Positions 1 to 64,000 of a DNA stretch of 64,000 bases are shown here, piece by piece. The stretch spans positions 2,542,001-2,606,000 of the forward strand of contig NC_063068.1 in assembly GCF_022605165.1 (NCBI RefSeq), in the 5' to 3' direction. The stretch's first letter is position 1, and every line of letters starts with the position of its first letter. Position numbers and translations under genes: made by a program. This DNA comes from Purpureocillium takamizusanense. Taxonomy: Eukaryota > Ascomycota > Sordariomycetes > Hypocreales > Ophiocordycipitaceae. The notes under the pieces are model-generated. The model was given only the letters and a program-made list of their open reading frames with translations. It searched no databases and was not told the origin of the DNA.

Positions 1-987
1 ACGCTCAAGTCAAAATCGCAGCACAAACCTGCCCTGGGAGACTTGTCAAGCTCTCTCGCATCCCGCAAGAACGCCGTGGCCGCTGCGGACCTGGACCCCA
101 GTGTCTACGAGTACGACTCTGTCTACGACTCGCTCAAACCCCAGAAGCAGACCACCAAAGAGGACGTCGAGCGGAAACCCAAGTACATGAAGAGCTTGCT
201 GCAAGCCGCCGAAGTGCGAAAACGCGACGCGCTCATTGCTGAGGAAAAGAAGATCGCGCGCGAGCGTGAGGCCGAGGGCGACGAGTTCGCTGACAAGGAA
301 AAGTTCGTCACCGAGGCATACAAGAAGCAGCAGGAGGAGAACCGGCGGCTGGAAGAGGAGGAGAACCGGCGCGAAGAGGCCGAGGCAAAGAAAAACGAGG
401 GAGGCGGCATGTCTGCGTTTTATAGGAAGATGCTCGACCGCGGCGAGGAGCGGCACGCACAGGTGGTCAAGGCCGCGGAAGAGCGGGCGAAGTCGGGTCA
501 AAACGCATCCGAGACTACCAACGACAACCAAGAAGAAGACGAGGATGATGAAAGGACGCAGGCAAGGCTGGCGCGGGAATTGAACGAGAAAGGCGCGGGC
601 ATCGCGGTCAACGAGGACGGTCAAGTCGTCGATAAGCGGCAGCTCCTCCAGGGTGGTCTCAACGTCGGCGTGAAGAGGAAGGAGGCGGTGCAGAAAGAGA
701 ACGCTAGGCGCGGGCCCCGAGACGGTGACCAGCGATACGCTCACAGCGGGCATGCCGCCAATAGGAAGCAGGCAATGCGGGAGCGGCAGTCACGCATGCT
801 GGAGGAGCAGCTGGAGCAGACAATGAAGCGCACGCGGGAGAGTGGAGACGCACAGAGAGTCGAGATGGAGCGGGCGAATAAGAGCCGCAAGACGGAGGGC
901 GAGATCTCAAGCGCAAAGGAAAGATATCTCGCCCGCAAGAGGGCCGCGGAGGAGGCCAAGAACAAGGGCGTGGCCGAGAAGAATTAG
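1..987 (+). CDS. NSRP1/CCDC55-like nuclear speckle splicing factor, 5' partial
   Basis: The frame is open from base 1 to the TAG at 985-987, so the true start lies left of the window; the first in-frame ATG, at 187, is far too late. The visible 328 codons are highly charged and probably coiled-coil, with runs of Glu, Lys and Arg. The N-terminal block (YEYDSVYDSLKPQ, then KPKYMKSLLQAAEVRKRD and a GDEFADKEKFVTEAYKKQ-like stretch) matches the DUF2040 domain of the NSRP1 (CCDC55) family, which is linked to pre-mRNA splicing in nuclear speckles. The C-terminal third is basic and low in complexity, consistent with a nuclear RNA-processing protein. It runs tail to tail with TIM13. Family identity is read from the conserved block; the role in this fungus is inferred. 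Confidence 0.8.
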   Translation, partial: TLKSKSQHKPALGDLSSSLASRKNAVAAADLDPSVYEYDSVYDSLKPQKQTTKEDVERKPKYMKSLLQAAEVRKRDALIAEEKKIAREREAEGDEFADKEKFVTEAYKKQQEENRRLEEEENRREEAEAKKNEGGGMSAFYRKMLDRGEERHAQVVKAAEERAKSGQNASETTNDNQEEDEDDERTQARLARELNEKGAGIAVNEDGQVVDKRQLLQGGLNVGVKRKEAVQKENARRGPRDGDQRYAHSGHAANRKQAMRERQSRMLEEQLEQTMKRTRESGDAQRVEMERANKSRKTEGEISSAKERYLARKRAAEEAKNKGVAEKN

Positions 988-1276
988 ATACCCAGCATCG
1001 AGCCGCGATGGCGACGATTCATGTTATATATCAAGTGTTGTGTGTCCAAATTGCCATGTTGCTGTATGGAACCGTTCAGATCACCCCCCTCGGGCCCCCT
1101 TGTTGTGTGTCCTTCACACTCTCGTTCTGCCATGATGGTCCATTTCCAACCATGCCCTGCAGCATTGATGCCATTTCTATGAGGGAAGGTCCCGCGCACA
1201 GTAATAGTATGTGTGTAAGTTCGGTTTTAACGCGATGAACGTCCTTCGATTGGGCGCATCGTTGGTGGTCCAGCTT

Positions 1277-1608
1277 CTACTGGTTGCCCTGCTCCTGTCG
1301 TATCCGGTTGATGTAGGCCGCGTTGACATGGTTCCACGCTGCCATGTACTTCTCCATGCACGTCGTCATGCACGTCTGCTCGCCGCTGGAGAGAGAGCTG
1401 CCGGGCTTGGGAACACACTTTTCGAAGCAGTTCTCCTGGACTTTCTAGAAACGCAGAGTCGTCAGCCTCTATCCTTGCTGGCCCATTTCTACCGAGCCGC
1501 TGCATGGCTGGCACGGCGACATACCTCGATGAGGACCCGGGCGTTGGCGAGGTTCGCCTCGGCGAGGACTTGGTTCATCAACGACTTCTTGACAGAGCTG
1601 GAATCCAT
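1277..1608 (-). CDS. TIM13: Mitochondrial intermembrane-space chaperone Tim13
   Basis: Two exons, 1608-1525 and 1444-1277 (intron GTATGT...CTAG), give 83 aa. The protein has the twin CX3C motifs of small TIM chaperones, CFEKC and CMTTC, separated by the typical VPKPGSSLSSGEQT spacer. After the second motif, MEKYMAAWNHVNAAYINRI resembles Tim13 more than Tim8, Tim9 or Tim10. Tim13 pairs with Tim8 in a hexamer that escorts hydrophobic precursors (such as Tim23) across the intermembrane space; the cysteines form disulphides. Its length matches the family. The gene is easily missed because both exons are short. It lies convergent with the upstream splicing factor and divergent from the lectin gene, about 540 bp away. 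Confidence 0.9.
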
Positions 1609-2150
1609 TGCTGCAGCGCGATGTGTCGGAGAGGCGGCTCGTGGGCTGTAGCGTTTTGGGAAACGGACTTGTTGTGTGTGTGTGTGTGCAGACTCTCGGA
1701 GATTCTGAATGCCTTGTATACAGACAAGGCTATGTTGGTGTGGCTTGCGCGTGAAAACTTGGATTACGTCGGTGTGAGTTGCGTTGGAAGAGCTGCCGAG
1801 AGATGAGGTGTGGCGGTGCTGGCGCGGGCGCCACTCGAGTCTGCTCGCTCCACACATGTCCAGGTCCACCCCGTTCCTTTGGCAGCCAGCCATGCAGCTC
1901 AGGCGGCGCTACAGCCCTCCTGGGCAAGAGGACAGCTGTGCTAGCTGGTGATACCCTGTCTTTGGCCACACCGCGGCTCCTCGCCTCCGACCAAGACCAC
2001 TTCCCTTCTAGCCTTCGTCCCCCGTTTGCACTGTTGAGTGAGCCGAGCTGCGGCATCGAGGCAGGACCATTTTGCCGAGCCCTCGCCGCGCTTTTCTTTG
2101 TCTTCTCCCCTCTCGTTTCCAATCCGCATACAGACGTACAACCGCCCAGC
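1609..2150. promoter_or_regulatory. Divergent promoter region between TIM13 and the lectin gene
   Basis: No supported gene. It holds a (TG)n tract of about 16 nt near 1673-1688 just upstream of TIM13, and pyrimidine-rich sequence near 2090-2120 ahead of the lectin start. Overlapping ORFs on both strands look like chance reading frames of GC-rich DNA. Confidence 0.5.
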
Positions 2151-3286
2151 ATGCGGCTGCCGTCAATGTCAGCTGCGCTCGTCGCCACGCTCGCGTGGAC
2201 GATCCGCGGCGCAGATGACCACCGCAGCGACTTGAAGAGCATAACGGTTGGTTGAGCACCTAGCTATGCAATGACACTGTGAAGGTCAAGGCTGACTGTC
2301 GCTGCAGTTGAGGACGCACAGCTTGGAACAGGTCGGTCTCGGACTCACGCCCGAACAACGTGGGCGGATGACTGACTGGACGTGTTATCGTAGCCGTATC
2401 TCGACTCGGACATGCAAAGCCGATGGTTTGACTTTGGAGGCGACACCATTGTGCGGACAGACTCGTACGTCGCGCAACAGCTCCATTTCAGGCCAGAGTC
2501 GCGTTCTAACATGCCCTCGCTACTAGATACGTCCGCCTCACGTCCGACCGCCCCTCGCAGACCGGCTGGCTCTTCTCCCGCGTGCCCCTGACAGCTACGA
2601 ACTGGGAAGTGGAGGTCGAGTTCATGATCTCTGGCAAGAACCAGCTCTACGGCGATGGCTTCGCCATGTGGATCACCAAGCAGCGGGCGCAGCAGGGTCC
2701 CGTCTTCGGCTCCACCGACCGTTTTGAGGGCCTGGGCATCTTCATCGACACGTATAAAAACAATCGCCCTGGCATCGTCTTCCCCTACGTCATGGCCATG
2801 TTCGGCGATGGGCAGAAATCGTACGACAAGAACACGGACGGCAAGGACCAGGAGCTGGCGGGCTGCTCGGCGCGCGGCATCCGCCACGCCTCAGTGCCGA
2901 CCAAGATGCGCCTGACGTACATTCAGGACAAGCAGCTGCGCCTTGAGCTTCAGTACAAGACTGAAGACGAGTGGGAGCTGTGCTTCGAGACGGACCACCC
3001 GCCGGCCATCCCCAACATTGCGTACCTTGGCTTCAGCGCCGAGACGGGCGAGCTGAGCGACAACCACGACATCATCTCCGTGTCAGCCAAGAATCTGTAC
3101 AGTGCGCCCGGCGCCCCCATCACGCCAAACAAGGGCAAGAATAAGGGCACTAAGGGCTACTCGTCCAAGGACGGCGGTAGCTGGACCTGGTTCTTCACTA
3201 AGATATTCCTGTTCGTTCTGGTCGCGGGCGGTGCGTACGTCGGCTTCACAGCCTACCGGGCAAAGGCCAAGAGCCATCGATTTTAA
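2151..3286 (+). CDS. L-type (VIP36/Emp47-like) ER-Golgi cargo lectin
   Basis: Four exons: 2151-2246, 2308-2331 (24 nt), 2394-2464 and 2527-3286, giving 316 aa. The first 20 or so residues resemble a weak signal peptide. An L-type lectin domain follows: PYLDSDMQSRWFDFGGDTI, then GWLFSRVPLT, LYGDGFAMWITK, FEGLGIFIDTY and the Asn of KNNRPG, which match carbohydrate- and calcium-binding segments of VIP36/ERGIC-53. Near residues 286-307 there is one membrane helix, followed by a short basic tail (YRAKAKSHRF). It is therefore a type I protein with a lumenal lectin domain, probably sorting glycoproteins between ER and Golgi. The first intron uses a GTTGGT donor, which is unusual but the only choice keeping SIT-LRTHSLEQ in frame. 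Confidence 0.87.
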
Positions 3287-6114
3287 AGAGGCGGAATGAG
3301 AAAAGCACGAACGGGACGACATCACGGAGCTTTGATGGCTGGCTGATGCACGGAAGGGAGTGATGAGCAGGGTCGGGTGACACCGAAAAAAACAAACAAT
3401 CTTGCATGACTGGCAAAGTTTCTTTTTCCCCCTCCTCTTGCGGTATGTTGTCTGAGTATCAAGCCATGGGAAGGCGAGGGAAGGATGTAGCTATAGGAAG
3501 ACATAGGGGCCGCAATGATTGGGGGTGGTGGCTAGCGAGAGCGACGAATGTAAAGCTACTTACCTTGTGCACTTGCTATCAGGAGCTCTTTTATAGTCTA
3601 TGCTGACGCGGCTACATTGCATTCTAGGGCAGTGTAATTGGCCGTTCACGGTTGGCGTTCTCACCCGATCCGGGGCCAACAGGGGACCGCGGACGACTAA
3701 GTATACACTCAACACCACGGGCAAGAAAGCGGGGACGAGGCTCTCTGCTAGCCAAACAAGAGAGCACAGAGATGGAGGAAGCATACTTATAGATCGAGCT
3801 ACCAAGAGCCATATCAGATCACTCGAGCTGGAAGACGAGACGGGGGGTCGCAATGTCGCAAGGGCTATTGGCAAGGTGTCGGGTAAGCAAAATGAGATGT
3901 TCTTTGCACTTGGGCTTGAATATTGAGTGCCTAGCCAGCCCTACAACACATCAATTGGCAGCAATGAACGGGTGCTGGTCTTGCAAGCAATTGCATTACC
4001 GTCGGTGTTCGTCGGCGGTTCTGGGCACTCGTAAGTCCGTGAAAGCCGCTTCCGCAATCGTTGGGAGCTGTCGCAGCATAATGTTTCTGGCGGGACCGAG
4101 AAGCAAAAGGCCACCTTCCTGTCCATCTGTCGACCCCGCAGCAACCACTCTACCTACGCCTTGGTAACCTTGCCCCCCCCCCCCCCACCTTTGAACCCCT
4201 CACAGACCCGTAATCAGTGATCACCAACAGGGCCGGTTCGAGCGGCGAACAGTTCGATCTTGGCGAGTCAGACAGATTGCCCTCTGTTACACAAAGTCTG
4301 GGCGGCAGGGTGGAAGCGCGAGAATGCTCAATTGAACAGTGGAAAGCATCCCGGCGCCGTCCTGGGAACTGCCGACACTTCGTCCGTGCTGGCTGTGACG
4401 GGGGGACGACACGAAGTAGTCAAGCTCCATCCTGCGGGGGTTTTAAGGTTTCTGACAGTGGCACCCTCCATTGTGCGATTGCGGGTGGTCATCAACCAGC
4501 TCATCCGGCGCTCCTCGGGCCACAGGGTCTTCTTAATGGCAGCGGACTGCCGGACCAGCCGCCGGGGCCTCTCTGCTCTCTTCCTGCAGAAAGAGATCGA
4601 TTGTAGGAACGTAACGGCGGCACCCGCCTGTCCACTTGTTGTCACTCTTCAACTCGATCTCGCATCGGCCAATCGCACCCGGGACGAAGCCGGACGAACG
4701 GACGGAAGGTTGTAGTCGACGGACACGCGTGGGTGTCACAGCAGATCGATCAGCAGGTCGGTCGGTACCTACGAAAGTATAGTAAGCAGGAAGCCGCGGG
4801 AGGAGTGCTGCACTTGGCCCGAACGGCGACCTGCCCGATCCGTACGGAGTACGAAGTACAGACGGGGTCGACGCTCGAGGACGCTCGACACGACGACAGC
4901 AACCAGCTGGGTCCGCCTCAGCTTGCGTACATCAGCAGCACAAGCGAGCTGGGAGCCTCCGGCTCCAGTGGCCCTGGGCGGTGAAATCATCCCCTTGGGC
5001 AGCGAAACAGTCCGTTGCGGCCGTGTCGCGAGGTCCGCGTCACGAGGGAGGGGCCGCCACGCACCGCACGCCGCCCGCCGCATCGTGCCCAGAGCGAGAG
5101 CCCTGCAGGGGTACTGGTGCTTTGGCTTTGACTTGCAAACACGGGCCACGGCGGTGAAAGAAGGAGAGGGAGGGAGAGTCGCAGAACAGCCCGCTTCAAA
5201 GCGGTATTGATTGTTTTGTCAACGCCGCCGCCGTGGTGGTACAGTACGTCCTGTATCTTGCAAGGAGCGACAAACCTGGAAGGACTTGACGGTGCCACAT
5301 CGCTGTCTATCCACACACACACACATACCGCACCACCAACATCTCATCGTGGCAACGGCACGAACTCGTAGCGGCGCGCCACGCTAGGAGGCCCTCGAGC
5401 CCACACTGCCTTGGCTCAATTCAGTCGCTGGCTCGAGGTCTAACCCCGCTGCCTGCCGCTCGCACCGCACCGCGCCGCACCGCACCGCACCGCACCACCA
5501 GGTGTCCTCGATGGGACGTGCCCGCTGCTGCATCCCACTGCCAGCCAGCCGCCTCCACTCTGCTGCTCGCAGCAAGTGCAATTGGGGGAGCTCCAGTTGA
5601 ACTGGCCTTCCCCCCCGCCGCCGCCGGCGCACCAGACAAGACAAGGACCAGACGAGGAATTGACCACCGCCCCGGGACCACCAACCCCAACTGCAGCAGC
5701 GCCGTTGCAATCCAGCACGACGACACGGAGAGCACCAGCAGCAACCACAGCACCACACGACCCGCCACCAGCAGCAGCCACCCAGCAGTCTTCTTGACCT
5801 CCTGGCGACTCGACTGCTGCTGCTACCTACTTACGTACTGCAACCGTGTCTGCGACCGACCACCAAGCCGCGCTTGGGACCACCGCCTGCCGAACGTGCC
5901 CTTGTCACCCCTCATCGCCGTCGATCAGCAGCTGCCGTGACATCCAGACCAACCCCCCCCGCCGCCGCCTCCCCCCTCCGCACGATCAATTGAATCGTCC
6001 GACTCGCCAAAGGCCGGCAAGCAAGGGCGCCCCTTTCGACGACCACTACGAGAGCCCGGTCCATACTGCCATTGTCCCTCCGCGTCGCCTCCCTGGCACA
6101 CCCCTTCCTTCGGT
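3287..6114. promoter_or_regulatory. 2.8-kb non-coding region upstream of the PKA gene
   Basis: No reading frame here looks like a real protein. Visible features are a 14-C run at 4173-4186, a GTACGAAGTAC motif at about 4849-4859, a CGCAC-type pentanucleotide repeat at 5461-5496 and CAG/CAC-rich pyrimidine-biased sequence from about 5500 to the start codon. The last 600 bp probably belong to a long 5' leader; upstream ATGs exist in it. The left few hundred bases should hold the lectin 3' end. Confidence 0.5.
5461..5496. repeat. CGCAC pentanucleotide tandem repeat
   Basis: Seven or so slightly imperfect CGCAC/CGCGC units in the leader of the PKA gene. It opens three minus-strand frames at once, which explains long spurious ORFs there. 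Confidence 0.8.
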
Positions 6115-7947
6115 ATGCCTTCACTCGGCGGCTTCCTCAAGAAAAAGCGAACGAGGGACAGCAAGGACAGCAACCCCGACCCCTCCACCTCCAACCCCAC
6201 CAGCCCCGTCATTGCATCGGCCACCACCAAGCTCTTCGGCTCCGCGTCGTCGCAGCAGCAGCAGCAACAACAGCAGCAGCAGCAACGATCCTCGGGAGGT
6301 ACAGCCACTGCAGCCGCCCAGCCTGGCTTCGGGTCCAACGCGTCCTCGTCTGCGCCGCAGCAGGAGCAAATGAACCCCCAACACGCCGGCGGGGTCTACG
6401 CCGCCGCGACCCAGCAGCACCACGACGGCCAGAACCTTCCTACCATTAGCAACCTCATAAACCAGCCTCAGAATGATGGCTCCTCCCTTCCCGCCGCCGT
6501 CGCCAGCAGCAACAACAACAACTTTGCGTCCCCGCCCTTCACTGCTCAACTGGGCCATCATATCCAGCACCCCCCCAGCGCGAGCCCCGGCACCGACCCC
6601 TCTCGAATGCAACAGCAGCAGCAGCAGGCATACCCACAGCCTACGATGCAACAGCCCGGTCAACAGCCGCCGGCGGCCGATCAGCATCTACAGCAGCAGC
6701 AGCAGCAGATGCGCCCGCAGCAGCAGACGTATCAGCCGCATCACCAGCACCAGCTTAGCCAATCGACACCCCGAGTCACTAAGGGCAAGTATTCGTTGGG
6801 CGACTTCGAGATACTGAGGACGCTCGGCACTGGTAGCTTCGGGCGAGTCCATCTGGTTCAATCGAAGCACAACCAACGGTTTTACGCCGTCAAGGTACTC
6901 AAAAAGGCCCAGGTTGTCAAGATGAAGCAGGTGGAGCACACCAATGACGAGCGCCGCATGCTGAGTGATGTTAAGCACCCGTTCCTCATTACTCTATGGG
7001 GCACTTTTCAAGACTGGAAGAACCTCTACATGGTCATGGACTTTGTTGAGGGCGGCGAGCTCTTTTCGCTACTGAGAAAGTCGGGGGTGAGTATCCCCCC
7101 CTCCTGTCACCGCTGGACCCCCGACCCTCTAGAGACTCGCTTCAAACTGACACAGGGCTGGTAGCGCTTCCCGAACCCTGTTGCCAAATTCTACGCGGCG
7201 GAAGCTACGTTGGCGTTGGAATACCTGCACTCCAAGAACATCATCTATCGAGACCTCAAGCCCGAAAACCTCCTGCTAGATCGGCACGGCCACCTTAAGA
7301 TCACAGACTTTGGATTTGCCAAGCGTGTGCCGGACAAAACATGGACTCTTTGCGGCACTCCGGATTACCTCGCCCCCGAGGTCGTCTCTAACAAGGGATA
7401 TAACAAGTCTGTGGACTGGTGGGTGTTTTGGAGCTAATGGTCGAAGGACTTGGTTTTGCTGACGCTTGATGCGAACAGGTGGTCTCTTGGTATCTTGATA
7501 TACGAGATGCTGTGCGGCTACACACCGTTTTGGGACAACGGTTCACCGATGCGAATATACGAAAACATCCTCAAGGGCAAGGTCAAGTACCCGGCCTACA
7601 TCAACGGCGATGCTCAGAATCTCTTGGAGCGGCTCATCACCGCAGACTTGACGAAGCGTTTGGGAAATCTGTACGGAGGTTCGCAAGACGTCAAGAGCCA
7701 TCCTTGGTTCGCCGAGGTGACGTGGGATCGACTGGCGCGAAAGGACATAGACGCTCCCTACACCCCCCCCGTCAAGGCGGGTCAGGGAGACGCCAGCCAG
7801 TTTGACAGATATCCCGAGGATCCAGAAAAATATGGGCTTCCTGGCGGAGCCGACGAGTGAGTACATTGCGAAGTATTGCATGGCTGTTGCGTACGGGCTA
7901 ACCGCTTGCCTTTCACCAGGTTCGGGAACTTGTTCACCGAATTTTAA
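6115..7947 (+). CDS. pkaC1: cAMP-dependent protein kinase catalytic subunit
   Basis: Four exons: 6115-7086, 7165-7418, 7479-7856 and 7920-7947, giving 543 aa. Residues 1-225 are low in complexity, Gln/Pro/Ser-rich, with a run of 11 Gln near residue 45. The kinase domain starts near residue 231: glycine loop GTGSFG (about 239), Lys260 in YAVKVLKK, catalytic YRDLKPEN with Asp354, DFG at 372, and the activation segment [14 protein letters not shown] carrying the phosphorylated Thr of PKA. The C-terminal AGC tail ends in FGNLFTEF, a PKA-type hydrophobic motif encoded in a 28-nt last exon. It acts downstream of adenylate cyclase, held inactive by the regulatory subunit, and controls growth, development and virulence in filamentous fungi. 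The N-terminal extension is characteristic of fungal PkaC1 orthologues. Confidence 0.95.
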
Positions 7948-9043
7948 ACCGCAGGTGACTGAAGGGGGGCATGGAAGGTGGCCAAGGCGAGACACGGATC
8001 GGATTGAAGAACTAGGCGAAGAAGATATGCTTTATTACTGTCTTGTCTCTGCGACAGCTGGGACTCGGGGCTGGGGGGCTCGGGGAGCAGGGAACACGGG
8101 GCCAGGGGCGCACGGATTTGTTTATACGAGTGCTTGAAACCAAGAGGCTCGGATCGGGTGGTCGGGGCTCCAAGGGCCGGACACAAGCTGGGGAACGCAC
8201 AGTCTTTCAAGTCTCTGTTCGCAGCAAAAACGATATGAAGCACTTTGTAAGTTGAATACGGCCGCGGCTACCAACGTGACGCACTTGCGGTGCTCTTGCT
8301 GTCCAAGGCAGGATAAGCCACGTAAAAAGCAGCTAAGCTTTGAGACTTGACGGGACCCCGTTGCGAAGGCAAAATGGTTGGTCGGTTGCGTGGGAATCGG
8401 CAGGGGCCCCCAGCGGGAGCATATGTCGGGGGGCTGGGCTGCCCAGGGCGGTGGGCGGACTGTTCAGCGGGATGCGGGGCGGTGGACGCGGTGAGGTGAG
8501 GTGGCACCTCGACTGGCAAGGCTCCAGCTGTTTGCACTGAATGGACTGGAGTCGAACACCGGGCTGGACCGGGCAGAACCTGGAATGGGCCCAGGGGCCT
8601 GGAGCTCTGCCAGAGTGGGAAATTGGCCCCTTTGAGTGGCCGCCGACGGCTCGCCAGCGGCATATTAAAGTCACGAGGCTGGGATCTGCACTGCGACAGG
8701 GCAGGAGCGCCCAACAGTAGTTCCAATGGTTAGCACGGCGTGCCCTGTCCGGCCTGTTCGTGCGAACTGCAGACAGGAAGCAAAAGCAGAACCGGAAGCA
8801 ACCAGAAGCAGAAAGACGACAGGGCCCTGTGCCTCGTACGCCCACAAGTGCCGCATTTTCCAAGTGAAAAGGCGTCCAGCTCGTTCCATCTAACAACTTT
8901 TCGTCGCCTCGCATCCTCAAAGACGCCAGGAAAACGCAGCCGCACGGCGTCTGAGCCCCGTGCCGTGCTCTCGAGCTGTCGGCGAGCAAGACTGCAACAG
9001 CTGGCACAGAGCGGGGGCGGAGGCGCAACCGACGACCACCACC
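7948..9043. other. Intergenic, no supported gene
   Basis: About 1.1 kb between the PKA stop and the CorA-like start. The left part is presumably the PKA 3' end, the right part the promoter of the next gene. A 281-codon minus-strand frame crosses it but overlaps the first CorA exons and has no recognisable composition. Confidence 0.5.
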
Positions 9044-10918
9044 ATGGATGATTACATGTTCCGCTACTACATTGACGAGTGCCGCGTCGTGGAGGAGTCG
9101 ACGACCTATGTTGAGATATTCAACTACTCGGTCAGTCGACCTGGGGGCCTCATCTCGTTTCATGTAACAATTGCTCATGCCAGCCCCTCAGGATCCGTTC
9201 TACAACTCATGCGAGGAGCACGCGCTGACGCAAGATGAGTTTGACAACTTCCTGTACCAGAGGGTGAGCCGGTCCCTCCATCGCATTGCCTGCAACCCTC
9301 ATTGACCGTGACAAGGGCGCTTTCGCGCCCCCCGACAAGATGCGCGAAGGGACGAAGCTGCTCAGCGGGCTCCGGCTCGTGTAAGTTTCCGTCCCGTCAA
9401 CGTTCATCGGCCGCTCCCGTTTTCTGACACTTGTCAAGCGTCCAAAAGAACGCCAATCACAAGGACACCTTCATGTCCAAAGTCATATCCTTGCCCAAGA
9501 GCTCTTATGAGCGAATGGTTCGCGTGCTCAAGCTTCCGTTCCGCGCCATTGAAACGACGGCGGTTGTCGGGCCGTTCTTTTGGTGCGCTCACGACCAGGA
9601 TGACGACGACCCTCATCTGCGTAAGCTGCCTGGCCCCTTCTTCTTTCTTTGCGCGCCACCTCCTCTAGATTGTGCGACTGACCGTTGTAGAAATTGTCCA
9701 CCGCAAGTCAGACGTCCGTAAGAAGGGCAAGACGCGCGGATGGGAGATGATGCTGTCCCATTCCTTCAAGACCAACATCACCACTGGCTTCATCAAGGGC
9801 ACGCCTAGCTCGGACATTGTTAAGACCATAGACCATGCGCGGGCTTGCGCGGCGCAAATCGGGCATCCGATGCTCCTGCCCATCATCATCCTCTCGTACG
9901 ACCTCTCCCCGACACACGACCAAAAGCAACGCGACGCCCGCGACTGGCTTCGTCGACTGGAGAATGCGGTCAGTCTTCGAGACGAGGTGGAGCAGCACGA
10001 GCAGTATTTTCAGGACGGCCTGCTCGAGGTGGACGGGCTTAACAGGGACCTCGTGGAGTGCCATAGTCACGTCATGTGGAAGCGGCCGCAGGCATACTGG
10101 GCGCTGGCCAAGGAGATGGAAAGGGCGATGGAGAAGTTTCGCAGCAAGTGGAACTCCATGAAGCCACCAAACGACCTCATGAACGAGCCTGAAAAGATGC
10201 ACAGGAAAGAAATTGACAAGCTGCACAGGAGTATGCAGGCAAGACTCGAATTCTACAAGGTCAAGATCAAGGGGCTTGAGAACTACATCCACACGACGCT
10301 CGAAAGGCTCAAGGTACAACGCGAGGCGGTAAGTTTCTTTTGGACCTGGAATTCGAGCCTTGCTCTGGCAACCTCCGTTCTGACAGATTCATAGTTGTAT
10401 AACATCATGTCTCAGAGGGAAGCCAGGCTGAACCTCGAGATTGCCGGAGAGCAGCGTCGCATCGCGCACGCGAGCAAGCGAGACAGCACGGCCATGAAGA
10501 CCATATCGCTCATGGGTGCCCTGTTTCTTCCGGGCACTTACCTTGCATCCGTCTTCAGCATGACATTTTTCAACTTCCAGACCGGTACGCTCATTCTTAC
10601 CCCCCGCGCCCTCAATCTCTCCCAAGTACAACATGGAAAAAGTAAGCTGACATGCATGGGTGGATGATTGCAGATGCGCACCCCATTGTCGCATCGCAGC
10701 TGTGGATCTACTTTGCCATCACGGTCCCCGTCACCGCCGCCATCGTCGGCTCATGGTGGTGGTTCGACCGTCGTCGCGAGGCGCAGTACATGCTCGACGA
10801 CGCGGACCTGGAGAAGAACATTGACAAGATGGAAAAGGACATCATGTTCCACCTGCGGAAGAGAACGATGAGCAAGGCGAATACCTGGAACACCATAACG
10901 TCGCCCACAAGAGAGTAG
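9044..10918 (+). CDS. CorA-like divalent cation transporter family protein
   Basis: Seven exons: 9044-9130, 9192-9263, 9316-9380, 9439-9620, 9691-10328, 10395-10584 and 10674-10918, giving 492 aa. The protein has a long soluble N-terminal part rich in helices, with a coiled-coil segment (YFQDGLLEVDGLNRD... to LKVQREA), followed by two C-terminal membrane helices, near residues 383-405 and 421-441. This two-helix layout, with the long charged helix ahead of TM1, is that of CorA/ZntB Mg2+ and Zn2+ transporters. The signature GMN after TM1 is absent: the sequence there is FSMTFFNF. It may therefore have different ion selectivity or no transport. The final 60 residues are cytoplasmic and charged. 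Substrate cannot be inferred. Confidence 0.8.
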
Positions 10919-11361
10919 TAACTAGCGGCGACGATGAATGTGATGGTGACATGAAAGCGGCAGCCACAGCACGCATGGAGACTGCGAGCGAGCATAAAGA
11001 ACTTGAGTTTTGGATCACGGACGATTAGGCTGGTTTTCTGGTATATGTTTTTGTCCCCTCCTTCACCCATGATGACTCACGATTTATGACGTTGGCATCA
11101 AAACGCAGCATCATACATGTAAAGCCTCAATACATAGCAGAATACAGACAGAGAGTGGTTTTGGAGGGGCCTGTTTCAGAGTTAACCCTGTTGCTTTGGG
11201 AGCTAGTATGACTGAACTACGTACTATGGTTCGAAAGTCTATGGTGATCCGACCAAAAGGGGCTGATTCCCTGGCTGGAGGAAGGTCCAAGAACGCCGCA
11301 ACAATGCAATCTCAAACAGGCTCGTATCCAAGAAAAAGCAGCAAATATCCATCATCAGGCA
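10919..11361. other. Convergent intergenic region
   Basis: About 440 bp between two convergent stop codons (CorA-like and LMBR1-like genes). It should contain both 3' UTRs. Nothing else is visible. Confidence 0.5.
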
Positions 11362-13598
11362 TCAGATACGGATCTGCCCCCTGCCGGCGCCGGTACTACT
11401 ACTACCGTCGCCACCACTACCGCCGCCAAACCACCTCCGGATGTCGCCGCCGCCACCGCCACCGCCGCTGCTTAGCCCGGCGCTTCCGCTGTCGTCGCCG
11501 CCGGCGTTGCTGCCCATCCACTTGGGCTTCTTGATGCCGCTTCCCAGGTCCTGCATCCACTTTGGAGTCTCGATGGTGTCCATGGTGTTCTTCATGCGGT
11601 GGCCGAGGATCTGGAAGATGTTATCGTCCTCGGGCGGATCGTCGGAGAAGGGCGGTACGCGCGCCGAGGAAGACTGGCTCGCGTGGCGCCGCGGATTGGT
11701 GGTGGAGGATCGCATGGGGGACCTCGCGGGAGAGGCGGCCGAGTCCCTCGCGGAGGGAACCGATAGAATGGGGACGGAGCGGCCGACGATGTTGTTGCCG
11801 GCCCCGGCGCCAGAGAGCCTGGCTATGGCGTCCTCTCGCCGCCGCAAGAGCGAGTTGCCGCCCAACTCCCGCTCGATGAGATCACGGCCCTCTCGCCAGG
11901 ACCCCGTGCCATAGTTGGAGGGGCTACCATCCTCCTCGTCGATGATGTCGATGCCCACGAAGAACCGCTTGACCTTGCCGTAGAAACCAAACAGCGTCGC
12001 CACGACGGGGATCAGTACGACAATGGGAAAGATTTTATCGAACCACCGCCCGAGGTCCGTAAAGTTAATCAGCCTCCCGAGGAAGTTGTAAAAGGTCGTC
12101 TTCTCGTACACCTCGGACGTGAGAAGCGTCAAGAAGTTGTATGATAGCGGCACGCAGAGTTTGGCCACCTGCGTGGCGTACCAGAACGCCGCCTCATGCG
12201 CCGTATTGCGCTTGACCAGCGCTCGCCCGCGCCAGACCTTGACCTCAGTCATAGAAGTAAGGGCAGCGGCGCACATGTAGCAGATCCAAAAGGCTGAGAT
12301 CATCTGACCCGCAAAGCCGACCTGCGCCTTATTGCCCACCCAGTGGTGGATCACGCTGAGACGGACCACGGAGAGCATGGGAAAGGGGAACTTAGCGAAT
12401 TCGGACCAGACGATGCAGGCAGAGGCGGCAGCCAGGAAGAAGCCAAGTCCCAAGCGCGCATATGGGAAGATGTGGTAATAGCAGAGGTACCGCGTGTATG
12501 GCGTTAAAATGGCTGTCGTTTCCCAGAACCTAGCATGAGGCGAAACTTGGCCAAAGTCCAGCTTTGTAGACGCTGCTGAGTCGAGAATCGTCTGCATTTC
12601 TGACGCCTCGTGCACTAGCCGACCCCATTCGTCCACGTACCGCGACCGGGCGTGCCGTGCGCGGACGAGCTTCCGTGTGAGGTCCGCCAGGTACTTTTCG
12701 GTAACGACCGAAGGGATAATGCGGTCTGTGCTTGTCATAGGCGCAATGGAAGGCGGAGGCTGGCTAATCGAAACGTTGGCAAGGTCTTGGAGCTCCTCTA
12801 TCCAGTCCTGAAAGTCCATGGCGGTGCCCGTCTTCCGCCGGCCCAGCTCCTTGACCTGGAGTTCGATCTCCTGGAGGGTGACGAGTGCGTCCTCCATCTT
12901 TTCGTGAGCGATCGGAGCGCGGCTTTGCAAGCGGCGCAGCCTGCCACTGACGCTTGCGCTGCGGATGAGCTGCCTCGGGATCGACACCAGCCCGTGGCCC
13001 ATCAAATAAATGGCGAGGAACAGGCCCCAGCAATACGCAAGCGCCATGACCAAACCTTTCAATAAATCGAACGTGAGACGGTATGCGATTGCGACGTAGA
13101 CGAGGCCCACGATGCTCGCCGTGGCGACAATAGCATAAAACTGGGCATTTTGGCGCAACGAGTATCGTAGCTTGTCGTTGGGCTCGCGGTATCCAGCATC
13201 GGAATATTCGGCAAGGATGGGAAGTATGAACCTATTGCCGGAGAGTCAGAGAAGAGGAAAAGCGGAGGAGAGTCAAGGCGCACACACCATGTCAGGACAA
13301 AGGTGAGCCAGTACGTGATGCGCCAGGCCACCAGAACCACCCTCTGAGGGAGCCAGATCCCGCGCGTCGCCTCGTCGTCCGTGGCGGCGCTCGACGCCAG
13401 GTCTATGGGGACCAAGATGATGGCGACGAGAGGCAACCACAGCGCGAAGAAGATTGGAACGAGGTAGAAGGCGGGCGTGGTGCGCAGCGGGAGGTAGTGT
13501 CGCAGGATCAGGAGGACGGCGACGGAGATGATGAGGAGGGCGAATACGGAGAAGACGATGGAGCCGACGGGCACTGCTGCGCTCATAATGTCTGCCAT
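11362..13598 (-). CDS. LMBR1-domain multi-pass membrane protein
   Basis: Two exons, 13598-13288 and 13231-11362, give 726 aa. The start is MADIMSAAVPVGSIVF; a further upstream ATG at 13787 would add a charged stretch in front of the first membrane helix and is less likely. Multiple hydrophobic helices (SIVFSVFALLIISVAVLLIL, FYLVPIFFALWLPLVAIILVP, FVLTWFILPILAEYSDAGY, FYAIVATASIVGLVYVAIAY and several more) and the phrase LPILAEYSDAGYRE are typical of fungal LMBR1-family proteins. A soluble helical loop lies between the helix sets (about residues 180-330). The C-terminal 180 residues are disordered, Ser-, Pro- and Gly-rich. Animal LMBR1/LIMR members are lipocalin receptor-like; the fungal function is unknown. 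Confidence 0.85.
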
Positions 13599-14203
13599 GA
13601 TGATGCGCGGCTGGAGGAAGAAGAAGAAGCCATCCGTGCTCGTCGACGTGGGTTCAAGGGCGGGCGCAGAGCGTCGTGGTCGGATGTTCCGGTGAGAGAT
13701 GACGATGGCACAAATCGCAGCTCCAAGAAGGTGCCTGGGACCTGGACGTCGCAAGTCGTAGGGGCCGCCGTGGGTCTCATGACGCAAGCGTCACTGGGGC
13801 GGCATGGCGGGCAGTGTCCACTGAGGTGTGCAGTCTTCTACCTGCCCGTGCATGGTACCTAGGTACCAGGTAGGTACGAACGTACCCTGCTATTGTGCCC
13901 ACTGGATGCCCACTGGAGTTCCAAGGACCCTGATGTCGACAGGCTGATGAATGGTCGATGCCTTAATTGCGGGGCGCCAACCTTTATTAATTGACTGGGC
14001 GCGTTGAAACGCGGCAGCGCCTCACCCAGGCGCGTCTCCAGCTTAACCTTGGAAGGTTTCCATTGCCCGCTGCTGGGACTATCATCTCGCATCCTTTCCT
14101 GCGAATTCCGCTGAGCTTCACCCGCACGCTACTTCAAGCAATAAACTCCAGCGGCGCTTCTTCGATCGAAAACCTCGAAGCTCTGAAGCTCTGAACCGTC
14201 GCG
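13599..14203. promoter_or_regulatory. Divergent promoter between LMBR1-like gene and HAT1
   Basis: About 600 bp between two start codons facing away from each other. It holds the perfect 14-bp palindrome GGTACCTAGGTACC at 13854-13867, followed by more GTACC-type half-sites to about 13887. An AT-rich stretch with TTATTAATTGA lies near 13981-13994. Confidence 0.5.
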
Positions 14204-15766
14204 ATGGCGTCCGTGCAGGATCTGGAAGAATGTACGCCGCCGTGATTGCGCAGCTTGAACGCCGCTTGCTAATGGATCGCTAGGGATGCAAGACGCCAGC
14301 AGCGCGCTCTCCATCAGCCTCGTTTCGCCGACTGCGTCCGGCGTCAAACCCATCGCGACCTTCCACCCCAAGTTCACGTATCCCATTTTCGGTGACGATG
14401 AGAAGGTTTTTGGCTACAAGGACCTCAAAATCAGCCTGCGCTTCCGCGCCAACGACATGCGACCGCATTTGCACACCGCCTACGGCAAGAAGCTGAAGCC
14501 GTCGCCTGGAGTGGAAGAGCCGACCGATGTGGTGGGCGTGCTGGACGAAGGGCATCATCTACCCAAGAGTATGTGCGACCAAGCCGCGCTCCTTCTGCTA
14601 ATTCATGCTGACGCCCCGTAGTTGCCTTTGCCAAGGGATCGGACTTTGAGAATGGCTCCAAGCAGCTCGGAGATAACTACACGCCCCCAGGCAAGCTCCA
14701 CGCGACAATCGACGGCGCCGATGGTCAATACGAGGTCTGGCGAGGCAATCTGGACGACGCAGCCGTCCGGCAGCTCAACACTCGTGTCCAGATCTTCGTG
14801 CCGCTTTTCATCGAGGGTGGTTCCTATATTGGCCAAGATACCGAGTCCGATGCCCCCGACATCAACATCTCCGACGCTGACCGTTGGACATTGTTCTTCC
14901 TGTACAAGACACAGCCATCCGACATTCAACCCGAGAAGAAGTCGTACACCTTTGTCGGATACTCGACCGTCTACCGCTTCTTTTACTTCCAGCCACCCAC
15001 GCCCCCTCAGTCTCCCAAGGCGGACTGGGAGCTACCGGAGGGACACATCGACTTGGCAGAGCTGCCGTGTCGGACACGGCTTTCACAGTTTATCATCCTC
15101 CCACCCTTTCAGGGCCAAGGCAATGGCCATCTACTCTACAAGACCATCTTTGACTACTACCACAAGCACCCTCAGACCCACGAGTTTACCGTGGAGAACC
15201 CAAGTGAGGTGTTTGATGACCTGCGAGACATTTGCGACCTCACATTTCTTAAGGCGATGCCTGAGTTTAGAGCGCTACGCCTCGATAGCTCGGTGACAAT
15301 ACCGAAATCTGGCCCGTTGCCGGCTCTCATCCTCGGCGCCGACATAACCGAAGATGTACGGAAGAAGGCAAAGATTGCACCGCGACAGTTTGCAAGGGTC
15401 TTGGAAATGCATCTCATGTCTCAACTGCCGCTCTCTGTACGACCGAGCTTGGATCTGGACGCCATTGTCCCCGAGCCAACCAAGGCGGACAAGCACGAGG
15501 AAAGGCTTTGGCAATTGATTGTCAAGCAGAGGCTTTATAAGCACAACAGGGAACTCCTTGCCCAGATTGATCAATCGGAGCGTATCGAGAAGCTTAGAGA
15601 GACCCTGACTGGCGTCGAATTGGAATATGCACGGGTGCTAGCTGCGCACGAGCGAGCCATGTCGCACACGAAGACATCGCCGCGGGGGGGTTCGAATGGA
15701 AAGCGGAAGCTAGACGAGGCGGAGCCTGCGGAACCCAGCAAGAAGGCCAGAGTCGAGGACGAGTGA
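14204..15766 (+). CDS. HAT1: Histone acetyltransferase type B catalytic subunit Hat1
   Basis: Three exons, 14204-14231, 14284-14568 and 14622-15766, give 485 aa. The N-terminal half contains the Hat1 segment FHPKFTYPIFGDDEKVFGYKDL; the catalytic GNAT core has TFVGYSTVYRFFYF and the acetyl-CoA loop QGQGNG at about 268-273 within LSQFIILPPFQGQGNGHLLY. After it, EFTVENPSEVFDDLRDICD is the typical Hat1 motif B region. A helical tail and a basic nuclear-localisation-like end (GKRKLDEAEPAEPSKKARV) follow. Hat1, with Hat2 (RbAp46), acetylates free histone H4 at Lys5 and Lys12 before chromatin assembly. The first exon encodes only nine residues, MASVQDLEE, plus one base. Confidence 0.95.
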
Positions 15767-16046
15767 ACGTTTCTCTGGCGGCAGGCTCGCGGATACCGCG
15801 AAAACTGGGAATGGGCGTTTAGGTTACGCAAATAGGGTGTAAGATCATGTGTACTTGTCTATAAACCGGGCCAGATGCCCGGATCCTCTTTCTCCTCTTC
15901 ATGTCCTTCGTAATATGTCCAGCCACAAATATCAACGGCATCGCCGGCCGGAGGAGCATTTTTCGTACCTCTGTTCTGCCACTCAAGTTATGCGAGGCTC
16001 TCTTCCCCCATCAACATCGCGACACAGCTGCTGTTATGTATGCACT

Positions 16047-17121
16047 TTACTGGCTGCTTGGAGCAGGGCCAGGCCTGGTACCGTTCACATTCTTGACGCC
16101 CTCTCCAAGCTGACTGGCGATGCAGGTGGCCTCACGGAAGGCTCTCGAGACGGTACCCCGAACGCCGCCATCCTCTAGGACAAGCAGCCCGCCAATGGTG
16201 CAGCCGCCCGGTGTGCAAACCTTCTCTCTCAGAATGGCAGGATGCTCGCCCGACTGCACTAGGCCTGTCGTTCCCCTCATGGACTGGACGGCCATCCTCT
16301 GCGCCTCGGCGCGGGGCAAGCCCATGGCGACGGCGCCGTCGATGGCGGCCTCGAGCATGAGGGCGAAAATGGCGGGGCCGGAACCGCACAGAGCGGTCGA
16401 AGCGTCCATGTTCCCTGCGGGAAGGTAGACAACGTCGCCGATGCGCTTGAAGATCCAGGTTACGAGGGCCTTGGTGGCTGGGGGCAGAGGCGGGGTTGAC
16501 GTGCCGATGACGGTCATGGATTCACGGATGAGGGCAGCGGTGTTGCACATGGCGCGGACGATTCTGCAGCGGCCATCCTCCTCCGGGTCCTTGGACGACA
16601 CGGCGCCGTGCAGAGCAACTTCCATGTGCTCGACGGTAATGCCTGCGCAGACGCTAATGAGGAGCTTTCCGTGCAGGGCCTTGGCCATGCCGGGCTGGCC
16701 CAGGACGTCTTTGACCATGTAAGGCTTGCAGCCGAGGAGGACGACCTGAGCCTGCTGGACGGCTGCAATGTTGTCGTTTTGCACGACCTTGACGACGGAC
16801 GAGTGCTCCCACAGAGTGGACTTGACGCGCTTAGCGCTCTCGGCACTGCGCACGCAGGCAATGAAGCGCGAGGGCAGCGAAGGCGGAAGCTCCTCTGACG
16901 GGGTCGACGTGCCAGAGGTGGGTGTCTGCAGGGGCTTGGGGCCATTGAGCTCGGCAAGCGATGTGAGGATGCCATTGAGAATGGCGATGCCCATGGTCCC
17001 TGAAAGAAGAATGAGCCTTGGCTGTTAACGTATCCCATGGGGCAAGGGTCATCGTACCGCATCCCAAGACGGTCATGGTGAAGTCCGAGGACGAGTGCTC
17101 ATGCTGAGGAAGGGCGAGCAT
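16047..17121 (-). CDS. PRO3: Pyrroline-5-carboxylate reductase
   Basis: Two exons, 17121-17058 and 16999-16047, give 338 aa. The dinucleotide-binding loop GCGTMG (in VLGCGTMGIAIL) spans the splice junction. Further family marks: LLGCKPYMVKDVL, the ISVCAGITVEHME strand, VRAMCNTAALIRESMTV, and the C-terminal dimer and substrate region LCGSGPAIFALMLEAAIDGAVAMGL and TPGGCTIGGL. The enzyme reduces pyrroline-5-carboxylate to proline with NAD(P)H, the last step of proline synthesis, in the cytosol. A 25-residue Ser/Thr/Pro insert after the Rossmann start (near residue 40) is common in fungal forms. The start ATG is the first in frame after non-coding sequence. Confidence 0.95.
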
Positions 17122-17707
17122 CTTGGCGACAGGTTGGGTATACTTTGGGGTGAGTCTTCTGAACCGAATGGATGTGAGAGAAAAGTATGAACTGAAGCTC
17201 TCTCCAGTCGAAGAATGGGGGTGCTGAAACGACGTTTAGGCAACTTGGTAGGCTTGCGAAGACTTCAAAGCTGGGCATCCGAATACACAAGAAGTCTACT
17301 TGGTAGAATGGGGCAGAAACGGCTTAGCCGATGGTATCCAGTGCCACCTGTCGCGAGATTTTCGTGCTGCTGCGGGAGTGCTAACTGGACGAGCCTACTG
17401 CCATTGTGCAGCACTGGGCCGCCTCCGATTCCGGCTGCGGGGGTTCCCGGAGCTTTGCCGCGGGGCTGTCGTGACTGCCACCCCACTTCTCTCCTTCCCT
17501 GTCTTCACCTTGCCCGCTCACCGAGACCAGCGCGCCACTCACCGAGGATCCGCGTCTCGCAAAACGAGGCCTGGCCCACTCGATTCTATGTCGCTTCACA
17601 CACTCACCAGGTGCAACTCAACACACTTATGCAATTTCCAACGCCGCAACCTGAGCCGGCCACATATCCTTAGCTGCAAGGATAGAAGCGGGGCAGAAGC
17701 GGCAACG
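17122..17707. promoter_or_regulatory. Divergent promoter between PRO3 and CTK3
   Basis: About 590 bp between divergent start codons. Overlapping ORFs on both strands lack any recognisable protein signature. Confidence 0.5.
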
Positions 17708-18595
17708 ATGGCGGACCCTTTTGCGGTGCGCATGCACTTCAGCTCTCAGCTACAGCACCTCAACGCCTCAGTCAACTCAGCACAAAAGGCTGCTCAGTAT
17801 GCGCTCAAGTACAGGGACATGGACGAGGACCTACATTCATGCATCCTAGAGCAAGTTGAGAAAGTACCGTTCCTCACCAAAACTGTCTTTCCGCACGTAT
17901 CTGTATTGACACAGGACCTCAGAACAACATGAATACGCGGGCCAACATCATGTACTTCATCGAGCACTTCTTGGACCTGGCAAAGGAGGGGCACGCAGAC
18001 TACATCCGCATGATGCAGCGTGACATCATACGCGTTGTTGATGCCGTGGCCCCTGATGACGGCTCAGGGGCCGCAAATGTAAAGGTCGTTCGGAAAGTGA
18101 GTCGCACCAGATCCATCTCATGTGCCCCCATGGACCTTGACGCTGACCGCTCTGAAGGTTCTGCAGGGTCTTCAAGGCAAGGGACACCTGGAATCTCAGA
18201 CCGTAACGCAGATAGAGGACGTGCTGAAGGAGAGAGAAACCAACGACGATGACCTGGGTCTCGCCTCGTCTCCCGTTGACGTTGAGATGATTGACAGACC
18301 GCAGTCGCATTCGACCCCGAGAAACAGCAGACGGCCGGTGCCGCACAGGTTAGACAAGCGGCAGATCGAACAGCGCATCGAGGAGGACCGCGAGCGACAC
18401 AAACGGGAGAGGGAGAGCATCTGGGCCGTTCCCAGGGGCGACGACGCTGAACTGAACAAGCTGTGGGAAGAGACGAGCGATTTCGGCGAAGACGACGATC
18501 GACTGGTGACGGAAGAGGAGGAAGACTTTATTAAGGAGATGGAGCTGCAACAGTGTCCGCACAAGCAGTCGCTAGCAAACGGTCAACTGCATTGA
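17708..18595 (+). CDS. CTK3: CTD kinase I gamma subunit (Ctk3)
   Basis: Three exons, 17708-17863, 17923-18096 and 18158-18595, give 255 aa. The N-terminus (MADPFAVRMHFSSQLQHLNAS, AQYALKYRDMDEDLHSCILEQ, then NNMNTRANIMYFIEHFLDLA) is a CID-like helical domain typical of Ctk3. The C-terminal half is acidic and charged with a likely coiled coil around RQIEQRIEEDRERHKRERESIW. Ctk3 associates with the kinase Ctk1 and cyclin Ctk2 in CTDK-I, which phosphorylates Ser2 of the RNA polymerase II tail during elongation. The third exon could instead start three codons later at another AG (after GTTCTGCAG), which also keeps frame. The extended upstream ORF to 17300 is not needed: the family starts at MADPF. 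Confidence 0.9.
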
Positions 18596-18935
18596 GTTGT
18601 GAGTCGGGGCATGGTCAGAGGCATGATATGGCGTTACGGCGCCATTCTGTGAGTGTTTCGGCAATAGGTTGGTTGGAATACTGTTAGATACCCATGTATG
18701 ATTTCGTTGTCGGCTTGAAGACATGTGTGCATGCCATGTGATTTCGAATCTGGGTCCCAATATACCCGCCCTCCCCTGCCGAGACACATGCAAATTTGGG
18801 ACGCTGGAAAAGAGCTGTTCCATTTGACATGGTGCATTTCTGCTAGATACTAGTACACGTGGTTTTGTACATGCAAACCCGCCATCTATCGTGCCATCCC
18901 GCCTTGGTGTGTCGCGGCAGTACCCGGGCGTTCCT
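18596..18935. other. Convergent intergenic region
   Basis: 340 bp between the convergent ends of CTK3 and the bL12m gene. Nothing is visible beyond presumed 3' UTRs. Confidence 0.5.
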
Positions 18936-19539
18936 CTACTCCATCACGACCGTGGCGCCCAGCTCCTTCATGGCGGCAATGATCTTCTCAGCCTCCTCCT
19001 TGGGGACGTTCTCCTTCATCATCTTGGGCGCGCTCTCGACGAACTTCTTGCTGTCGACCAGACTGAGGCCCAACAGGCCCTTGACCTCTTTGATTATCTT
19101 GGCCTTGGCGGCGGCGTCAAATGCTTCCAGCTTCAGAGTGAACAGCGTCTTCTCGGCAGCAGCGGGGGCGGCCTCCTCAGCCTCTTCGGCGGCGGCGGGT
19201 GCGGCGGCCGGGGCGGCAGCGGCAAAGCCGCCGATGGGCATGTCTGGGATGTTGAGCTTGGTCTGTCGCAACCGTTAGCTGCCGACGCTCGTCGACTACT
19301 GCGGGCCAAGCTCCTGATCCACCTACCTTCAGGCTGGAGACGAGGTCGGCAGTTTCCAGTAGCGTAAGCTGGCTGATCTGGTCGACAATTTCGGCGATCT
19401 TGGGGTTGGTCGGGGCGGTCTCTGTCGAGTTGAAGCGCCGTGCCGTCGAGGCGACGCGGAGGATCTGTGCGGAGGACCTGGCCGCGCTTGCGGAGCGCAA
19501 TTGGCGGGCGCAGCTGCGCGCCGCGTACCGACAAGACAT
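18936..19539 (-). CDS. MNP1: Mitochondrial ribosomal protein bL12m (L7/L12)
   Basis: Two exons, 19539-19327 and 19262-18936, give 179 aa. The first 37 residues (MSCRYAARSCARQLRSASAA and on to RRFNST) are a strong mitochondrial targeting sequence: Arg/Ala/Ser-rich with no acid residues. The N-terminal dimerisation domain IAEIVDQISQLTLLETADLVSSLK follows, then an Ala/Glu/Pro hinge, then the C-terminal domain EKTLFTLKLEAFDAAAKAKIIKEVKGLLGLSLVDSKKFVESAPKMMKENVPKEEAEKI, the part that recruits translation factors. It forms the stalk of the mitochondrial large ribosomal subunit. It is divergent from MDN1, with 348 bp between the two starts. Confidence 0.95.
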
Positions 19540-19887
19540 GGCTATGCTGTGAGGAGGTGTGAGGATGGGAGGCGTGCGGGACGGGAGGTTTGAGCGTCGT
19601 GTCGCGTGCGGGATTCTCCTTCGACAGTCAAGCCTCGAATTGAGCGCCCTGGAAGTTTTTCGAGCTTGCCCATGCCAGCCACTGGGTGGTCGCGGGCGCT
19701 CGGCTTTGGGACCACAGCGATGTCGGTGATTGGCTCGGATATTTGTAGTACCAGCGCCGACGCGGCACCCCTGCACCTTCCTGCTGCCCAAGAAAAAAAG
19801 TTCCATATGATGGCACTACGAGGAAGGCGCCTCTGAAAACGCATCGGGATTGGGAGGAAAAACTTCAGAGTCGACAACGGCGCAATC
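19540..19887. promoter_or_regulatory. Divergent promoter between bL12m and MDN1 genes
   Basis: 348 bp shared by a mitochondrial ribosomal protein gene and a ribosome-assembly gene. No sharp motif is seen beyond an A-rich patch (AAGAAAAAAAG) near 19790. Confidence 0.5.
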
Positions 19888-22800
19888 ATGGACATGATTG
19901 ACGTCTCGCGGCAGACGAGGTCGCTCCTACGGGATGCGACTGCGTTGGATCATCTGCCCCCGGATTTACTCGGTTTGATCCGGAATTTCTCATCGACAAA
20001 CCTCTTGGATGCCATCTCGCAGGCGGCGCTCATCCCGCGACTTACAGAGCGAGTCTTTGTGCACTTTGAGGACGTCTTTCCCGACCTGTGTGCGCGATGG
20101 ATTCTCAACGCAGGCAACGACACATCTCGCCATATTCGAATCTCATCGGCTTTTGCCCGGATATTACCATTCGCACCCTATCTCTCAAATTTTCTCACGT
20201 CTTCTGCTGGTGAGGCGCCAGCCGTGAACCACCCTCCGGCGCTGCGGCTGCAGCTCCCAACACTGGACGAATCTACGTCGCCCAGCCTGAGCACAGAAAG
20301 CTTACTAGAGAGCCTTGTTACGATATGGAGGCTCTTGAGCTTTGACTCGCGCACATTTACCAGTATCGTCTCGCTCACTTACGTGCAGAGCTTGTTCGTC
20401 CATGAGAGCCGGGCAGTACGATATGTGGCCATCCGCATCTTCTGTCAGCTGCTCCACGCTTCCGACCTCAAGCTCGAGAACCTAGTGGATGCGCACGTTG
20501 GCAAAGACGAAGCCGTCATTGCCGCTCTGGATGGAAGGCCCATTGACTTTGGCTTCTTGTCGCTGCATGAGCATGACCGAGCAAAGGCAGTCATCGCGTT
20601 GCGGAGCGAAGTCGAGCGGGACCACGAGCACATCGCTGAAGCTGCTGAAGCGCAGAGTCTCACACCGTACGTTGTGCCGTATGGGAGAATACTCCTTCCT
20701 CGGCCACACGGTCCCATCGGTGACCCGTCGAGCCTCGTGAGGACAGCCACGACGACCAAGAATCTCGAGGCTCTGGCCACTATGCTTCGAGAACCAGACC
20801 CGATTCTTCTGCACGGCCTCCCGGGCGTTGGCAAGACGTCTTTGATCCACGAGATAGCCCGCCAGCTGGGCATGTATTCTAACATGGTCACGCTGCATCT
20901 CAACGAACAGACCGACGCCAAGATGCTCGTGGGTCTGTACTCGACAGACTCCAAGCCAGGGAGCTTCCAGTGGAGGCCTGGTGTCTTGACTACAGCTGTC
21001 AGGGAGGGTCGATGGGTACTAGTGGAGGATCTTGATCGGGCACCGACCGAGGTTCTGAGCACCTTGCTGCCGCTGATAGAGCGAAAGGAGCTGCTCATTC
21101 CGAGCCGTGGAGAGAGGATACGAGCCGCCAACAGCTTTCGACTCTTCGCCACCGTCCGGACATCTCGTGGCATGAATGGCCGAGAAAATCTTCCGACCTT
21201 GGTGGGAATACGTTTCTGGAGATCCCTCTGCATGGAAGCCCTGACGCAGCCGGAGCTAGAAGATGTGGTGCTGCAAACGTATCCCATACTGCGAAAATTT
21301 GTTCCCGGGATCTTGGCTGTTCATCGGCGGCTATCTCATATGGCTAACAACCTGGCCCTCATGTCTCGTGGGCGAAGCGTAATGGATCGACAGATTAACT
21401 TGAGAGATCTCCTCAAGTGGTGCCGCAGGCTGAGAGAGTGTCTCCTCACAGCAGGCTCAACGTCTGGGGACGAACCCATCAGCGAAACCACTCGAGACTG
21501 GATGTTTATGGAGGCACTCGACTGCTTCGTTGGTAGTTGCCCCGATGTTGAGCTGGGCAAAAACCTGGTTTACGCCATTGCTGAAGAGATGCACATGTCC
21601 AAAGAACGAGCGGACCACTACCTGTCCGCCAATATACCCCCTTTGGAAGAGAGTGAATTCAGCTTCAACATTGGGCGAGCCCAACTGCGAAAGAAAAAAA
21701 CAACCCGTCTGCAAAAGTCAAAGCGGCCGTTTGCAAGCACTGCACATGCCAAGAGGCTCCTGGAGCAGATTGCCGTGGCAGTGAAGCTGGAGGAGCCTGT
21801 GCTACTGGTAGGCGAGACAGGTATCGGCAAAACCACCGTGGTACAGCAATTAGCAGAATCTCTGGGGCACAGACTGATCGCAGTCAATCTCTCCCAGCAG
21901 AGTGAGGTTGGTGATTTACTGGGCGGTTTCAAACCTGTCAATGTCCGAAGCCTTGCTGTCCCACTCAAAGAAGAATTCGAGGATCTCTTCGCAGCCACAG
22001 GCATTTCGGCTTCAAAAAACCAGAAGTATCTGGAGCAATTTGGTCGATGCTTTGCCAAAGGACAGTGGTCCAAATTGTCCAAGCTTTGGAAAGAAGCACC
22101 GAAAATGTTTGTCAGGATCCTCATGGAGCTTGAGCGGATGCATTCGGAGACGCGGGACGACGACGCGCAGCCAAATAAGCGCCGAAAGACGCAGTCAAAG
22201 CTGCAGACGCTCTCTGAATTGCGGCCGCGGTGGGATACGTTTGCTCGCAATCTTGAGCAGTTTGACGTTCAAATTGCCGGCGGGTCTGGAGCCTTTGCGT
22301 TTTCTTTTGTCGAGGGAAACCTTGTCAAAGCCGTGCGCAACGGCGACTGGGTGCTCTTGGACGAGATCAATCTGGCCTCTCCTGATACTCTTGAAAGTAT
22401 TGCCGATTTGTTGACTGGGCCCGATGAACGCCCCTGCATTCTACTATCCGAGACGGGAGAGATTGAGAAGATTGTGGCGCACCCGAACTTTCGCATATTT
22501 GGCGCCATGAATCCGGCGACAGATATTGGCAAGAGAGATCTGCCTGTTGGCATTCGCTCGCGATTTACAGAGCTCTACGTCGGAAGCCCTGATGCGGACC
22601 TCAAAGACTTGTTGACAATCATCAAAACCTACCTGGGAAGCACAAGCATGAAACACGACCAAGCCGCCGATGATATCGCACGGCTCTATCTCAACACTAA
22701 GCGAATGGCTGAGGAGAAAAGGCTCGTTGACGGAGCAAACGAGGTGCCGCACTTTAGCTTGCGAACTTTGACTCGAGTGCTTAGCTATGTCAACACTATT

Positions 22801-25800
22801 GCACCTCTCTATGGCGTGCGCCGGGCGTTGTACGAAGGCTTTTCCATGGGATTCCTGACGCTCCTCGATCGCGACTCCGAGAGGATGCTCTTACCTCTCA
22901 TCTATCACCATCTTCTGGACAAACATGGAGATCCCCACGCCCTCCTGTCCCAAACACCCAAGCACCCAAACGACGGAAGACGCTATGTCAGGTTCCAGAA
23001 TCAGAACCGTGATCGCCAGTATTGGCTCTTTCAAGGCGAGGAGACCCCTGTGCGGCGGGACGATTACATTATTACACCTTACGTGGAGCGGAACCTGTTG
23101 AACTTGGTCCGCGCCACATCCACCAGGCGATTCCCCATCCTCATCCAAGGTCCCACGTCTGCTGGAAAAACGAGCATGATAGAATACTTGGCCAATTTCA
23201 CCGGCAACAAGTTTGTTCGTATCAACAATCACGAGCACACGGACCTTCAAGAGTATCTTGGCACATATGTATCTGGTCCAGATGGGAAGCTACGATTCCA
23301 GGAAGGCCTTCTCGTGCAGGCTATGAGAGAGGGTCACTGGATTGTACTCGATGAGCTCAATCTGGCGCCAACCGACGTGCTGGAAGCCCTCAACAGGCTG
23401 CTAGATGACAATCGCGAGCTCCTCATCCCCGAGACCCAAGAAGTTGTCAGGCCTCACGAGAACTTCATTCTTTTCGCGACGCAAAATCCGCCAGGTCTCT
23501 ACGGCGGTCGCAAAGTGCTCTCCAGAGCCTTCAGAAACCGGTTCCTCGAGCTGCACTTTGACGATATTCCCGAGGATGAGCTGGAGTACATTTTGCAGCA
23601 GCGCAGCCGCAACACGTCCCCCCCGGATTGTCGACGTATTGTCACTGTGTACAAGGAACTCTCGAGACTGCGCCAGACGAGCCGATTGTTTGAGCAGAAG
23701 GACAGCTTTGCCACACTACGAGATCTGTTCCGGTGGGCTTTGCGAGAGGCTGAGACCAGAGACGAGATTGCCACCCACGGATTTATGCTTCTCGCCGAGA
23801 GAGTTCGAAACGAGGAAGAGAGGCTAGCCGTGAAGGAGGTCATTGAGAGGGTCTTTAAGCTCAAGATCGACCCTCATCGCCTCTATGCTGCAGACGTTGC
23901 CCCCGAACTCAGACACCCTACCAAACTGTCGAATGCTCAGGGTGTTGTGTGGACTCATGCTATGCGAAGGCTGTATGTGCTCGTCTCCAGAGCCCTGCGG
24001 AACAACGAACCCGTGCTACTGGTCGGCGAGACAGGTTGCGGCAAGACCACCGTCTGTCAACTTCTTGCCGAGGCCCTCCAAAAAGAGTTGCACATCGTCA
24101 ACGCCCACCAAAACACCGAGACTGGAGATTTGATTGGCTCGCAAAGGCCTATCCGCAATCGCGGCGCCATTCTGGAGGCTTTGGATGCCGACCTCCGATC
24201 TATCTTTGAGGCTTTAGGCCTGGATGCCACAGGCTCGGTAGACGAAAAAGTTGCGGCTTTCAAGGCTCTCCAACCGTCAGCTCTCGCCGCTGCCCCTGCC
24301 GAACTTATCGAACGCGTTGCCACGAATGAGTCGAGGGCAAAAGCACTTTTTGAGTGGTCGGATGGCGCACTGGTCGAGGCCATGCGAGGTGGACACTACT
24401 TCCTTCTCGACGAGATTTCCCTCGCCGACGATTCTGTTTTGGAACGCCTGAACTCAGTGCTTGAGCCGCAGCGCACTCTTCTTCTAGCTGAGAAGGGTAT
24501 TGACAACTCGTTCGTGGTCGGGTCTGAAGGCTTCCAATTTTTTGCTACCATGAACCCGGGTGGCGACTTTGGCAAGAAGGAATTGTCCCCTGCGCTGCGC
24601 AACCGTTTCACAGAGATTTGGGTCCCTCCTTTATCAGAGAGCGACGATATCTACGAGATCGTGCGGACAAAACTTGCTGATGGATCTAAGCATCTCGTAG
24701 ATGCTATGGTTCAGTTCGCCTCTTGGTTCGGCGACACATTTAGATCAATGGCTACCACCAGATTTTCGGTACGGGAAATTCTTGTCTGGGTGCAATTCAT
24801 TAATACGTTCGAGAGTCAGGATCCGGTGGCGTCTGTTATTCACGGAGCATCGGCCATTTTTATTGACAGCATCGGGGCCAATCCTTCAGCTATGCTAGCG
24901 ACAGATCTCAAGTCGATCAATCAACAGAGGATGTCGTGTCTTGTCAAGCTCGGCCAGCTTCTCAATCGCGACGTTGTCTCTGCATACGAATCGGAGCCAG
25001 TGCTGGTTATGACGGATAGCCTGCTTTCGATTGGAAATTTCAGTACGCCCCGTACCAAGACAGGTGCGACGGACTCGGGATTCGCCTTCGATGCACCGAC
25101 CACCAGACTCAACGCCATGCGAGTCCTCCGAGCTCTACAAATGCGCAAGCCGATTCTTCTGGAGGGAAGCCCTGGCGTAGGAAAGACATCCCTGGTAGCA
25201 GCCTTGTCGCAAGCTTGCGGGCGGCCACTTACCCGCATCAACTTGTCCGACCAAACCGATCTGATGGATCTGTTCGGCACCGACGTCCCGGTCGAAGGCG
25301 AAGAGGTAGGAAATTTTGCTTGGAGGGACGCACCATTTCTGCAGGCTATGCAGAAGGGTGAGTGGGTGCTCCTAGACGAGATGAATCTGGCATCCCAATC
25401 CGTTTTGGAAGGTCTGAACGCCTGTCTGGATCATCGTGGCGAGGTCTACATCTCTGAACTCGACCAAGTCTTCAAACGTCACCCTGATTTCCGGCTCTTT
25501 GCGGCACAAAACCCTCACCACCAAGGCGGCGGCCGCAAGGGTCTACCGGCTTCTTTTGTAAACCGTTTTATCGTGGTCTACGCAGATGTCCTCAAAGACG
25601 AGGACCTCAAATTAATCGCCTCTCACAACTTCCCCAAACTCTCAGCTGAAGTTGTACGCCATTTGATCGACTTTGTCTCTGAGATAGACCGCCAACTTGT
25701 GGTGGAGAAGACCTTTGGAGTACAGGGAGGCCCCTGGGAGTTTAACGTGCGTGACGTCCTGCGTTGGTTGAACCTGCTGAATTCATCCGATCCTCTACTT

Positions 25801-28800
25801 CAAACCGCACGAGTGGACGATTTCCTGGACATTCTTGTGCGTCAGCGATTCCGCACTCAAAAGGATCGTGAGGAAGTGAGCAAGCTCTTCGCCCAAGTCG
25901 TGGGTTGGGCACCCAGGTCCCACCACCTATACCACGATACCAATTCAAGATTCGGGCAGGTCGGTCTGGCACTTCTCCGAAGGAACCTGAACTCTCAACC
26001 CGAGCGGCTGCCCACAGTTGATGTCGTACCCAGACTTTCCGAACTAGAGTCTGTCATGATCTGCGTGGAACAAAATATTCCTTGCATTTTAAGCAGCACG
26101 TCAGGGTTTGGAAAATCGACTCTTTTACGATTCGTGGCTGCCATGGCAGGAAAGCCTCTCACCGTCTTCCCCATGAATGCCGACATTGATACGATGGACC
26201 TGGTGGGCGGGTTTGAACAGGCCGACCCTCTCAGAGAAATCAACTCAACTCTTCGGGATTTGAGTACCTTCCTCAAAGAATCCGCGATGCGTCTGGCCCC
26301 CGCAACGGTGCCGGCTGAAGTGTTGCGGCTGTTGCATCTGCTTGACCGTTTTTCTGGCAATGTCCGGGACATTGCGGCCATTCACGACGTTGTTGAGTCT
26401 CTTTCGACACAAGTTGCTGCCGATTCTGAAGTTGGCATTGCACTTTCTAAGTCGAATGAACTTCTTCGAGGACCGCTGGCTCTTGAGAATCCTCGTTTCG
26501 AATGGCTTGATGGAGTCATTGTCAAAGCTCTCGAGAGCGGACAGTGGCTGGTTCTGGACAACGCCAATATGTGCAATGCCTCTGTCTTGGACAGGCTAAA
26601 TTCACTTTTGGAACCGAATGGTTTTCTTAGCATCAACGAGCACTGTGACTCGGATGGGAAACCTAGAATCATCCGACCACACCCGGAGTTCAGAATCTTC
26701 CTGACGATGGATCCTCGCTATGGCGAGCTGTCCCGGGCGATGCGCAATCGCGCGATCGAGATACACATCAGCACACCACCACCAGTGATGGACATGTGCT
26801 TTGATCGAATGTCGAGCATTGAGAGTAGGCTCCAAAGATATAAGGATTCGTGGGAATTGTGCCAGGAATTTGCTGCAGAGATTGCCGTTTCTCGAATCGC
26901 CGTCGACAATCTTTCGCTGCAAGACGTGTCGCTCCTATCCCGATTTATCAATCAGCCGGAAAGGCTCGCACAGGACGGGAAGTCGCTTCAGGGGATGCGA
27001 GAAATGCTTCAATTCTTACAGTCAAAGTTCGGATCCGACATCCTGCGCGCCATCATCAAGGCGTATTCGACTCTTCCTCAGGTGGCGTCATCAGCGCTTT
27101 CGTCCGTGCAGCCAATTCACATGCTCGGCAATCCGAGGGTCTCGCAGCTCCTTCCTATTAATGGCGAGCCCCAATGGATGGCGATACGATACGAATTCAC
27201 TCGTGTCCTTCACGGGTTTCATAGTCTCGTTGAGGAACAACGTGGGCAAGCTCGTTCGGCTAAGCTGGCGACATTGAGCCGACTACAACGCTCTCTGATC
27301 AGTGATCGAGTTGCAGTGGTGTCCAAGGACTCGACTGTCAAACTGGCGATGTTCCTGTCTGCCGTCATTGGTACGACTCTTGAATACTTGGCGTCTGAGT
27401 TCGCGTCTTTAGAGACATTTCAAGAACGCGCCCACTTTGTGCGTCTCATCTGTCTCTACATTGGACGAACCTTGCGACTTTCGATGGCCACCGAGTTCGA
27501 TGAAGCTCAGTTCCAGGCTCACTTAGCTCTTGGTGCCGGCTTCCTCCAGAGTCAAGCAGAAAAATTCACGGCCAGAGAGGACAATGATCTCGTTGGCTTC
27601 GTCCGTAATCGGCTTCATGCCGATTTCAACAGCGGATTCAAGCTGTCCACTGGTCTGAGTATGGAAGTTCTGTGGAATGTTCTGCGACCGACTCCAATCC
27701 CTGACAAATCAACTCTGGATCGGATCTTGGATCTAGATCAACTTGGCGTCCGATTTGATGCCATTCGTTGGAAGGCTAGCGCATCCATTGATGAGCTGAC
27801 GAAGGCGCAGCAGACTTTACGTCAGGCATACGAAATAGTTCGTGGTGGTATAGTTGCGGCTGATGGGCTGGTCAACGACCTCACATCGGCCATTCAATCT
27901 CTTGAGGCAAAGATCGGGGACGATGAAACCGACTTCAAGCCTTTTTTCGCGACGGAGTTCGAGGCGCTCAGACAGTTGTCCATGTTGAGACATGACACTT
28001 TAATCGCGAGCTATAAGGACCTTGACATCCTGTCAAGCGTTCCCACCAAGGCTCTGATGCTGTTCACGAGCTCAAAGGGGGCGGAGGCCATCTTACAGTC
28101 GGTCGACTGCCTCGTCCATCAGGATGTGTATTCCTGGGACGGCAAACTTGTTCCATCTTTATGGAGCAAGATGCAGAATATGAGCGGTGTCAGCATTCGC
28201 TCTCTTGCGTTGCTCGAAGCCGAACTGCCAGCCATGGGCCGATCATTGTCTGGCCTGAGTGCTCAAGTCATGGCAGACCCTCTGGAGAGCCTCAATGAAA
28301 CACTCTGGCATCTTATAGTCCAGGTATTTGCTGCACACGGTTCGAATTTGCGGGTCCTTGCGCACGCCATCAGGGCGCAGGCGACGAAATGCCAAAGTTT
28401 TGCGGCTCAGATCCTTCGAGAGGGCCTGCCGACAAACAACGACATCTTTGACCATCTCATCGTGGAGATTGAAGCTCTTCATCTTCGGGATGTTGCTCGC
28501 TCGCATCTCATCCCGGCTATCATTGGCATCATGGTCGCGGAAAACGACAATGCACACAGAGCACAGTTCTGTGCGCTTGCCTGGATTCAATTCAGTGTCG
28601 GACTCGTGAAGCTCTATGTTCCAGATCGCATCTTCGATCCTCAGCTCCGTCCGCGAGCTGAACTGGATTTCTTCCAGGGACTTCAAACTCAATTGCAAGA
28701 CAGCATCCTGGCTTTGAAGGCATTTGAAAAGAGCTTTACAGGCCAGGGCACAAGCGTGCGTATTGACCTGGTTGAGCAAGAACTTGCCGAGCTCGGCCCC

Positions 28801-31800
28801 CTGCCAGAGCAGATACAGCCGGTCTACAGACCCAAGCTTTCGGAGCTCACCATACTTCATGCCGAATTCTCCAATATCTTGAAGACCGTTGTTGACCACA
28901 GTCTGTCCTCTGCTGGTCAACACCTTGACGCGCCCCCAGTTGGAGGAAGCGACGGGCTGCACCTCGTCAGAGAGAATGTCAAGCGCCTTATTGATCGTTT
29001 GTCTTCGCGATTCGACGCATACCAAGACATGACTAGGCCCGCTGTCAACGCTCTGCGATGCCTTTCTGTTGGCTTATCGCTCTGTGACACTGCGAGAGCA
29101 CACAAGCTGGACGCCTCCACCGAAGAACTTGTCAAAGCGACACCTTTCTTCGGTGGCCGTGATTGGGATTTCTCTGCTGGCACGCTGTCGTCGAAATCCT
29201 TTGAATATCTCAGTTTGATGGTGGCAAAGACGGCTGTTGAAGGCAGAGACAATCTGCCTCCGCATCACCGCGAGCTCATCTTTGGCTGTTTTCACGGCTT
29301 TTATGACGATTGGAGCAAGAAGCTTGAAGCGGATCGCAAATCAGCAGCGGCAAACACCAGCCTTTACCGATTTCGAGGCTCAGAGGAAGACGAGGAGGAG
29401 ATTGACCAGCAAGAATTCAACGAATTGTTCCCGACCTACGATGACGACGATGTAGATGCAACACGCATCATCAAGCCAGATCAGGTTCGAGACATGTCTA
29501 TCAAAGTGGCTGAGGTGCATAGCAAGATCTTCCTCGACAGCCCTGAACCGCCAGCGGCGATCCGAGAAGCTTGTATGGCTGTCGGCTGCCGAGTTGCCCG
29601 CGAAACGTCGAGTCAGCCACACATCGAGCGCACAGTGAACAGGAAGCTACTTGTCCCAACAATGCTACTCCTCAACGACAAGCTGGACGAGCTGCAGTCC
29701 CCTACCGTGGATAATTCGTACAACTTTTACACTGATGCCAACCTGGCTGAGGCCCGGAAGCTTGTCGTACTAGCATACCAGATCAAGTCACGTTTCCAGG
29801 AGCTGCAGCTGGTGGACGAAATCGGACACATGCAGCCGCTGGCAGATGTTGTACAGTCCTGCGACAAGCTTCTCGACCAGGCCCACGATGAGCCGCTCGC
29901 CAAGATGCTCCCCAAAGTGGAGCAGCTGCATGCTCACGTCTACGAGTGGCAGTTTGGAGGCTGGGCGAGCAAAGTGCACGCCGTTCTGTCCCTGCACGAC
30001 GCCCTCACCGATACCGTTATCCGCTGGCGCCGCCTGGAGCTGTCAACTTGGGCGAACCTCTTTGAGATGGAGCAGAAAAAGTGCCAGGATGATGCCTTCT
30101 CTTGGTGGTTCGTCGCATACCAAGTCGTGGTTGCCGTCCCCCTGTCAATGGTGGATTCTACCAGCGACCTGCGAGAGTACGCGCCCGCACTCATTCAGAA
30201 CCTGGAGTTGTACTTTTCCAGTTCCATTGTTGGCCAGTTCAAGACTCGGGTCTCCCTTTTGAGGCAACTACTAGGTCATCTTCGCCTGCTGGTCAAAGAC
30301 TACCCGAAACTGAACATCATCTGCCACGCCGTCGAGAATTTTGTCGATTTTTACGCTCGATATGAACCCGCGGCTGAATCTGCCATACAGAGAGGACGCC
30401 AGCCAATCGAAAAGAAAATGAAAGATGTGCTTCTCATGGCAAGCTGGAAGGACACAAACATCAACGCCCTCCGTGAGAGTGCCCGCAAATCTCACCAGAA
30501 GCTCTTCAGAGTGGTCCGAAAGTTTAGAGGTGTTCTTGGGCAGGAGATGAAGAGCATTGTTCAGCAGGGCTTGCCAGATGAGGGTCTCGCATCTGACGAC
30601 CAGAAGCCGCCGGCTCCCGCGGCGGCAGCAGCACTTCAGCAAAAGATACCTATGGCACTAGAAGAAGCCCTTCCTGGGTGGCTTGAGAAGCATCGCCGCT
30701 TGGCCAATGTGTCGATGACGGTGTCGGTCTTGAGGAAGATTACTCACGGCCCAGAGATGACGACAAGCGCTGCTCGCACTGTTGATGACTTTGTCTCAGA
30801 ACTGGATGAATCGATGGCAGAGCTGCGCAAGGAGACCCCGGCCTTCTTGAATAAAGAGAACACAGAGCAAGTCAAGCATCTCAAGACAAGGAAACGGAAG
30901 CTGTTCGCGGACACGTTGCGAGATCTGCGAAACATGGGTCTGAAGCATAATCTCGGCCAAGATAGACTCATGGAGCAAGCGTCACTGGCTGTTGTTCTTG
31001 GCTCAATTCCGCCAGTCCACCATCGAAGTTCTGCCACTCTGAGAAATGCCGAATACTTCTTTCACAAAACTCTCGACTTTGCCCCGCGCGCCCGAGCCGC
31101 AGCACAAGAGCACTCCGAGGAGTTGACCGGCGCCGAGATTGGGCGGAGTATTGGATTTATGGAAGGCATGATTCATCTTGGTCTTTCCCAGCGAAAAAGT
31201 CTCTCAACCGCGACCGAAGCACTGTGTTCGCTCCGATCCATTGCCGATGACTTCATTGCCTTGGGCGACAGTGAGAAAACTCAACAACTCGCACGTCAGG
31301 ACCATGCCAGCGATTGGTCTCTGCTTCTGCCGTGGCTGGCTCAAATGATCAGACTCGCTGTCAGGGTTACGGAGGCTCACGGAAAGCTGGGACAAACCGA
31401 TAATCAACACGTGGTACAAGAGTTAGAGTTATGGGCAGCTAGGGTTGAGACCTATCTCGTCCGTATGAAGGATTTGGGTACTCTACCTCCTGGCATTCTT
31501 TCCGAAACGCACAAGGATTTGGAGGTGTCGGTCCTCAAAGACCTGTGCGCGTTACAGATGACACTGGACGGTCTCATCGCTGGGCGACCCGCCCTCGCGT
31601 TCATTCTCCAGCAACTTCGCGTATGGACACAGGCCGGGCCTCCGCAACCTCACGCCCCAACGGTATCCACCGAGATCCTAGCGTTCGCGAACGAAGCGTC
31701 AACTTTGACAGACACCATTCTGGTGGCTGTTGAGAGCGCAAGGAAGAAGGCTACCTCGGCTCCTAAGGAGGACGACGAGGCGGGATGGCTGCAGAGACAC

Positions 31801-34662
31801 AACGACATCTGTTTCGCGACTGTCAGCCAACTGCACATGAAGCGCATCGAGAAGGGCCTACGCAACTGCATCCATCACCTCCGGGAACTCGACCTGAATG
31901 AGCCACGGATAGGCTCTGCTGCAGCGAGTGTGATTGGGCTGGCAACACCTATCATCGGCCAATTTGTGACTTTCTGTCAACAGTCTGTGGAGCGTGGCAT
32001 CGACCTGCACAGAGCTTGCGTCCATATGGCCTTCTTCTTGACCAAATCTTTCACACAGATAGCCTCGCAAGGCTTCTGCACGCCCCAGGAGAAGTCTGAC
32101 GAGACATCCGGTGACGCAGGTCAGGTCGAGTCTGGGACTGGCCTTGGCGATGGCGAGGGTGCTGAGGACATCAGTAAGGATATTCAACCTGATGAAGATC
32201 TGTTAGAGCTGGCGCAAGAAGCCAACAAAGAGGAGAATGGTGAGATTGAGGATGAAAAGGATGCGGTAGATATGGCGGACGAGGATCTCGAAGGCGAGAT
32301 GGGAAGCATCGCAGGAGAAACCGATGACGAAGAGGGATCTCAAAAGGGCGAAGAAGACGAGAAAAAGGACATTGACGAAGAGGCTGGCGATGTTGACGAC
32401 CTGGACCCGACTGCCGTGGACGAAAAGATGTGGGACGGGGATGACGACAAAGCTGAGAAGGACCAGCAAGGTGACAAGGGCACAGGTCAGAAGCAGGACG
32501 ATGAGCAGATGGCCGCTGATGAGAACGCAAACAATAATGAGGCTGAGCAGGAGCCAGAGTCGAAGCCGACGGAGGAGCCCCAAGGCGATGACGAAGCCGC
32601 CGAGGAGAACCCAGTGGAGGAAGAGGACGTCACTGCGCCAGAGGAACTTAACAGACAAGACCAAAATGTCGACGAGAATGACGCCCTGGAGCTTCCGGAG
32701 GAGATGGATCTGGACTTTGATGACCAACAAGAGGTTTCAGACGATGACCTAGCCGACTTGTCGGACATTGAGGAAGATGCCAAGGAAGCTGAAGCGCAAC
32801 CCCAGGAGGACCCGGCGGATGAAGAAGAGGGGGACAATGCCGCTGCCCAACAAGTCCAAGACGAAGCCGCAGATGATGAGGGTCAAGAGAGCGAGCCTGA
32901 AGATGAAAAGAAGGCCACGGGAGAGGAGCGAGTCGACGAAGAGCCGGAGCCAGAGCCGGAGGATGCGGATAAGGAGACAGAGCATCAGGACCAGGCACCT
33001 CTCTCCAATGACAACGCTAACGCTGATACCGACAATGCCGCCCCGAGCGACGTCAAGAGCTCCGGCCTAGACCAGAATGCGGATGCTATGGACCTGGACG
33101 AGCAGTTTCAGGCTGAAGCGGCGCAGCAGGAGCATGGTGAAATAGGAGACGGCGCCACCGATCAAGATACTAACGCGGGGAACAAGGGTGCTACGTCGCG
33201 AAATAACGACCGGATTGAGCAAACGGAACAAGACGCAAGCGCTGAAGAATCTGCGCGCAGTGATCCGTTTCGCAAGCTGGGAGATGCTCTCGAGAAGTGG
33301 CACCGCCAGCAAGCGGATATCAAGGATGCCAGTTCGGATGACGACAGGCAGCAAGCTGAGCGGAAAGCGGAGGCAGAGCAAGGGCGTCAAGAATTCCAGC
33401 ACCTGCAAAACGACGATGCCGCAGCGGACACGCAAGCTATGGGAACGGCCGAGGACGAAGAGGCTCAACCTATCGACGAATCCATGGCAGTAGAGGAAGA
33501 CAAGCAAGATCCCTCGAGCCGAGTAATGAACGAAGATGTCGAAGAGCCAGCCGAGGGGCCCGACGGTATGGACCTGGGTGATTCTGTCGAAGCTGAGGAG
33601 GCCAAAGCAAGCGAGGTGGACAACGATCGATCTGGGGTCAAGACACGACAAGGCAACTACAATCGAGAGCCTACCCCCGAACCTCGGGTTTTAGGCGTCG
33701 CTGGAGATGAGAGCGAAGAAAGTCACATCGAGGAGACATCGACTCAACTCTCATCAACGCACATCACGGATGAGCGCCCGCTGCGGGACTACGCAGAATG
33801 CATGCGACAGTGGAGCGAGTTCCAGACCAAGTCGCACGCGTTGTCGCTCTCGCTGACATCGCAGCTGCGGCTAATCCTCACGCCGTCGCAATCGACGAAG
33901 CTTTCGGGTTCGTTCCGGACCGGCAAGCGGCTCAACATCAAGCGCATTATCCCATACATTGCATCCAGCTACAAGCGAGACAAGATATGGATGCGGCGAG
34001 CAGTCCCAACGAAGCGGACATATCAGATCTTGGTGTGCGTCGATGACAGCAAAAGCATGGGAGAGTCGTCGTCGGGGAGCCTCGCGATGGAGTCGCTGGT
34101 CATGGTGTCGAGGTCATTGACGATGCTGGAGGCGGGCCATGTCGGCGTCGTTGGCTTCGGAGGCGACGTCTTCACGGCGCACGAACTGGCGGAGCCTTTT
34201 GGCGCCGATGCTGGCGCAAAGGTGTTGCAAAAGTTTTCATTTGGGCAGGACCGGACGGACATTGCACAGCTGATCCGGCGAACGATTGACATGTTCCGTA
34301 TGGCAAGGCAGCAGTCGGGCGGCAGCTCGGACCTTTGGCAGCTGGCGCTGATACTGTCAGACGGGCTGACGCCATCGTCTGCACACGACTCGATCCGACG
34401 GCTGCTGCGCGAGGCGATGGAGGAGCGCATCATGATCGTTTTCATTATCATGGACGACACAGGCAAGAAGAAGGGAGACAGTGTGCTGGAGCTCAAGGAG
34501 GCCAAGTTTGTCAAGGGCGACGACGGAGAGAGCAAGGTGGTGATTGAGCGGTACCTCGACACGTTTCCGTTCCAGTACTACCTGATTGTACACCAGCTGG
34601 AGGAGCTGCCGAGTGCACTGGCAGGTCTGTTGAGAACGTGGTTTGCAGAGGTCACGGCCTAG
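19888..34662 (+). CDS. MDN1: Midasin (dynein-like AAA ATPase for 60S assembly)
   Basis: One uninterrupted frame of 4924 aa, the usual midasin length. After an N-terminal domain (about 1-300) come six AAA modules with Walker A loops near residues 312 (GLPGVGKTS), 642 (GETGIGKTT), 1087 (GPTSAGKTS), 1379 (GETGCGKTT), 1758 (GSPGVGKTS) and 2071 (STSGFGKST). Walker B motifs such as VLLDEINLA, IVLDELNLA and VLLDEMNLA follow. A long helical linker spans about 2400-4050. An Asp/Glu-rich segment (about 4070-4600) leads to the C-terminal MIDAS domain, with metal-site VDDSKSM near 4717. Midasin pulls assembly factors Rsa4 and Ytm1 off pre-60S particles in nucleoplasm and nucleolus. Position 21690-21725 carries a basic patch resembling a nuclear signal. 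No intron or frame break is seen in 14.8 kb. Confidence 0.97.
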   Translation: MDMIDVSRQTRSLLRDATALDHLPPDLLGLIRNFSSTNLLDAISQAALIPRLTERVFVHFEDVFPDLCARWILNAGNDTSRHIRISSAFARILPFAPYLSNFLTSSAGEAPAVNHPPALRLQLPTLDESTSPSLSTESLLESLVTIWRLLSFDSRTFTSIVSLTYVQSLFVHESRAVRYVAIRIFCQLLHASDLKLENLVDAHVGKDEAVIAALDGRPIDFGFLSLHEHDRAKAVIALRSEVERDHEHIAEAAEAQSLTPYVVPYGRILLPRPHGPIGDPSSLVRTATTTKNLEALATMLREPDPILLHGLPGVGKTSLIHEIARQLGMYSNMVTLHLNEQTDAKMLVGLYSTDSKPGSFQWRPGVLTTAVREGRWVLVEDLDRAPTEVLSTLLPLIERKELLIPSRGERIRAANSFRLFATVRTSRGMNGRENLPTLVGIRFWRSLCMEALTQPELEDVVLQTYPILRKFVPGILAVHRRLSHMANNLALMSRGRSVMDRQINLRDLLKWCRRLRECLLTAGSTSGDEPISETTRDWMFMEALDCFVGSCPDVELGKNLVYAIAEEMHMSKERADHYLSANIPPLEESEFSFNIGRAQLRKKKTTRLQKSKRPFASTAHAKRLLEQIAVAVKLEEPVLLVGETGIGKTTVVQQLAESLGHRLIAVNLSQQSEVGDLLGGFKPVNVRSLAVPLKEEFEDLFAATGISASKNQKYLEQFGRCFAKGQWSKLSKLWKEAPKMFVRILMELERMHSETRDDDAQPNKRRKTQSKLQTLSELRPRWDTFARNLEQFDVQIAGGSGAFAFSFVEGNLVKAVRNGDWVLLDEINLASPDTLESIADLLTGPDERPCILLSETGEIEKIVAHPNFRIFGAMNPATDIGKRDLPVGIRSRFTELYVGSPDADLKDLLTIIKTYLGSTSMKHDQAADDIARLYLNTKRMAEEKRLVDGANEVPHFSLRTLTRVLSYVNTIAPLYGVRRALYEGFSMGFLTLLDRDSERMLLPLIYHHLLDKHGDPHALLSQTPKHPNDGRRYVRFQNQNRDRQYWLFQGEETPVRRDDYIITPYVERNLLNLVRATSTRRFPILIQGPTSAGKTSMIEYLANFTGNKFVRINNHEHTDLQEYLGTYVSGPDGKLRFQEGLLVQAMREGHWIVLDELNLAPTDVLEALNRLLDDNRELLIPETQEVVRPHENFILFATQNPPGLYGGRKVLSRAFRNRFLELHFDDIPEDELEYILQQRSRNTSPPDCRRIVTVYKELSRLRQTSRLFEQKDSFATLRDLFRWALREAETRDEIATHGFMLLAERVRNEEERLAVKEVIERVFKLKIDPHRLYAADVAPELRHPTKLSNAQGVVWTHAMRRLYVLVSRALRNNEPVLLVGETGCGKTTVCQLLAEALQKELHIVNAHQNTETGDLIGSQRPIRNRGAILEALDADLRSIFEALGLDATGSVDEKVAAFKALQPSALAAAPAELIERVATNESRAKALFEWSDGALVEAMRGGHYFLLDEISLADDSVLERLNSVLEPQRTLLLAEKGIDNSFVVGSEGFQFFATMNPGGDFGKKELSPALRNRFTEIWVPPLSESDDIYEIVRTKLADGSKHLVDAMVQFASWFGDTFRSMATTRFSVREILVWVQFINTFESQDPVASVIHGASAIFIDSIGANPSAMLATDLKSINQQRMSCLVKLGQLLNRDVVSAYESEPVLVMTDSLLSIGNFSTPRTKTGATDSGFAFDAPTTRLNAMRVLRALQMRKPILLEGSPGVGKTSLVAALSQACGRPLTRINLSDQTDLMDLFGTDVPVEGEEVGNFAWRDAPFLQAMQKGEWVLLDEMNLASQSVLEGLNACLDHRGEVYISELDQVFKRHPDFRLFAAQNPHHQGGGRKGLPASFVNRFIVVYADVLKDEDLKLIASHNFPKLSAEVVRHLIDFVSEIDRQLVVEKTFGVQGGPWEFNVRDVLRWLNLLNSSDPLLQTARVDDFLDILVRQRFRTQKDREEVSKLFAQVVGWAPRSHHLYHDTNSRFGQVGLALLRRNLNSQPERLPTVDVVPRLSELESVMICVEQNIPCILSSTSGFGKSTLLRFVAAMAGKPLTVFPMNADIDTMDLVGGFEQADPLREINSTLRDLSTFLKESAMRLAPATVPAEVLRLLHLLDRFSGNVRDIAAIHDVVESLSTQVAADSEVGIALSKSNELLRGPLALENPRFEWLDGVIVKALESGQWLVLDNANMCNASVLDRLNSLLEPNGFLSINEHCDSDGKPRIIRPHPEFRIFLTMDPRYGELSRAMRNRAIEIHISTPPPVMDMCFDRMSSIESRLQRYKDSWELCQEFAAEIAVSRIAVDNLSLQDVSLLSRFINQPERLAQDGKSLQGMREMLQFLQSKFGSDILRAIIKAYSTLPQVASSALSSVQPIHMLGNPRVSQLLPINGEPQWMAIRYEFTRVLHGFHSLVEEQRGQARSAKLATLSRLQRSLISDRVAVVSKDSTVKLAMFLSAVIGTTLEYLASEFASLETFQERAHFVRLICLYIGRTLRLSMATEFDEAQFQAHLALGAGFLQSQAEKFTAREDNDLVGFVRNRLHADFNSGFKLSTGLSMEVLWNVLRPTPIPDKSTLDRILDLDQLGVRFDAIRWKASASIDELTKAQQTLRQAYEIVRGGIVAADGLVNDLTSAIQSLEAKIGDDETDFKPFFATEFEALRQLSMLRHDTLIASYKDLDILSSVPTKALMLFTSSKGAEAILQSVDCLVHQDVYSWDGKLVPSLWSKMQNMSGVSIRSLALLEAELPAMGRSLSGLSAQVMADPLESLNETLWHLIVQVFAAHGSNLRVLAHAIRAQATKCQSFAAQILREGLPTNNDIFDHLIVEIEALHLRDVARSHLIPAIIGIMVAENDNAHRAQFCALAWIQFSVGLVKLYVPDRIFDPQLRPRAELDFFQGLQTQLQDSILALKAFEKSFTGQGTSVRIDLVEQELAELGPLPEQIQPVYRPKLSELTILHAEFSNILKTVVDHSLSSAGQHLDAPPVGGSDGLHLVRENVKRLIDRLSSRFDAYQDMTRPAVNALRCLSVGLSLCDTARAHKLDASTEELVKATPFFGGRDWDFSAGTLSSKSFEYLSLMVAKTAVEGRDNLPPHHRELIFGCFHGFYDDWSKKLEADRKSAAANTSLYRFRGSEEDEEEIDQQEFNELFPTYDDDDVDATRIIKPDQVRDMSIKVAEVHSKIFLDSPEPPAAIREACMAVGCRVARETSSQPHIERTVNRKLLVPTMLLLNDKLDELQSPTVDNSYNFYTDANLAEARKLVVLAYQIKSRFQELQLVDEIGHMQPLADVVQSCDKLLDQAHDEPLAKMLPKVEQLHAHVYEWQFGGWASKVHAVLSLHDALTDTVIRWRRLELSTWANLFEMEQKKCQDDAFSWWFVAYQVVVAVPLSMVDSTSDLREYAPALIQNLELYFSSSIVGQFKTRVSLLRQLLGHLRLLVKDYPKLNIICHAVENFVDFYARYEPAAESAIQRGRQPIEKKMKDVLLMASWKDTNINALRESARKSHQKLFRVVRKFRGVLGQEMKSIVQQGLPDEGLASDDQKPPAPAAAAALQQKIPMALEEALPGWLEKHRRLANVSMTVSVLRKITHGPEMTTSAARTVDDFVSELDESMAELRKETPAFLNKENTEQVKHLKTRKRKLFADTLRDLRNMGLKHNLGQDRLMEQASLAVVLGSIPPVHHRSSATLRNAEYFFHKTLDFAPRARAAAQEHSEELTGAEIGRSIGFMEGMIHLGLSQRKSLSTATEALCSLRSIADDFIALGDSEKTQQLARQDHASDWSLLLPWLAQMIRLAVRVTEAHGKLGQTDNQHVVQELELWAARVETYLVRMKDLGTLPPGILSETHKDLEVSVLKDLCALQMTLDGLIAGRPALAFILQQLRVWTQAGPPQPHAPTVSTEILAFANEASTLTDTILVAVESARKKATSAPKEDDEAGWLQRHNDICFATVSQLHMKRIEKGLRNCIHHLRELDLNEPRIGSAAASVIGLATPIIGQFVTFCQQSVERGIDLHRACVHMAFFLTKSFTQIASQGFCTPQEKSDETSGDAGQVESGTGLGDGEGAEDISKDIQPDEDLLELAQEANKEENGEIEDEKDAVDMADEDLEGEMGSIAGETDDEEGSQKGEEDEKKDIDEEAGDVDDLDPTAVDEKMWDGDDDKAEKDQQGDKGTGQKQDDEQMAADENANNNEAEQEPESKPTEEPQGDDEAAEENPVEEEDVTAPEELNRQDQNVDENDALELPEEMDLDFDDQQEVSDDDLADLSDIEEDAKEAEAQPQEDPADEEEGDNAAAQQVQDEAADDEGQESEPEDEKKATGEERVDEEPEPEPEDADKETEHQDQAPLSNDNANADTDNAAPSDVKSSGLDQNADAMDLDEQFQAEAAQQEHGEIGDGATDQDTNAGNKGATSRNNDRIEQTEQDASAEESARSDPFRKLGDALEKWHRQQADIKDASSDDDRQQAERKAEAEQGRQEFQHLQNDDAAADTQAMGTAEDEEAQPIDESMAVEEDKQDPSSRVMNEDVEEPAEGPDGMDLGDSVEAEEAKASEVDNDRSGVKTRQGNYNREPTPEPRVLGVAGDESEESHIEETSTQLSSTHITDERPLRDYAECMRQWSEFQTKSHALSLSLTSQLRLILTPSQSTKLSGSFRTGKRLNIKRIIPYIASSYKRDKIWMRRAVPTKRTYQILVCVDDSKSMGESSSGSLAMESLVMVSRSLTMLEAGHVGVVGFGGDVFTAHELAEPFGADAGAKVLQKFSFGQDRTDIAQLIRRTIDMFRMARQQSGGSSDLWQLALILSDGLTPSSAHDSIRRLLREAMEERIMIVFIIMDDTGKKKGDSVLELKEAKFVKGDDGESKVVIERYLDTFPFQYYLIVHQLEELPSALAGLLRTWFAEVTA

Positions 34663-35413
34663 ATTGGAGCATCATGACCGGCGTGGCGTTGCGGTTGGAT
34701 TTTGGGATGCATTGCGCGGTGCCATGGTACGCATAAATAGATGATATGACTCTTTCACACTCTCTTCTTTTTTTCTCTCTTTTTTTCTATTTTGGAAACG
34801 GTTAAGACGTTGTCTATTCAAGGAAGTCAATATTCTGAAGCGCAGTCAAGCCGCGTCTCTGATGCAAGTTGATGATACGAGCATATGGCCTGTTCTTACA
34901 GGGGTCCCTTGAGCTTCGGACCCATTCCGACTAATGCCGACCCACGGGACGAGATGCTATTTGCATTCGCCTAGTAACAGAAAAGCTCGTGCATCACAAG
35001 CCCACGGCGCATGTCGGGCGGCTTTCATTCGGGGAGGGGGGGATCAACGGCCTGCTGCCGCCGTTCGCTAGGGGAGATGCCGCCTGCTGACGATAACAAA
35101 GGGATGCTTGTGGTCCGTGTTATTGCTGGTTATGTAATTGCCTTCTATTTCGACATGGACTGGGGTCGGCTACGGGCATGTGCGTGGAATAGCCACGCTT
35201 AAGTCCGCGGGGGCGTGACGTTGCCGAGTACTAGAACTGACGACTCCGCGAGACAGAAAGGAGAGCAAAAAGGACACGGGCCATCTTTATCACACGAGTA
35301 TTGTCAGAACTAGAGGTCCTCTTCCGATCAACTGCATATATAACGCAAGGAGGAGAACTGCAGGTTCCTGTTTCTCTTGACAACGACAACGAGCCACCAC
35401 CACCGACCTTGGA

Positions 35414-35448
<35 letters not shown>

Positions 35449-35491
35449 TGTACTTGCATCGTTTCTGATACCACTCAGCTTCTTCTCCGCC
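34663..35491. promoter_or_regulatory. MDN1 3' region and promoter of the small secreted protein gene
   Basis: The left side holds T/C-rich tracts (34750-34795) expected of a 3' end. The right side has a TATA-like GCATATATAAC near 35333-35343, about 150 bp before the next ATG, and a (CT)n-(CA)n tract at 35414-35448 in the probable 5' leader. Confidence 0.55.
35414..35448. repeat. (CT)n/(CA)n microsatellite
   Basis: About 19 nt of CT repeat followed by about 17 nt of CA repeat, placed 44 bp before the start codon of the small secreted protein. Confidence 0.9.
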
Positions 35492-35752
35492 ATGCACATC
35501 TCGCAAGCTGGCGTACTGCTCACGGCGATGCTCGCCTCGACGACGCTGGCCGGCCCTACGCCAGGACAAAAGGCTTCGACGGCGACGACGACGTCCTACA
35601 CGGTCTCATGCTCGGGGCGGATGCCGAACCCCAAGATTATGCTTACGGGGCTATGCTTCGAGCCCCAGTCCTCGTGCGTGGGTAGCACATACCACGCTGC
35701 TCAGTCGGCGGAGAGGGTGTGCGAAAAGTGCTCGTGTGTGCCGAATGCGTAA
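35492..35752 (+). CDS. Small secreted cysteine-rich protein
   Basis: A single exon of 86 aa. The first 20 residues (MHISQAGVLLTAMLASTTLA) form a clear signal peptide with a likely cut after TLA-G. The mature part, about 66 residues, holds six Cys, all in its C-terminal two thirds, arranged C-x14-C-x6-C-x15-C-x2-C-x1-C, which suggests three disulphides. No family is recognised. A TATA-like box, pyrimidine-rich leader and a good start context (CCGCCATG) support expression. Such proteins are often effector-like or antimicrobial in fungi, but this is only a class resemblance. It lies alone between housekeeping genes, with long flanking spacers. Confidence 0.7.
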   Translation: MHISQAGVLLTAMLASTTLAGPTPGQKASTATTTSYTVSCSGRMPNPKIMLTGLCFEPQSSCVGSTYHAAQSAERVCEKCSCVPNA

Positions 35753-36480
35753 AATCTGCTGCTGCTGGGACCGAACAAGCTGCAGCATGGGCGACGACTA
35801 CACGGCATCTCGAATTTGGGTCCGCTGCTGCTGCTGCTGCTGCTGCTCGCCCGTCGTGCGATGACAGCTCGCCGCGGCTCAGGGTACCACTGGCTACCCG
35901 GTTGAGCAAGCAAAAAGGAGCAAGGCTCGAGGTACGAGGGCGGTGCACTATTTCGACGGCTATATTGGAGTTACTTGCTGCGTCTTGGCCTCGACGACAC
36001 TCCGCGCAGTAGGTAGCACTTGGGTGGATGGCAAGATGGTAAAGGCATGGGGATTCGGAGCAGTCTGAGATGTTTGCGACCGCGTTTCGTTCGGACAATC
36101 AGAGCAGGGCCGACGGCACTGGATGTTGATGGTGGCAGTTTCTGGTTTTCAGTTTGGTGGGCGACGGGAACTTATACTTGGCTGTGTGACTGGCTGGTCC
36201 TTTATCGACTTTGATGGGGCACTTCTATAACTACACTAATGAATGCTATGCTCTGGAACACGTTGCTATGATGATGCTCCCTATACAATCGAAACTCTGT
36301 GTATTGTTCTTGGGTCCCGAATATGTTTCGGCGCAATTGCCACGGGTGTGTGTGTGCGTGTGTGGTGTGTAGGTAGGGCTGCATTGGTCGGGAGTTGCAA
36401 GGGAAGGGAGGGAGGGAGGGCGGAGGAGGAACGTTTTCTCCTCAAACGAGCCGTTCGTTGATCATACTGATGGTTTAGTT
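35753..36480. other. Intergenic, no supported gene
   Basis: A CTG/TGC-rich patch near 35820-35850 and GGGA repeats near 36398-36425 are the only structure. No reading frame looks real. Confidence 0.5.
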
Positions 36481-36604
36481 ATGACCTGCACCGGCAGCAT
36501 GCATGTGGTCACACCAGCCCCACCACCTCCTTCCTCCTCCCCTTGCTTTTGCCTCCGCCGCCAACCTCCAGGAACCGTTTCTTCTTCCTCTGCGAGCTCA
36601 TCAA

Positions 36605-36997
36605 TCAATCCATCATCGCCAAACCCAAACAAGTCATCGCCGGGCGGGCACCTTTCGCCGTGATGATGAACAGCTCGTCCGTGTCCAGGACCGCTGCCGG
36701 CCCACTCGCGCGCTCCTCCCGTATCATCGCCCTCCTCCCCTTGCTCCCCCGCCGGCAGTTCTCGCACTGTAACACCACTAGATGTAGCCGCCGCGCCCGC
36801 GCCCCCATCACCGTCTCCGCCTCCGCCTCCTGCCCCTCCGCCGCCATCGTCTTCGTCGTCGGCGCCTCCTCCACCGCCGCCCCGCCACCCCCCGGTGCCG
36901 CCCGCCTCCGGCCTGCTACCGCTGCCGCTGCCGCTCCTGCTGCTGGGGCAGCAGCTGCTTGTGCTCCCTGGTCAGCGTCGCGGACCGCCCTCGGCAC
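36605..36997 (-). other. Uncertain antisense reading frame upstream of the isochorismatase gene
   Basis: A 130-codon minus-strand frame ends VLQCENCRRGSKGRRAMI, then a stretch VLDTDELFIITAK with strongly G/C-ending codons that looks protein-like. A possible intron (donor at 36651, acceptor at 36590) would replace its last residues. Against it: the plus strand is also open here in frame with the downstream gene, the region is GC-rich and simple, and only about 70 bp would separate the two starts. No family is recognised. Confidence 0.22.
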
Positions 36998-37067
36998 TCT
37001 TCTTCACCTTCGCACCACCTCGACACGCGCGCCTCATCACGCCGCCCAGACAACGACCGTTCGCACA

Positions 37068-38016
37068 ATGGCTACCTCCCCGCCCACAGAAATGCGGTTC
37101 AGTACGTGCCTTCTTCCTCTTTGTGCGAGATCCCAATGGGGGATTTTTTTTTTTTTGCCCTTTGGGTCTCCGTCGCTGACGCTGTATGCGAAATCAGAGA
37201 ACCCCGCCGTCTTGTGCGTTCACCCCACGTCGGAGCGGTGCGCCCCGCGATCGCGACAACATAGCGTTGATGTTTGGCCGCGACAGCTGCCTCTGCGCGT
37301 GCCTCCGGCTGTCGAACTCGAGCACACGAGTAAAAGCTAACACGGGGGATTTCCAGTGTCTGCGACTTGCAGGAAAAGTTCCGCAACGCCATATACGAGT
37401 TTGACAGCATGTTCGTCTCTCCCCGCGGCTCAAGCCCTCCAAACACCCGTGCCGCATCGGTCACGGCCGCCTCGACTTGAACCTCGGCTAACCTGCCACG
37501 ACACCTCACAGCGTCCTCTCGACCACCAAGCTCCTCAACTTCGCAAAGGCCCTCTCCATACCCATCCACGCCACCACGCAGACCGTGTCCAAGCTCGGCC
37601 CGACGGTCCCCGCCGTCGCGGCCCTGCTGCCGAACCCGCCCCTCGACAAGACCAAATTCAGCATGCTCGTGCCCCAGCTCGCCGCTGCCCTGGCGCCCGG
37701 CTCCCGCGTCGCGCTCGTCGGCATCGAGTCCCACATTTGCATCACCCAGACCGCCCTCGACCTGCGAGACGCCGGCCATGTCCCGTACGTGCTCGCAGAC
37801 GCGGTCAGCAGCTGCAACCGCGCCGAGGTCATCGTCGCCCTCGACCGCCTGCGCGCGGAGCCTGGCATCGTCGTAACCACCACCGAGAGCTGGATGTATG
37901 AGTCCCTCGGCGACGCCTCTCACCCTGCCTTCAAGAGCCTCTTTGGCGTCGTCAAGGGGTCCGTCGCCGACACCAAGCGAGTGCTCGAGGCTCTGCCACC
38001 CACGTCAAAGATGTGA
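37068..38016 (+). CDS. Isochorismatase-family cysteine hydrolase (ISOC1/2-like)
   Basis: Four exons: 37068-37101, 37198-37213 (only 16 nt), 37357-37410 and 37512-38016, giving 202 aa. The reconstructed start region NPAVFVCDLQEKFRNAIYEF is the hallmark of the family, and appears only when the 16-nt micro-exon is included. Predicted catalytic residues: Asp20, a Lys (Lys62 in VSKLGPTV is the best candidate) and Cys111 in GIESHICITQTALDL. The C-terminal part (YVLADAVSSCNRAEV, MYESLGDASHPAFKSL) matches animal ISOC1/ISOC2. The substrate is unknown; the family includes nicotinamidases and isochorismatases, but this branch has no settled reaction. The plus frame is open 178 codons upstream with a basic, Ser/Arg-rich stretch from an ATG at 36664, so an N-terminally extended form is conceivable. 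Confidence 0.88.
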
Positions 38017-38318
38017 TCGACGTCACCGCCAAAACAAATAGCATAAAGGGGCATGGACGGGGCATGCGGCATGGGCTTTGGAGCAAGTATATTGGTATAT
38101 AACTTTGATTACGCAGGCACATGACGCGGTCGCCCGCGCCGCTACATCTATCGGATCATTCCGTATCAGGCCATTCCAATAGCCTTGAGTGACCGCCAAC
38201 ACTTGCACATGTTTTCATTCGGGCGGCGCGACGTTGCGGACGCTCTGGACTGAATAGCTCGCATCGTGAATAGCACATAGCTAGTCTTCGGCGGCTGGCG
38301 TGCCAACCACATGCCTGC

Positions 38319-40237
38319 TCACTGTCCGGTTTCCGCCGAAGACTTTGACTGCGCCGGCTTTGTCGAGGGCGTCATCCATGAAAAGGCCGAGGCCACGCCA
38401 ACGGGGTTCGCTGATCTTGGCAGCGTCGCAGAGTTTCGGCTAGAATCTCGATTGCTGGCCTGGCTCTTGGCGTCTGCGCCAGAGTTGACAGTGCGCTTCG
38501 CATCCCATCGGGCCGTCCCGTTCGCGGGGTTTGCGACATCACTGCTGATGCTGCCCTGGCCCTTGCGACGCGCGTCGACGGACTTGGGGGGCAAAGGGGG
38601 CTCATATGAAGCCCCGGTCCTGGCCGAGGTGGAACTTGACTTGAGGGACTTGAGGACCTTCATATTGCGACTGCTGCGCGCGGCGGGCTGATATCCGCTG
38701 AGGAGACCGGCCTCTCGATGCGAGCCATCCGGTCCGGCGCCAGCGCCTTGCCGCCAGGATCCCCAAATTCCTGACGACGTGGAGGACTCGCGACGAGACG
38801 TCTCCGATGTGTTCGATCCATCCTTGCCCCCGTGTTCCGAGTCCGTGGCTTCGGCAGCATCTCGTCCTATCTTGTCGCTGTCGCCGCCTGCGTCAGATGT
38901 CCCGCTGGCCATGACGGGCTTGTGAGGGTCGGCATGGGAATCACCCGCCGAGGACCGCGGGCGCGCAATCACTTCTTGACGCGCCGCGCGCGAGCCGTTG
39001 CGCACTGCTTCACTGGGTACCGGGTGGCCGTCGCCCGCGACAAACGGTGTGGCGTTGGCGTTGAGCCTAGGCTTCTCCGGCGCCATGCTTGCGGTGCAGA
39101 TGTGGCGAAACATGTTTTCGTCTTCCGGGCGCACGAATGGCACCTGCAGGCGATCGCGCTCGCTCCCGTAGAGGGCCATCTTGTTCTGGGACAGTAAGAC
39201 GTCGGCCGAGTGAGCTCGAAGGGCATCGCTGCCAATGTAGATGCGGATTCGCTTCTGTTCCGCCGACTGGGTCGCATTCTCGCTGCCGACGACCTCGAAA
39301 AGCACTGTCATGGATGGGACCGAGCCTCCGGGCCGGCCATTCCTGCTGTTGTGCTGCGTGACGACTGCTTCAGCTAGATAAACGTTCAGTCTGGCGTGAC
39401 AGACGCCGTTCATGTCGCGGTCCAATTCGTCCAACAGGTCTAACTCCTTCAAGAGCGAGTAATCGACAATTGACTTTTGCGACCCCGTGCATACATCGGC
39501 ATACAGCAGAGTGTCGTGCGCGTAGTGGGTCGTCAGCCAGCAGCGAATGATGGACGGGACGGTTCCCAGGACATAGAGCGACACTGGCGGCGCGGGGATA
39601 TCAAATGAAGAGTCGTCGTCGTCGTCCAGGTTGATGTCCAGGCCGAGACTGCTCGCACGGCCCGAGGCAACAGAATGATGGGAATGCACTGAATGTCCCG
39701 CTGAGCTGTGCCTGCCGTCTGACTTGTGGGAAAGGGTGCGCTCCATCATGAGGCCGCTACCTGGACGAATGGGTCCAAATTCGCCCGAGTGCCGGTTGCT
39801 CTGCCCGCCCCAGCTCGAGCCGTGGAGGGCGCTCTCGTCGAAACGAACACTATTTGCCCGCGAGGCCGCGCCGCGCCGGACAGGCTCCTCCTCCGCGGGG
39901 CCCAGGTGCAGGGAGCCGAGCAGCTGCTCGCCTTGCTCGTCCAGGTCCTCAAACATGTCATTGTGCGGGATTTGCACGGGCCCTGAACGACGTAAAAGAA
40001 TCAGCACACGACTGACATACGGAGAGGGGATTTTGATGAAATACCTTGCTGAGGAGTACCTCCAAGCACGCCGGGAAATGGCGAGTTCCACACCGACTTC
40101 AACGCCGAGTCGTCCGCATTTCGCTTCTCGAGTCGCAGTATCCGCTCTGCATGGTTGGTCTGCGTGTACTGGACTTGCTTCACTTCCATTTGCAGGTTGT
40201 AAAGTTCTTCGCGAGAGACTGGAAATCGCGGATCCAT
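38319..40237 (-). CDS. Conserved-looking fungal protein of unknown function
   Basis: Two exons, 40237-40045 and 39982-38319, give 618 aa. Residues 1-60 contain a coiled coil (REELYNLQMEVKQVQYTQTN, then HAERILRLEKRNADD). A folded-looking core lies at about 185-340: PVSLYVLGTVPSIIRCWLTT, then LLYADVCTGSQKSIVDYSLL, DLLDELDRDMNGVCHARLNVYL and RIRIYIGSDALRAHSADVLLSQ. The rest is disordered, Ser-, Arg- and Gly-rich. I do not recognise a domain; similar fungal proteins have sometimes been labelled ubiquitin hydrolase, but no Cys or His box of such enzymes is visible. The core has the alternation of a retropepsin-like or C2-like beta fold, which is speculation. It is tail to tail with the isochorismatase gene. 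Confidence 0.8.
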
Positions 40238-41912
40238 CCCAGACGCAGTGGCGGTCACGATCGATCGGCGAAGATACCAGCGCAAGTGGTGCGAGAGTGA
40301 CAGGTGGTGTGCGAATTTCCTGGCGATGTAACGAGCGTGGCAGTCCGGCGAGGCGACTGCAGGAGACTGGCGCTTGACGCAGGATCGAAGGCACCGTTCA
40401 GACACCGCCCCCCATGTAAGCGTCGGGCTCGGGCGGGCGTCTCAAGGACAGGAGGCTTCGCGGCCTTTGTTGCGCGATGACACCCGAATCCCTGGGAGGT
40501 CGGTTCACGAGGTCCACCCTCCCCCGCCTCGTTCGTGAGAGTCACTGCGGCAGTACCGCCGCCTGCGAATTGCTTCGGCTGTTAAAAGGGGGCGGCGGAG
40601 TGATTGAAGGAGATGGCCGGAAGTCGACTCAAAGGGGTGATAATATTGTACGGAGGAGGGAAGGTTTGATGATGCGACGATCAGTCAACGCGGCGCCAAA
40701 GTCGTGAGTCGTGGGGTGACAGGGACGACGGCGGCCTCGCTGAACTCGGGTGGCGCGCAGCGGATATGCTGATAGAGTGGCAGTCGAGGCCAACGATGAG
40801 GCGTTTTTGGACAGGTTCTGGACGATGCAGAGCGAGGCAGCAGTTGTAGGAGAGTTGTTTGCGGCAGACGGTGTGTCGAGGCACGTCGCGAGAGGTTCGA
40901 GGGATGTCCTTTTGGCAACGGTGTGGGAGGACGTCGAAGCAAGGACGATGATTCTAGGCAAGGGTTGGAACTCGGGTCAATGCGGGTGTCTGCGAGGTGC
41001 GAAGGGCGTGGATTGTTCGAAATAGGGCGGCGGGATTGTTAGGCGAGGCTTTGAAGGGCCGGGGCGGAAGGCAGTGGTGTCGTTTGGAAGTGGTAGGTTG
41101 AGTAGTCGTCGATGACCAAGGGGCGCCGTTTGAGTTGGATGAACCCAAGGAATGGATGGATCCGTTGCACCCAGGCAGAGGCGCCTGAGTGACTGACTGG
41201 GCCGAGCGCGCTACATGTAGGGGCGGTGGCCCGCCCCCCCGCCCCATGGGTGCGTGCCGCGACTGCCCCCGGGCGCCCGTGGACCAGGACGCTAGCCGCT
41301 AGGTGGACTGCTCGCTGGCCCTCCAGTACTTCCTCCCATAGGTACCTCCAACTCTTGGTACAGGCGCCTTTCCAGGCCTGAGCCGAGGTGGTTACATGGA
41401 AGGGCCATTGGGCGGTTCCATGCCGCGATGACTGAGGTGTTTGGGCGAGGGCCGCATGGCACGGTGCCTGGTGTATACTTTGCAACGCAATGCCCGTCGC
41501 TACAATACCCTTTGCTCTTCCAGGAATACGCTTTTGGTGAACTGACCACATCACCTCACTTTGCCAGCAGTCTGCACGAGGCAAAAGTGTCAGCGCTCTC
41601 CGTGCTGGGACTCCGGAAGAGGAGCCCTATGCATTCAAGCTTGGGATATAGATATCAAAAATGTATACTACGTAGCGATATGGGCAACGGCTGGTCACGG
41701 TGGAGAATGCTTTGGAACATGATGATGATTGATGATACTGGTGGTGTTGATGGACGATCCAACAGCATTGACCTCGACGCCTTTTCGCCGTGGATCATAT
41801 TCCCCGGCTACCGCTTCTAGGCAGCTTGCCAACGGCATCTCAAACCGTCGAACCGCCCGCAAGACCCCATCACAAAGATGCCTTGCTGATGTCATTGATC
41901 GCTTGGCGCTCT
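40238..41912. other. Intergenic, 1.7 kb, no supported gene
   Basis: This is the upstream region of the 618-aa protein gene plus the 3' flank of the esterase gene. Several ORFs of 75-180 codons overlap one another on both strands, with no recognisable motif and no consistent splice structure. A C/G homopolymer-rich patch lies near 41225-41245. Confidence 0.5.
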
Positions 41913-42886
41913 TTAGCCTGCCAGCTCCCGCCAGTCTGGGAACAGGTAGCCGGTGCGGTCCTCAACTGGCAGGCTTACCCACTCTTCACCGATGTGCGGC
42001 TTCAAGAGGCCGTAGAGGACCCGGTACGCATCGCCGTTCATGTGAAGGCCGTCGGGAAGCAGCGTGGCCAGCCCGCCCCGGTTGCCGTTGTCAGGCGTGC
42101 CCAGAAGGGGCCCGCCCTCGGTGTACTCGTCGGGCGTCAGAGCGATGGCCTTGTCCATGATGGCCGTCCATAGATCGATCGAGACGACGTGCGGGTTGTC
42201 CCGCGCGACTTGGCGGGCCGTCTCCGAATACGAGGCACTGATTGCCGACGTTCGGACGGCGCAGGGGTGACCCTCCGCCAAGTTGAGCTCCTTGAGCCGG
42301 ATCTCGTCCACGGGCGGCGGCGTTACCAGCAGGATCTTGGGGTCGTGCGCCAGAATGTGCGGGTGGTTCACAATGGCGTCGAGGTTCTTCTTATACTGCT
42401 CAAGGGGCACGTGTTGCGTCGTGGTCGGCAGCGGGATCACGGCGTCGTTGGCGCCGAGCAGGACGACCTGAGCAAGGGTGAGTGAGCGTGGGTGAGTTCA
42501 AACCAGGCTCGAGGCCCGCATCATGTCCATGTTCATACCAGGAACTTGATGCGCGGAGAGGCATCGCTAGGCTTGGGGAAGATCTGGTCGATGAACTTGA
42601 TCGCGTTGGCCGTGTTCCATCCTGAGAAGCCGCGGTTGATGACGTCGAGACGTCTCAGGCAACCTGGCACGAGTTGGTCATGGGTCTTGTGTGATCAGAA
42701 CTCGAAGCGGGAAAGAAACGCACGGGTCTGAAGCGCGGATTGAAGCGAGAAGCCGTCAAGGGTCTCGGCTGAGTGCTGTAACAATGAGTCGCCAAAGAGG
42801 ACCAGCTGGGGATACGGGAACTGCAGGGACTCATGGTCAGCGGGATACCAGCTAGATAGGAATCCAAGGAGTCTACGGACAGCCAT
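41913..42886 (-). CDS. IAH1: GDSL/SGNH esterase, isoamyl acetate-hydrolysing esterase-like
   Basis: Three exons, 42886-42724, 42663-42539 and 42467-41913, give 280 aa. Catalytic blocks of the SGNH superfamily are in order: block I LVLFGDSL with Ser34, block II INRGFSGWNTANA (Gly), block III LLGANDA (Asn) and block V PDGLHMNGD with Asp235 and His238. The arrangement and length fit yeast Iah1, which hydrolyses acetate esters. There is no signal peptide (FPYPQLVLFGDS sits close to the N-terminus), so it is probably cytosolic. The start is the first in-frame ATG in good position; the 23 residues before the first strand (MAVRRLLGFLSSWYPADH...) are longer than usual, so the true start could be in a missed small exon. 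Confidence 0.85.
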
Positions 42887-43289
42887 TATGACCGGGGAAA
42901 AGTTGCAATCTAGAACAAGGACAGGCAAGGCAGCTGATGCTTCTCAATCTGCAGTACACATGTAGATGGTAACGCGCATGAGCGAAGCGCGAGTTACGAT
43001 ACAAGAAGCCTTGAGGGGTGAGAACGATAATAAAGCGGGGGTCACGCAAGGAAGTACGTAGAGTACGAAGTACGTTAGTTACGTACTTCGTTGTAAGATG
43101 AGTTACCCACCTCACACCCTGCTGAGTTTCAACTTGTGGCCCGGCGGCGCCAACACCAGTCATCAATCCACTCACTGTGGCCTCTGATGAGTCTGATCTC
43201 GGAAGACCCATATACTTCGTACAGCATGTACGAACGCACTATAAATCTTCGGCAGATCTTCGTCTTCCGAGTCCATCTCGCGACAGCGG
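42887..43289. other. Intergenic with a perfect hairpin
   Basis: 400 bp between the esterase start and the end of the GNAT gene, both on the minus strand. It contains an inverted repeat at 43066-43090 (10-bp arms CGAAGTACGT/ACGTACTTCG, 5-nt loop), described separately. Confidence 0.5.
43066..43090. repeat. Perfect inverted repeat, 10-bp arms
   Basis: Arms CGAAGTACGT and ACGTACTTCG are exact reverse complements around TAGTT. It lies downstream of the GNAT stop (minus strand) and upstream of the esterase start, so it could be a 3' structure or a promoter element. Confidence 0.8.
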
Positions 43290-43992
43290 CTACAGGTCCA
43301 TGCGGAAAAAGGTGCCTGGCCAAATCGCTCCGCTGGCTCTGCCAAACGAAAAGTCTCCCACCCTGGTGAACCCCAGCTTTTCGTAGTACCTAGTTCAACC
43401 ATGTCAGAGCGGTCGTTTGAGCCTTTTGGTCATCACCCCGTTCAGATCGGCCTCACCTGCTCAGCTTGGCGTCGTTGCCAGCCCAGCAATCCACATACAG
43501 GGTGCGCTTGTTCCTGTCCCGCCCGTAGCTCTTGATAGCCTCAATCAGCGCCGCCCCGGCTCCCTTGTGGAGCGAGCCCGTCCGGTAGTCCGAGATGACG
43601 ACCTCGAGGAAGAGAAAGTCCCTCGCCCCGTCCACCTCGGGCTTCATCTCTTCTCGCTCCGTAATGTACGACGGCAGCGAGTCTTCGCGTATCATGGCCG
43701 AGCCGACGCGCACGGGGGGCTGCGCCGTGCCTTGCGGCGCCGCGGCGGCACCGACATCGACCTCGGCGATGAAGACCCGCAGCGGCTCGTCGTCGCGCTC
43801 CGATTTCTGGATCGATTCAATCGTTTCTGCTTCGAAACCGTCTTTGGCGGAAAAGGGCTCTTCTCCCCACATCCCGCCAGCGCCGATGGACGCAAGGTAC
43901 GGGATTGTCGAGTCGAACGCGCCCACGATGAACTGGGCATCGTCGCCGCTCGACCTCGCGTGGCGAACACGAAATTGGTTGGTTCCAGGCAT
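43290..43992 (-). CDS. GNAT-family N-acetyltransferase
   Basis: Two exons, 43992-43457 and 43389-43290, give 211 aa. The acetyl-CoA motif sits near residues 139-151 (GSLHKGAGAALIEA), after the beta strand FLFLEVVISDYR. Motif B spans the splice site: TLYVDCWAGNDAKLSR joined to YYEKLGFTRVGDF. The protein ends with GTFFRMDL, typical of small GNATs. The substrate cannot be told. I chose MPGTNQF as start; the frame continues upstream to ATGs at 44127 and 44106, giving up to 45 extra residues of no clear character. It lies next to the repeat-precursor gene on the same strand, but 820 bp away, so a role in that pathway is only possible. Confidence 0.82.
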
Positions 43993-44807
43993 GAGGGACA
44001 CTTTTGGTGATTGAGGATGGAGGAGAAGGCAGGCCCTTGCCGCGACCGACGCGTGAGTGGGAGCGGTTGGGTTCTGCTGCGTCTGGTGATGCACGCAACG
44101 AGGCATATGTACGAAGCAATCACCCACCCACCAATCTCCCCCTCACCTCACGTGGGCGGCTTCTGGTCCTCACCCGCTGCACTATTAATTGCATGGTAGG
44201 TCGTACCGTACGAAGTACTAACGTATGTATGTACTTGACGCAATGCGGGTCATGAGACAGGGCGGGATTGTGTACTGCGTACTGCGTACTGTGGAAGGCA
44301 CTATCATCTAATGCTACTCACTCCTTCCTTTCCTGGCGAGTGTGTTGGTTGGAGTCACTTTGACTCCGGGCGGGTTCCGTCTACTGCCAGTCATGTAACG
44401 TCTCAGTACTACGAAATAGTCAACAGCAGACCTGCGCTCCCTACAGCTTGTCGCTGTCACACGGCCTAACCATCTATGTAAAACATGAAGTGCCGCAAAA
44501 CGAATAGAACAAGGCACGAGAAATGCGTCTCTCTGTCTTGATTCATACGAGTGTTTAAGGAGCGACGGGTTCAATTTATCTCTTCCTTCGTTAACTATCC
44601 ATTGAGTAAAGACCGTATACCAGCTCATTTATCCGATTCTGTGACGACCACCCGCACCAGGCTGCTTCGGCAAAGACAGTGCTACCCATGTGAGGAAGGG
44701 TGCCACCTGCCGGGAGGACGAGGTGCCCCAGCCCAGCTCGTATGCCCCGTAGTCGGCGATGCCGCTGCAGATAGCTCTGGCGACGCCTCCCGTCCAGACC
44801 ATAAAAG
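43993..44807. other. Intergenic between GNAT gene and repeat precursor
   Basis: About 800 bp, no supported gene. It has GTACGAAGTAC-type motifs at about 44210-44220 and a threefold TACTGCG tandem near 44274-44291. It contains the 3' flank of the repeat precursor and the promoter of the GNAT gene. Confidence 0.5.
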
Positions 44808-45421
44808 CTACTCTGTCATGGCGGGCTTGTTGTAGGCAAGGTCGCCGTCGAGACCCGAGCGTCTCTCAGGACTGGCTGGTTTATTATAAGCAAGGTCGCC
44901 ATCAAGACCCGAGCGCCTCTCGGGGCTGGCAGGCTTGTTGTAAGCAAGGTCGCCGTCGAGTCCCGAGCGCCTCTCAGGACTAGCTGGCTTGTTGTAGGCA
45001 AGGTCGCCGTCTAGCGTAGACCGCTTTCCCGGACTGGCGGGCTTATTATAAGCGAGATCGCCGTCGAGTCCCGAGCGCCTCTCAGGACTGGCTGGCTTAT
45101 TGTAGGCGAGGTCACCGTCGAGTCCGGACCGCCTCTCGGGGCTAGCTGGTTTATTATAAGCAAGGTCGCCATCAAGACCCAAGCGCCTCTCGGGGCTGGC
45201 TGGCTTGTTGTAAGCAAGGTCGCCGTCAAGCCCCGAACGTCTCTCGGGGCTGGCAGGCTTGTTGTACGAGAGGTCGCCATCCAAGCTGCCGCGGGTGATA
45301 TGGCCTTTGACGCGAATTAGGCGGGCGTAAGATAGGATAGCGGAAATCTCGAGAACAAACCACGAGGAAGAGCAGACGCTCCCAACGCCAAAAGTGCAGC
45401 GACGCTCAAGACTCCCTTCAT
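44808..45421 (-). CDS. Secreted Kex2-type repeat precursor peptide (candidate RiPP precursor)
   Basis: Two exons, 45421-45361 and 45304-44808, give 185 aa. The short first exon encodes a textbook signal peptide (starts MKGVLSVAALLALGASA, probable cut after Ala17). The 56-nt intron has donor GTTTGT, a CTAAT-like branch site and acceptor AAAG; a donor four bases earlier would also keep frame. Residues 26-185 are nine tandem units, consensus SGLDGDLAYNKPASPERR, each but the last ending in RR (KR in unit 5), ideal Kex2 sites. Unit 1 has Ser for Ala before Tyr; unit 9 stops after NKPAMTE. This layout (signal peptide, near-identical repeats, dibasic spacers, Tyr in each core) is that of fungal dikaritin and epichloecyclin precursors. 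The divergent neighbour is a UstYa gene. A TATATA lies about 120 bp upstream. Without splicing, an ORF from another start lacks any signal peptide. Confidence 0.85.
44811..45290 (-). repeat. Nine tandem 54-bp units inside the precursor gene
   Basis: Eight 54-bp units plus a 48-bp final unit, no indels between them. Differences are mostly synonymous. The block starting near 44877 is almost identical over 60 bp to that near 45147, exactly 270 bp (five units) away, pointing to past duplication of groups of units. Confidence 0.95.
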
Positions 45422-46895
45422 TCTGACTGGTCACCGACAAGATCTATAGTATGTTGATGGATTGGTGCTTTGAGTTGCTCAAAGATGTCGGAATCAACTC
45501 CTTGTTGCCACCAACTCGATACTTAGCGGCTGTTGTTGCAATATATACTGCGATCGAGAACAATTCGAAATACGTTAGAGAATTCTGTTGAGCCAGAGAA
45601 CGCCAGATATGGCATACTGAGTCTATCTCAATCGGTATGAGTACATGTACCCCGCTTTCAATGTTCAATGTGAGAATCTCGACTATAATCTCCGGGCCCG
45701 AGACTCGGATTCCATGCTTCGCATCGTGATGAGATCCTCATCGGATGGCCCCGGGAACGTTGCAGCGCGGCACATATGTCACCCGATTTCGAGATAACTG
45801 TTCAAGTTCTACGGCAGCTGTGACGTGTCGAATCCCTATAGGCCTTGTTCGAAGTCAACGATATGTCATCCTTACTTCAAGGGTTGGGCGCTAACCGTAG
45901 AAAGGAGTCGATTGCATGTAGTACACACGATAATGTTGGCGATGCTCGGAAAGCTAGATGATCGGAGTCACATTGCATTGAAACCCAGCCGCAGTAGCCT
46001 TGACACGCAATATTTGACTCGGCATGCCGTAGCCGGAGTAGGACACATTACCAGTGCGAAGAGACCATCCCGACTCTTATCCAAACGGCAAACGCAAATC
46101 TCGTGTCACTCAAGCCGGCTCATATGCCGCGCCGCCAGCCACAGCGGACCGCAGCGCGGAAGTCAATTACTTGAACTGATGCTCTGAACTGTTTCAGTTG
46201 GACTGGGCTACAATGCGGCAGTTGAAGCTCCATGACAACACCATGACGAGGGCAGAGTAATCTCACGCTCAATTGCATATGCATGACGGGTTGTGCACCT
46301 GCCAATAGATAGACTGAGGTCGATGAGAATGGGAGACCGCCAAATGTGACATCCCGCATTGTAATACAAGCCTCGGAAGCCTGCCGATTCTCGAGACACA
46401 ATACGATAATTACGCACTCAGCCCAATACGAAGACTAGCACACGGCACATGTGGGGAAGTAGAAGTGCTAGAGTACGTTTGAGGCATGGCGTGCTGCTCA
46501 AATCCCGGAGCGCTTGTTCGAGATGCAGCGTAGCCTTGGCCGAGCTGCAGGCGTGGTATGTACCGTATAGGGCCATAGGCATAGTCACACGCTTCCGAAT
46601 GTGACGCAAGTCAGCTATGTCATTCTTGCTCTTCTAAACTCGTGGGGCTCAAGTCCCAACATCATACTTGAAGCCAATGATGTGCTCTTCAGAGTGTTAC
46701 AGCGCATGGACACTTCCCGCGTTACATGTGACACACTCGGGCGACTCTCTTCAACGGACGATTTGCTGTCTCTCTCTCCTCCCTTGGTTCTTCGGAAGAC
46801 GGGATCCTCTATTTTTTTTGCGTTTCATGTCGAAAACTCTCGTACTAGCAACTCTTATTGAACTCTTTTACGCAACTACACTAACTCCGCCAGTT
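45422..46895. promoter_or_regulatory. Divergent promoter region of precursor and UstYa genes
   Basis: 1.47 kb between two outward-facing starts, visibly more AT-rich than the flanks. A TATATA-type box at about 45540-45548 fits the precursor promoter. A 120-codon plus frame at 45825-46187 and shorter frames have no recognisable features. The sequence is a natural place for shared control of both genes. Confidence 0.55.
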
Positions 46896-48139
46896 ATGGC
46901 TATGAAAGAGTCCTCTGATTATATGCCCCTTGATCATGAAGGTTCCACGTCCAGCTTGGACATGGAAGATGAAATGCTAATACGGAAGCTGCGAATTTCC
47001 CGCAGCCATCGCAGTTCCTATATGAAACTCGTCATTGTTTTGGCTGTGGTGTTAGCTATCGCCATATACACATCAATCATCGCATCCGTGACGTGGGGAA
47101 TCGCCAAGGAGAAACGTCGATATGGGACTCGATTCCTCGGATGTGAGTTTTGATCCTGCAAACTGGACTGGAGAGTCTATCATGGCAATATAAACTGATC
47201 ATACTGTCACCACAGCTCCTGCAAACGACTTCATCACTTACCAGTCATATGTCATGGATCAGTGGGAGCCTCGAGAAGGTGTGCGATATTTTGGGGAGCC
47301 CAGCGAAGAAGTTGATCATAGTTGGCATGAAATCTTTGAGCGTATGTAAGCACTATACTGACATAGCTCTAGAGTGAAGCTGACAGACAGATCGTGCATA
47401 GATCAAAATATTGGATTCTCGGAACAGCTCATGCGTGACCTGGGTCGGGAACAGGAGGGCATTCGACTGCCTGATGGCACTTATTTTGGCTCATTGATGG
47501 TCTTTCATCATCTCCATTGCCTCGTGAGTCATATGTTCGAATGCTCCTCGTTGAAATCTGATGTCACCAGAAGCTGACTTGGCAGAAAAACATCTACCAT
47601 GCTCTGCACCCCGCCTACTACCACCTTGACAAACTCAAAGGTCACGAGAAAGCCATGCATGATGAACACACGGGTAAGTCCTTGCTCTAGTGCCATGAAG
47701 GGCGACGTGGATATATAGAGATTTGTGATGAATAATACTGGCACAGATCACTGCCTCCACATGCTCATGGACGCCGTCATGTGTCAGGGAGACACCACCG
47801 TCCTTACGATGAAATGGGAGGAGGGGGGAGCCCGCCCCATAGGAAACCTGACGAGCCCACACGAGTGTGTCAATTGGGACAGACTGATGGAGTGGGTTGT
47901 ACCCAACTCGGTTGATGTTTTTGCCGATGGCGTGCTCGTCCATCCCACGTACGGTATGTTGATGAACCCAGCCAGTATTGGCTGATATTTACTCCATGCG
48001 GGCGCACCCATCCAGTGCGCATGTTGCTAACGAACATGAACCAGGCCCTCTTTTCGTAGGTGGAAAGCCCAGCGAAGGCTTCAAAGACTCTTTGACTACT
48101 ACTGGGGTAGGGAAAGTGACTGGTCTTGACCCTCAGTGA
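46896..48139 (+). CDS. UstYa-type (DUF3328) RiPP oxidase/cyclase
   Basis: Six exons: 46896-47142, 47216-47341, 47402-47523, 47586-47673, 47747-47953 and 48045-48139, giving 294 aa. The short cytosolic N-terminus is followed by one membrane helix at about 44-66 (KLVIVLAVVLAIAIYTSIIA). The lumenal part contains both family motifs HXXHC: HHLHC at 160-164 (in LMVFHHLHCL) and HTDHC at 193-197 (in HTDHCLHMLMDAVMC). The first is followed by NIYHALHPAYYHL, as usual in UstYa proteins. UstYa and UstYb catalyse oxidative side-chain cyclisation of Tyr-containing core peptides in ustiloxin, phomopsin and related pathways, working in the secretory route on Kex2 products. The divergent precursor gene is its probable substrate source. 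All splice sites are GT...AG; the second and third junctions were chosen by frame. Confidence 0.88.
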
Positions 48140-48834
48140 CGTCTGGTGCTTCATGTTCTGGGTCAACACAGTCGAGGTGTTGCGAGGCTCCGGCCGGCGC
48201 TCAATGAGGTGATAAGAATAAAGTAGTGAGGGCACGTAGCGTCGCTAGCTATGAGACGACCACATTCTTTAGTACCATTTTCTCAAGGCATGACAAGATT
48301 GGCGAGCCGAACTCGACGTGGATTTGCGTCTGGTTTCAGGTAATGTGCGTGGTTACTCTCACGAGGGCTACTGGTGCCTCAAGCCTTCTGTTTGGTGAGC
48401 GCTCGATGGGACTATTGTCTATTTGAACTATTTGGACCGCGGCGTCAGACCATGTCGTCACTTTCTATGTGTAACAGTTCTAAAGAGTGGCATCTCGAAC
48501 AGATTTTCAGGCTTATCATTGCCTCTGCGTGTGGCAATATCAATGTGCAATTTACCGTTTGAGCGATTTCGCCGGTTATTTATCGCGTCCGTGTACGACG
48601 TGATTCGTAAACTGTACGTCCCATTTGCTCAGCAGCAGGGAGACCATGCAGTTATGTGGCATCCTGTGTTCCCACCAACCCCCTCATCACGGGTGGAACT
48701 TAACAATCAAAATCTTTACCTTAGCACCCAGAGACAAGCTCGCTGACCTCTGCTCTTTTAGCCGACCTCGTGGCAATTCCAGCACGAGGTTGTCATCTTG
48801 CACTCCGCGATCTGCTCGCTCAATAGCTCTCGCC
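48140..48834. other. Intergenic between UstYa gene and M28 protease
   Basis: About 700 bp, still AT-leaning in its first half. No supported gene; small plus-strand ORFs have no recognisable features. Confidence 0.5.
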
Positions 48835-51800
48835 ATGAGGCTGCGTCACTTCATTACTTTCCGACCTCTCTCGGTCACGTTTTGGACAACCATTATATAC
48901 CTCAGTGTTTCAATTCCAATGCTGTACATAGAAGAAGTGGTTCCAGCACCACCGAAGGTTCTTCCGGATGGCATCAGTTTAGCGGAGGCCTGGCAGGACT
49001 TACAGAACATCACGGTTGCATTCCATCCATTCATCAGCCACGAAAATGATCGAGTGCGGCATTACTTTATCACTCGAGTGAAGGAAATTTTGGACCGAAA
49101 TGGAGTATCCTATGCATTTGAAGCGCTGCGCGCGACGGCCACCGGAAGCTCATACATTGAAGACATGTACCTGCCCCCAAGACTTAGATGGGGTGATTGC
49201 TGACCAGCTGCATCAGTCGTGCGAACGTGACAGAAAGCGGCGACTATGAGGTGTCCTCCAAGGGCTCCGCCATCACCGTATTTGATGACCAGATTGCCAA
49301 CTTTACAATGACATATGACGCCGGATCCTACTTGAGCGGCAATGGCAACGGTTCCGGCTCGACATGGACCGCACAGTACTTTGAAGGTAGCAACATCTAT
49401 GTCTATATACGCGGAAAGCAGGATCCGGAGGGCAACTTCTGGAATCGTCAGAACCTCGACAAGCCTTCCATTAACCCTGGCATGGTTCTCGTCAATTGCC
49501 ACTTAGATTCGTAAGTCAACGGCTTAAACTGCGTGCGGCAAGTTTCCACGTCTATTCCTGCTAAGCCCTAATTTAGAGTGGCAACGAGCTACGGAGCGAC
49601 AGATGACGGTATGGCATGCGTCTCTATGCTGCAATTGCTTAGCCACTTTACAACCGACGGCCACCAACTAGAGAATGGGATTGTGCTCTTGTTTAACAAT
49701 GCCGAGGAGGATGGACTACTAGGATCGCGCGCCTTCAGCAGCAGCCCCCTACATCCATTTTGCCGTGCATTCGTGAATCTTGAAGGAGTTGGGGCCGGCG
49801 GCCGTGCGATGCTCTTTCAAGCAACAGACTATGGAGCAGCCAAGGCTTACTCGGGAAACCCTCACCCACTGGGCTCTGTCATTGCTAATGATGGTTACGA
49901 CAGTGGAGCTGTCATGAGTGGCACTGATTACGAAATATTCGCAAATGTCTATGGTTGGAGTGGATTAGACATTGCGTTCTACAAGCCTCGATCGCGCTAC
50001 CACACAGTCGAAGACGACGCGCGACATACCTCGACGGACAGCATTTGGCACATGCTCTCAGCTGCCTTGGCAGCAACTCAGAACCTGTCCCAAAGATCGA
50101 TTGGGGGCTCTGATGATCGAGGGAGCAGACGGCACACTGACAAGGGAGTCTGGTTCGACTGGCTCGGCTGCGTCTGGGTCAGTTTCCGACTCGTCGATCT
50201 CTTTACGTGGTCGACCACTTTGGTGATTGTGACACCTCTGGCTATTGCACTCACCATATACGCACTTGTTAGAAAACGAGCGTGGCATCTTCGAGACATG
50301 GCCTGGGCTGACATCTTTCGCTTTCCACTGGCACTTGCATTTGCCACAACCTTGACCAGTGCTTCATTGGTTGCAGTGGCTAACCTCAACCCATTCATAA
50401 TTTACAGTAGCAGCTACGCCGTGTGAGTGCTTGCGTGAAGAAAAATCCAGCTTTCTCTGTTAACATCGCATAGATGGGCCATGGCGCTGTCATCATGCTA
50501 TCTCGGCATGTGGGTTGTCATGCGCGGATGCTCCGGCAATTCTGCGCTCGTTGTGCAGTCATGGCTATTCGTCGTGATATGGGCATTCCAGGTGTCTGCC
50601 GTGGTGGCCGAAGGCGAGCTGCTAATTGCGTCACTCTATCCGGCCGCTGTTTTTCACTTGGTAGCTTTCCTGTCATTGATGGTTTCCCTGCTAGAGCAGC
50701 TTGGATTACCACGACCGAAAACGATCACCCTAAGATCATGCGACACAAATGGTGGTGAACAGCCCGTCGTTTGCAATGAGAACGAGCGAGAGGATGACGA
50801 TGGCGAATTGGGAGCCGACGATGATGCCCCTGGTCAGGATTGTGCGTCTGCCACGAGGCCGCTGCTTGGAGATCACGGAGGCCCTGCCTGGCTGAAAGAG
50901 GAGGGCCTCATTGCCATCAGCTATCAAAAAGTCGCTTCGAGCGCGGCCGCCTTTATCACAATGTTCAAAGCCTGGCTGCAGCAGTCCTGTGAGGGAGACG
51001 ACCCGGAGTCGAGAAACGCCCCGGGGTGGCTATGGCTTCTGCAGTTCCTCATCCTGGCTCCGGTTCATCTTACTGTCGTCGGAGGCCAAGACCTATCAGC
51101 TGTGTCAGCAATAGCCATGACTGGAGTCGATGGCAGTAGCCTCGCGACCCCATTTATAGTCATTGGCGCCCTCAGTATTGTCATATTCCTTCCACTCGCA
51201 CCGTTCTTCCATCGCATAACGCACCATGTGCCTCTTCTGCTCCTGCTCCTCTTCGTCGGCACTTCGATTTATAACTTGAGCGCGTTTCCATTTTCCGCAA
51301 GCAACCGCTACAAGTTTATTTTCAAGCAGGTGGTCGACCTGGACAGGGGCAGCAATACGGTTATTCTCTCGGGCAGTGAAGAGTATCTCTACCAGATAGT
51401 TGACTCAATTCCGGAAGCAAACAGACAACTCGGATCGACCATATGCCAGCCGACAGTAGAGCGACGCCTCACAGACTGCATCTATGACGCATCTCAGTAC
51501 GTGCCTCAGCTTGAGAACGGTGTGGATCTTGAGGAGTTGATCAAGGTGGAGACGTCAGTGGATGAAGCGACCGCGCATCTACACGTTGACGCCCGGGAAA
51601 CGAGAGGCTGCTGGCTAGATCTCTCACGGCCGATCTTCAACTTCACCATTCAGGGCGGGGCCGGGCTAGATCCGCGACTCGGCCAGAACCCTCCCGGGGG
51701 ACACATACAGCACATCCAAGTCTGGCGGCGGGGGTGGACGGGTGCCTGGAACGTGAGCCTGCAGCTCGTTGAAGACGACATGGAGTCTTCAGGTGCAGAT

Positions 51801-52049
51801 TTGGGAACACAGGCAGGGTTATTGCACGGCCACCCGGATCCGGGAGAGCTGAGGCTCCGAGGCGAGGCGAAAAGGGAATATTCATATCGACCTTTGGAGG
51901 TGACTGCAAGGTGTGTCTGGGGAGACGCAAACGAACCGAAGACGATACCAGCGTTGCGTCGCGTCGAGCAGTATATGCCGCCGTGGGCGATTGCCACCAG
52001 GAGAGGGTTTGGTCTTGTGGAAGTACAGAGGACTTACAAGGTCGTATGA
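48835..52049 (+). CDS. PFF1: M28-family vacuolar membrane protease (Pff1-like)
   Basis: Four exons: 48835-49166, 49217-49510, 49577-50422 and 50474-52049, giving 1015 aa. An N-terminal membrane helix ([17 protein letters not shown]) precedes an M28 zinc-peptidase domain: first ligand region [17 protein letters not shown] (His, Asp), then [11 protein letters not shown] (catalytic Glu and ligand Glu), [15 protein letters not shown], and [11 protein letters not shown] with the last His. About eight further membrane helices and a lumenal C-terminal domain follow, as in yeast Pff1 and Neurospora vacuolar membrane protease. All metal ligands are present, so it should be active. It follows the UstYa gene on the same strand by 700 bp. 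It may be housekeeping, or a peptidase trimming RiPP intermediates; the sequence cannot decide. The first splice (49166 to 49217) is inferred from a frame change and good sites. Confidence 0.88.
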
Positions 52050-52570
52050 GGGAGGACCTAGGTAGGTATGAAGGTCGGTACTGATTGCTATAAGTTAGAT
52101 TAGCAGTTATGGTGACAGGGGCTCGGGCTCGTGGGACAAGCTCTTTCAGCGAAGTTCGGGCAGTGGCTGAGTGAAGACGACGACGACGACACCTAGTTAG
52201 TAGGCTCTCAGTTGCGTTATAGCGCTTCAATTTATTACGGTATCTTCCATGGTGGCTGTTCTGGCTGTCAGTGCTGCACCAGTGCACCGTGTACCGACCT
52301 CACCCCGCCGACTCCACCTTGCGCCTGCGGTGTACTCAGTATACACCATACACCGCCTACCGGCCACGGCTTATCGATAAGGACCTCCAAAAAATTGTCT
52401 GCTGCTTTTCCTGGCCGTGGACCTTCAAGAAAAAATTCGGTGCTGGTCTGTCGCCGGGTATCGTGAAGGACCAACACCAGCGCCGACGGCACGCTTTCAA
52501 CTGCCGCCACCACCCATCTCCGCCCTGTCGCTCTCGACTTTCGGCTCGTGAGCCCGAAAGCCTTGCAGCC
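52050..52570. promoter_or_regulatory. M28 protease 3' end and UTP10 promoter
   Basis: About 520 bp between tandem plus-strand genes. A palindromic-looking GTGTACTCAGTATACAC lies near 52330-52347. No supported gene. Confidence 0.45.
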
Positions 52571-55500
52571 ATGGCGACGTCTCTCGCTGCGCAGTTGGCG
52601 CAGATCGCCGCCAATTCCAAGGCCACACTCAACGTCAAGGCCCAAAAGGCGGCGCACTCCAAGTCTCTAATCTGGGAGCCCCGAGTCGCCGCGACACAGA
52701 GCTACCAGACACTCTACACGACATGTTACACTGGGTTCGAAGAGCTGTGTCAGCTTGACTCCCGCTTTGCACACTTTCAGTCATCAATCTTCAGCCCGGA
52801 GAGCCAAGATCAGGACCGAACCCAGCTCACGGCAGCCGAGAATGAGGAGCTGGATCGCCAAATTGAGGCGTTTTTGCGCTTGGCTGGGAGCCGCTTGCGG
52901 CTTATGCCGGCGATTAAGTCCGTAGAATGGCTTATTCGGCGTTTTCGGTACGTTCATGGCTCTCGCACGCCAACTGCAGCCCGCCACTGACACAAGTTGC
53001 AGCATCCACGAAGACAATACTACTGTTCTTCTTCTGACGTTCCTCCCGTACCATTCCATTCCGACCTTTGCTACGCTGTTGTCCATACTTCCTGCCAGGA
53101 TTCCCCACGAGTTCCGATTCCTCGATCCCTATGTTAGATCTCTCACACCCCCGCCGAGATCCGTCCTTGTCCACCAGGCCATTCATCGCCCTGAATTTCT
53201 TACGGCCTTCTCCGAATATACACTTGAGTCATGCCGGAAGCAGTTCCAGCACCCTGCGCTCATCACATTCTGGGCCGGTCTTATGACAGAGGCCGTGAAT
53301 GGGCTGCTCGACCGGACGCGATCGGGAAGGGCAGCCGTGCAGAGTGAAAACACTCAGGCCCTGCTTCACCGGGTTGGCCCCGTGTTTGCCGAAGCTCTGA
53401 CTCTAAAAAAAATACCCAGTCTTCAAATTGCCTCTTATATGGCCCTCGCGGTTTTCGTCTCCAAGGCGAACCTCGAAGACATCGCTGTTACGGCTTTTAT
53501 GCAGCAGCTGGTACTTGGCTGGACAAATGATACCGTTAGGCCTGGTCTCGTTTGCCTGGCCATCATGGCTCAGTTCAGGTCTGCAAAACAGATGAATAGC
53601 AAAGTCACCAAGGCGCTCATGAAGGTGTCGGATATTGGGCCTCTTTTGGTAGAAATTGGTCAGGATCGAAGGATCGACAAGCTCGCCAATGGCCTCTGTC
53701 TGGCACTCATCGAGCGATTCACCAAGAAAGGCGACTCGCGTGGTCTGCCGACAATCATGGCGATACTGAGTAGCCAGGTTCTTAAAGAGAAGCAAATCGC
53801 CGTCATTTTTAAGGCGTTGGTTCTTACAGCTCTCAAGCTTGACGACAGCAACGACGAAGATGGCCAACTGCGCCGGGAGCTCGGGTCGGCTCTCATTGCC
53901 TTGTCTCAAACCTCAGGACAATCTGGAGAGATTATTCAATCGGTCATACAGGACGTCGAATTCGACATTGAAGAGTTGGAACTGAAGCTAGACCTTTCGT
54001 TTCGCACCAGAAAGCTGCCCAATGCCAGCCCTGAGGTTGCACAGGTCAGCGAGGGCTTGCCCAAACCCCAAAGCCCGCAAGCTCTTGAGGCAGCGGTGGA
54101 CGAGTTGTCGTCACGCAAAGAGTCGCTGTCTCCGTGCCTCCTGCCTCAACCAAACGAAATATTCGATGAGTTCACCCACCTCTTCTTTACGATTGTCTCG
54201 GAGCAAGCAAAGAACAGCAAAGCCCTGGACAAATTTGACCAGAGCGCCAAGCTTCGACGCTCATCAGCATTCAAAGACTGCACCTACTTCAGCTTCTTCG
54301 TCCGCATTTGGTGCGGCCCATACCCGGCGCTGGCGCGGATGGCAGCCTTGAACATGGTCAAGAACCGCCTTAAAACTACCGACGATGGGAAGTTGGACAT
54401 GCAGGCTCTTGTACCCTACTGTGTGGCTGCACTGGGCGATCCGTCGAAGCGAGTCCGCCAGGCAGCAGCCGAGTTGATCACAGTCTTGACGAGTCTGTAC
54501 GCCATTCCAGTTGCAGCCAAGTCTATGAAGACTTGGGGCGCCGGGACCTTATATGGCAAGGCAAAAGACGGCTCTTCCCTGGGGGCTGATGTGACAGCAA
54601 AGATGCTTCATCTGCAAATATTACCAAGCATAGAGGAGTGTATCATGGACTTCAGCCACATCACCTCTGTCATAACTTCTGCTATCGAGCAAGGCAAATA
54701 CCAGACAGTGCCAGAATCGGCTCTCGACAAGAAGGATCATATGAGCCAATCGGCAAGGTTGGCTTTATTGGTATTCTTCGCGGCGCATGTCAATCTCACG
54801 CCGCTTGTTATGGTCAAGCAGAGACTTCTCAACACACTCAATCAGGTCCGGGCGGTCGGATCAACTACAAGAACCCAGCTGCTGTTGCCGACTCTGCAGT
54901 GGTGGGTCAGCCTAACGGAGGAAGACACTGCCAAGGTCTGCCGTTCGGAGCAACTAGACAGGGCTGAACTGGATGCTCGATTTGTCGACATTGTCGTCTC
55001 GAACGACAACAATGGTTTGGAATACTTTTTCAAGGTTTTGAAAGATCCGTCCAAACAAGAAAAGTCCGACCTTTTGCGCGCAATATTTGCCCGGGTGCGG
55101 AAGATGTGGCCAGCCATGAAAGACGATACCAAGTTCATGGTAGCCGAGCAGCTGCTGGGAATTTCTCAATCGCCCATCTCGGAGCCCGATTCAGTGGTGC
55201 CTGGTGAAGCTGCCGATGTGCTCCGGGCTGTGCCGCTCACCACCAACATCCTATCCTTCTTCCTTGACTCGATCCAGACTGGCACCAAGATGATCACGGA
55301 GCCTCCGCCAAACAAGAGACGACGCACGAGCTCGTCGGATGGAAATCGCGGCCTGATCACCCAGATGACGCCGGAGCTGAGCCAGGCGTTGCGCAAGGTG
55401 ACATTTGTCCTCCAGCTTGTCGAGAACTCAGATCCCGTGTCTCACCCCCAGCTATTGGACGGACTGTTCACTGCCCTGTCCGAGCTGCAACATTTTAGGA

Positions 55501-58093
55501 CGGTCGTTGGCTCGGAGCTTGGCTATCTTCAAAACCTCATATTGAGAAGCCTTCTTGCCATGATGCCCGCCTACCGAGACAACAAGAGCCTCAAGATCGA
55601 CAGCTCTGGTGGCTACGGAGACTTGCTCGTTAATTGCATTCAGAAATCGTCCAGCCCGGTGGTTCAGAATGCTGCGTTATTGTTGGTGGCCAATCTCGCC
55701 ACAACGGCACCCAATCTGGTACTGCACAGCGTCATGCCCATTTTCACCTTTATGGGCACCTCAGTGCTCCGGCAGAGCGACGACTACTCGGCTCATGTTG
55801 TCTCCCAAACGATCAAGGAAGTTGTGCCGCCACTGATTGAGTCCTTGCGCCAAGGCAAGAAGAGCCCGGTTGCTGGTGCCTGCGATATACTTGTCAGCTT
55901 CACGACAGCGTACGAACATATTCCAGCGCACAGGAGACTCGGCCTCTTTGTGGCCTTGGTGGAGACCTTGGGCCCGAGAGACTTCTTGTTCGCGCTCATT
56001 AGCATGCTGGTCGACCGATACGACACCAGCGACGCTCTCCTACACTTTGTAGTAGATCTGCTGAACAGCTTCAGCACAGAGATCCAGCTTGAGTCTTTTG
56101 TCAAGTTGTTGGATCTTGTTGCTGATCTCTTCAAGCCAAAACCGGGCATCGCGTTTGTCCTGCTCGGCATCAGTGAGGACCGAGAGGACAAAAACATCGA
56201 CAAGATTGCTCTGCGCCAGCTGTCCGCTCTGCCTAGCTTCTTGGCCAGCAAGAAGTTGAAGGGACAGGTTGGTAAGCTCGTTGGTCGCGACGATATGGAG
56301 GCCTCCGAGGTTCGAGAGCTGTACTCTCTGCTACTGGAAAACCTCCTCGTTCTGGCAGACACGGTCAAGGCGAATAAGGCACTACACGGACGGTGCGGGG
56401 CTTCTCTATCGAACCTCCTCAACCTTCTTTCGATCGGCGAGTTCATCAAGTCGGTAGAGAATCTGCTCGATCGTCCCGACATGGGTCTTCGCCAAAAGGT
56501 CCTCCGTGCCTTGGAAGTGCGCGTAGAGACGGAGAGCAACACGGACGCAGCTTCCAGGCAGGCCTTGTTAGCCTTCTTGCCCCAGCTCACTGCGGCGATT
56601 CGGGAGTCGTCAGACATTCGATACAAGCACACTGCGGTCACTTGTGTCGACAAGATCGCAGAAAAGTACGGCAAGAAAGATGTCGAGGCAGTTGTCGCTG
56701 CGGCTGCCACCATTGCCGGAGAGCATTGCCTTGGACAGGACGAAAGACGGCTTCGGGTCATGGCTTTGCTGTGTCTCACTTCCCTCGTCGATGTTCTGCA
56801 GGATGCCATCGTCCCTGTCTTGCCTGTCGCTATCCCGCAAGCCGTTCAATACCTGGACAAGAGCCTGCAGAGCGAGAGCATGGACGAGGAGCTTCACTCT
56901 GCATGCTATGGCTTCATCAGCTCTTTGGCGGAGCATCTACCGTACATGTTGTCAACGTACACGGATCGGGTGCTGGCGATCTCGAACAAGTCGGCCGAGG
57001 CCGGGCTGGGCGAGGAGACCAACGAGAGCCGAACCAGCTGCCTCGGGTTCCTGGCCCGGCGGCTCGACGCAAAGGACATTTTCACGAGCTTGGACAAGAA
57101 TTGGGAGCAAGCCATGTCAGCAGGGTTTTCGGTAAGACGGAGCGTCACATGTCGAAGAGAGGGGCCCACGCTAATCAATCTGGGTAGGCAATTCTCGAAT
57201 TTCTCTATATGCTGGGGGTAGCGATCGACAAGCACCCTAAATCCGCCATCACCAAGCATGCAACTCTGCTCACAAGCACGCTTCTCCGGGCATTCGATGT
57301 GCGCCGTCGCACTCATGTCACGGGGGGGAGGGACGTGGCTGCGTTGCAGCAATTAGCGAAGATCGAGTCCGGGGTTAACGAAAAGGCTTTGAAGATGATT
57401 TACAAACTCAACGATGCCGCCTTCCGGCCCATCTTCGTACAGATGATCGAGTGGACGGCGACTGGGCTGCCTAAATCTGACAAGACTGGGCGAGCGCTCC
57501 GCCAGTACAGCGTCTACGGCTTCTTGCAGAGTTTCTTCTCACAACTCAAGTCGATCGTGACAAACTATGCGACGTACGTGGTAGATGACGCCGTCAAGAT
57601 CCTGGGGGCTGCCAATGTCAGAGTTGTTGAAGAGCGAGAGTTGTGGAACCGCGTTCTTCAGACTTTGGAGACATGCTTCGAGCATGACCAGGACGACTTT
57701 TGGCAGGCGCCATCACACTTTGGCGCTATTGCACCGGTGCTGATGCAGCAGTTCCTCCACGCGACGTCTCTAGACGTCAATGAGAGGCTCGTGCCGGCGG
57801 TCGTTAGCCTTGCCGGGGCGGCGGATTCCCAGGCCCATCAAAAGGAGCTCAACTCGTCACTGATGAAGCACCTCAAGTCGGAGCAGACGGCGGTGCGACT
57901 GGCGGCGGTCAAGTGCGAGCAGGCACTAACGGATCGCCTGGGTGAGGAGTGGCTGTCAATGCTGCACGAGATGCTGCCTCGCATCAGCGAACTACAGGAG
58001 GACGATGACGAGGTTGTGGAGCGAGAGACACATAGGTGGATCGTCAAGATCGAGGAAGTGCTGGGCGAAAGTCTCGACTCGATGCTGCAGTAA
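52571..58093 (+). CDS. UTP10: U3 snoRNP protein Utp10 (HEAT-repeat)
   Basis: Three exons, 52571-52947, 53003-57131 and 57188-58093, give 1803 aa, the usual Utp10 length. The start MATSLAAQLAQIAANSKATLN is conserved, and so is the N-terminal block SLIWEPRVAATQSYQTLYTTCYTGFEEL and LRLAGSRLRLMPAIKSVEWLIRRFRIHE. The rest is helical repeats of the HEAT type, with a basic insert near residue 895 (NKRRRTSSSDGN) that could be a nuclear signal. The C-terminal BP28CT-type region (about 1500-1700) ends with acidic residues before EVLGESLDSMLQ. Utp10 is part of the t-UTP/UTP-A complex of the small-subunit processome and links rRNA transcription to 18S processing in the nucleolus. Confidence 0.95.
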
Positions 58094-58783
58094 TTGATGG
58101 AGCGGGAGTGTTGCTAAGCGGCATGTGAGCAAGAAGGTGGTCGCATGTGTAAAAAAGACGGCGAGGAACAACGATATCGGGTAAGATAGGACTGCACATT
58201 CCCGGACAGAGTGGGATGCCACAGGGGCGAGCAAGGAGCTGCCGCTCGCAACACATAGAAAACTACGTTTGTTGTATACAGCATTTGGTTGCAACCCTTT
58301 CAGACTCTGCTCGGTTCCTGTGGCAATCAGTGAGGGAGGCGGCATGTGTCGGGAGCGCCGGCGGTCCTGGTGGGTTCACAGGGTCCGGAGTCCGCATTGT
58401 CCGAAGTGGGCGAGGCGCCGACACGGTGGCTGGACTTCCGGTCCCGATGAATTATCGTAAAGAGGACCTCGTGAGCGACCCCCGATTTCGCGCAATGGTG
58501 CGTACACATGGTAACGAGAAACAGAGGAAGAGTTACAGTCACGGCGGAGTGGGGTTGGGAGCATTTGGCAATCATGTCCAGTCGATTGGTGCACCTGCGA
58601 TTATCTTTCCTTGTTGACGGATGGGTGGTGCAGCTGATGTCATGCCGAGGCCACCGAGCCGCGAAAGCTTAAATAAAAAGTCGAGGTGCAACTTCCTCGT
58701 ACAGTGACCATCTGGCGGATAAGCACAATATACGGAAGGCGCGACACTTGAATCTCATTTCGCACCATTGAGAAGGCGCGACC
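58094..58783. other. Intergenic, no supported gene
   Basis: About 690 bp between UTP10 and the NADH dehydrogenase gene. A 133-codon plus frame at 58216-58617 has no recognisable motif. The right end should be the promoter of the next gene. Confidence 0.5.
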
Positions 58784-60357
58784 ATGCCCGGGCTCACTCG
58801 GCTGCAGTGTCGCTCTCTGATGCGACTCTCCGGACGTGCCACTCCCATCGCGCGCCAACAAGTCACTAACAAAACGCCGCCGGCAAGGCACGCCTCCTCG
58901 CAAGCGGCGTCTAATGGTAAGCTCGGCTCTCTTGCCATCATTGGCCGTCTCTCCATCCGCTGCTAAGCCGATTCGCTTTCCAAGGATCCAAGGAACGCAT
59001 CGTCATTCTCGGCTCCGGGTGGGCAGGGTACGCCGTCGGCCGCACTCTAAAACCCTCGACGGCAACCCGTATCCTCATCTCACCTCGATCCCACTTCGTC
59101 TTCACGCCTCTGCTAGCTTCGACGTCTGTCGGCACGCTCGAGTTTCGAGCTGCCATCGAGCCCGTCCGCCGCCTCAACCTCGATGAGTTCCATCAGGCGT
59201 GGGCATCCGACATTGACTTTCAGCGCAAAGTCATTCGCGTTGAGGCGAATACGCGTGGCGATGTCGGCGCGGTGACGGGCATCCAGCTGACCAAGGGCAC
59301 CGAGTTCGAAGTGCCTTACGACAAACTCGTCCTCGCAGTCGGCTGCTACAGCCAGACGTTTGGCATCGAGGGCGTCAAAGAGCATGCCTGCTTCCTGCGC
59401 GACATCGGCGACGCGCGCATCATTCGTCTCAAGGTCCTGGCCGCCTTCGAAAAGGCAAGCTTGCCTACCACGAGCGACGAAGAGCGGCACAAGCTACTGC
59501 ACTTTGCCGTCGTCGGTGGAGGGCCCACTGGCATTGAGTTTGCTGCCGAGCTGCACGACTTGGTGAGAGATGACTTGTCAAAGCTCTTTCCCGATCTGAA
59601 GCGCTTCGTCGCCATCACCATCTACGACATTGCACCAAAGGTCCTACCCATGTTCGATCAGAGCTTGGCCAACTACGCCACCGAGATGTTTCGACGTCAG
59701 GGCATCACCGTCAAGACTGAGCATCACCTGCAACGGATACGGCGAGAGGGTGACCATCTCATGTTGAAGGCGAAGGAGCTGCCGGAAGAGGTCGGGGCCG
59801 GTGTTGTCGTCTGGAGCACGGGCCTGACCCAGAATCCGCTGACGAGTCTATTGTTGGGCCGCGAGATCGACGGCCTGGGCAAGATCGCCAAAGACCCACG
59901 GACAGGCGGCATCGTCACGGATGAGCACATGCGCGTGCAGCTCGAGCCTCTGCAGGCAAAGGTATCCACAGCGCCTTCGGCCGCGGAATCACCCACCACA
60001 CCGCTGCCAGACGTCTTTGCGGTGGGCGATTGCACCGCCGTCAAGGGGCGCAACTACCCGGCCACGGCCCAAGTGGCCAGCCAGCAGGCGGCGTACTTAG
60101 CCAAGCAGCTCAACAAGGGCGAGGCCAACTCATCGTCGTCAGCCCCTTTCAAGTTCCGCAACTTAGGCACCATGGCATACCTGGGCAGCTGGCGGGCCAT
60201 CCACCAGAGCGGCAAGGACGAGCTCAAGGGCCGCGCGGCCTGGATTCTGTGGCGGACGGCGTACCTTACCAAGAGCATGAGCATCAAGAACAAGATCATG
60301 ATTCCGGTATACTGGCTGATTACCTGGCTTTTCGGACGGGATATCTCAAGGTTTTAA
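58784..60357 (+). CDS. Type II alternative NADH:ubiquinone oxidoreductase
   Basis: Two exons, 58784-58916 and 58985-60357, give 501 aa. The first 40 residues are Arg- and Ser-rich with no acids: a mitochondrial targeting sequence. The FAD-binding loop GSGWAG is at 54-59 in ERIVILGSGWAGY; the NADH-binding loop GGGPTG lies near 220 in FAVVGGGPTGIEFAAEL; the second FAD segment LPDVFAVGDC is C-terminal. The end, with FRNLGTMAYLGSWRAI and PVYWLITWLFGRDISRF, is the amphipathic membrane-anchoring helix region of NDI1/NDE enzymes. It passes electrons from NADH to ubiquinone without pumping protons. No EF-hand insert is present. Whether it faces the matrix (NDI) or the intermembrane space (NDE) cannot be told. 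Confidence 0.92.
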
Positions 60358-61533
60358 ATGCTGGACGGGTAGGCGTTTGGGTAGACGAAAATATAGAAGG
60401 GCGACTTCGCACTATTGTTCTGGGCGAATGAGGCCAGTAAAATGAACATTTCCCTCCATAGTTGCGCAGACGTTCCGTCCTCCGTGCAGCGGATCTGTGA
60501 TAGATGCTAGCAGGTATTGTGAACGGCAGGTCAACTCAGCGACCGACCACGCAGACGCAGATATTCCAGCCTAAAAAAAAATGTCGTAGCAAAAGCAGTG
60601 CAATAAACTTAGAGTGATATACACCTATACTCTACTATACTCTATTACCTGTCGTCAATATGAAGTCCCGTCTAGTCATTTAGATAGCTTTATGCGGAGT
60701 CGCATGCGCTGCTGCCTGTATTTTTATAAGTCAACTAACATTAGTCAAATAACATTAACTATTATTTTCTCCAACGCCAGGCCCCGTACTGTGCTAGGGC
60801 CTTTTGACTGCCAACAGCATGGATGAGGAGAAGTAGATTCGCGGGCTAATAACCCAGGTATGCACAGGAACCAAAATGCGAGTATCAGCAGGGTCTAGGG
60901 TTGGCTGAGTTAGCTTGATGCTTTAGAACCCCGGGCTTCGGTCACTGCGTACGCGTAGCCCCAGCTTGCCCTTTCGTAACAGTCCGGAAGAACGAAGTAG
61001 TTATCCCCATGACCTTTTTCGAACGTGTCGCTCTCTCTGTATTCTCTTGGTCTTTCCTTGGATAGACAAATGAGCAACAAATCGGCTCCTACTGACCCCT
61101 TGTCAGTTGCGGCCGGGCTGGTCAGCCCCATCACCCCTATGTATTCCATTGCGTACAGTCTACATGTAGACAAGCCGCTCGGCCGCAGGGTAAGCATGAC
61201 GACACTGTTCCTCAGTTTCCGAAATCGAGGCCTTAAAGAAAAGGATGGGCTGTAGCTCGGTGTATTGAGATTAATGTGCGCTGCTGAAAGTTGATGATAG
61301 GGCCGCTTGAGAAGTCAAGACTCATCTTAGTTTGTGAAGCGCAAGTCAGTCACGTCACCCACCACCACCAGCTTGCTGGAGCTCCATATTTAATAATGCC
61401 CACCAGGCGGGCCTCTCCCTCAGTCAACATCAACGCCATCTCTCACTCTCTCACTCTCTCCCTCGTCCTTTACGACTTCACACGCGCAACTTTTCATTAC
61501 CCGCTCGATCTGCACCGCAAGTGGGGGGGAAAA
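60358..61533. other. Intergenic with an AT-rich relic-like patch
   Basis: 1.2 kb without a supported gene. At about 60590-60780 the sequence is unusually AT-rich (TATACTCTAC repeats, CATTAGTCAAATAACATTAAC), unlike the flanks. A pyrimidine-rich CTCTCACTCTCTC tract near 61441-61460 precedes THI6. I looked for the conserved bulges of a TPP riboswitch and did not find a convincing one. Confidence 0.5.
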
Positions 61534-63429
61534 ATGGCAGTCGACTATGGCGTGTACCTCGTCACCGACTCGACGCCCGCCATCCTCGGCTCGCGCAGCC
61601 TCGCCGGCGCGGTCGAGGCCTCGCTCCGGGGCGGCGCCGGCGTCGTGCAGTACCGGGACAAGACGGCCTCGCACGACGACGCGGTGCGCACCGCGCGCGA
61701 GCTGCTCGCCGTGACGCGCCGCTTCGGCGTGCCGCTTCTCGTCAACGACCGCGTCGAGGTGGCCGTCGAGGTTGGCTGCGAGGGCGTGCACATTGGCCAG
61801 GACGACATGGGTAGGTTCAAACCCATTTTGTACGTTGAGGAATTAAAGGGGGACAATTGAGGAAGGACAAAGATAGATGACGGTGATGATGATGATGATG
61901 ATGATGATGGCTGACGAGGATAAACGTGCGTGATGCGTGCACACACACACCTGTAGAGTTTCAAAAGGCGCGCCAGATGCTTGGCCCGGACAAAATCATT
62001 GGCGTGACGGCCAGCTCGACGGAAGAGGCCCTCCGCGCGTGTGAGGCCGGCGCGACATATCTCGGCCTCGGCACCGTCTACGCCACGCAGACGTACGTGA
62101 CGCAATTCAACTCTTATCTCACTGACGCTTCCCTCTCAACCGTCATCATCATACTCCCCCATTTAGCTTACACCTCACGTTTTCTCTCTCATAGCAAAAA
62201 GGACACAAAGGCCATCATCGGCCCTCACGGCGTTCGCGACATCCTCGCCGCCCTCGCCGCCGCCGGGCACGCCTCTGTCCCCACCGTCTGCATCGGCGGC
62301 ATCAACGCCTCCAATGCCGGCGACGTCCTCCTCCTCGCCGCCGCCGCCACCACCACCACCACCACCAGCGGCAGCACCCCGGCCAAGTCGCTCGACGGCG
62401 TGGCCGTCGTCAGCGCTCTCGTTGCGGCCCCGGACCCCGCCGATGCCGCGCGCCACCTCCTCGGCCAGGTCCTCCGCGCCCGCGTCCCCGACGTCGTCCG
62501 CAGCGTCGCCGCCACGACCCCCCTGTCGCACAACATGACCAACCTCGTCGTCCAGAACATCGCCGCCAATGTTGCCCTCGCCGTCGGCGCAAGCCCCATC
62601 ATGGCGAATTACGCCGAGGAGGCTGCTGACCTAGCTCGCCTAGGCGGCGCCCTCGTCGTCAACATGGGCACCGTTACCCCTGACGGGCTCAAGAATTACC
62701 TCCAGGCGCTCAAGGCGTACAACGACGCCGGACGGCCTGTGATCCTCGATCCGGTCGGGTACGTAACTTATCCTCGCCGTCCCACTGCTGCCCGGACGCA
62801 GCACCTTCCTTGGTCGCGCCGTTTTCTGACCATGCTCCCCCTTCAGAGCCGGCGCTACCGCCGTCCGCCGCTCGGCCGTCGAGACGCTCCTCTCCTCGGG
62901 CCGTTACGCCGTCATCAAGGGCAACGCCTCCGAGATGCTCGTGGTGCGTGGCGGCTCCGGGCCCCTCGCCCAGCGCGGCGTCGACTCCACGTCGCAGCTC
63001 ACCCTCGCCCAGCGCGCCAGCCTCGCCCGCGATGTCGCCCGGCGACACCGCTGCGTCGCCCTCGTCACGGGCGCCACCGACCTGCTCAGCGACGGTCGCC
63101 GCGTCGTGCGCGTCGACAACGGCCACGAGCTGCTCGGCATGATCACTGGCTCCGGCTGCACCCTTGGCACCGCCGTCAGCGCCATGGTCTGCTCTCCCGT
63201 CGGCGCCGCGGAACCTCTCGCCGCGGCCGTGGCCGCCACCGTCATGTTCGGCATCGCGGCTGAGATGGCCGCTGAACGGCCCGAGGTCAGAGGCCCGGGC
63301 ACCTTCGTGCCTGCCTTCCTCGACGAGCTGTATAGCATTCGCAAGGCCACAGCAGCGGGCGATCTGCGTTGGCTAGTGCTGGCAAAGGTGCAGGCCATCG
63401 ATGTTCCTGAAGATGACGCCTCTCCATGA
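61534..63429 (+). CDS. THI6: Bifunctional thiamine-phosphate synthase / hydroxyethylthiazole kinase
   Basis: Four exons: 61534-61810, 61957-62092, 62195-62758 and 62847-63429, giving 519 aa. Residues 1-235 are thiamine-phosphate synthase (ThiE-like TIM barrel): YGVYLVTDST, GGAGVVQYRDK, LLVNDRVEVA, GVHIGQDDM, KIIGVTASSTEEAL, TYLGLGTVYAT, KKDTK and VCIGGINASN. A Thr-rich linker (six Thr in a row) interrupts the barrel end. Residues from about 250 are the ThiM-like kinase: PLSHNMTNLVVQNIAANVALAVGASPIM, NMGTV, PVILDPVGAGA, VIKGNASEM and the catalytic Cys430 in ITGSGCTLG. The enzyme makes thiamine phosphate from the thiazole and pyrimidine moieties and phosphorylates salvaged thiazole. Intron 1 carries a (GAT)n tract at 61884-61909. 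Confidence 0.95.
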
Positions 63430-63578
63430 CCGGGCTGACAGTTCTCTCTTCTTTCGTCCCGGGGGAGCGAGGAAGCAGCATGCGCGGACCTGCAGGTTTG
63501 GATAGACAAAAGGCCTAATGAAGCTATGAGATTATACACCAATAGCATTTTCCAATCCTATGAGAGCCCATGAAATCG
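63430..63578. other. THI6 3' flank
   Basis: Short spacer between the THI6 stop and the possible minus-strand reading frame at the right edge. Nothing is visible. Confidence 0.4.
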
Positions 63579-64000
63579 TCAAAACGCCAATTGGTAACCA
63601 ATGCCCATGACCATAGGCCCTCGAAGAGCACCTAGCGGGCGGAATGTGTCCAACACCTTGATCCATGCTCGCTGCGAATTCCACCCGTCGCGTGTGTCCA
63701 TTGATCTACGCCATAGAAGATGCTCCCCACGACCGTCCACATACTGCTCGTTGTTTTGCACCGCCCTCCGCACAATGAGCCTTGGCCGCCCGCGTCCCCA
63801 AACGAGGGGTCGAGTCGTTCCTCGTCATTTTCGTATCGCCATCCGGAGCGCCCCGTCAAGAGAAACTCGCTTCGTTGGCGCATCGGTCGAATCCCTAGCA
63901 CCCGCTTCTTTTGGTCATTGGGCGCTCAATGTGGCCGCGTTGTCCCCTGCCCCAGCCCACGCCGTCGCACCCGCCGAGTCGTTGACGAGATCCTGCCACA
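63579..64000 (-). other. Possible 3' end of a minus-strand gene entering from the right edge
   Basis: The last minus-strand frame, 63773-63579, reads VRRAVQNNEQYVDGRGEHLL, then SQRAWIKVLDTFRPLGALRG, and ends MGIGYQLAF, which looks more protein-like than typical chance frames. At the very edge, another frame (63918-64000) reads WQDLVNDSAGATAWAGAGDN before a stop. A splice joining them is likely but I could not place it. No family is recognised. Confidence 0.3.

Follow-up and report, generated by a model that had tools for sequence, protein, structure and literature searches.

The window, i.e., the whole analysed stretch of 64,000 nucleotides of Purpureocillium takamizusanense DNA (G000:C1:2542001-2606000), contains a two-exon precursor gene whose ATG lies at 45421 and whose stop codon ends at 44808 (minus strand, read directly), together with a UstYa-family gene in divergent orientation, the two start codons being 1.47 kb apart (Table 1). 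The original prediction had placed at 44808..45421 a spliced gene joining a signal peptide to a series of repeats, and both the coordinates and this design hold. Splicing out 45360-45305 (56 nt) gives a 185-residue model composed of MKGVLSVAALLALGASA, LPRGHITR, and nine 18-residue units. The repeat ORF spans 211 codons, and its sole Met is found at index 208 (counted from 0), three residues before the end; a frame devoid of an upstream ATG must obtain its start from some 5' exon. The ATG at 45421, located just 5' of the repeat frame in a different frame, opens MKGVLSVAALLALGASALPRG.

Table 1. Features of the precursor locus, its surroundings, and other UstYa-linked tandem precursors in the genome
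Feature	Position	Strand	Remarks
Precursor exon 1	45361..45421	-	start codon, signal peptide MKGVLSVAALLALGASA, LPR, first base of next Gly codon
Putative phase-1 intron, 56 nt	45305..45360	-	GTTTGT...CTAAT...CAAAG; weak AAG acceptor
Precursor exon 2	44808..45304	-	HITR, nine 18-residue units, stop
Nine repeat units (last = 16 residues + stop)	44808..45290	-	invariant LDGDL-x-YNKPA, 9/9; units 2-8 RR/KR-flanked on both sides
Interval separating the divergent start codons	45422..46895	.	position alone
UstYa-family oxidase gene, six exons, 294-aa or 299-aa model	46896..48139	+	PF11807; motifs HHLHC and HTDHC
UstYa gene exons	46896-47142, 47216-47341, 47402-47523 (or from 47387), 47586-47673, 47747-47953, 48045-48139	+	GT-AG introns
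GNAT-type acetyltransferase gene, one intron assumed	43293..43992	-	Acetyltransf_1, E 0.00079, 20.1 bits, just under cut-off 20.7
NSRP1-like gene	1-984		Pfam
Midasin (MDN1)	19837-34659	+	single open frame, 4941 codons, no internal stop
GDSL lipase	about 42.9-41.9 kb		Pfam
PFF1-type vacuolar protease (M28)	about 48.8-52 kb		Pfam; adjoins UstYa gene
C5 precursor, core SEAQSPDILYNNQAGWG, 6 units	L023 (G000:C5:572000-581900) 5520-6101	-	between UstYa genes 3846-4508 and 7737-8180
C9 precursor, core AEPDRHQAYI, 14 units	L026 3167-3889	-	beside UstYa gene
C14 precursor, core LYPVTWPSK (also given as LYPVTWPS), 4 units	L027 7074-7529	+	beside UstYa gene
C9 precursor, NKVDSYALRSGWYYTKR (core also given as NKVDSYALRSGWYYT), 3 units	L032 2504-2851	-	beside UstYa gene
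C9 precursor, TGLYAPANWGTKR (core also given as TGLYAPANWGT), 3 units and degenerate fourth	L034 2939-3277	-	beside UstYa gene

Five phase-compatible splices (56, 59, 71, 101, and 107 nt) retain the repeat frame. The full signal peptide and all nine units are preserved by the 56- and 59-nt splices; the 71-nt splice retains the signal peptide but substitutes other residues for the first two of unit 1, part of the signal peptide is lost with the 101-nt splice, and most of unit 1 with the 107-nt splice. The 56-nt intron, with CTAAT a short way 5' of its acceptor and a weak AAG at the acceptor itself, is the one presumably used. Of 2000 dinucleotide shuffles of the 250 nt that precede exon 2, 5 contained a signal-peptide-like ORF scoring at least as well, as judged by a simple hydrophobicity score and with no splice compatibility required of the shuffled sequences. 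Two database hits were discarded: a match of the precursor to Mre11_C in Pfam (E 1e-5, 26 bits, below the cut-off of 27, with no stretch passing alone) is a chance effect of the repeat, and a search of PDB sequences returned just Cu-Zn superoxide dismutase chains with E of about 0.7, which is not meaningful.

The repeat DNA forms a single family, in which eight 216-nt copies overlap in an exact 54-nt register. At the peptide level, units 2, 4, 7, and 8 read SGLDGDLAYNKPASPERR, unit 1 reads GSLDGDLSYNKPASPERR, unit 3 LGLDGDLAYNKPASPERR, unit 5 SGLDGDLAYNKPASPGKR, unit 6 STLDGDLAYNKPASPERR, and the final unit, before the stop codon, SGLDGDLAYNKPAMTE. Nine units of 18 residues ending in RR or KR had been predicted; the number is correct, although unit 9 consists of 16 residues and the stop. 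The shared 16-residue unit, SGLDGDLAYNKPASPE, is exact in four of the nine (2, 4, 7, and 8), the five others each being a single variant. Eight dibasic sites (seven RR, one KR) occupy all eight unit boundaries, but the nine Kex2-flanked cores originally proposed reduce to seven (units 2-8), as unit 1 is preceded by ITR with no dibasic pair and unit 9 runs into the stop codon. A single Tyr per unit, also foreseen, is present in 9/9 units with Asp nearby, and Trp, His, and Cys are absent from every unit.

All nine units agree at positions 3-7 and 9-13 (LDGDL-x-YNKPA), so this stretch is likely the core; among the first 16 positions only 1, 2, 8, 14, 15, and 16 vary. Across the 16 codons, in contrast, every third position is variable (16/16), compared with five first and four second positions, and the mean pairwise pS of 0.71 far exceeds the pN of 0.073 (first 16 codons, nine units). 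Together with the 54-nt register and the late position of the only Met in the frame, this excess excludes a chance origin of the repeats. As the peptide was kept while silent sites drifted far, the pattern favors selection acting on the peptide and disfavors a recent tandem expansion.

The precursor fits the KEP (Kex2-processed repeat protein) class, for which a signal peptide and at least three tandem repeats of at least eight residues between KR, KK, RK, or RR are the stated rule (PMC7329392): seven units of at least eight residues lie between dibasic pairs, and MKGVLSVAALLALGASA behaves as an N-terminal signal peptide by its hydrophobicity score if the proposed splice is used. The original prediction regarded this architecture as defining the ustiloxin-like RiPP precursors. 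That is too strong, because similar repeats are also found in alpha-pheromones and other linear peptides (PMC9769878; PMC7329392), and the RiPP assignment rests instead on the UstYa gene, which the prediction had overlooked and which supports its reading of a Kex2-processed RiPP precursor.

The spliced 294-residue model of this neighbor matches PF11807 with E 1.8e-45 (156 bits, cut-off 25); its exon-1 frame on its own has no Pfam match. By eye, the model contains an N-terminal hydrophobic helix and both HXXHC motifs looked for in dikaritin-type oxidases. It is the nearest recognised gene on that side of the precursor, and the interval between the two start codons is possibly a shared promoter region. 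A UstYa/DUF3328 gene near the precursor and a Tyr in the repeated core (9/9 units; usual, not obligatory) are further features of dikaritin loci found here. The first definition of the class (Ding et al., as given in PMC12048977) calls for a tyrosinase, a methyltransferase, several DUF3328 proteins, and genes for a transporter or a peptidase; at this locus there is one UstYa gene, and no tyrosinase, methyltransferase, or transporter was recognised among 32 scanned items. In later use, the DUF3328 protein itself is class-defining, and functional clusters that lack some of the genes of the first definition have been reported. UstYa-family proteins also act in non-RiPP pathways (PMC12048977).

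The Pfam scan covered 32 ORFs or gene models of the window (three of the precursor/UstYa pair and 29 others), some short exons falling outside it. Fourteen of the 29 have a Pfam match, and these neighbors, the weak GNAT match aside, read as housekeeping-like: besides those listed in Table 1, they include a protein kinase, LMBR1-like, HAT1, P5C reductase, UTP10/HEATR1 with BP28CT, NDH2, and thiamine synthesis genes. The M28 peptidase beside the UstYa gene likewise reads as a vacuolar housekeeping enzyme. The putative GNAT gene sits between the GDSL lipase and the precursor and possibly belongs to the precursor locus. No regulator or transcription factor was recognised among the 32 items either; a further tailoring gene might be hidden among the 15 without a match.

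The genome (35,574,015 bases, 14 contigs) was searched for the processing enzymes and for similar loci. It contains a single Kex2 candidate, represented by one P-proprotein match in a frame that appears by eye to be a Kex2-type subtilase, and 23 exon-level matches to S10 carboxypeptidases, among which Kex1 is expected without being singled out. PF11807 has at least 35 exon-level matches in 17 neighborhoods, the window included. A repeat detector, which requires three or more similar units within a single open frame and misses shorter or spliced arrays, was run on the window and on 20 further stretches (the 16 other UstYa neighborhoods and four flanks). Tandem precursors were found in 6 of the 17 UstYa neighborhoods, counting the window, a figure that has no matched negative set behind it; the detector found no countable tandem precursor in the other 11. 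Two calls were left out of the count: a basic-rich one elsewhere in the window (61565-61741), which is a false positive, and a doubtful array without Tyr in L038 (6543-6779). Two clusters of UstYa matches lie within 10 kb of a contig start (G000:C9:1-9900, L030, and G000:C2:1-9900, L025); neither contains a tandem precursor recognised by the detector.

Four of the five other cores have a Trp four to six residues past the Tyr, whereas Trp is absent from the window core and from AEPDRHQAYI. In the pS/pN comparison of these other loci, the units were chosen by peptide pattern, and pN is biased low. A genome search with the precursor as the query retrieved the C5 array (E 5.6e-4) and two further places (E 0.59 and 2.4) in addition to the precursor's own gene; since it also matched the reverse-strand reading of this gene with E 2.9e-25, the repeats inflate the E-values of this query, and such values are not trustworthy. 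Kinship of the C5 array with the window precursor, suggested by the look of the motif D-x-x-Y-N, is accordingly treated as only a lead. The two loci share a signal peptide (MKAVLPIVLALFGAAIAA in C5), tandem units (six in C5), a UstYa association, and similar motifs (D-[IV]-L-Y-N versus D-L-A-Y-N in the window), but the C5 core SEAQSPDILYNNQAGWG contains Trp, two UstYa genes are present, and the signal peptide and repeats occupy one open frame. The same C5 neighborhood encodes an ORF (L023 8376-9227) with two HXXHC motifs and no Pfam match.

The UstYa exon closest to that of the window is found at C1:1933099 (45% identity over 78 residues), beside a tyrosinase match. Seen from the precursor/UstYa pair of the window, the only tyrosinase-type match elsewhere on contig C1 is about 0.66 Mb away. 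In the neighborhood of this relative (L024, G000:C1:1928000-1937900), the tyrosinase match (2692-3407, minus strand), the UstYa gene (4631-5336, plus strand), and a small secreted ORF (5932-6155, plus strand) follow one another, the ORF reading MRAQSFTGLFLLLASVCAS...GKRRLGQVHDIMGPGEAYDDEGYGDMVAR after one putative intron. Judging by this arrangement, L024 is possibly a non-repetitive, single-core locus of dikaritin type.

The best explanation, to which a probability of about 0.8 is given, is a minimal two-gene locus of dikaritin type, in which secretion, Kex2/Kex1 release, and UstYa oxidation lead to a secreted product. The gene anatomy, the constraint on the peptide, the adjacency of UstYa, and the single genomic Kex2 candidate are its observed foundation; expression, splicing, cleavage, the chemistry of oxidation, and the identity of a crosslink we infer, drawing the mechanism by analogy from ustiloxin, asperipin-2a, and phomopsin. 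The signal peptide would take the precursor into the secretory pathway, where Kex2 would cleave at the eight RR/KR sites and Kex1 remove the basic residues, releasing mainly the 16-mer SGLDGDLAYNKPASPE; this order of cutting follows the account in PMC9769878. The adjacent membrane-anchored UstYa protein would oxidise the repeat unit in the secretory pathway, and the oxidised product would then be secreted. According to PMC7329392, DUF3328 proteins are indispensable for cyclisation via the Tyr ring in ustiloxin, asperipin-2a, and phomopsin, Tyr occurs in 65.6% of repeats with a DUF3328 neighbor versus 38.2% of those without, and Tyr-rich repeat types often have Asp in the vicinity. Most likely, one side-chain crosslink would form at the single Tyr, making the product 2 Da lighter. 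The computed [M+2H]2+ is 817.389 for linear SGLDGDLAYNKPASPE and 816.381 for the form short of two H. Because each unit holds a lone Tyr and neither Trp, His, nor Cys, a crosslink, if any, would have to join Tyr to an aliphatic or polar residue. Alternatively, a hydroxylated or desaturated form might be produced, and the mass shift need not be minus 2 Da, since desaturation, hydroxylation, and chlorination are reported for the UstYa family as well (PMC10512285; PMC12048977). A more specific proposal is tentative and held at clearly less than even odds: a single UstYa protein, with neither tyrosinase nor other dedicated tailoring enzyme, would make an unseen crosslink in LDGDLAYNKPA (e.g., Tyr to Asn, Lys, or Pro), in a fungus that maintains six or more UstYa-linked precursors with different cores.

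The precursor might instead release unmodified linear peptides acting as a signal or effector, with the UstYa gene a chance neighbor or active elsewhere. In its favor, 6120 of the 7878 KEPs in the survey of PMC7329392 have no DUF3328 gene among the 15 nearest genes, and PMC9769878 describes the detection of KEP peptides that are linear and minimally modified; besides, among the 32 window items no additional tailoring gene was recognised near the pair. This reading is nevertheless improbable here, given that the first recognised gene on that side of the precursor is a UstYa gene carrying both HXXHC motifs and that tandem precursors occur in five other UstYa neighborhoods of the genome. The adjoining UstYa gene also speaks against an uncleaved structural protein of the wall or surface with incidental RR/KR pairs. 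The units are uniform and hydrophilic, and cleavage is a prediction, but a dibasic pair at 8/8 boundaries, with KR replacing RR once, makes the structural account very improbable.

An alpha-type sexual pheromone precursor would share the Kex2-processed repeats (common to such precursors according to PMC6339444), yet it is the least credible of these alternatives. Trp and Cys are absent from all units, so that the Trp-containing core of a pheromone is missing, and no Pfam pheromone family matches at E up to 0.1. Filamentous-fungal alpha-pheromones also contain Trp. In the yeast MF_alpha profile, WXW forms a part, and pheromone KEPs are nearly all without DUF3328 neighbors, with three exceptions (both as stated in PMC7329392).

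The precursor most likely belongs to a known family of fungal peptide natural products, as a member yet to be characterised. In the survey of 1461 strains summarized in PMC7329392, 7878 such precursors were collected, 1758 of them (22%) with a DUF3328 neighbor, whereas just five dikaritins had been reported according to a 2022 review (PMC10512285). The precursor had been called undescribed: the five core strings of the window locus, like those of the five other tandem loci, were found in none of the 5.39 million papers of a literature search that covered article text and not the survey supplements listing thousands of precursors, and the comparison of homologs extends to this genome only, so the claim holds only in that weak sense. 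With a single precursor, a single UstYa gene, a lone Tyr in each unit, and a mass that can be predicted, the locus makes a small, clean test case. Its confirmation would reveal what a single UstYa protein can do with no tyrosinase alongside. The locus also directs attention to an insect-associated fungus that has six or more candidates with different cores.

Among known systems, the KEPs of the surveys by Umemura 2020 and Le Marquer 2019 are one point of reference: the window precursor satisfies the survey rule (PMC7329392), and its core strings do not occur in the survey texts, the supplementary lists lying outside this comparison. Ustiloxin and phomopsin likewise involve UstYa proteins and tandem precursors that are processed by Kex2 and have acidic residues ahead of Tyr (EDYXI, as given in PMC6339444), but they have two and five DUF3328 proteins, respectively, and need a tyrosinase (as stated in PMC7329392), whereas the window has one UstYa gene. 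Their cores read YAIG or YVIPID, that of the window YNKP. The FYYTGY-type core of asperipin-2a is also unrelated, and the window precursor has one Tyr per unit. A reductase and a transporter are encoded by the other genes of the asperipin-2a pathway. Heterologous production of this compound employed four genes (PMC10512285), whereas no further pathway gene was recognised beside the window pair; even so, asperipin-2a from Aspergillus flavus has the same Kex2-type repeat precursor, a Tyr in the core, and a single DUF3328 protein, as described in PMC7329392.
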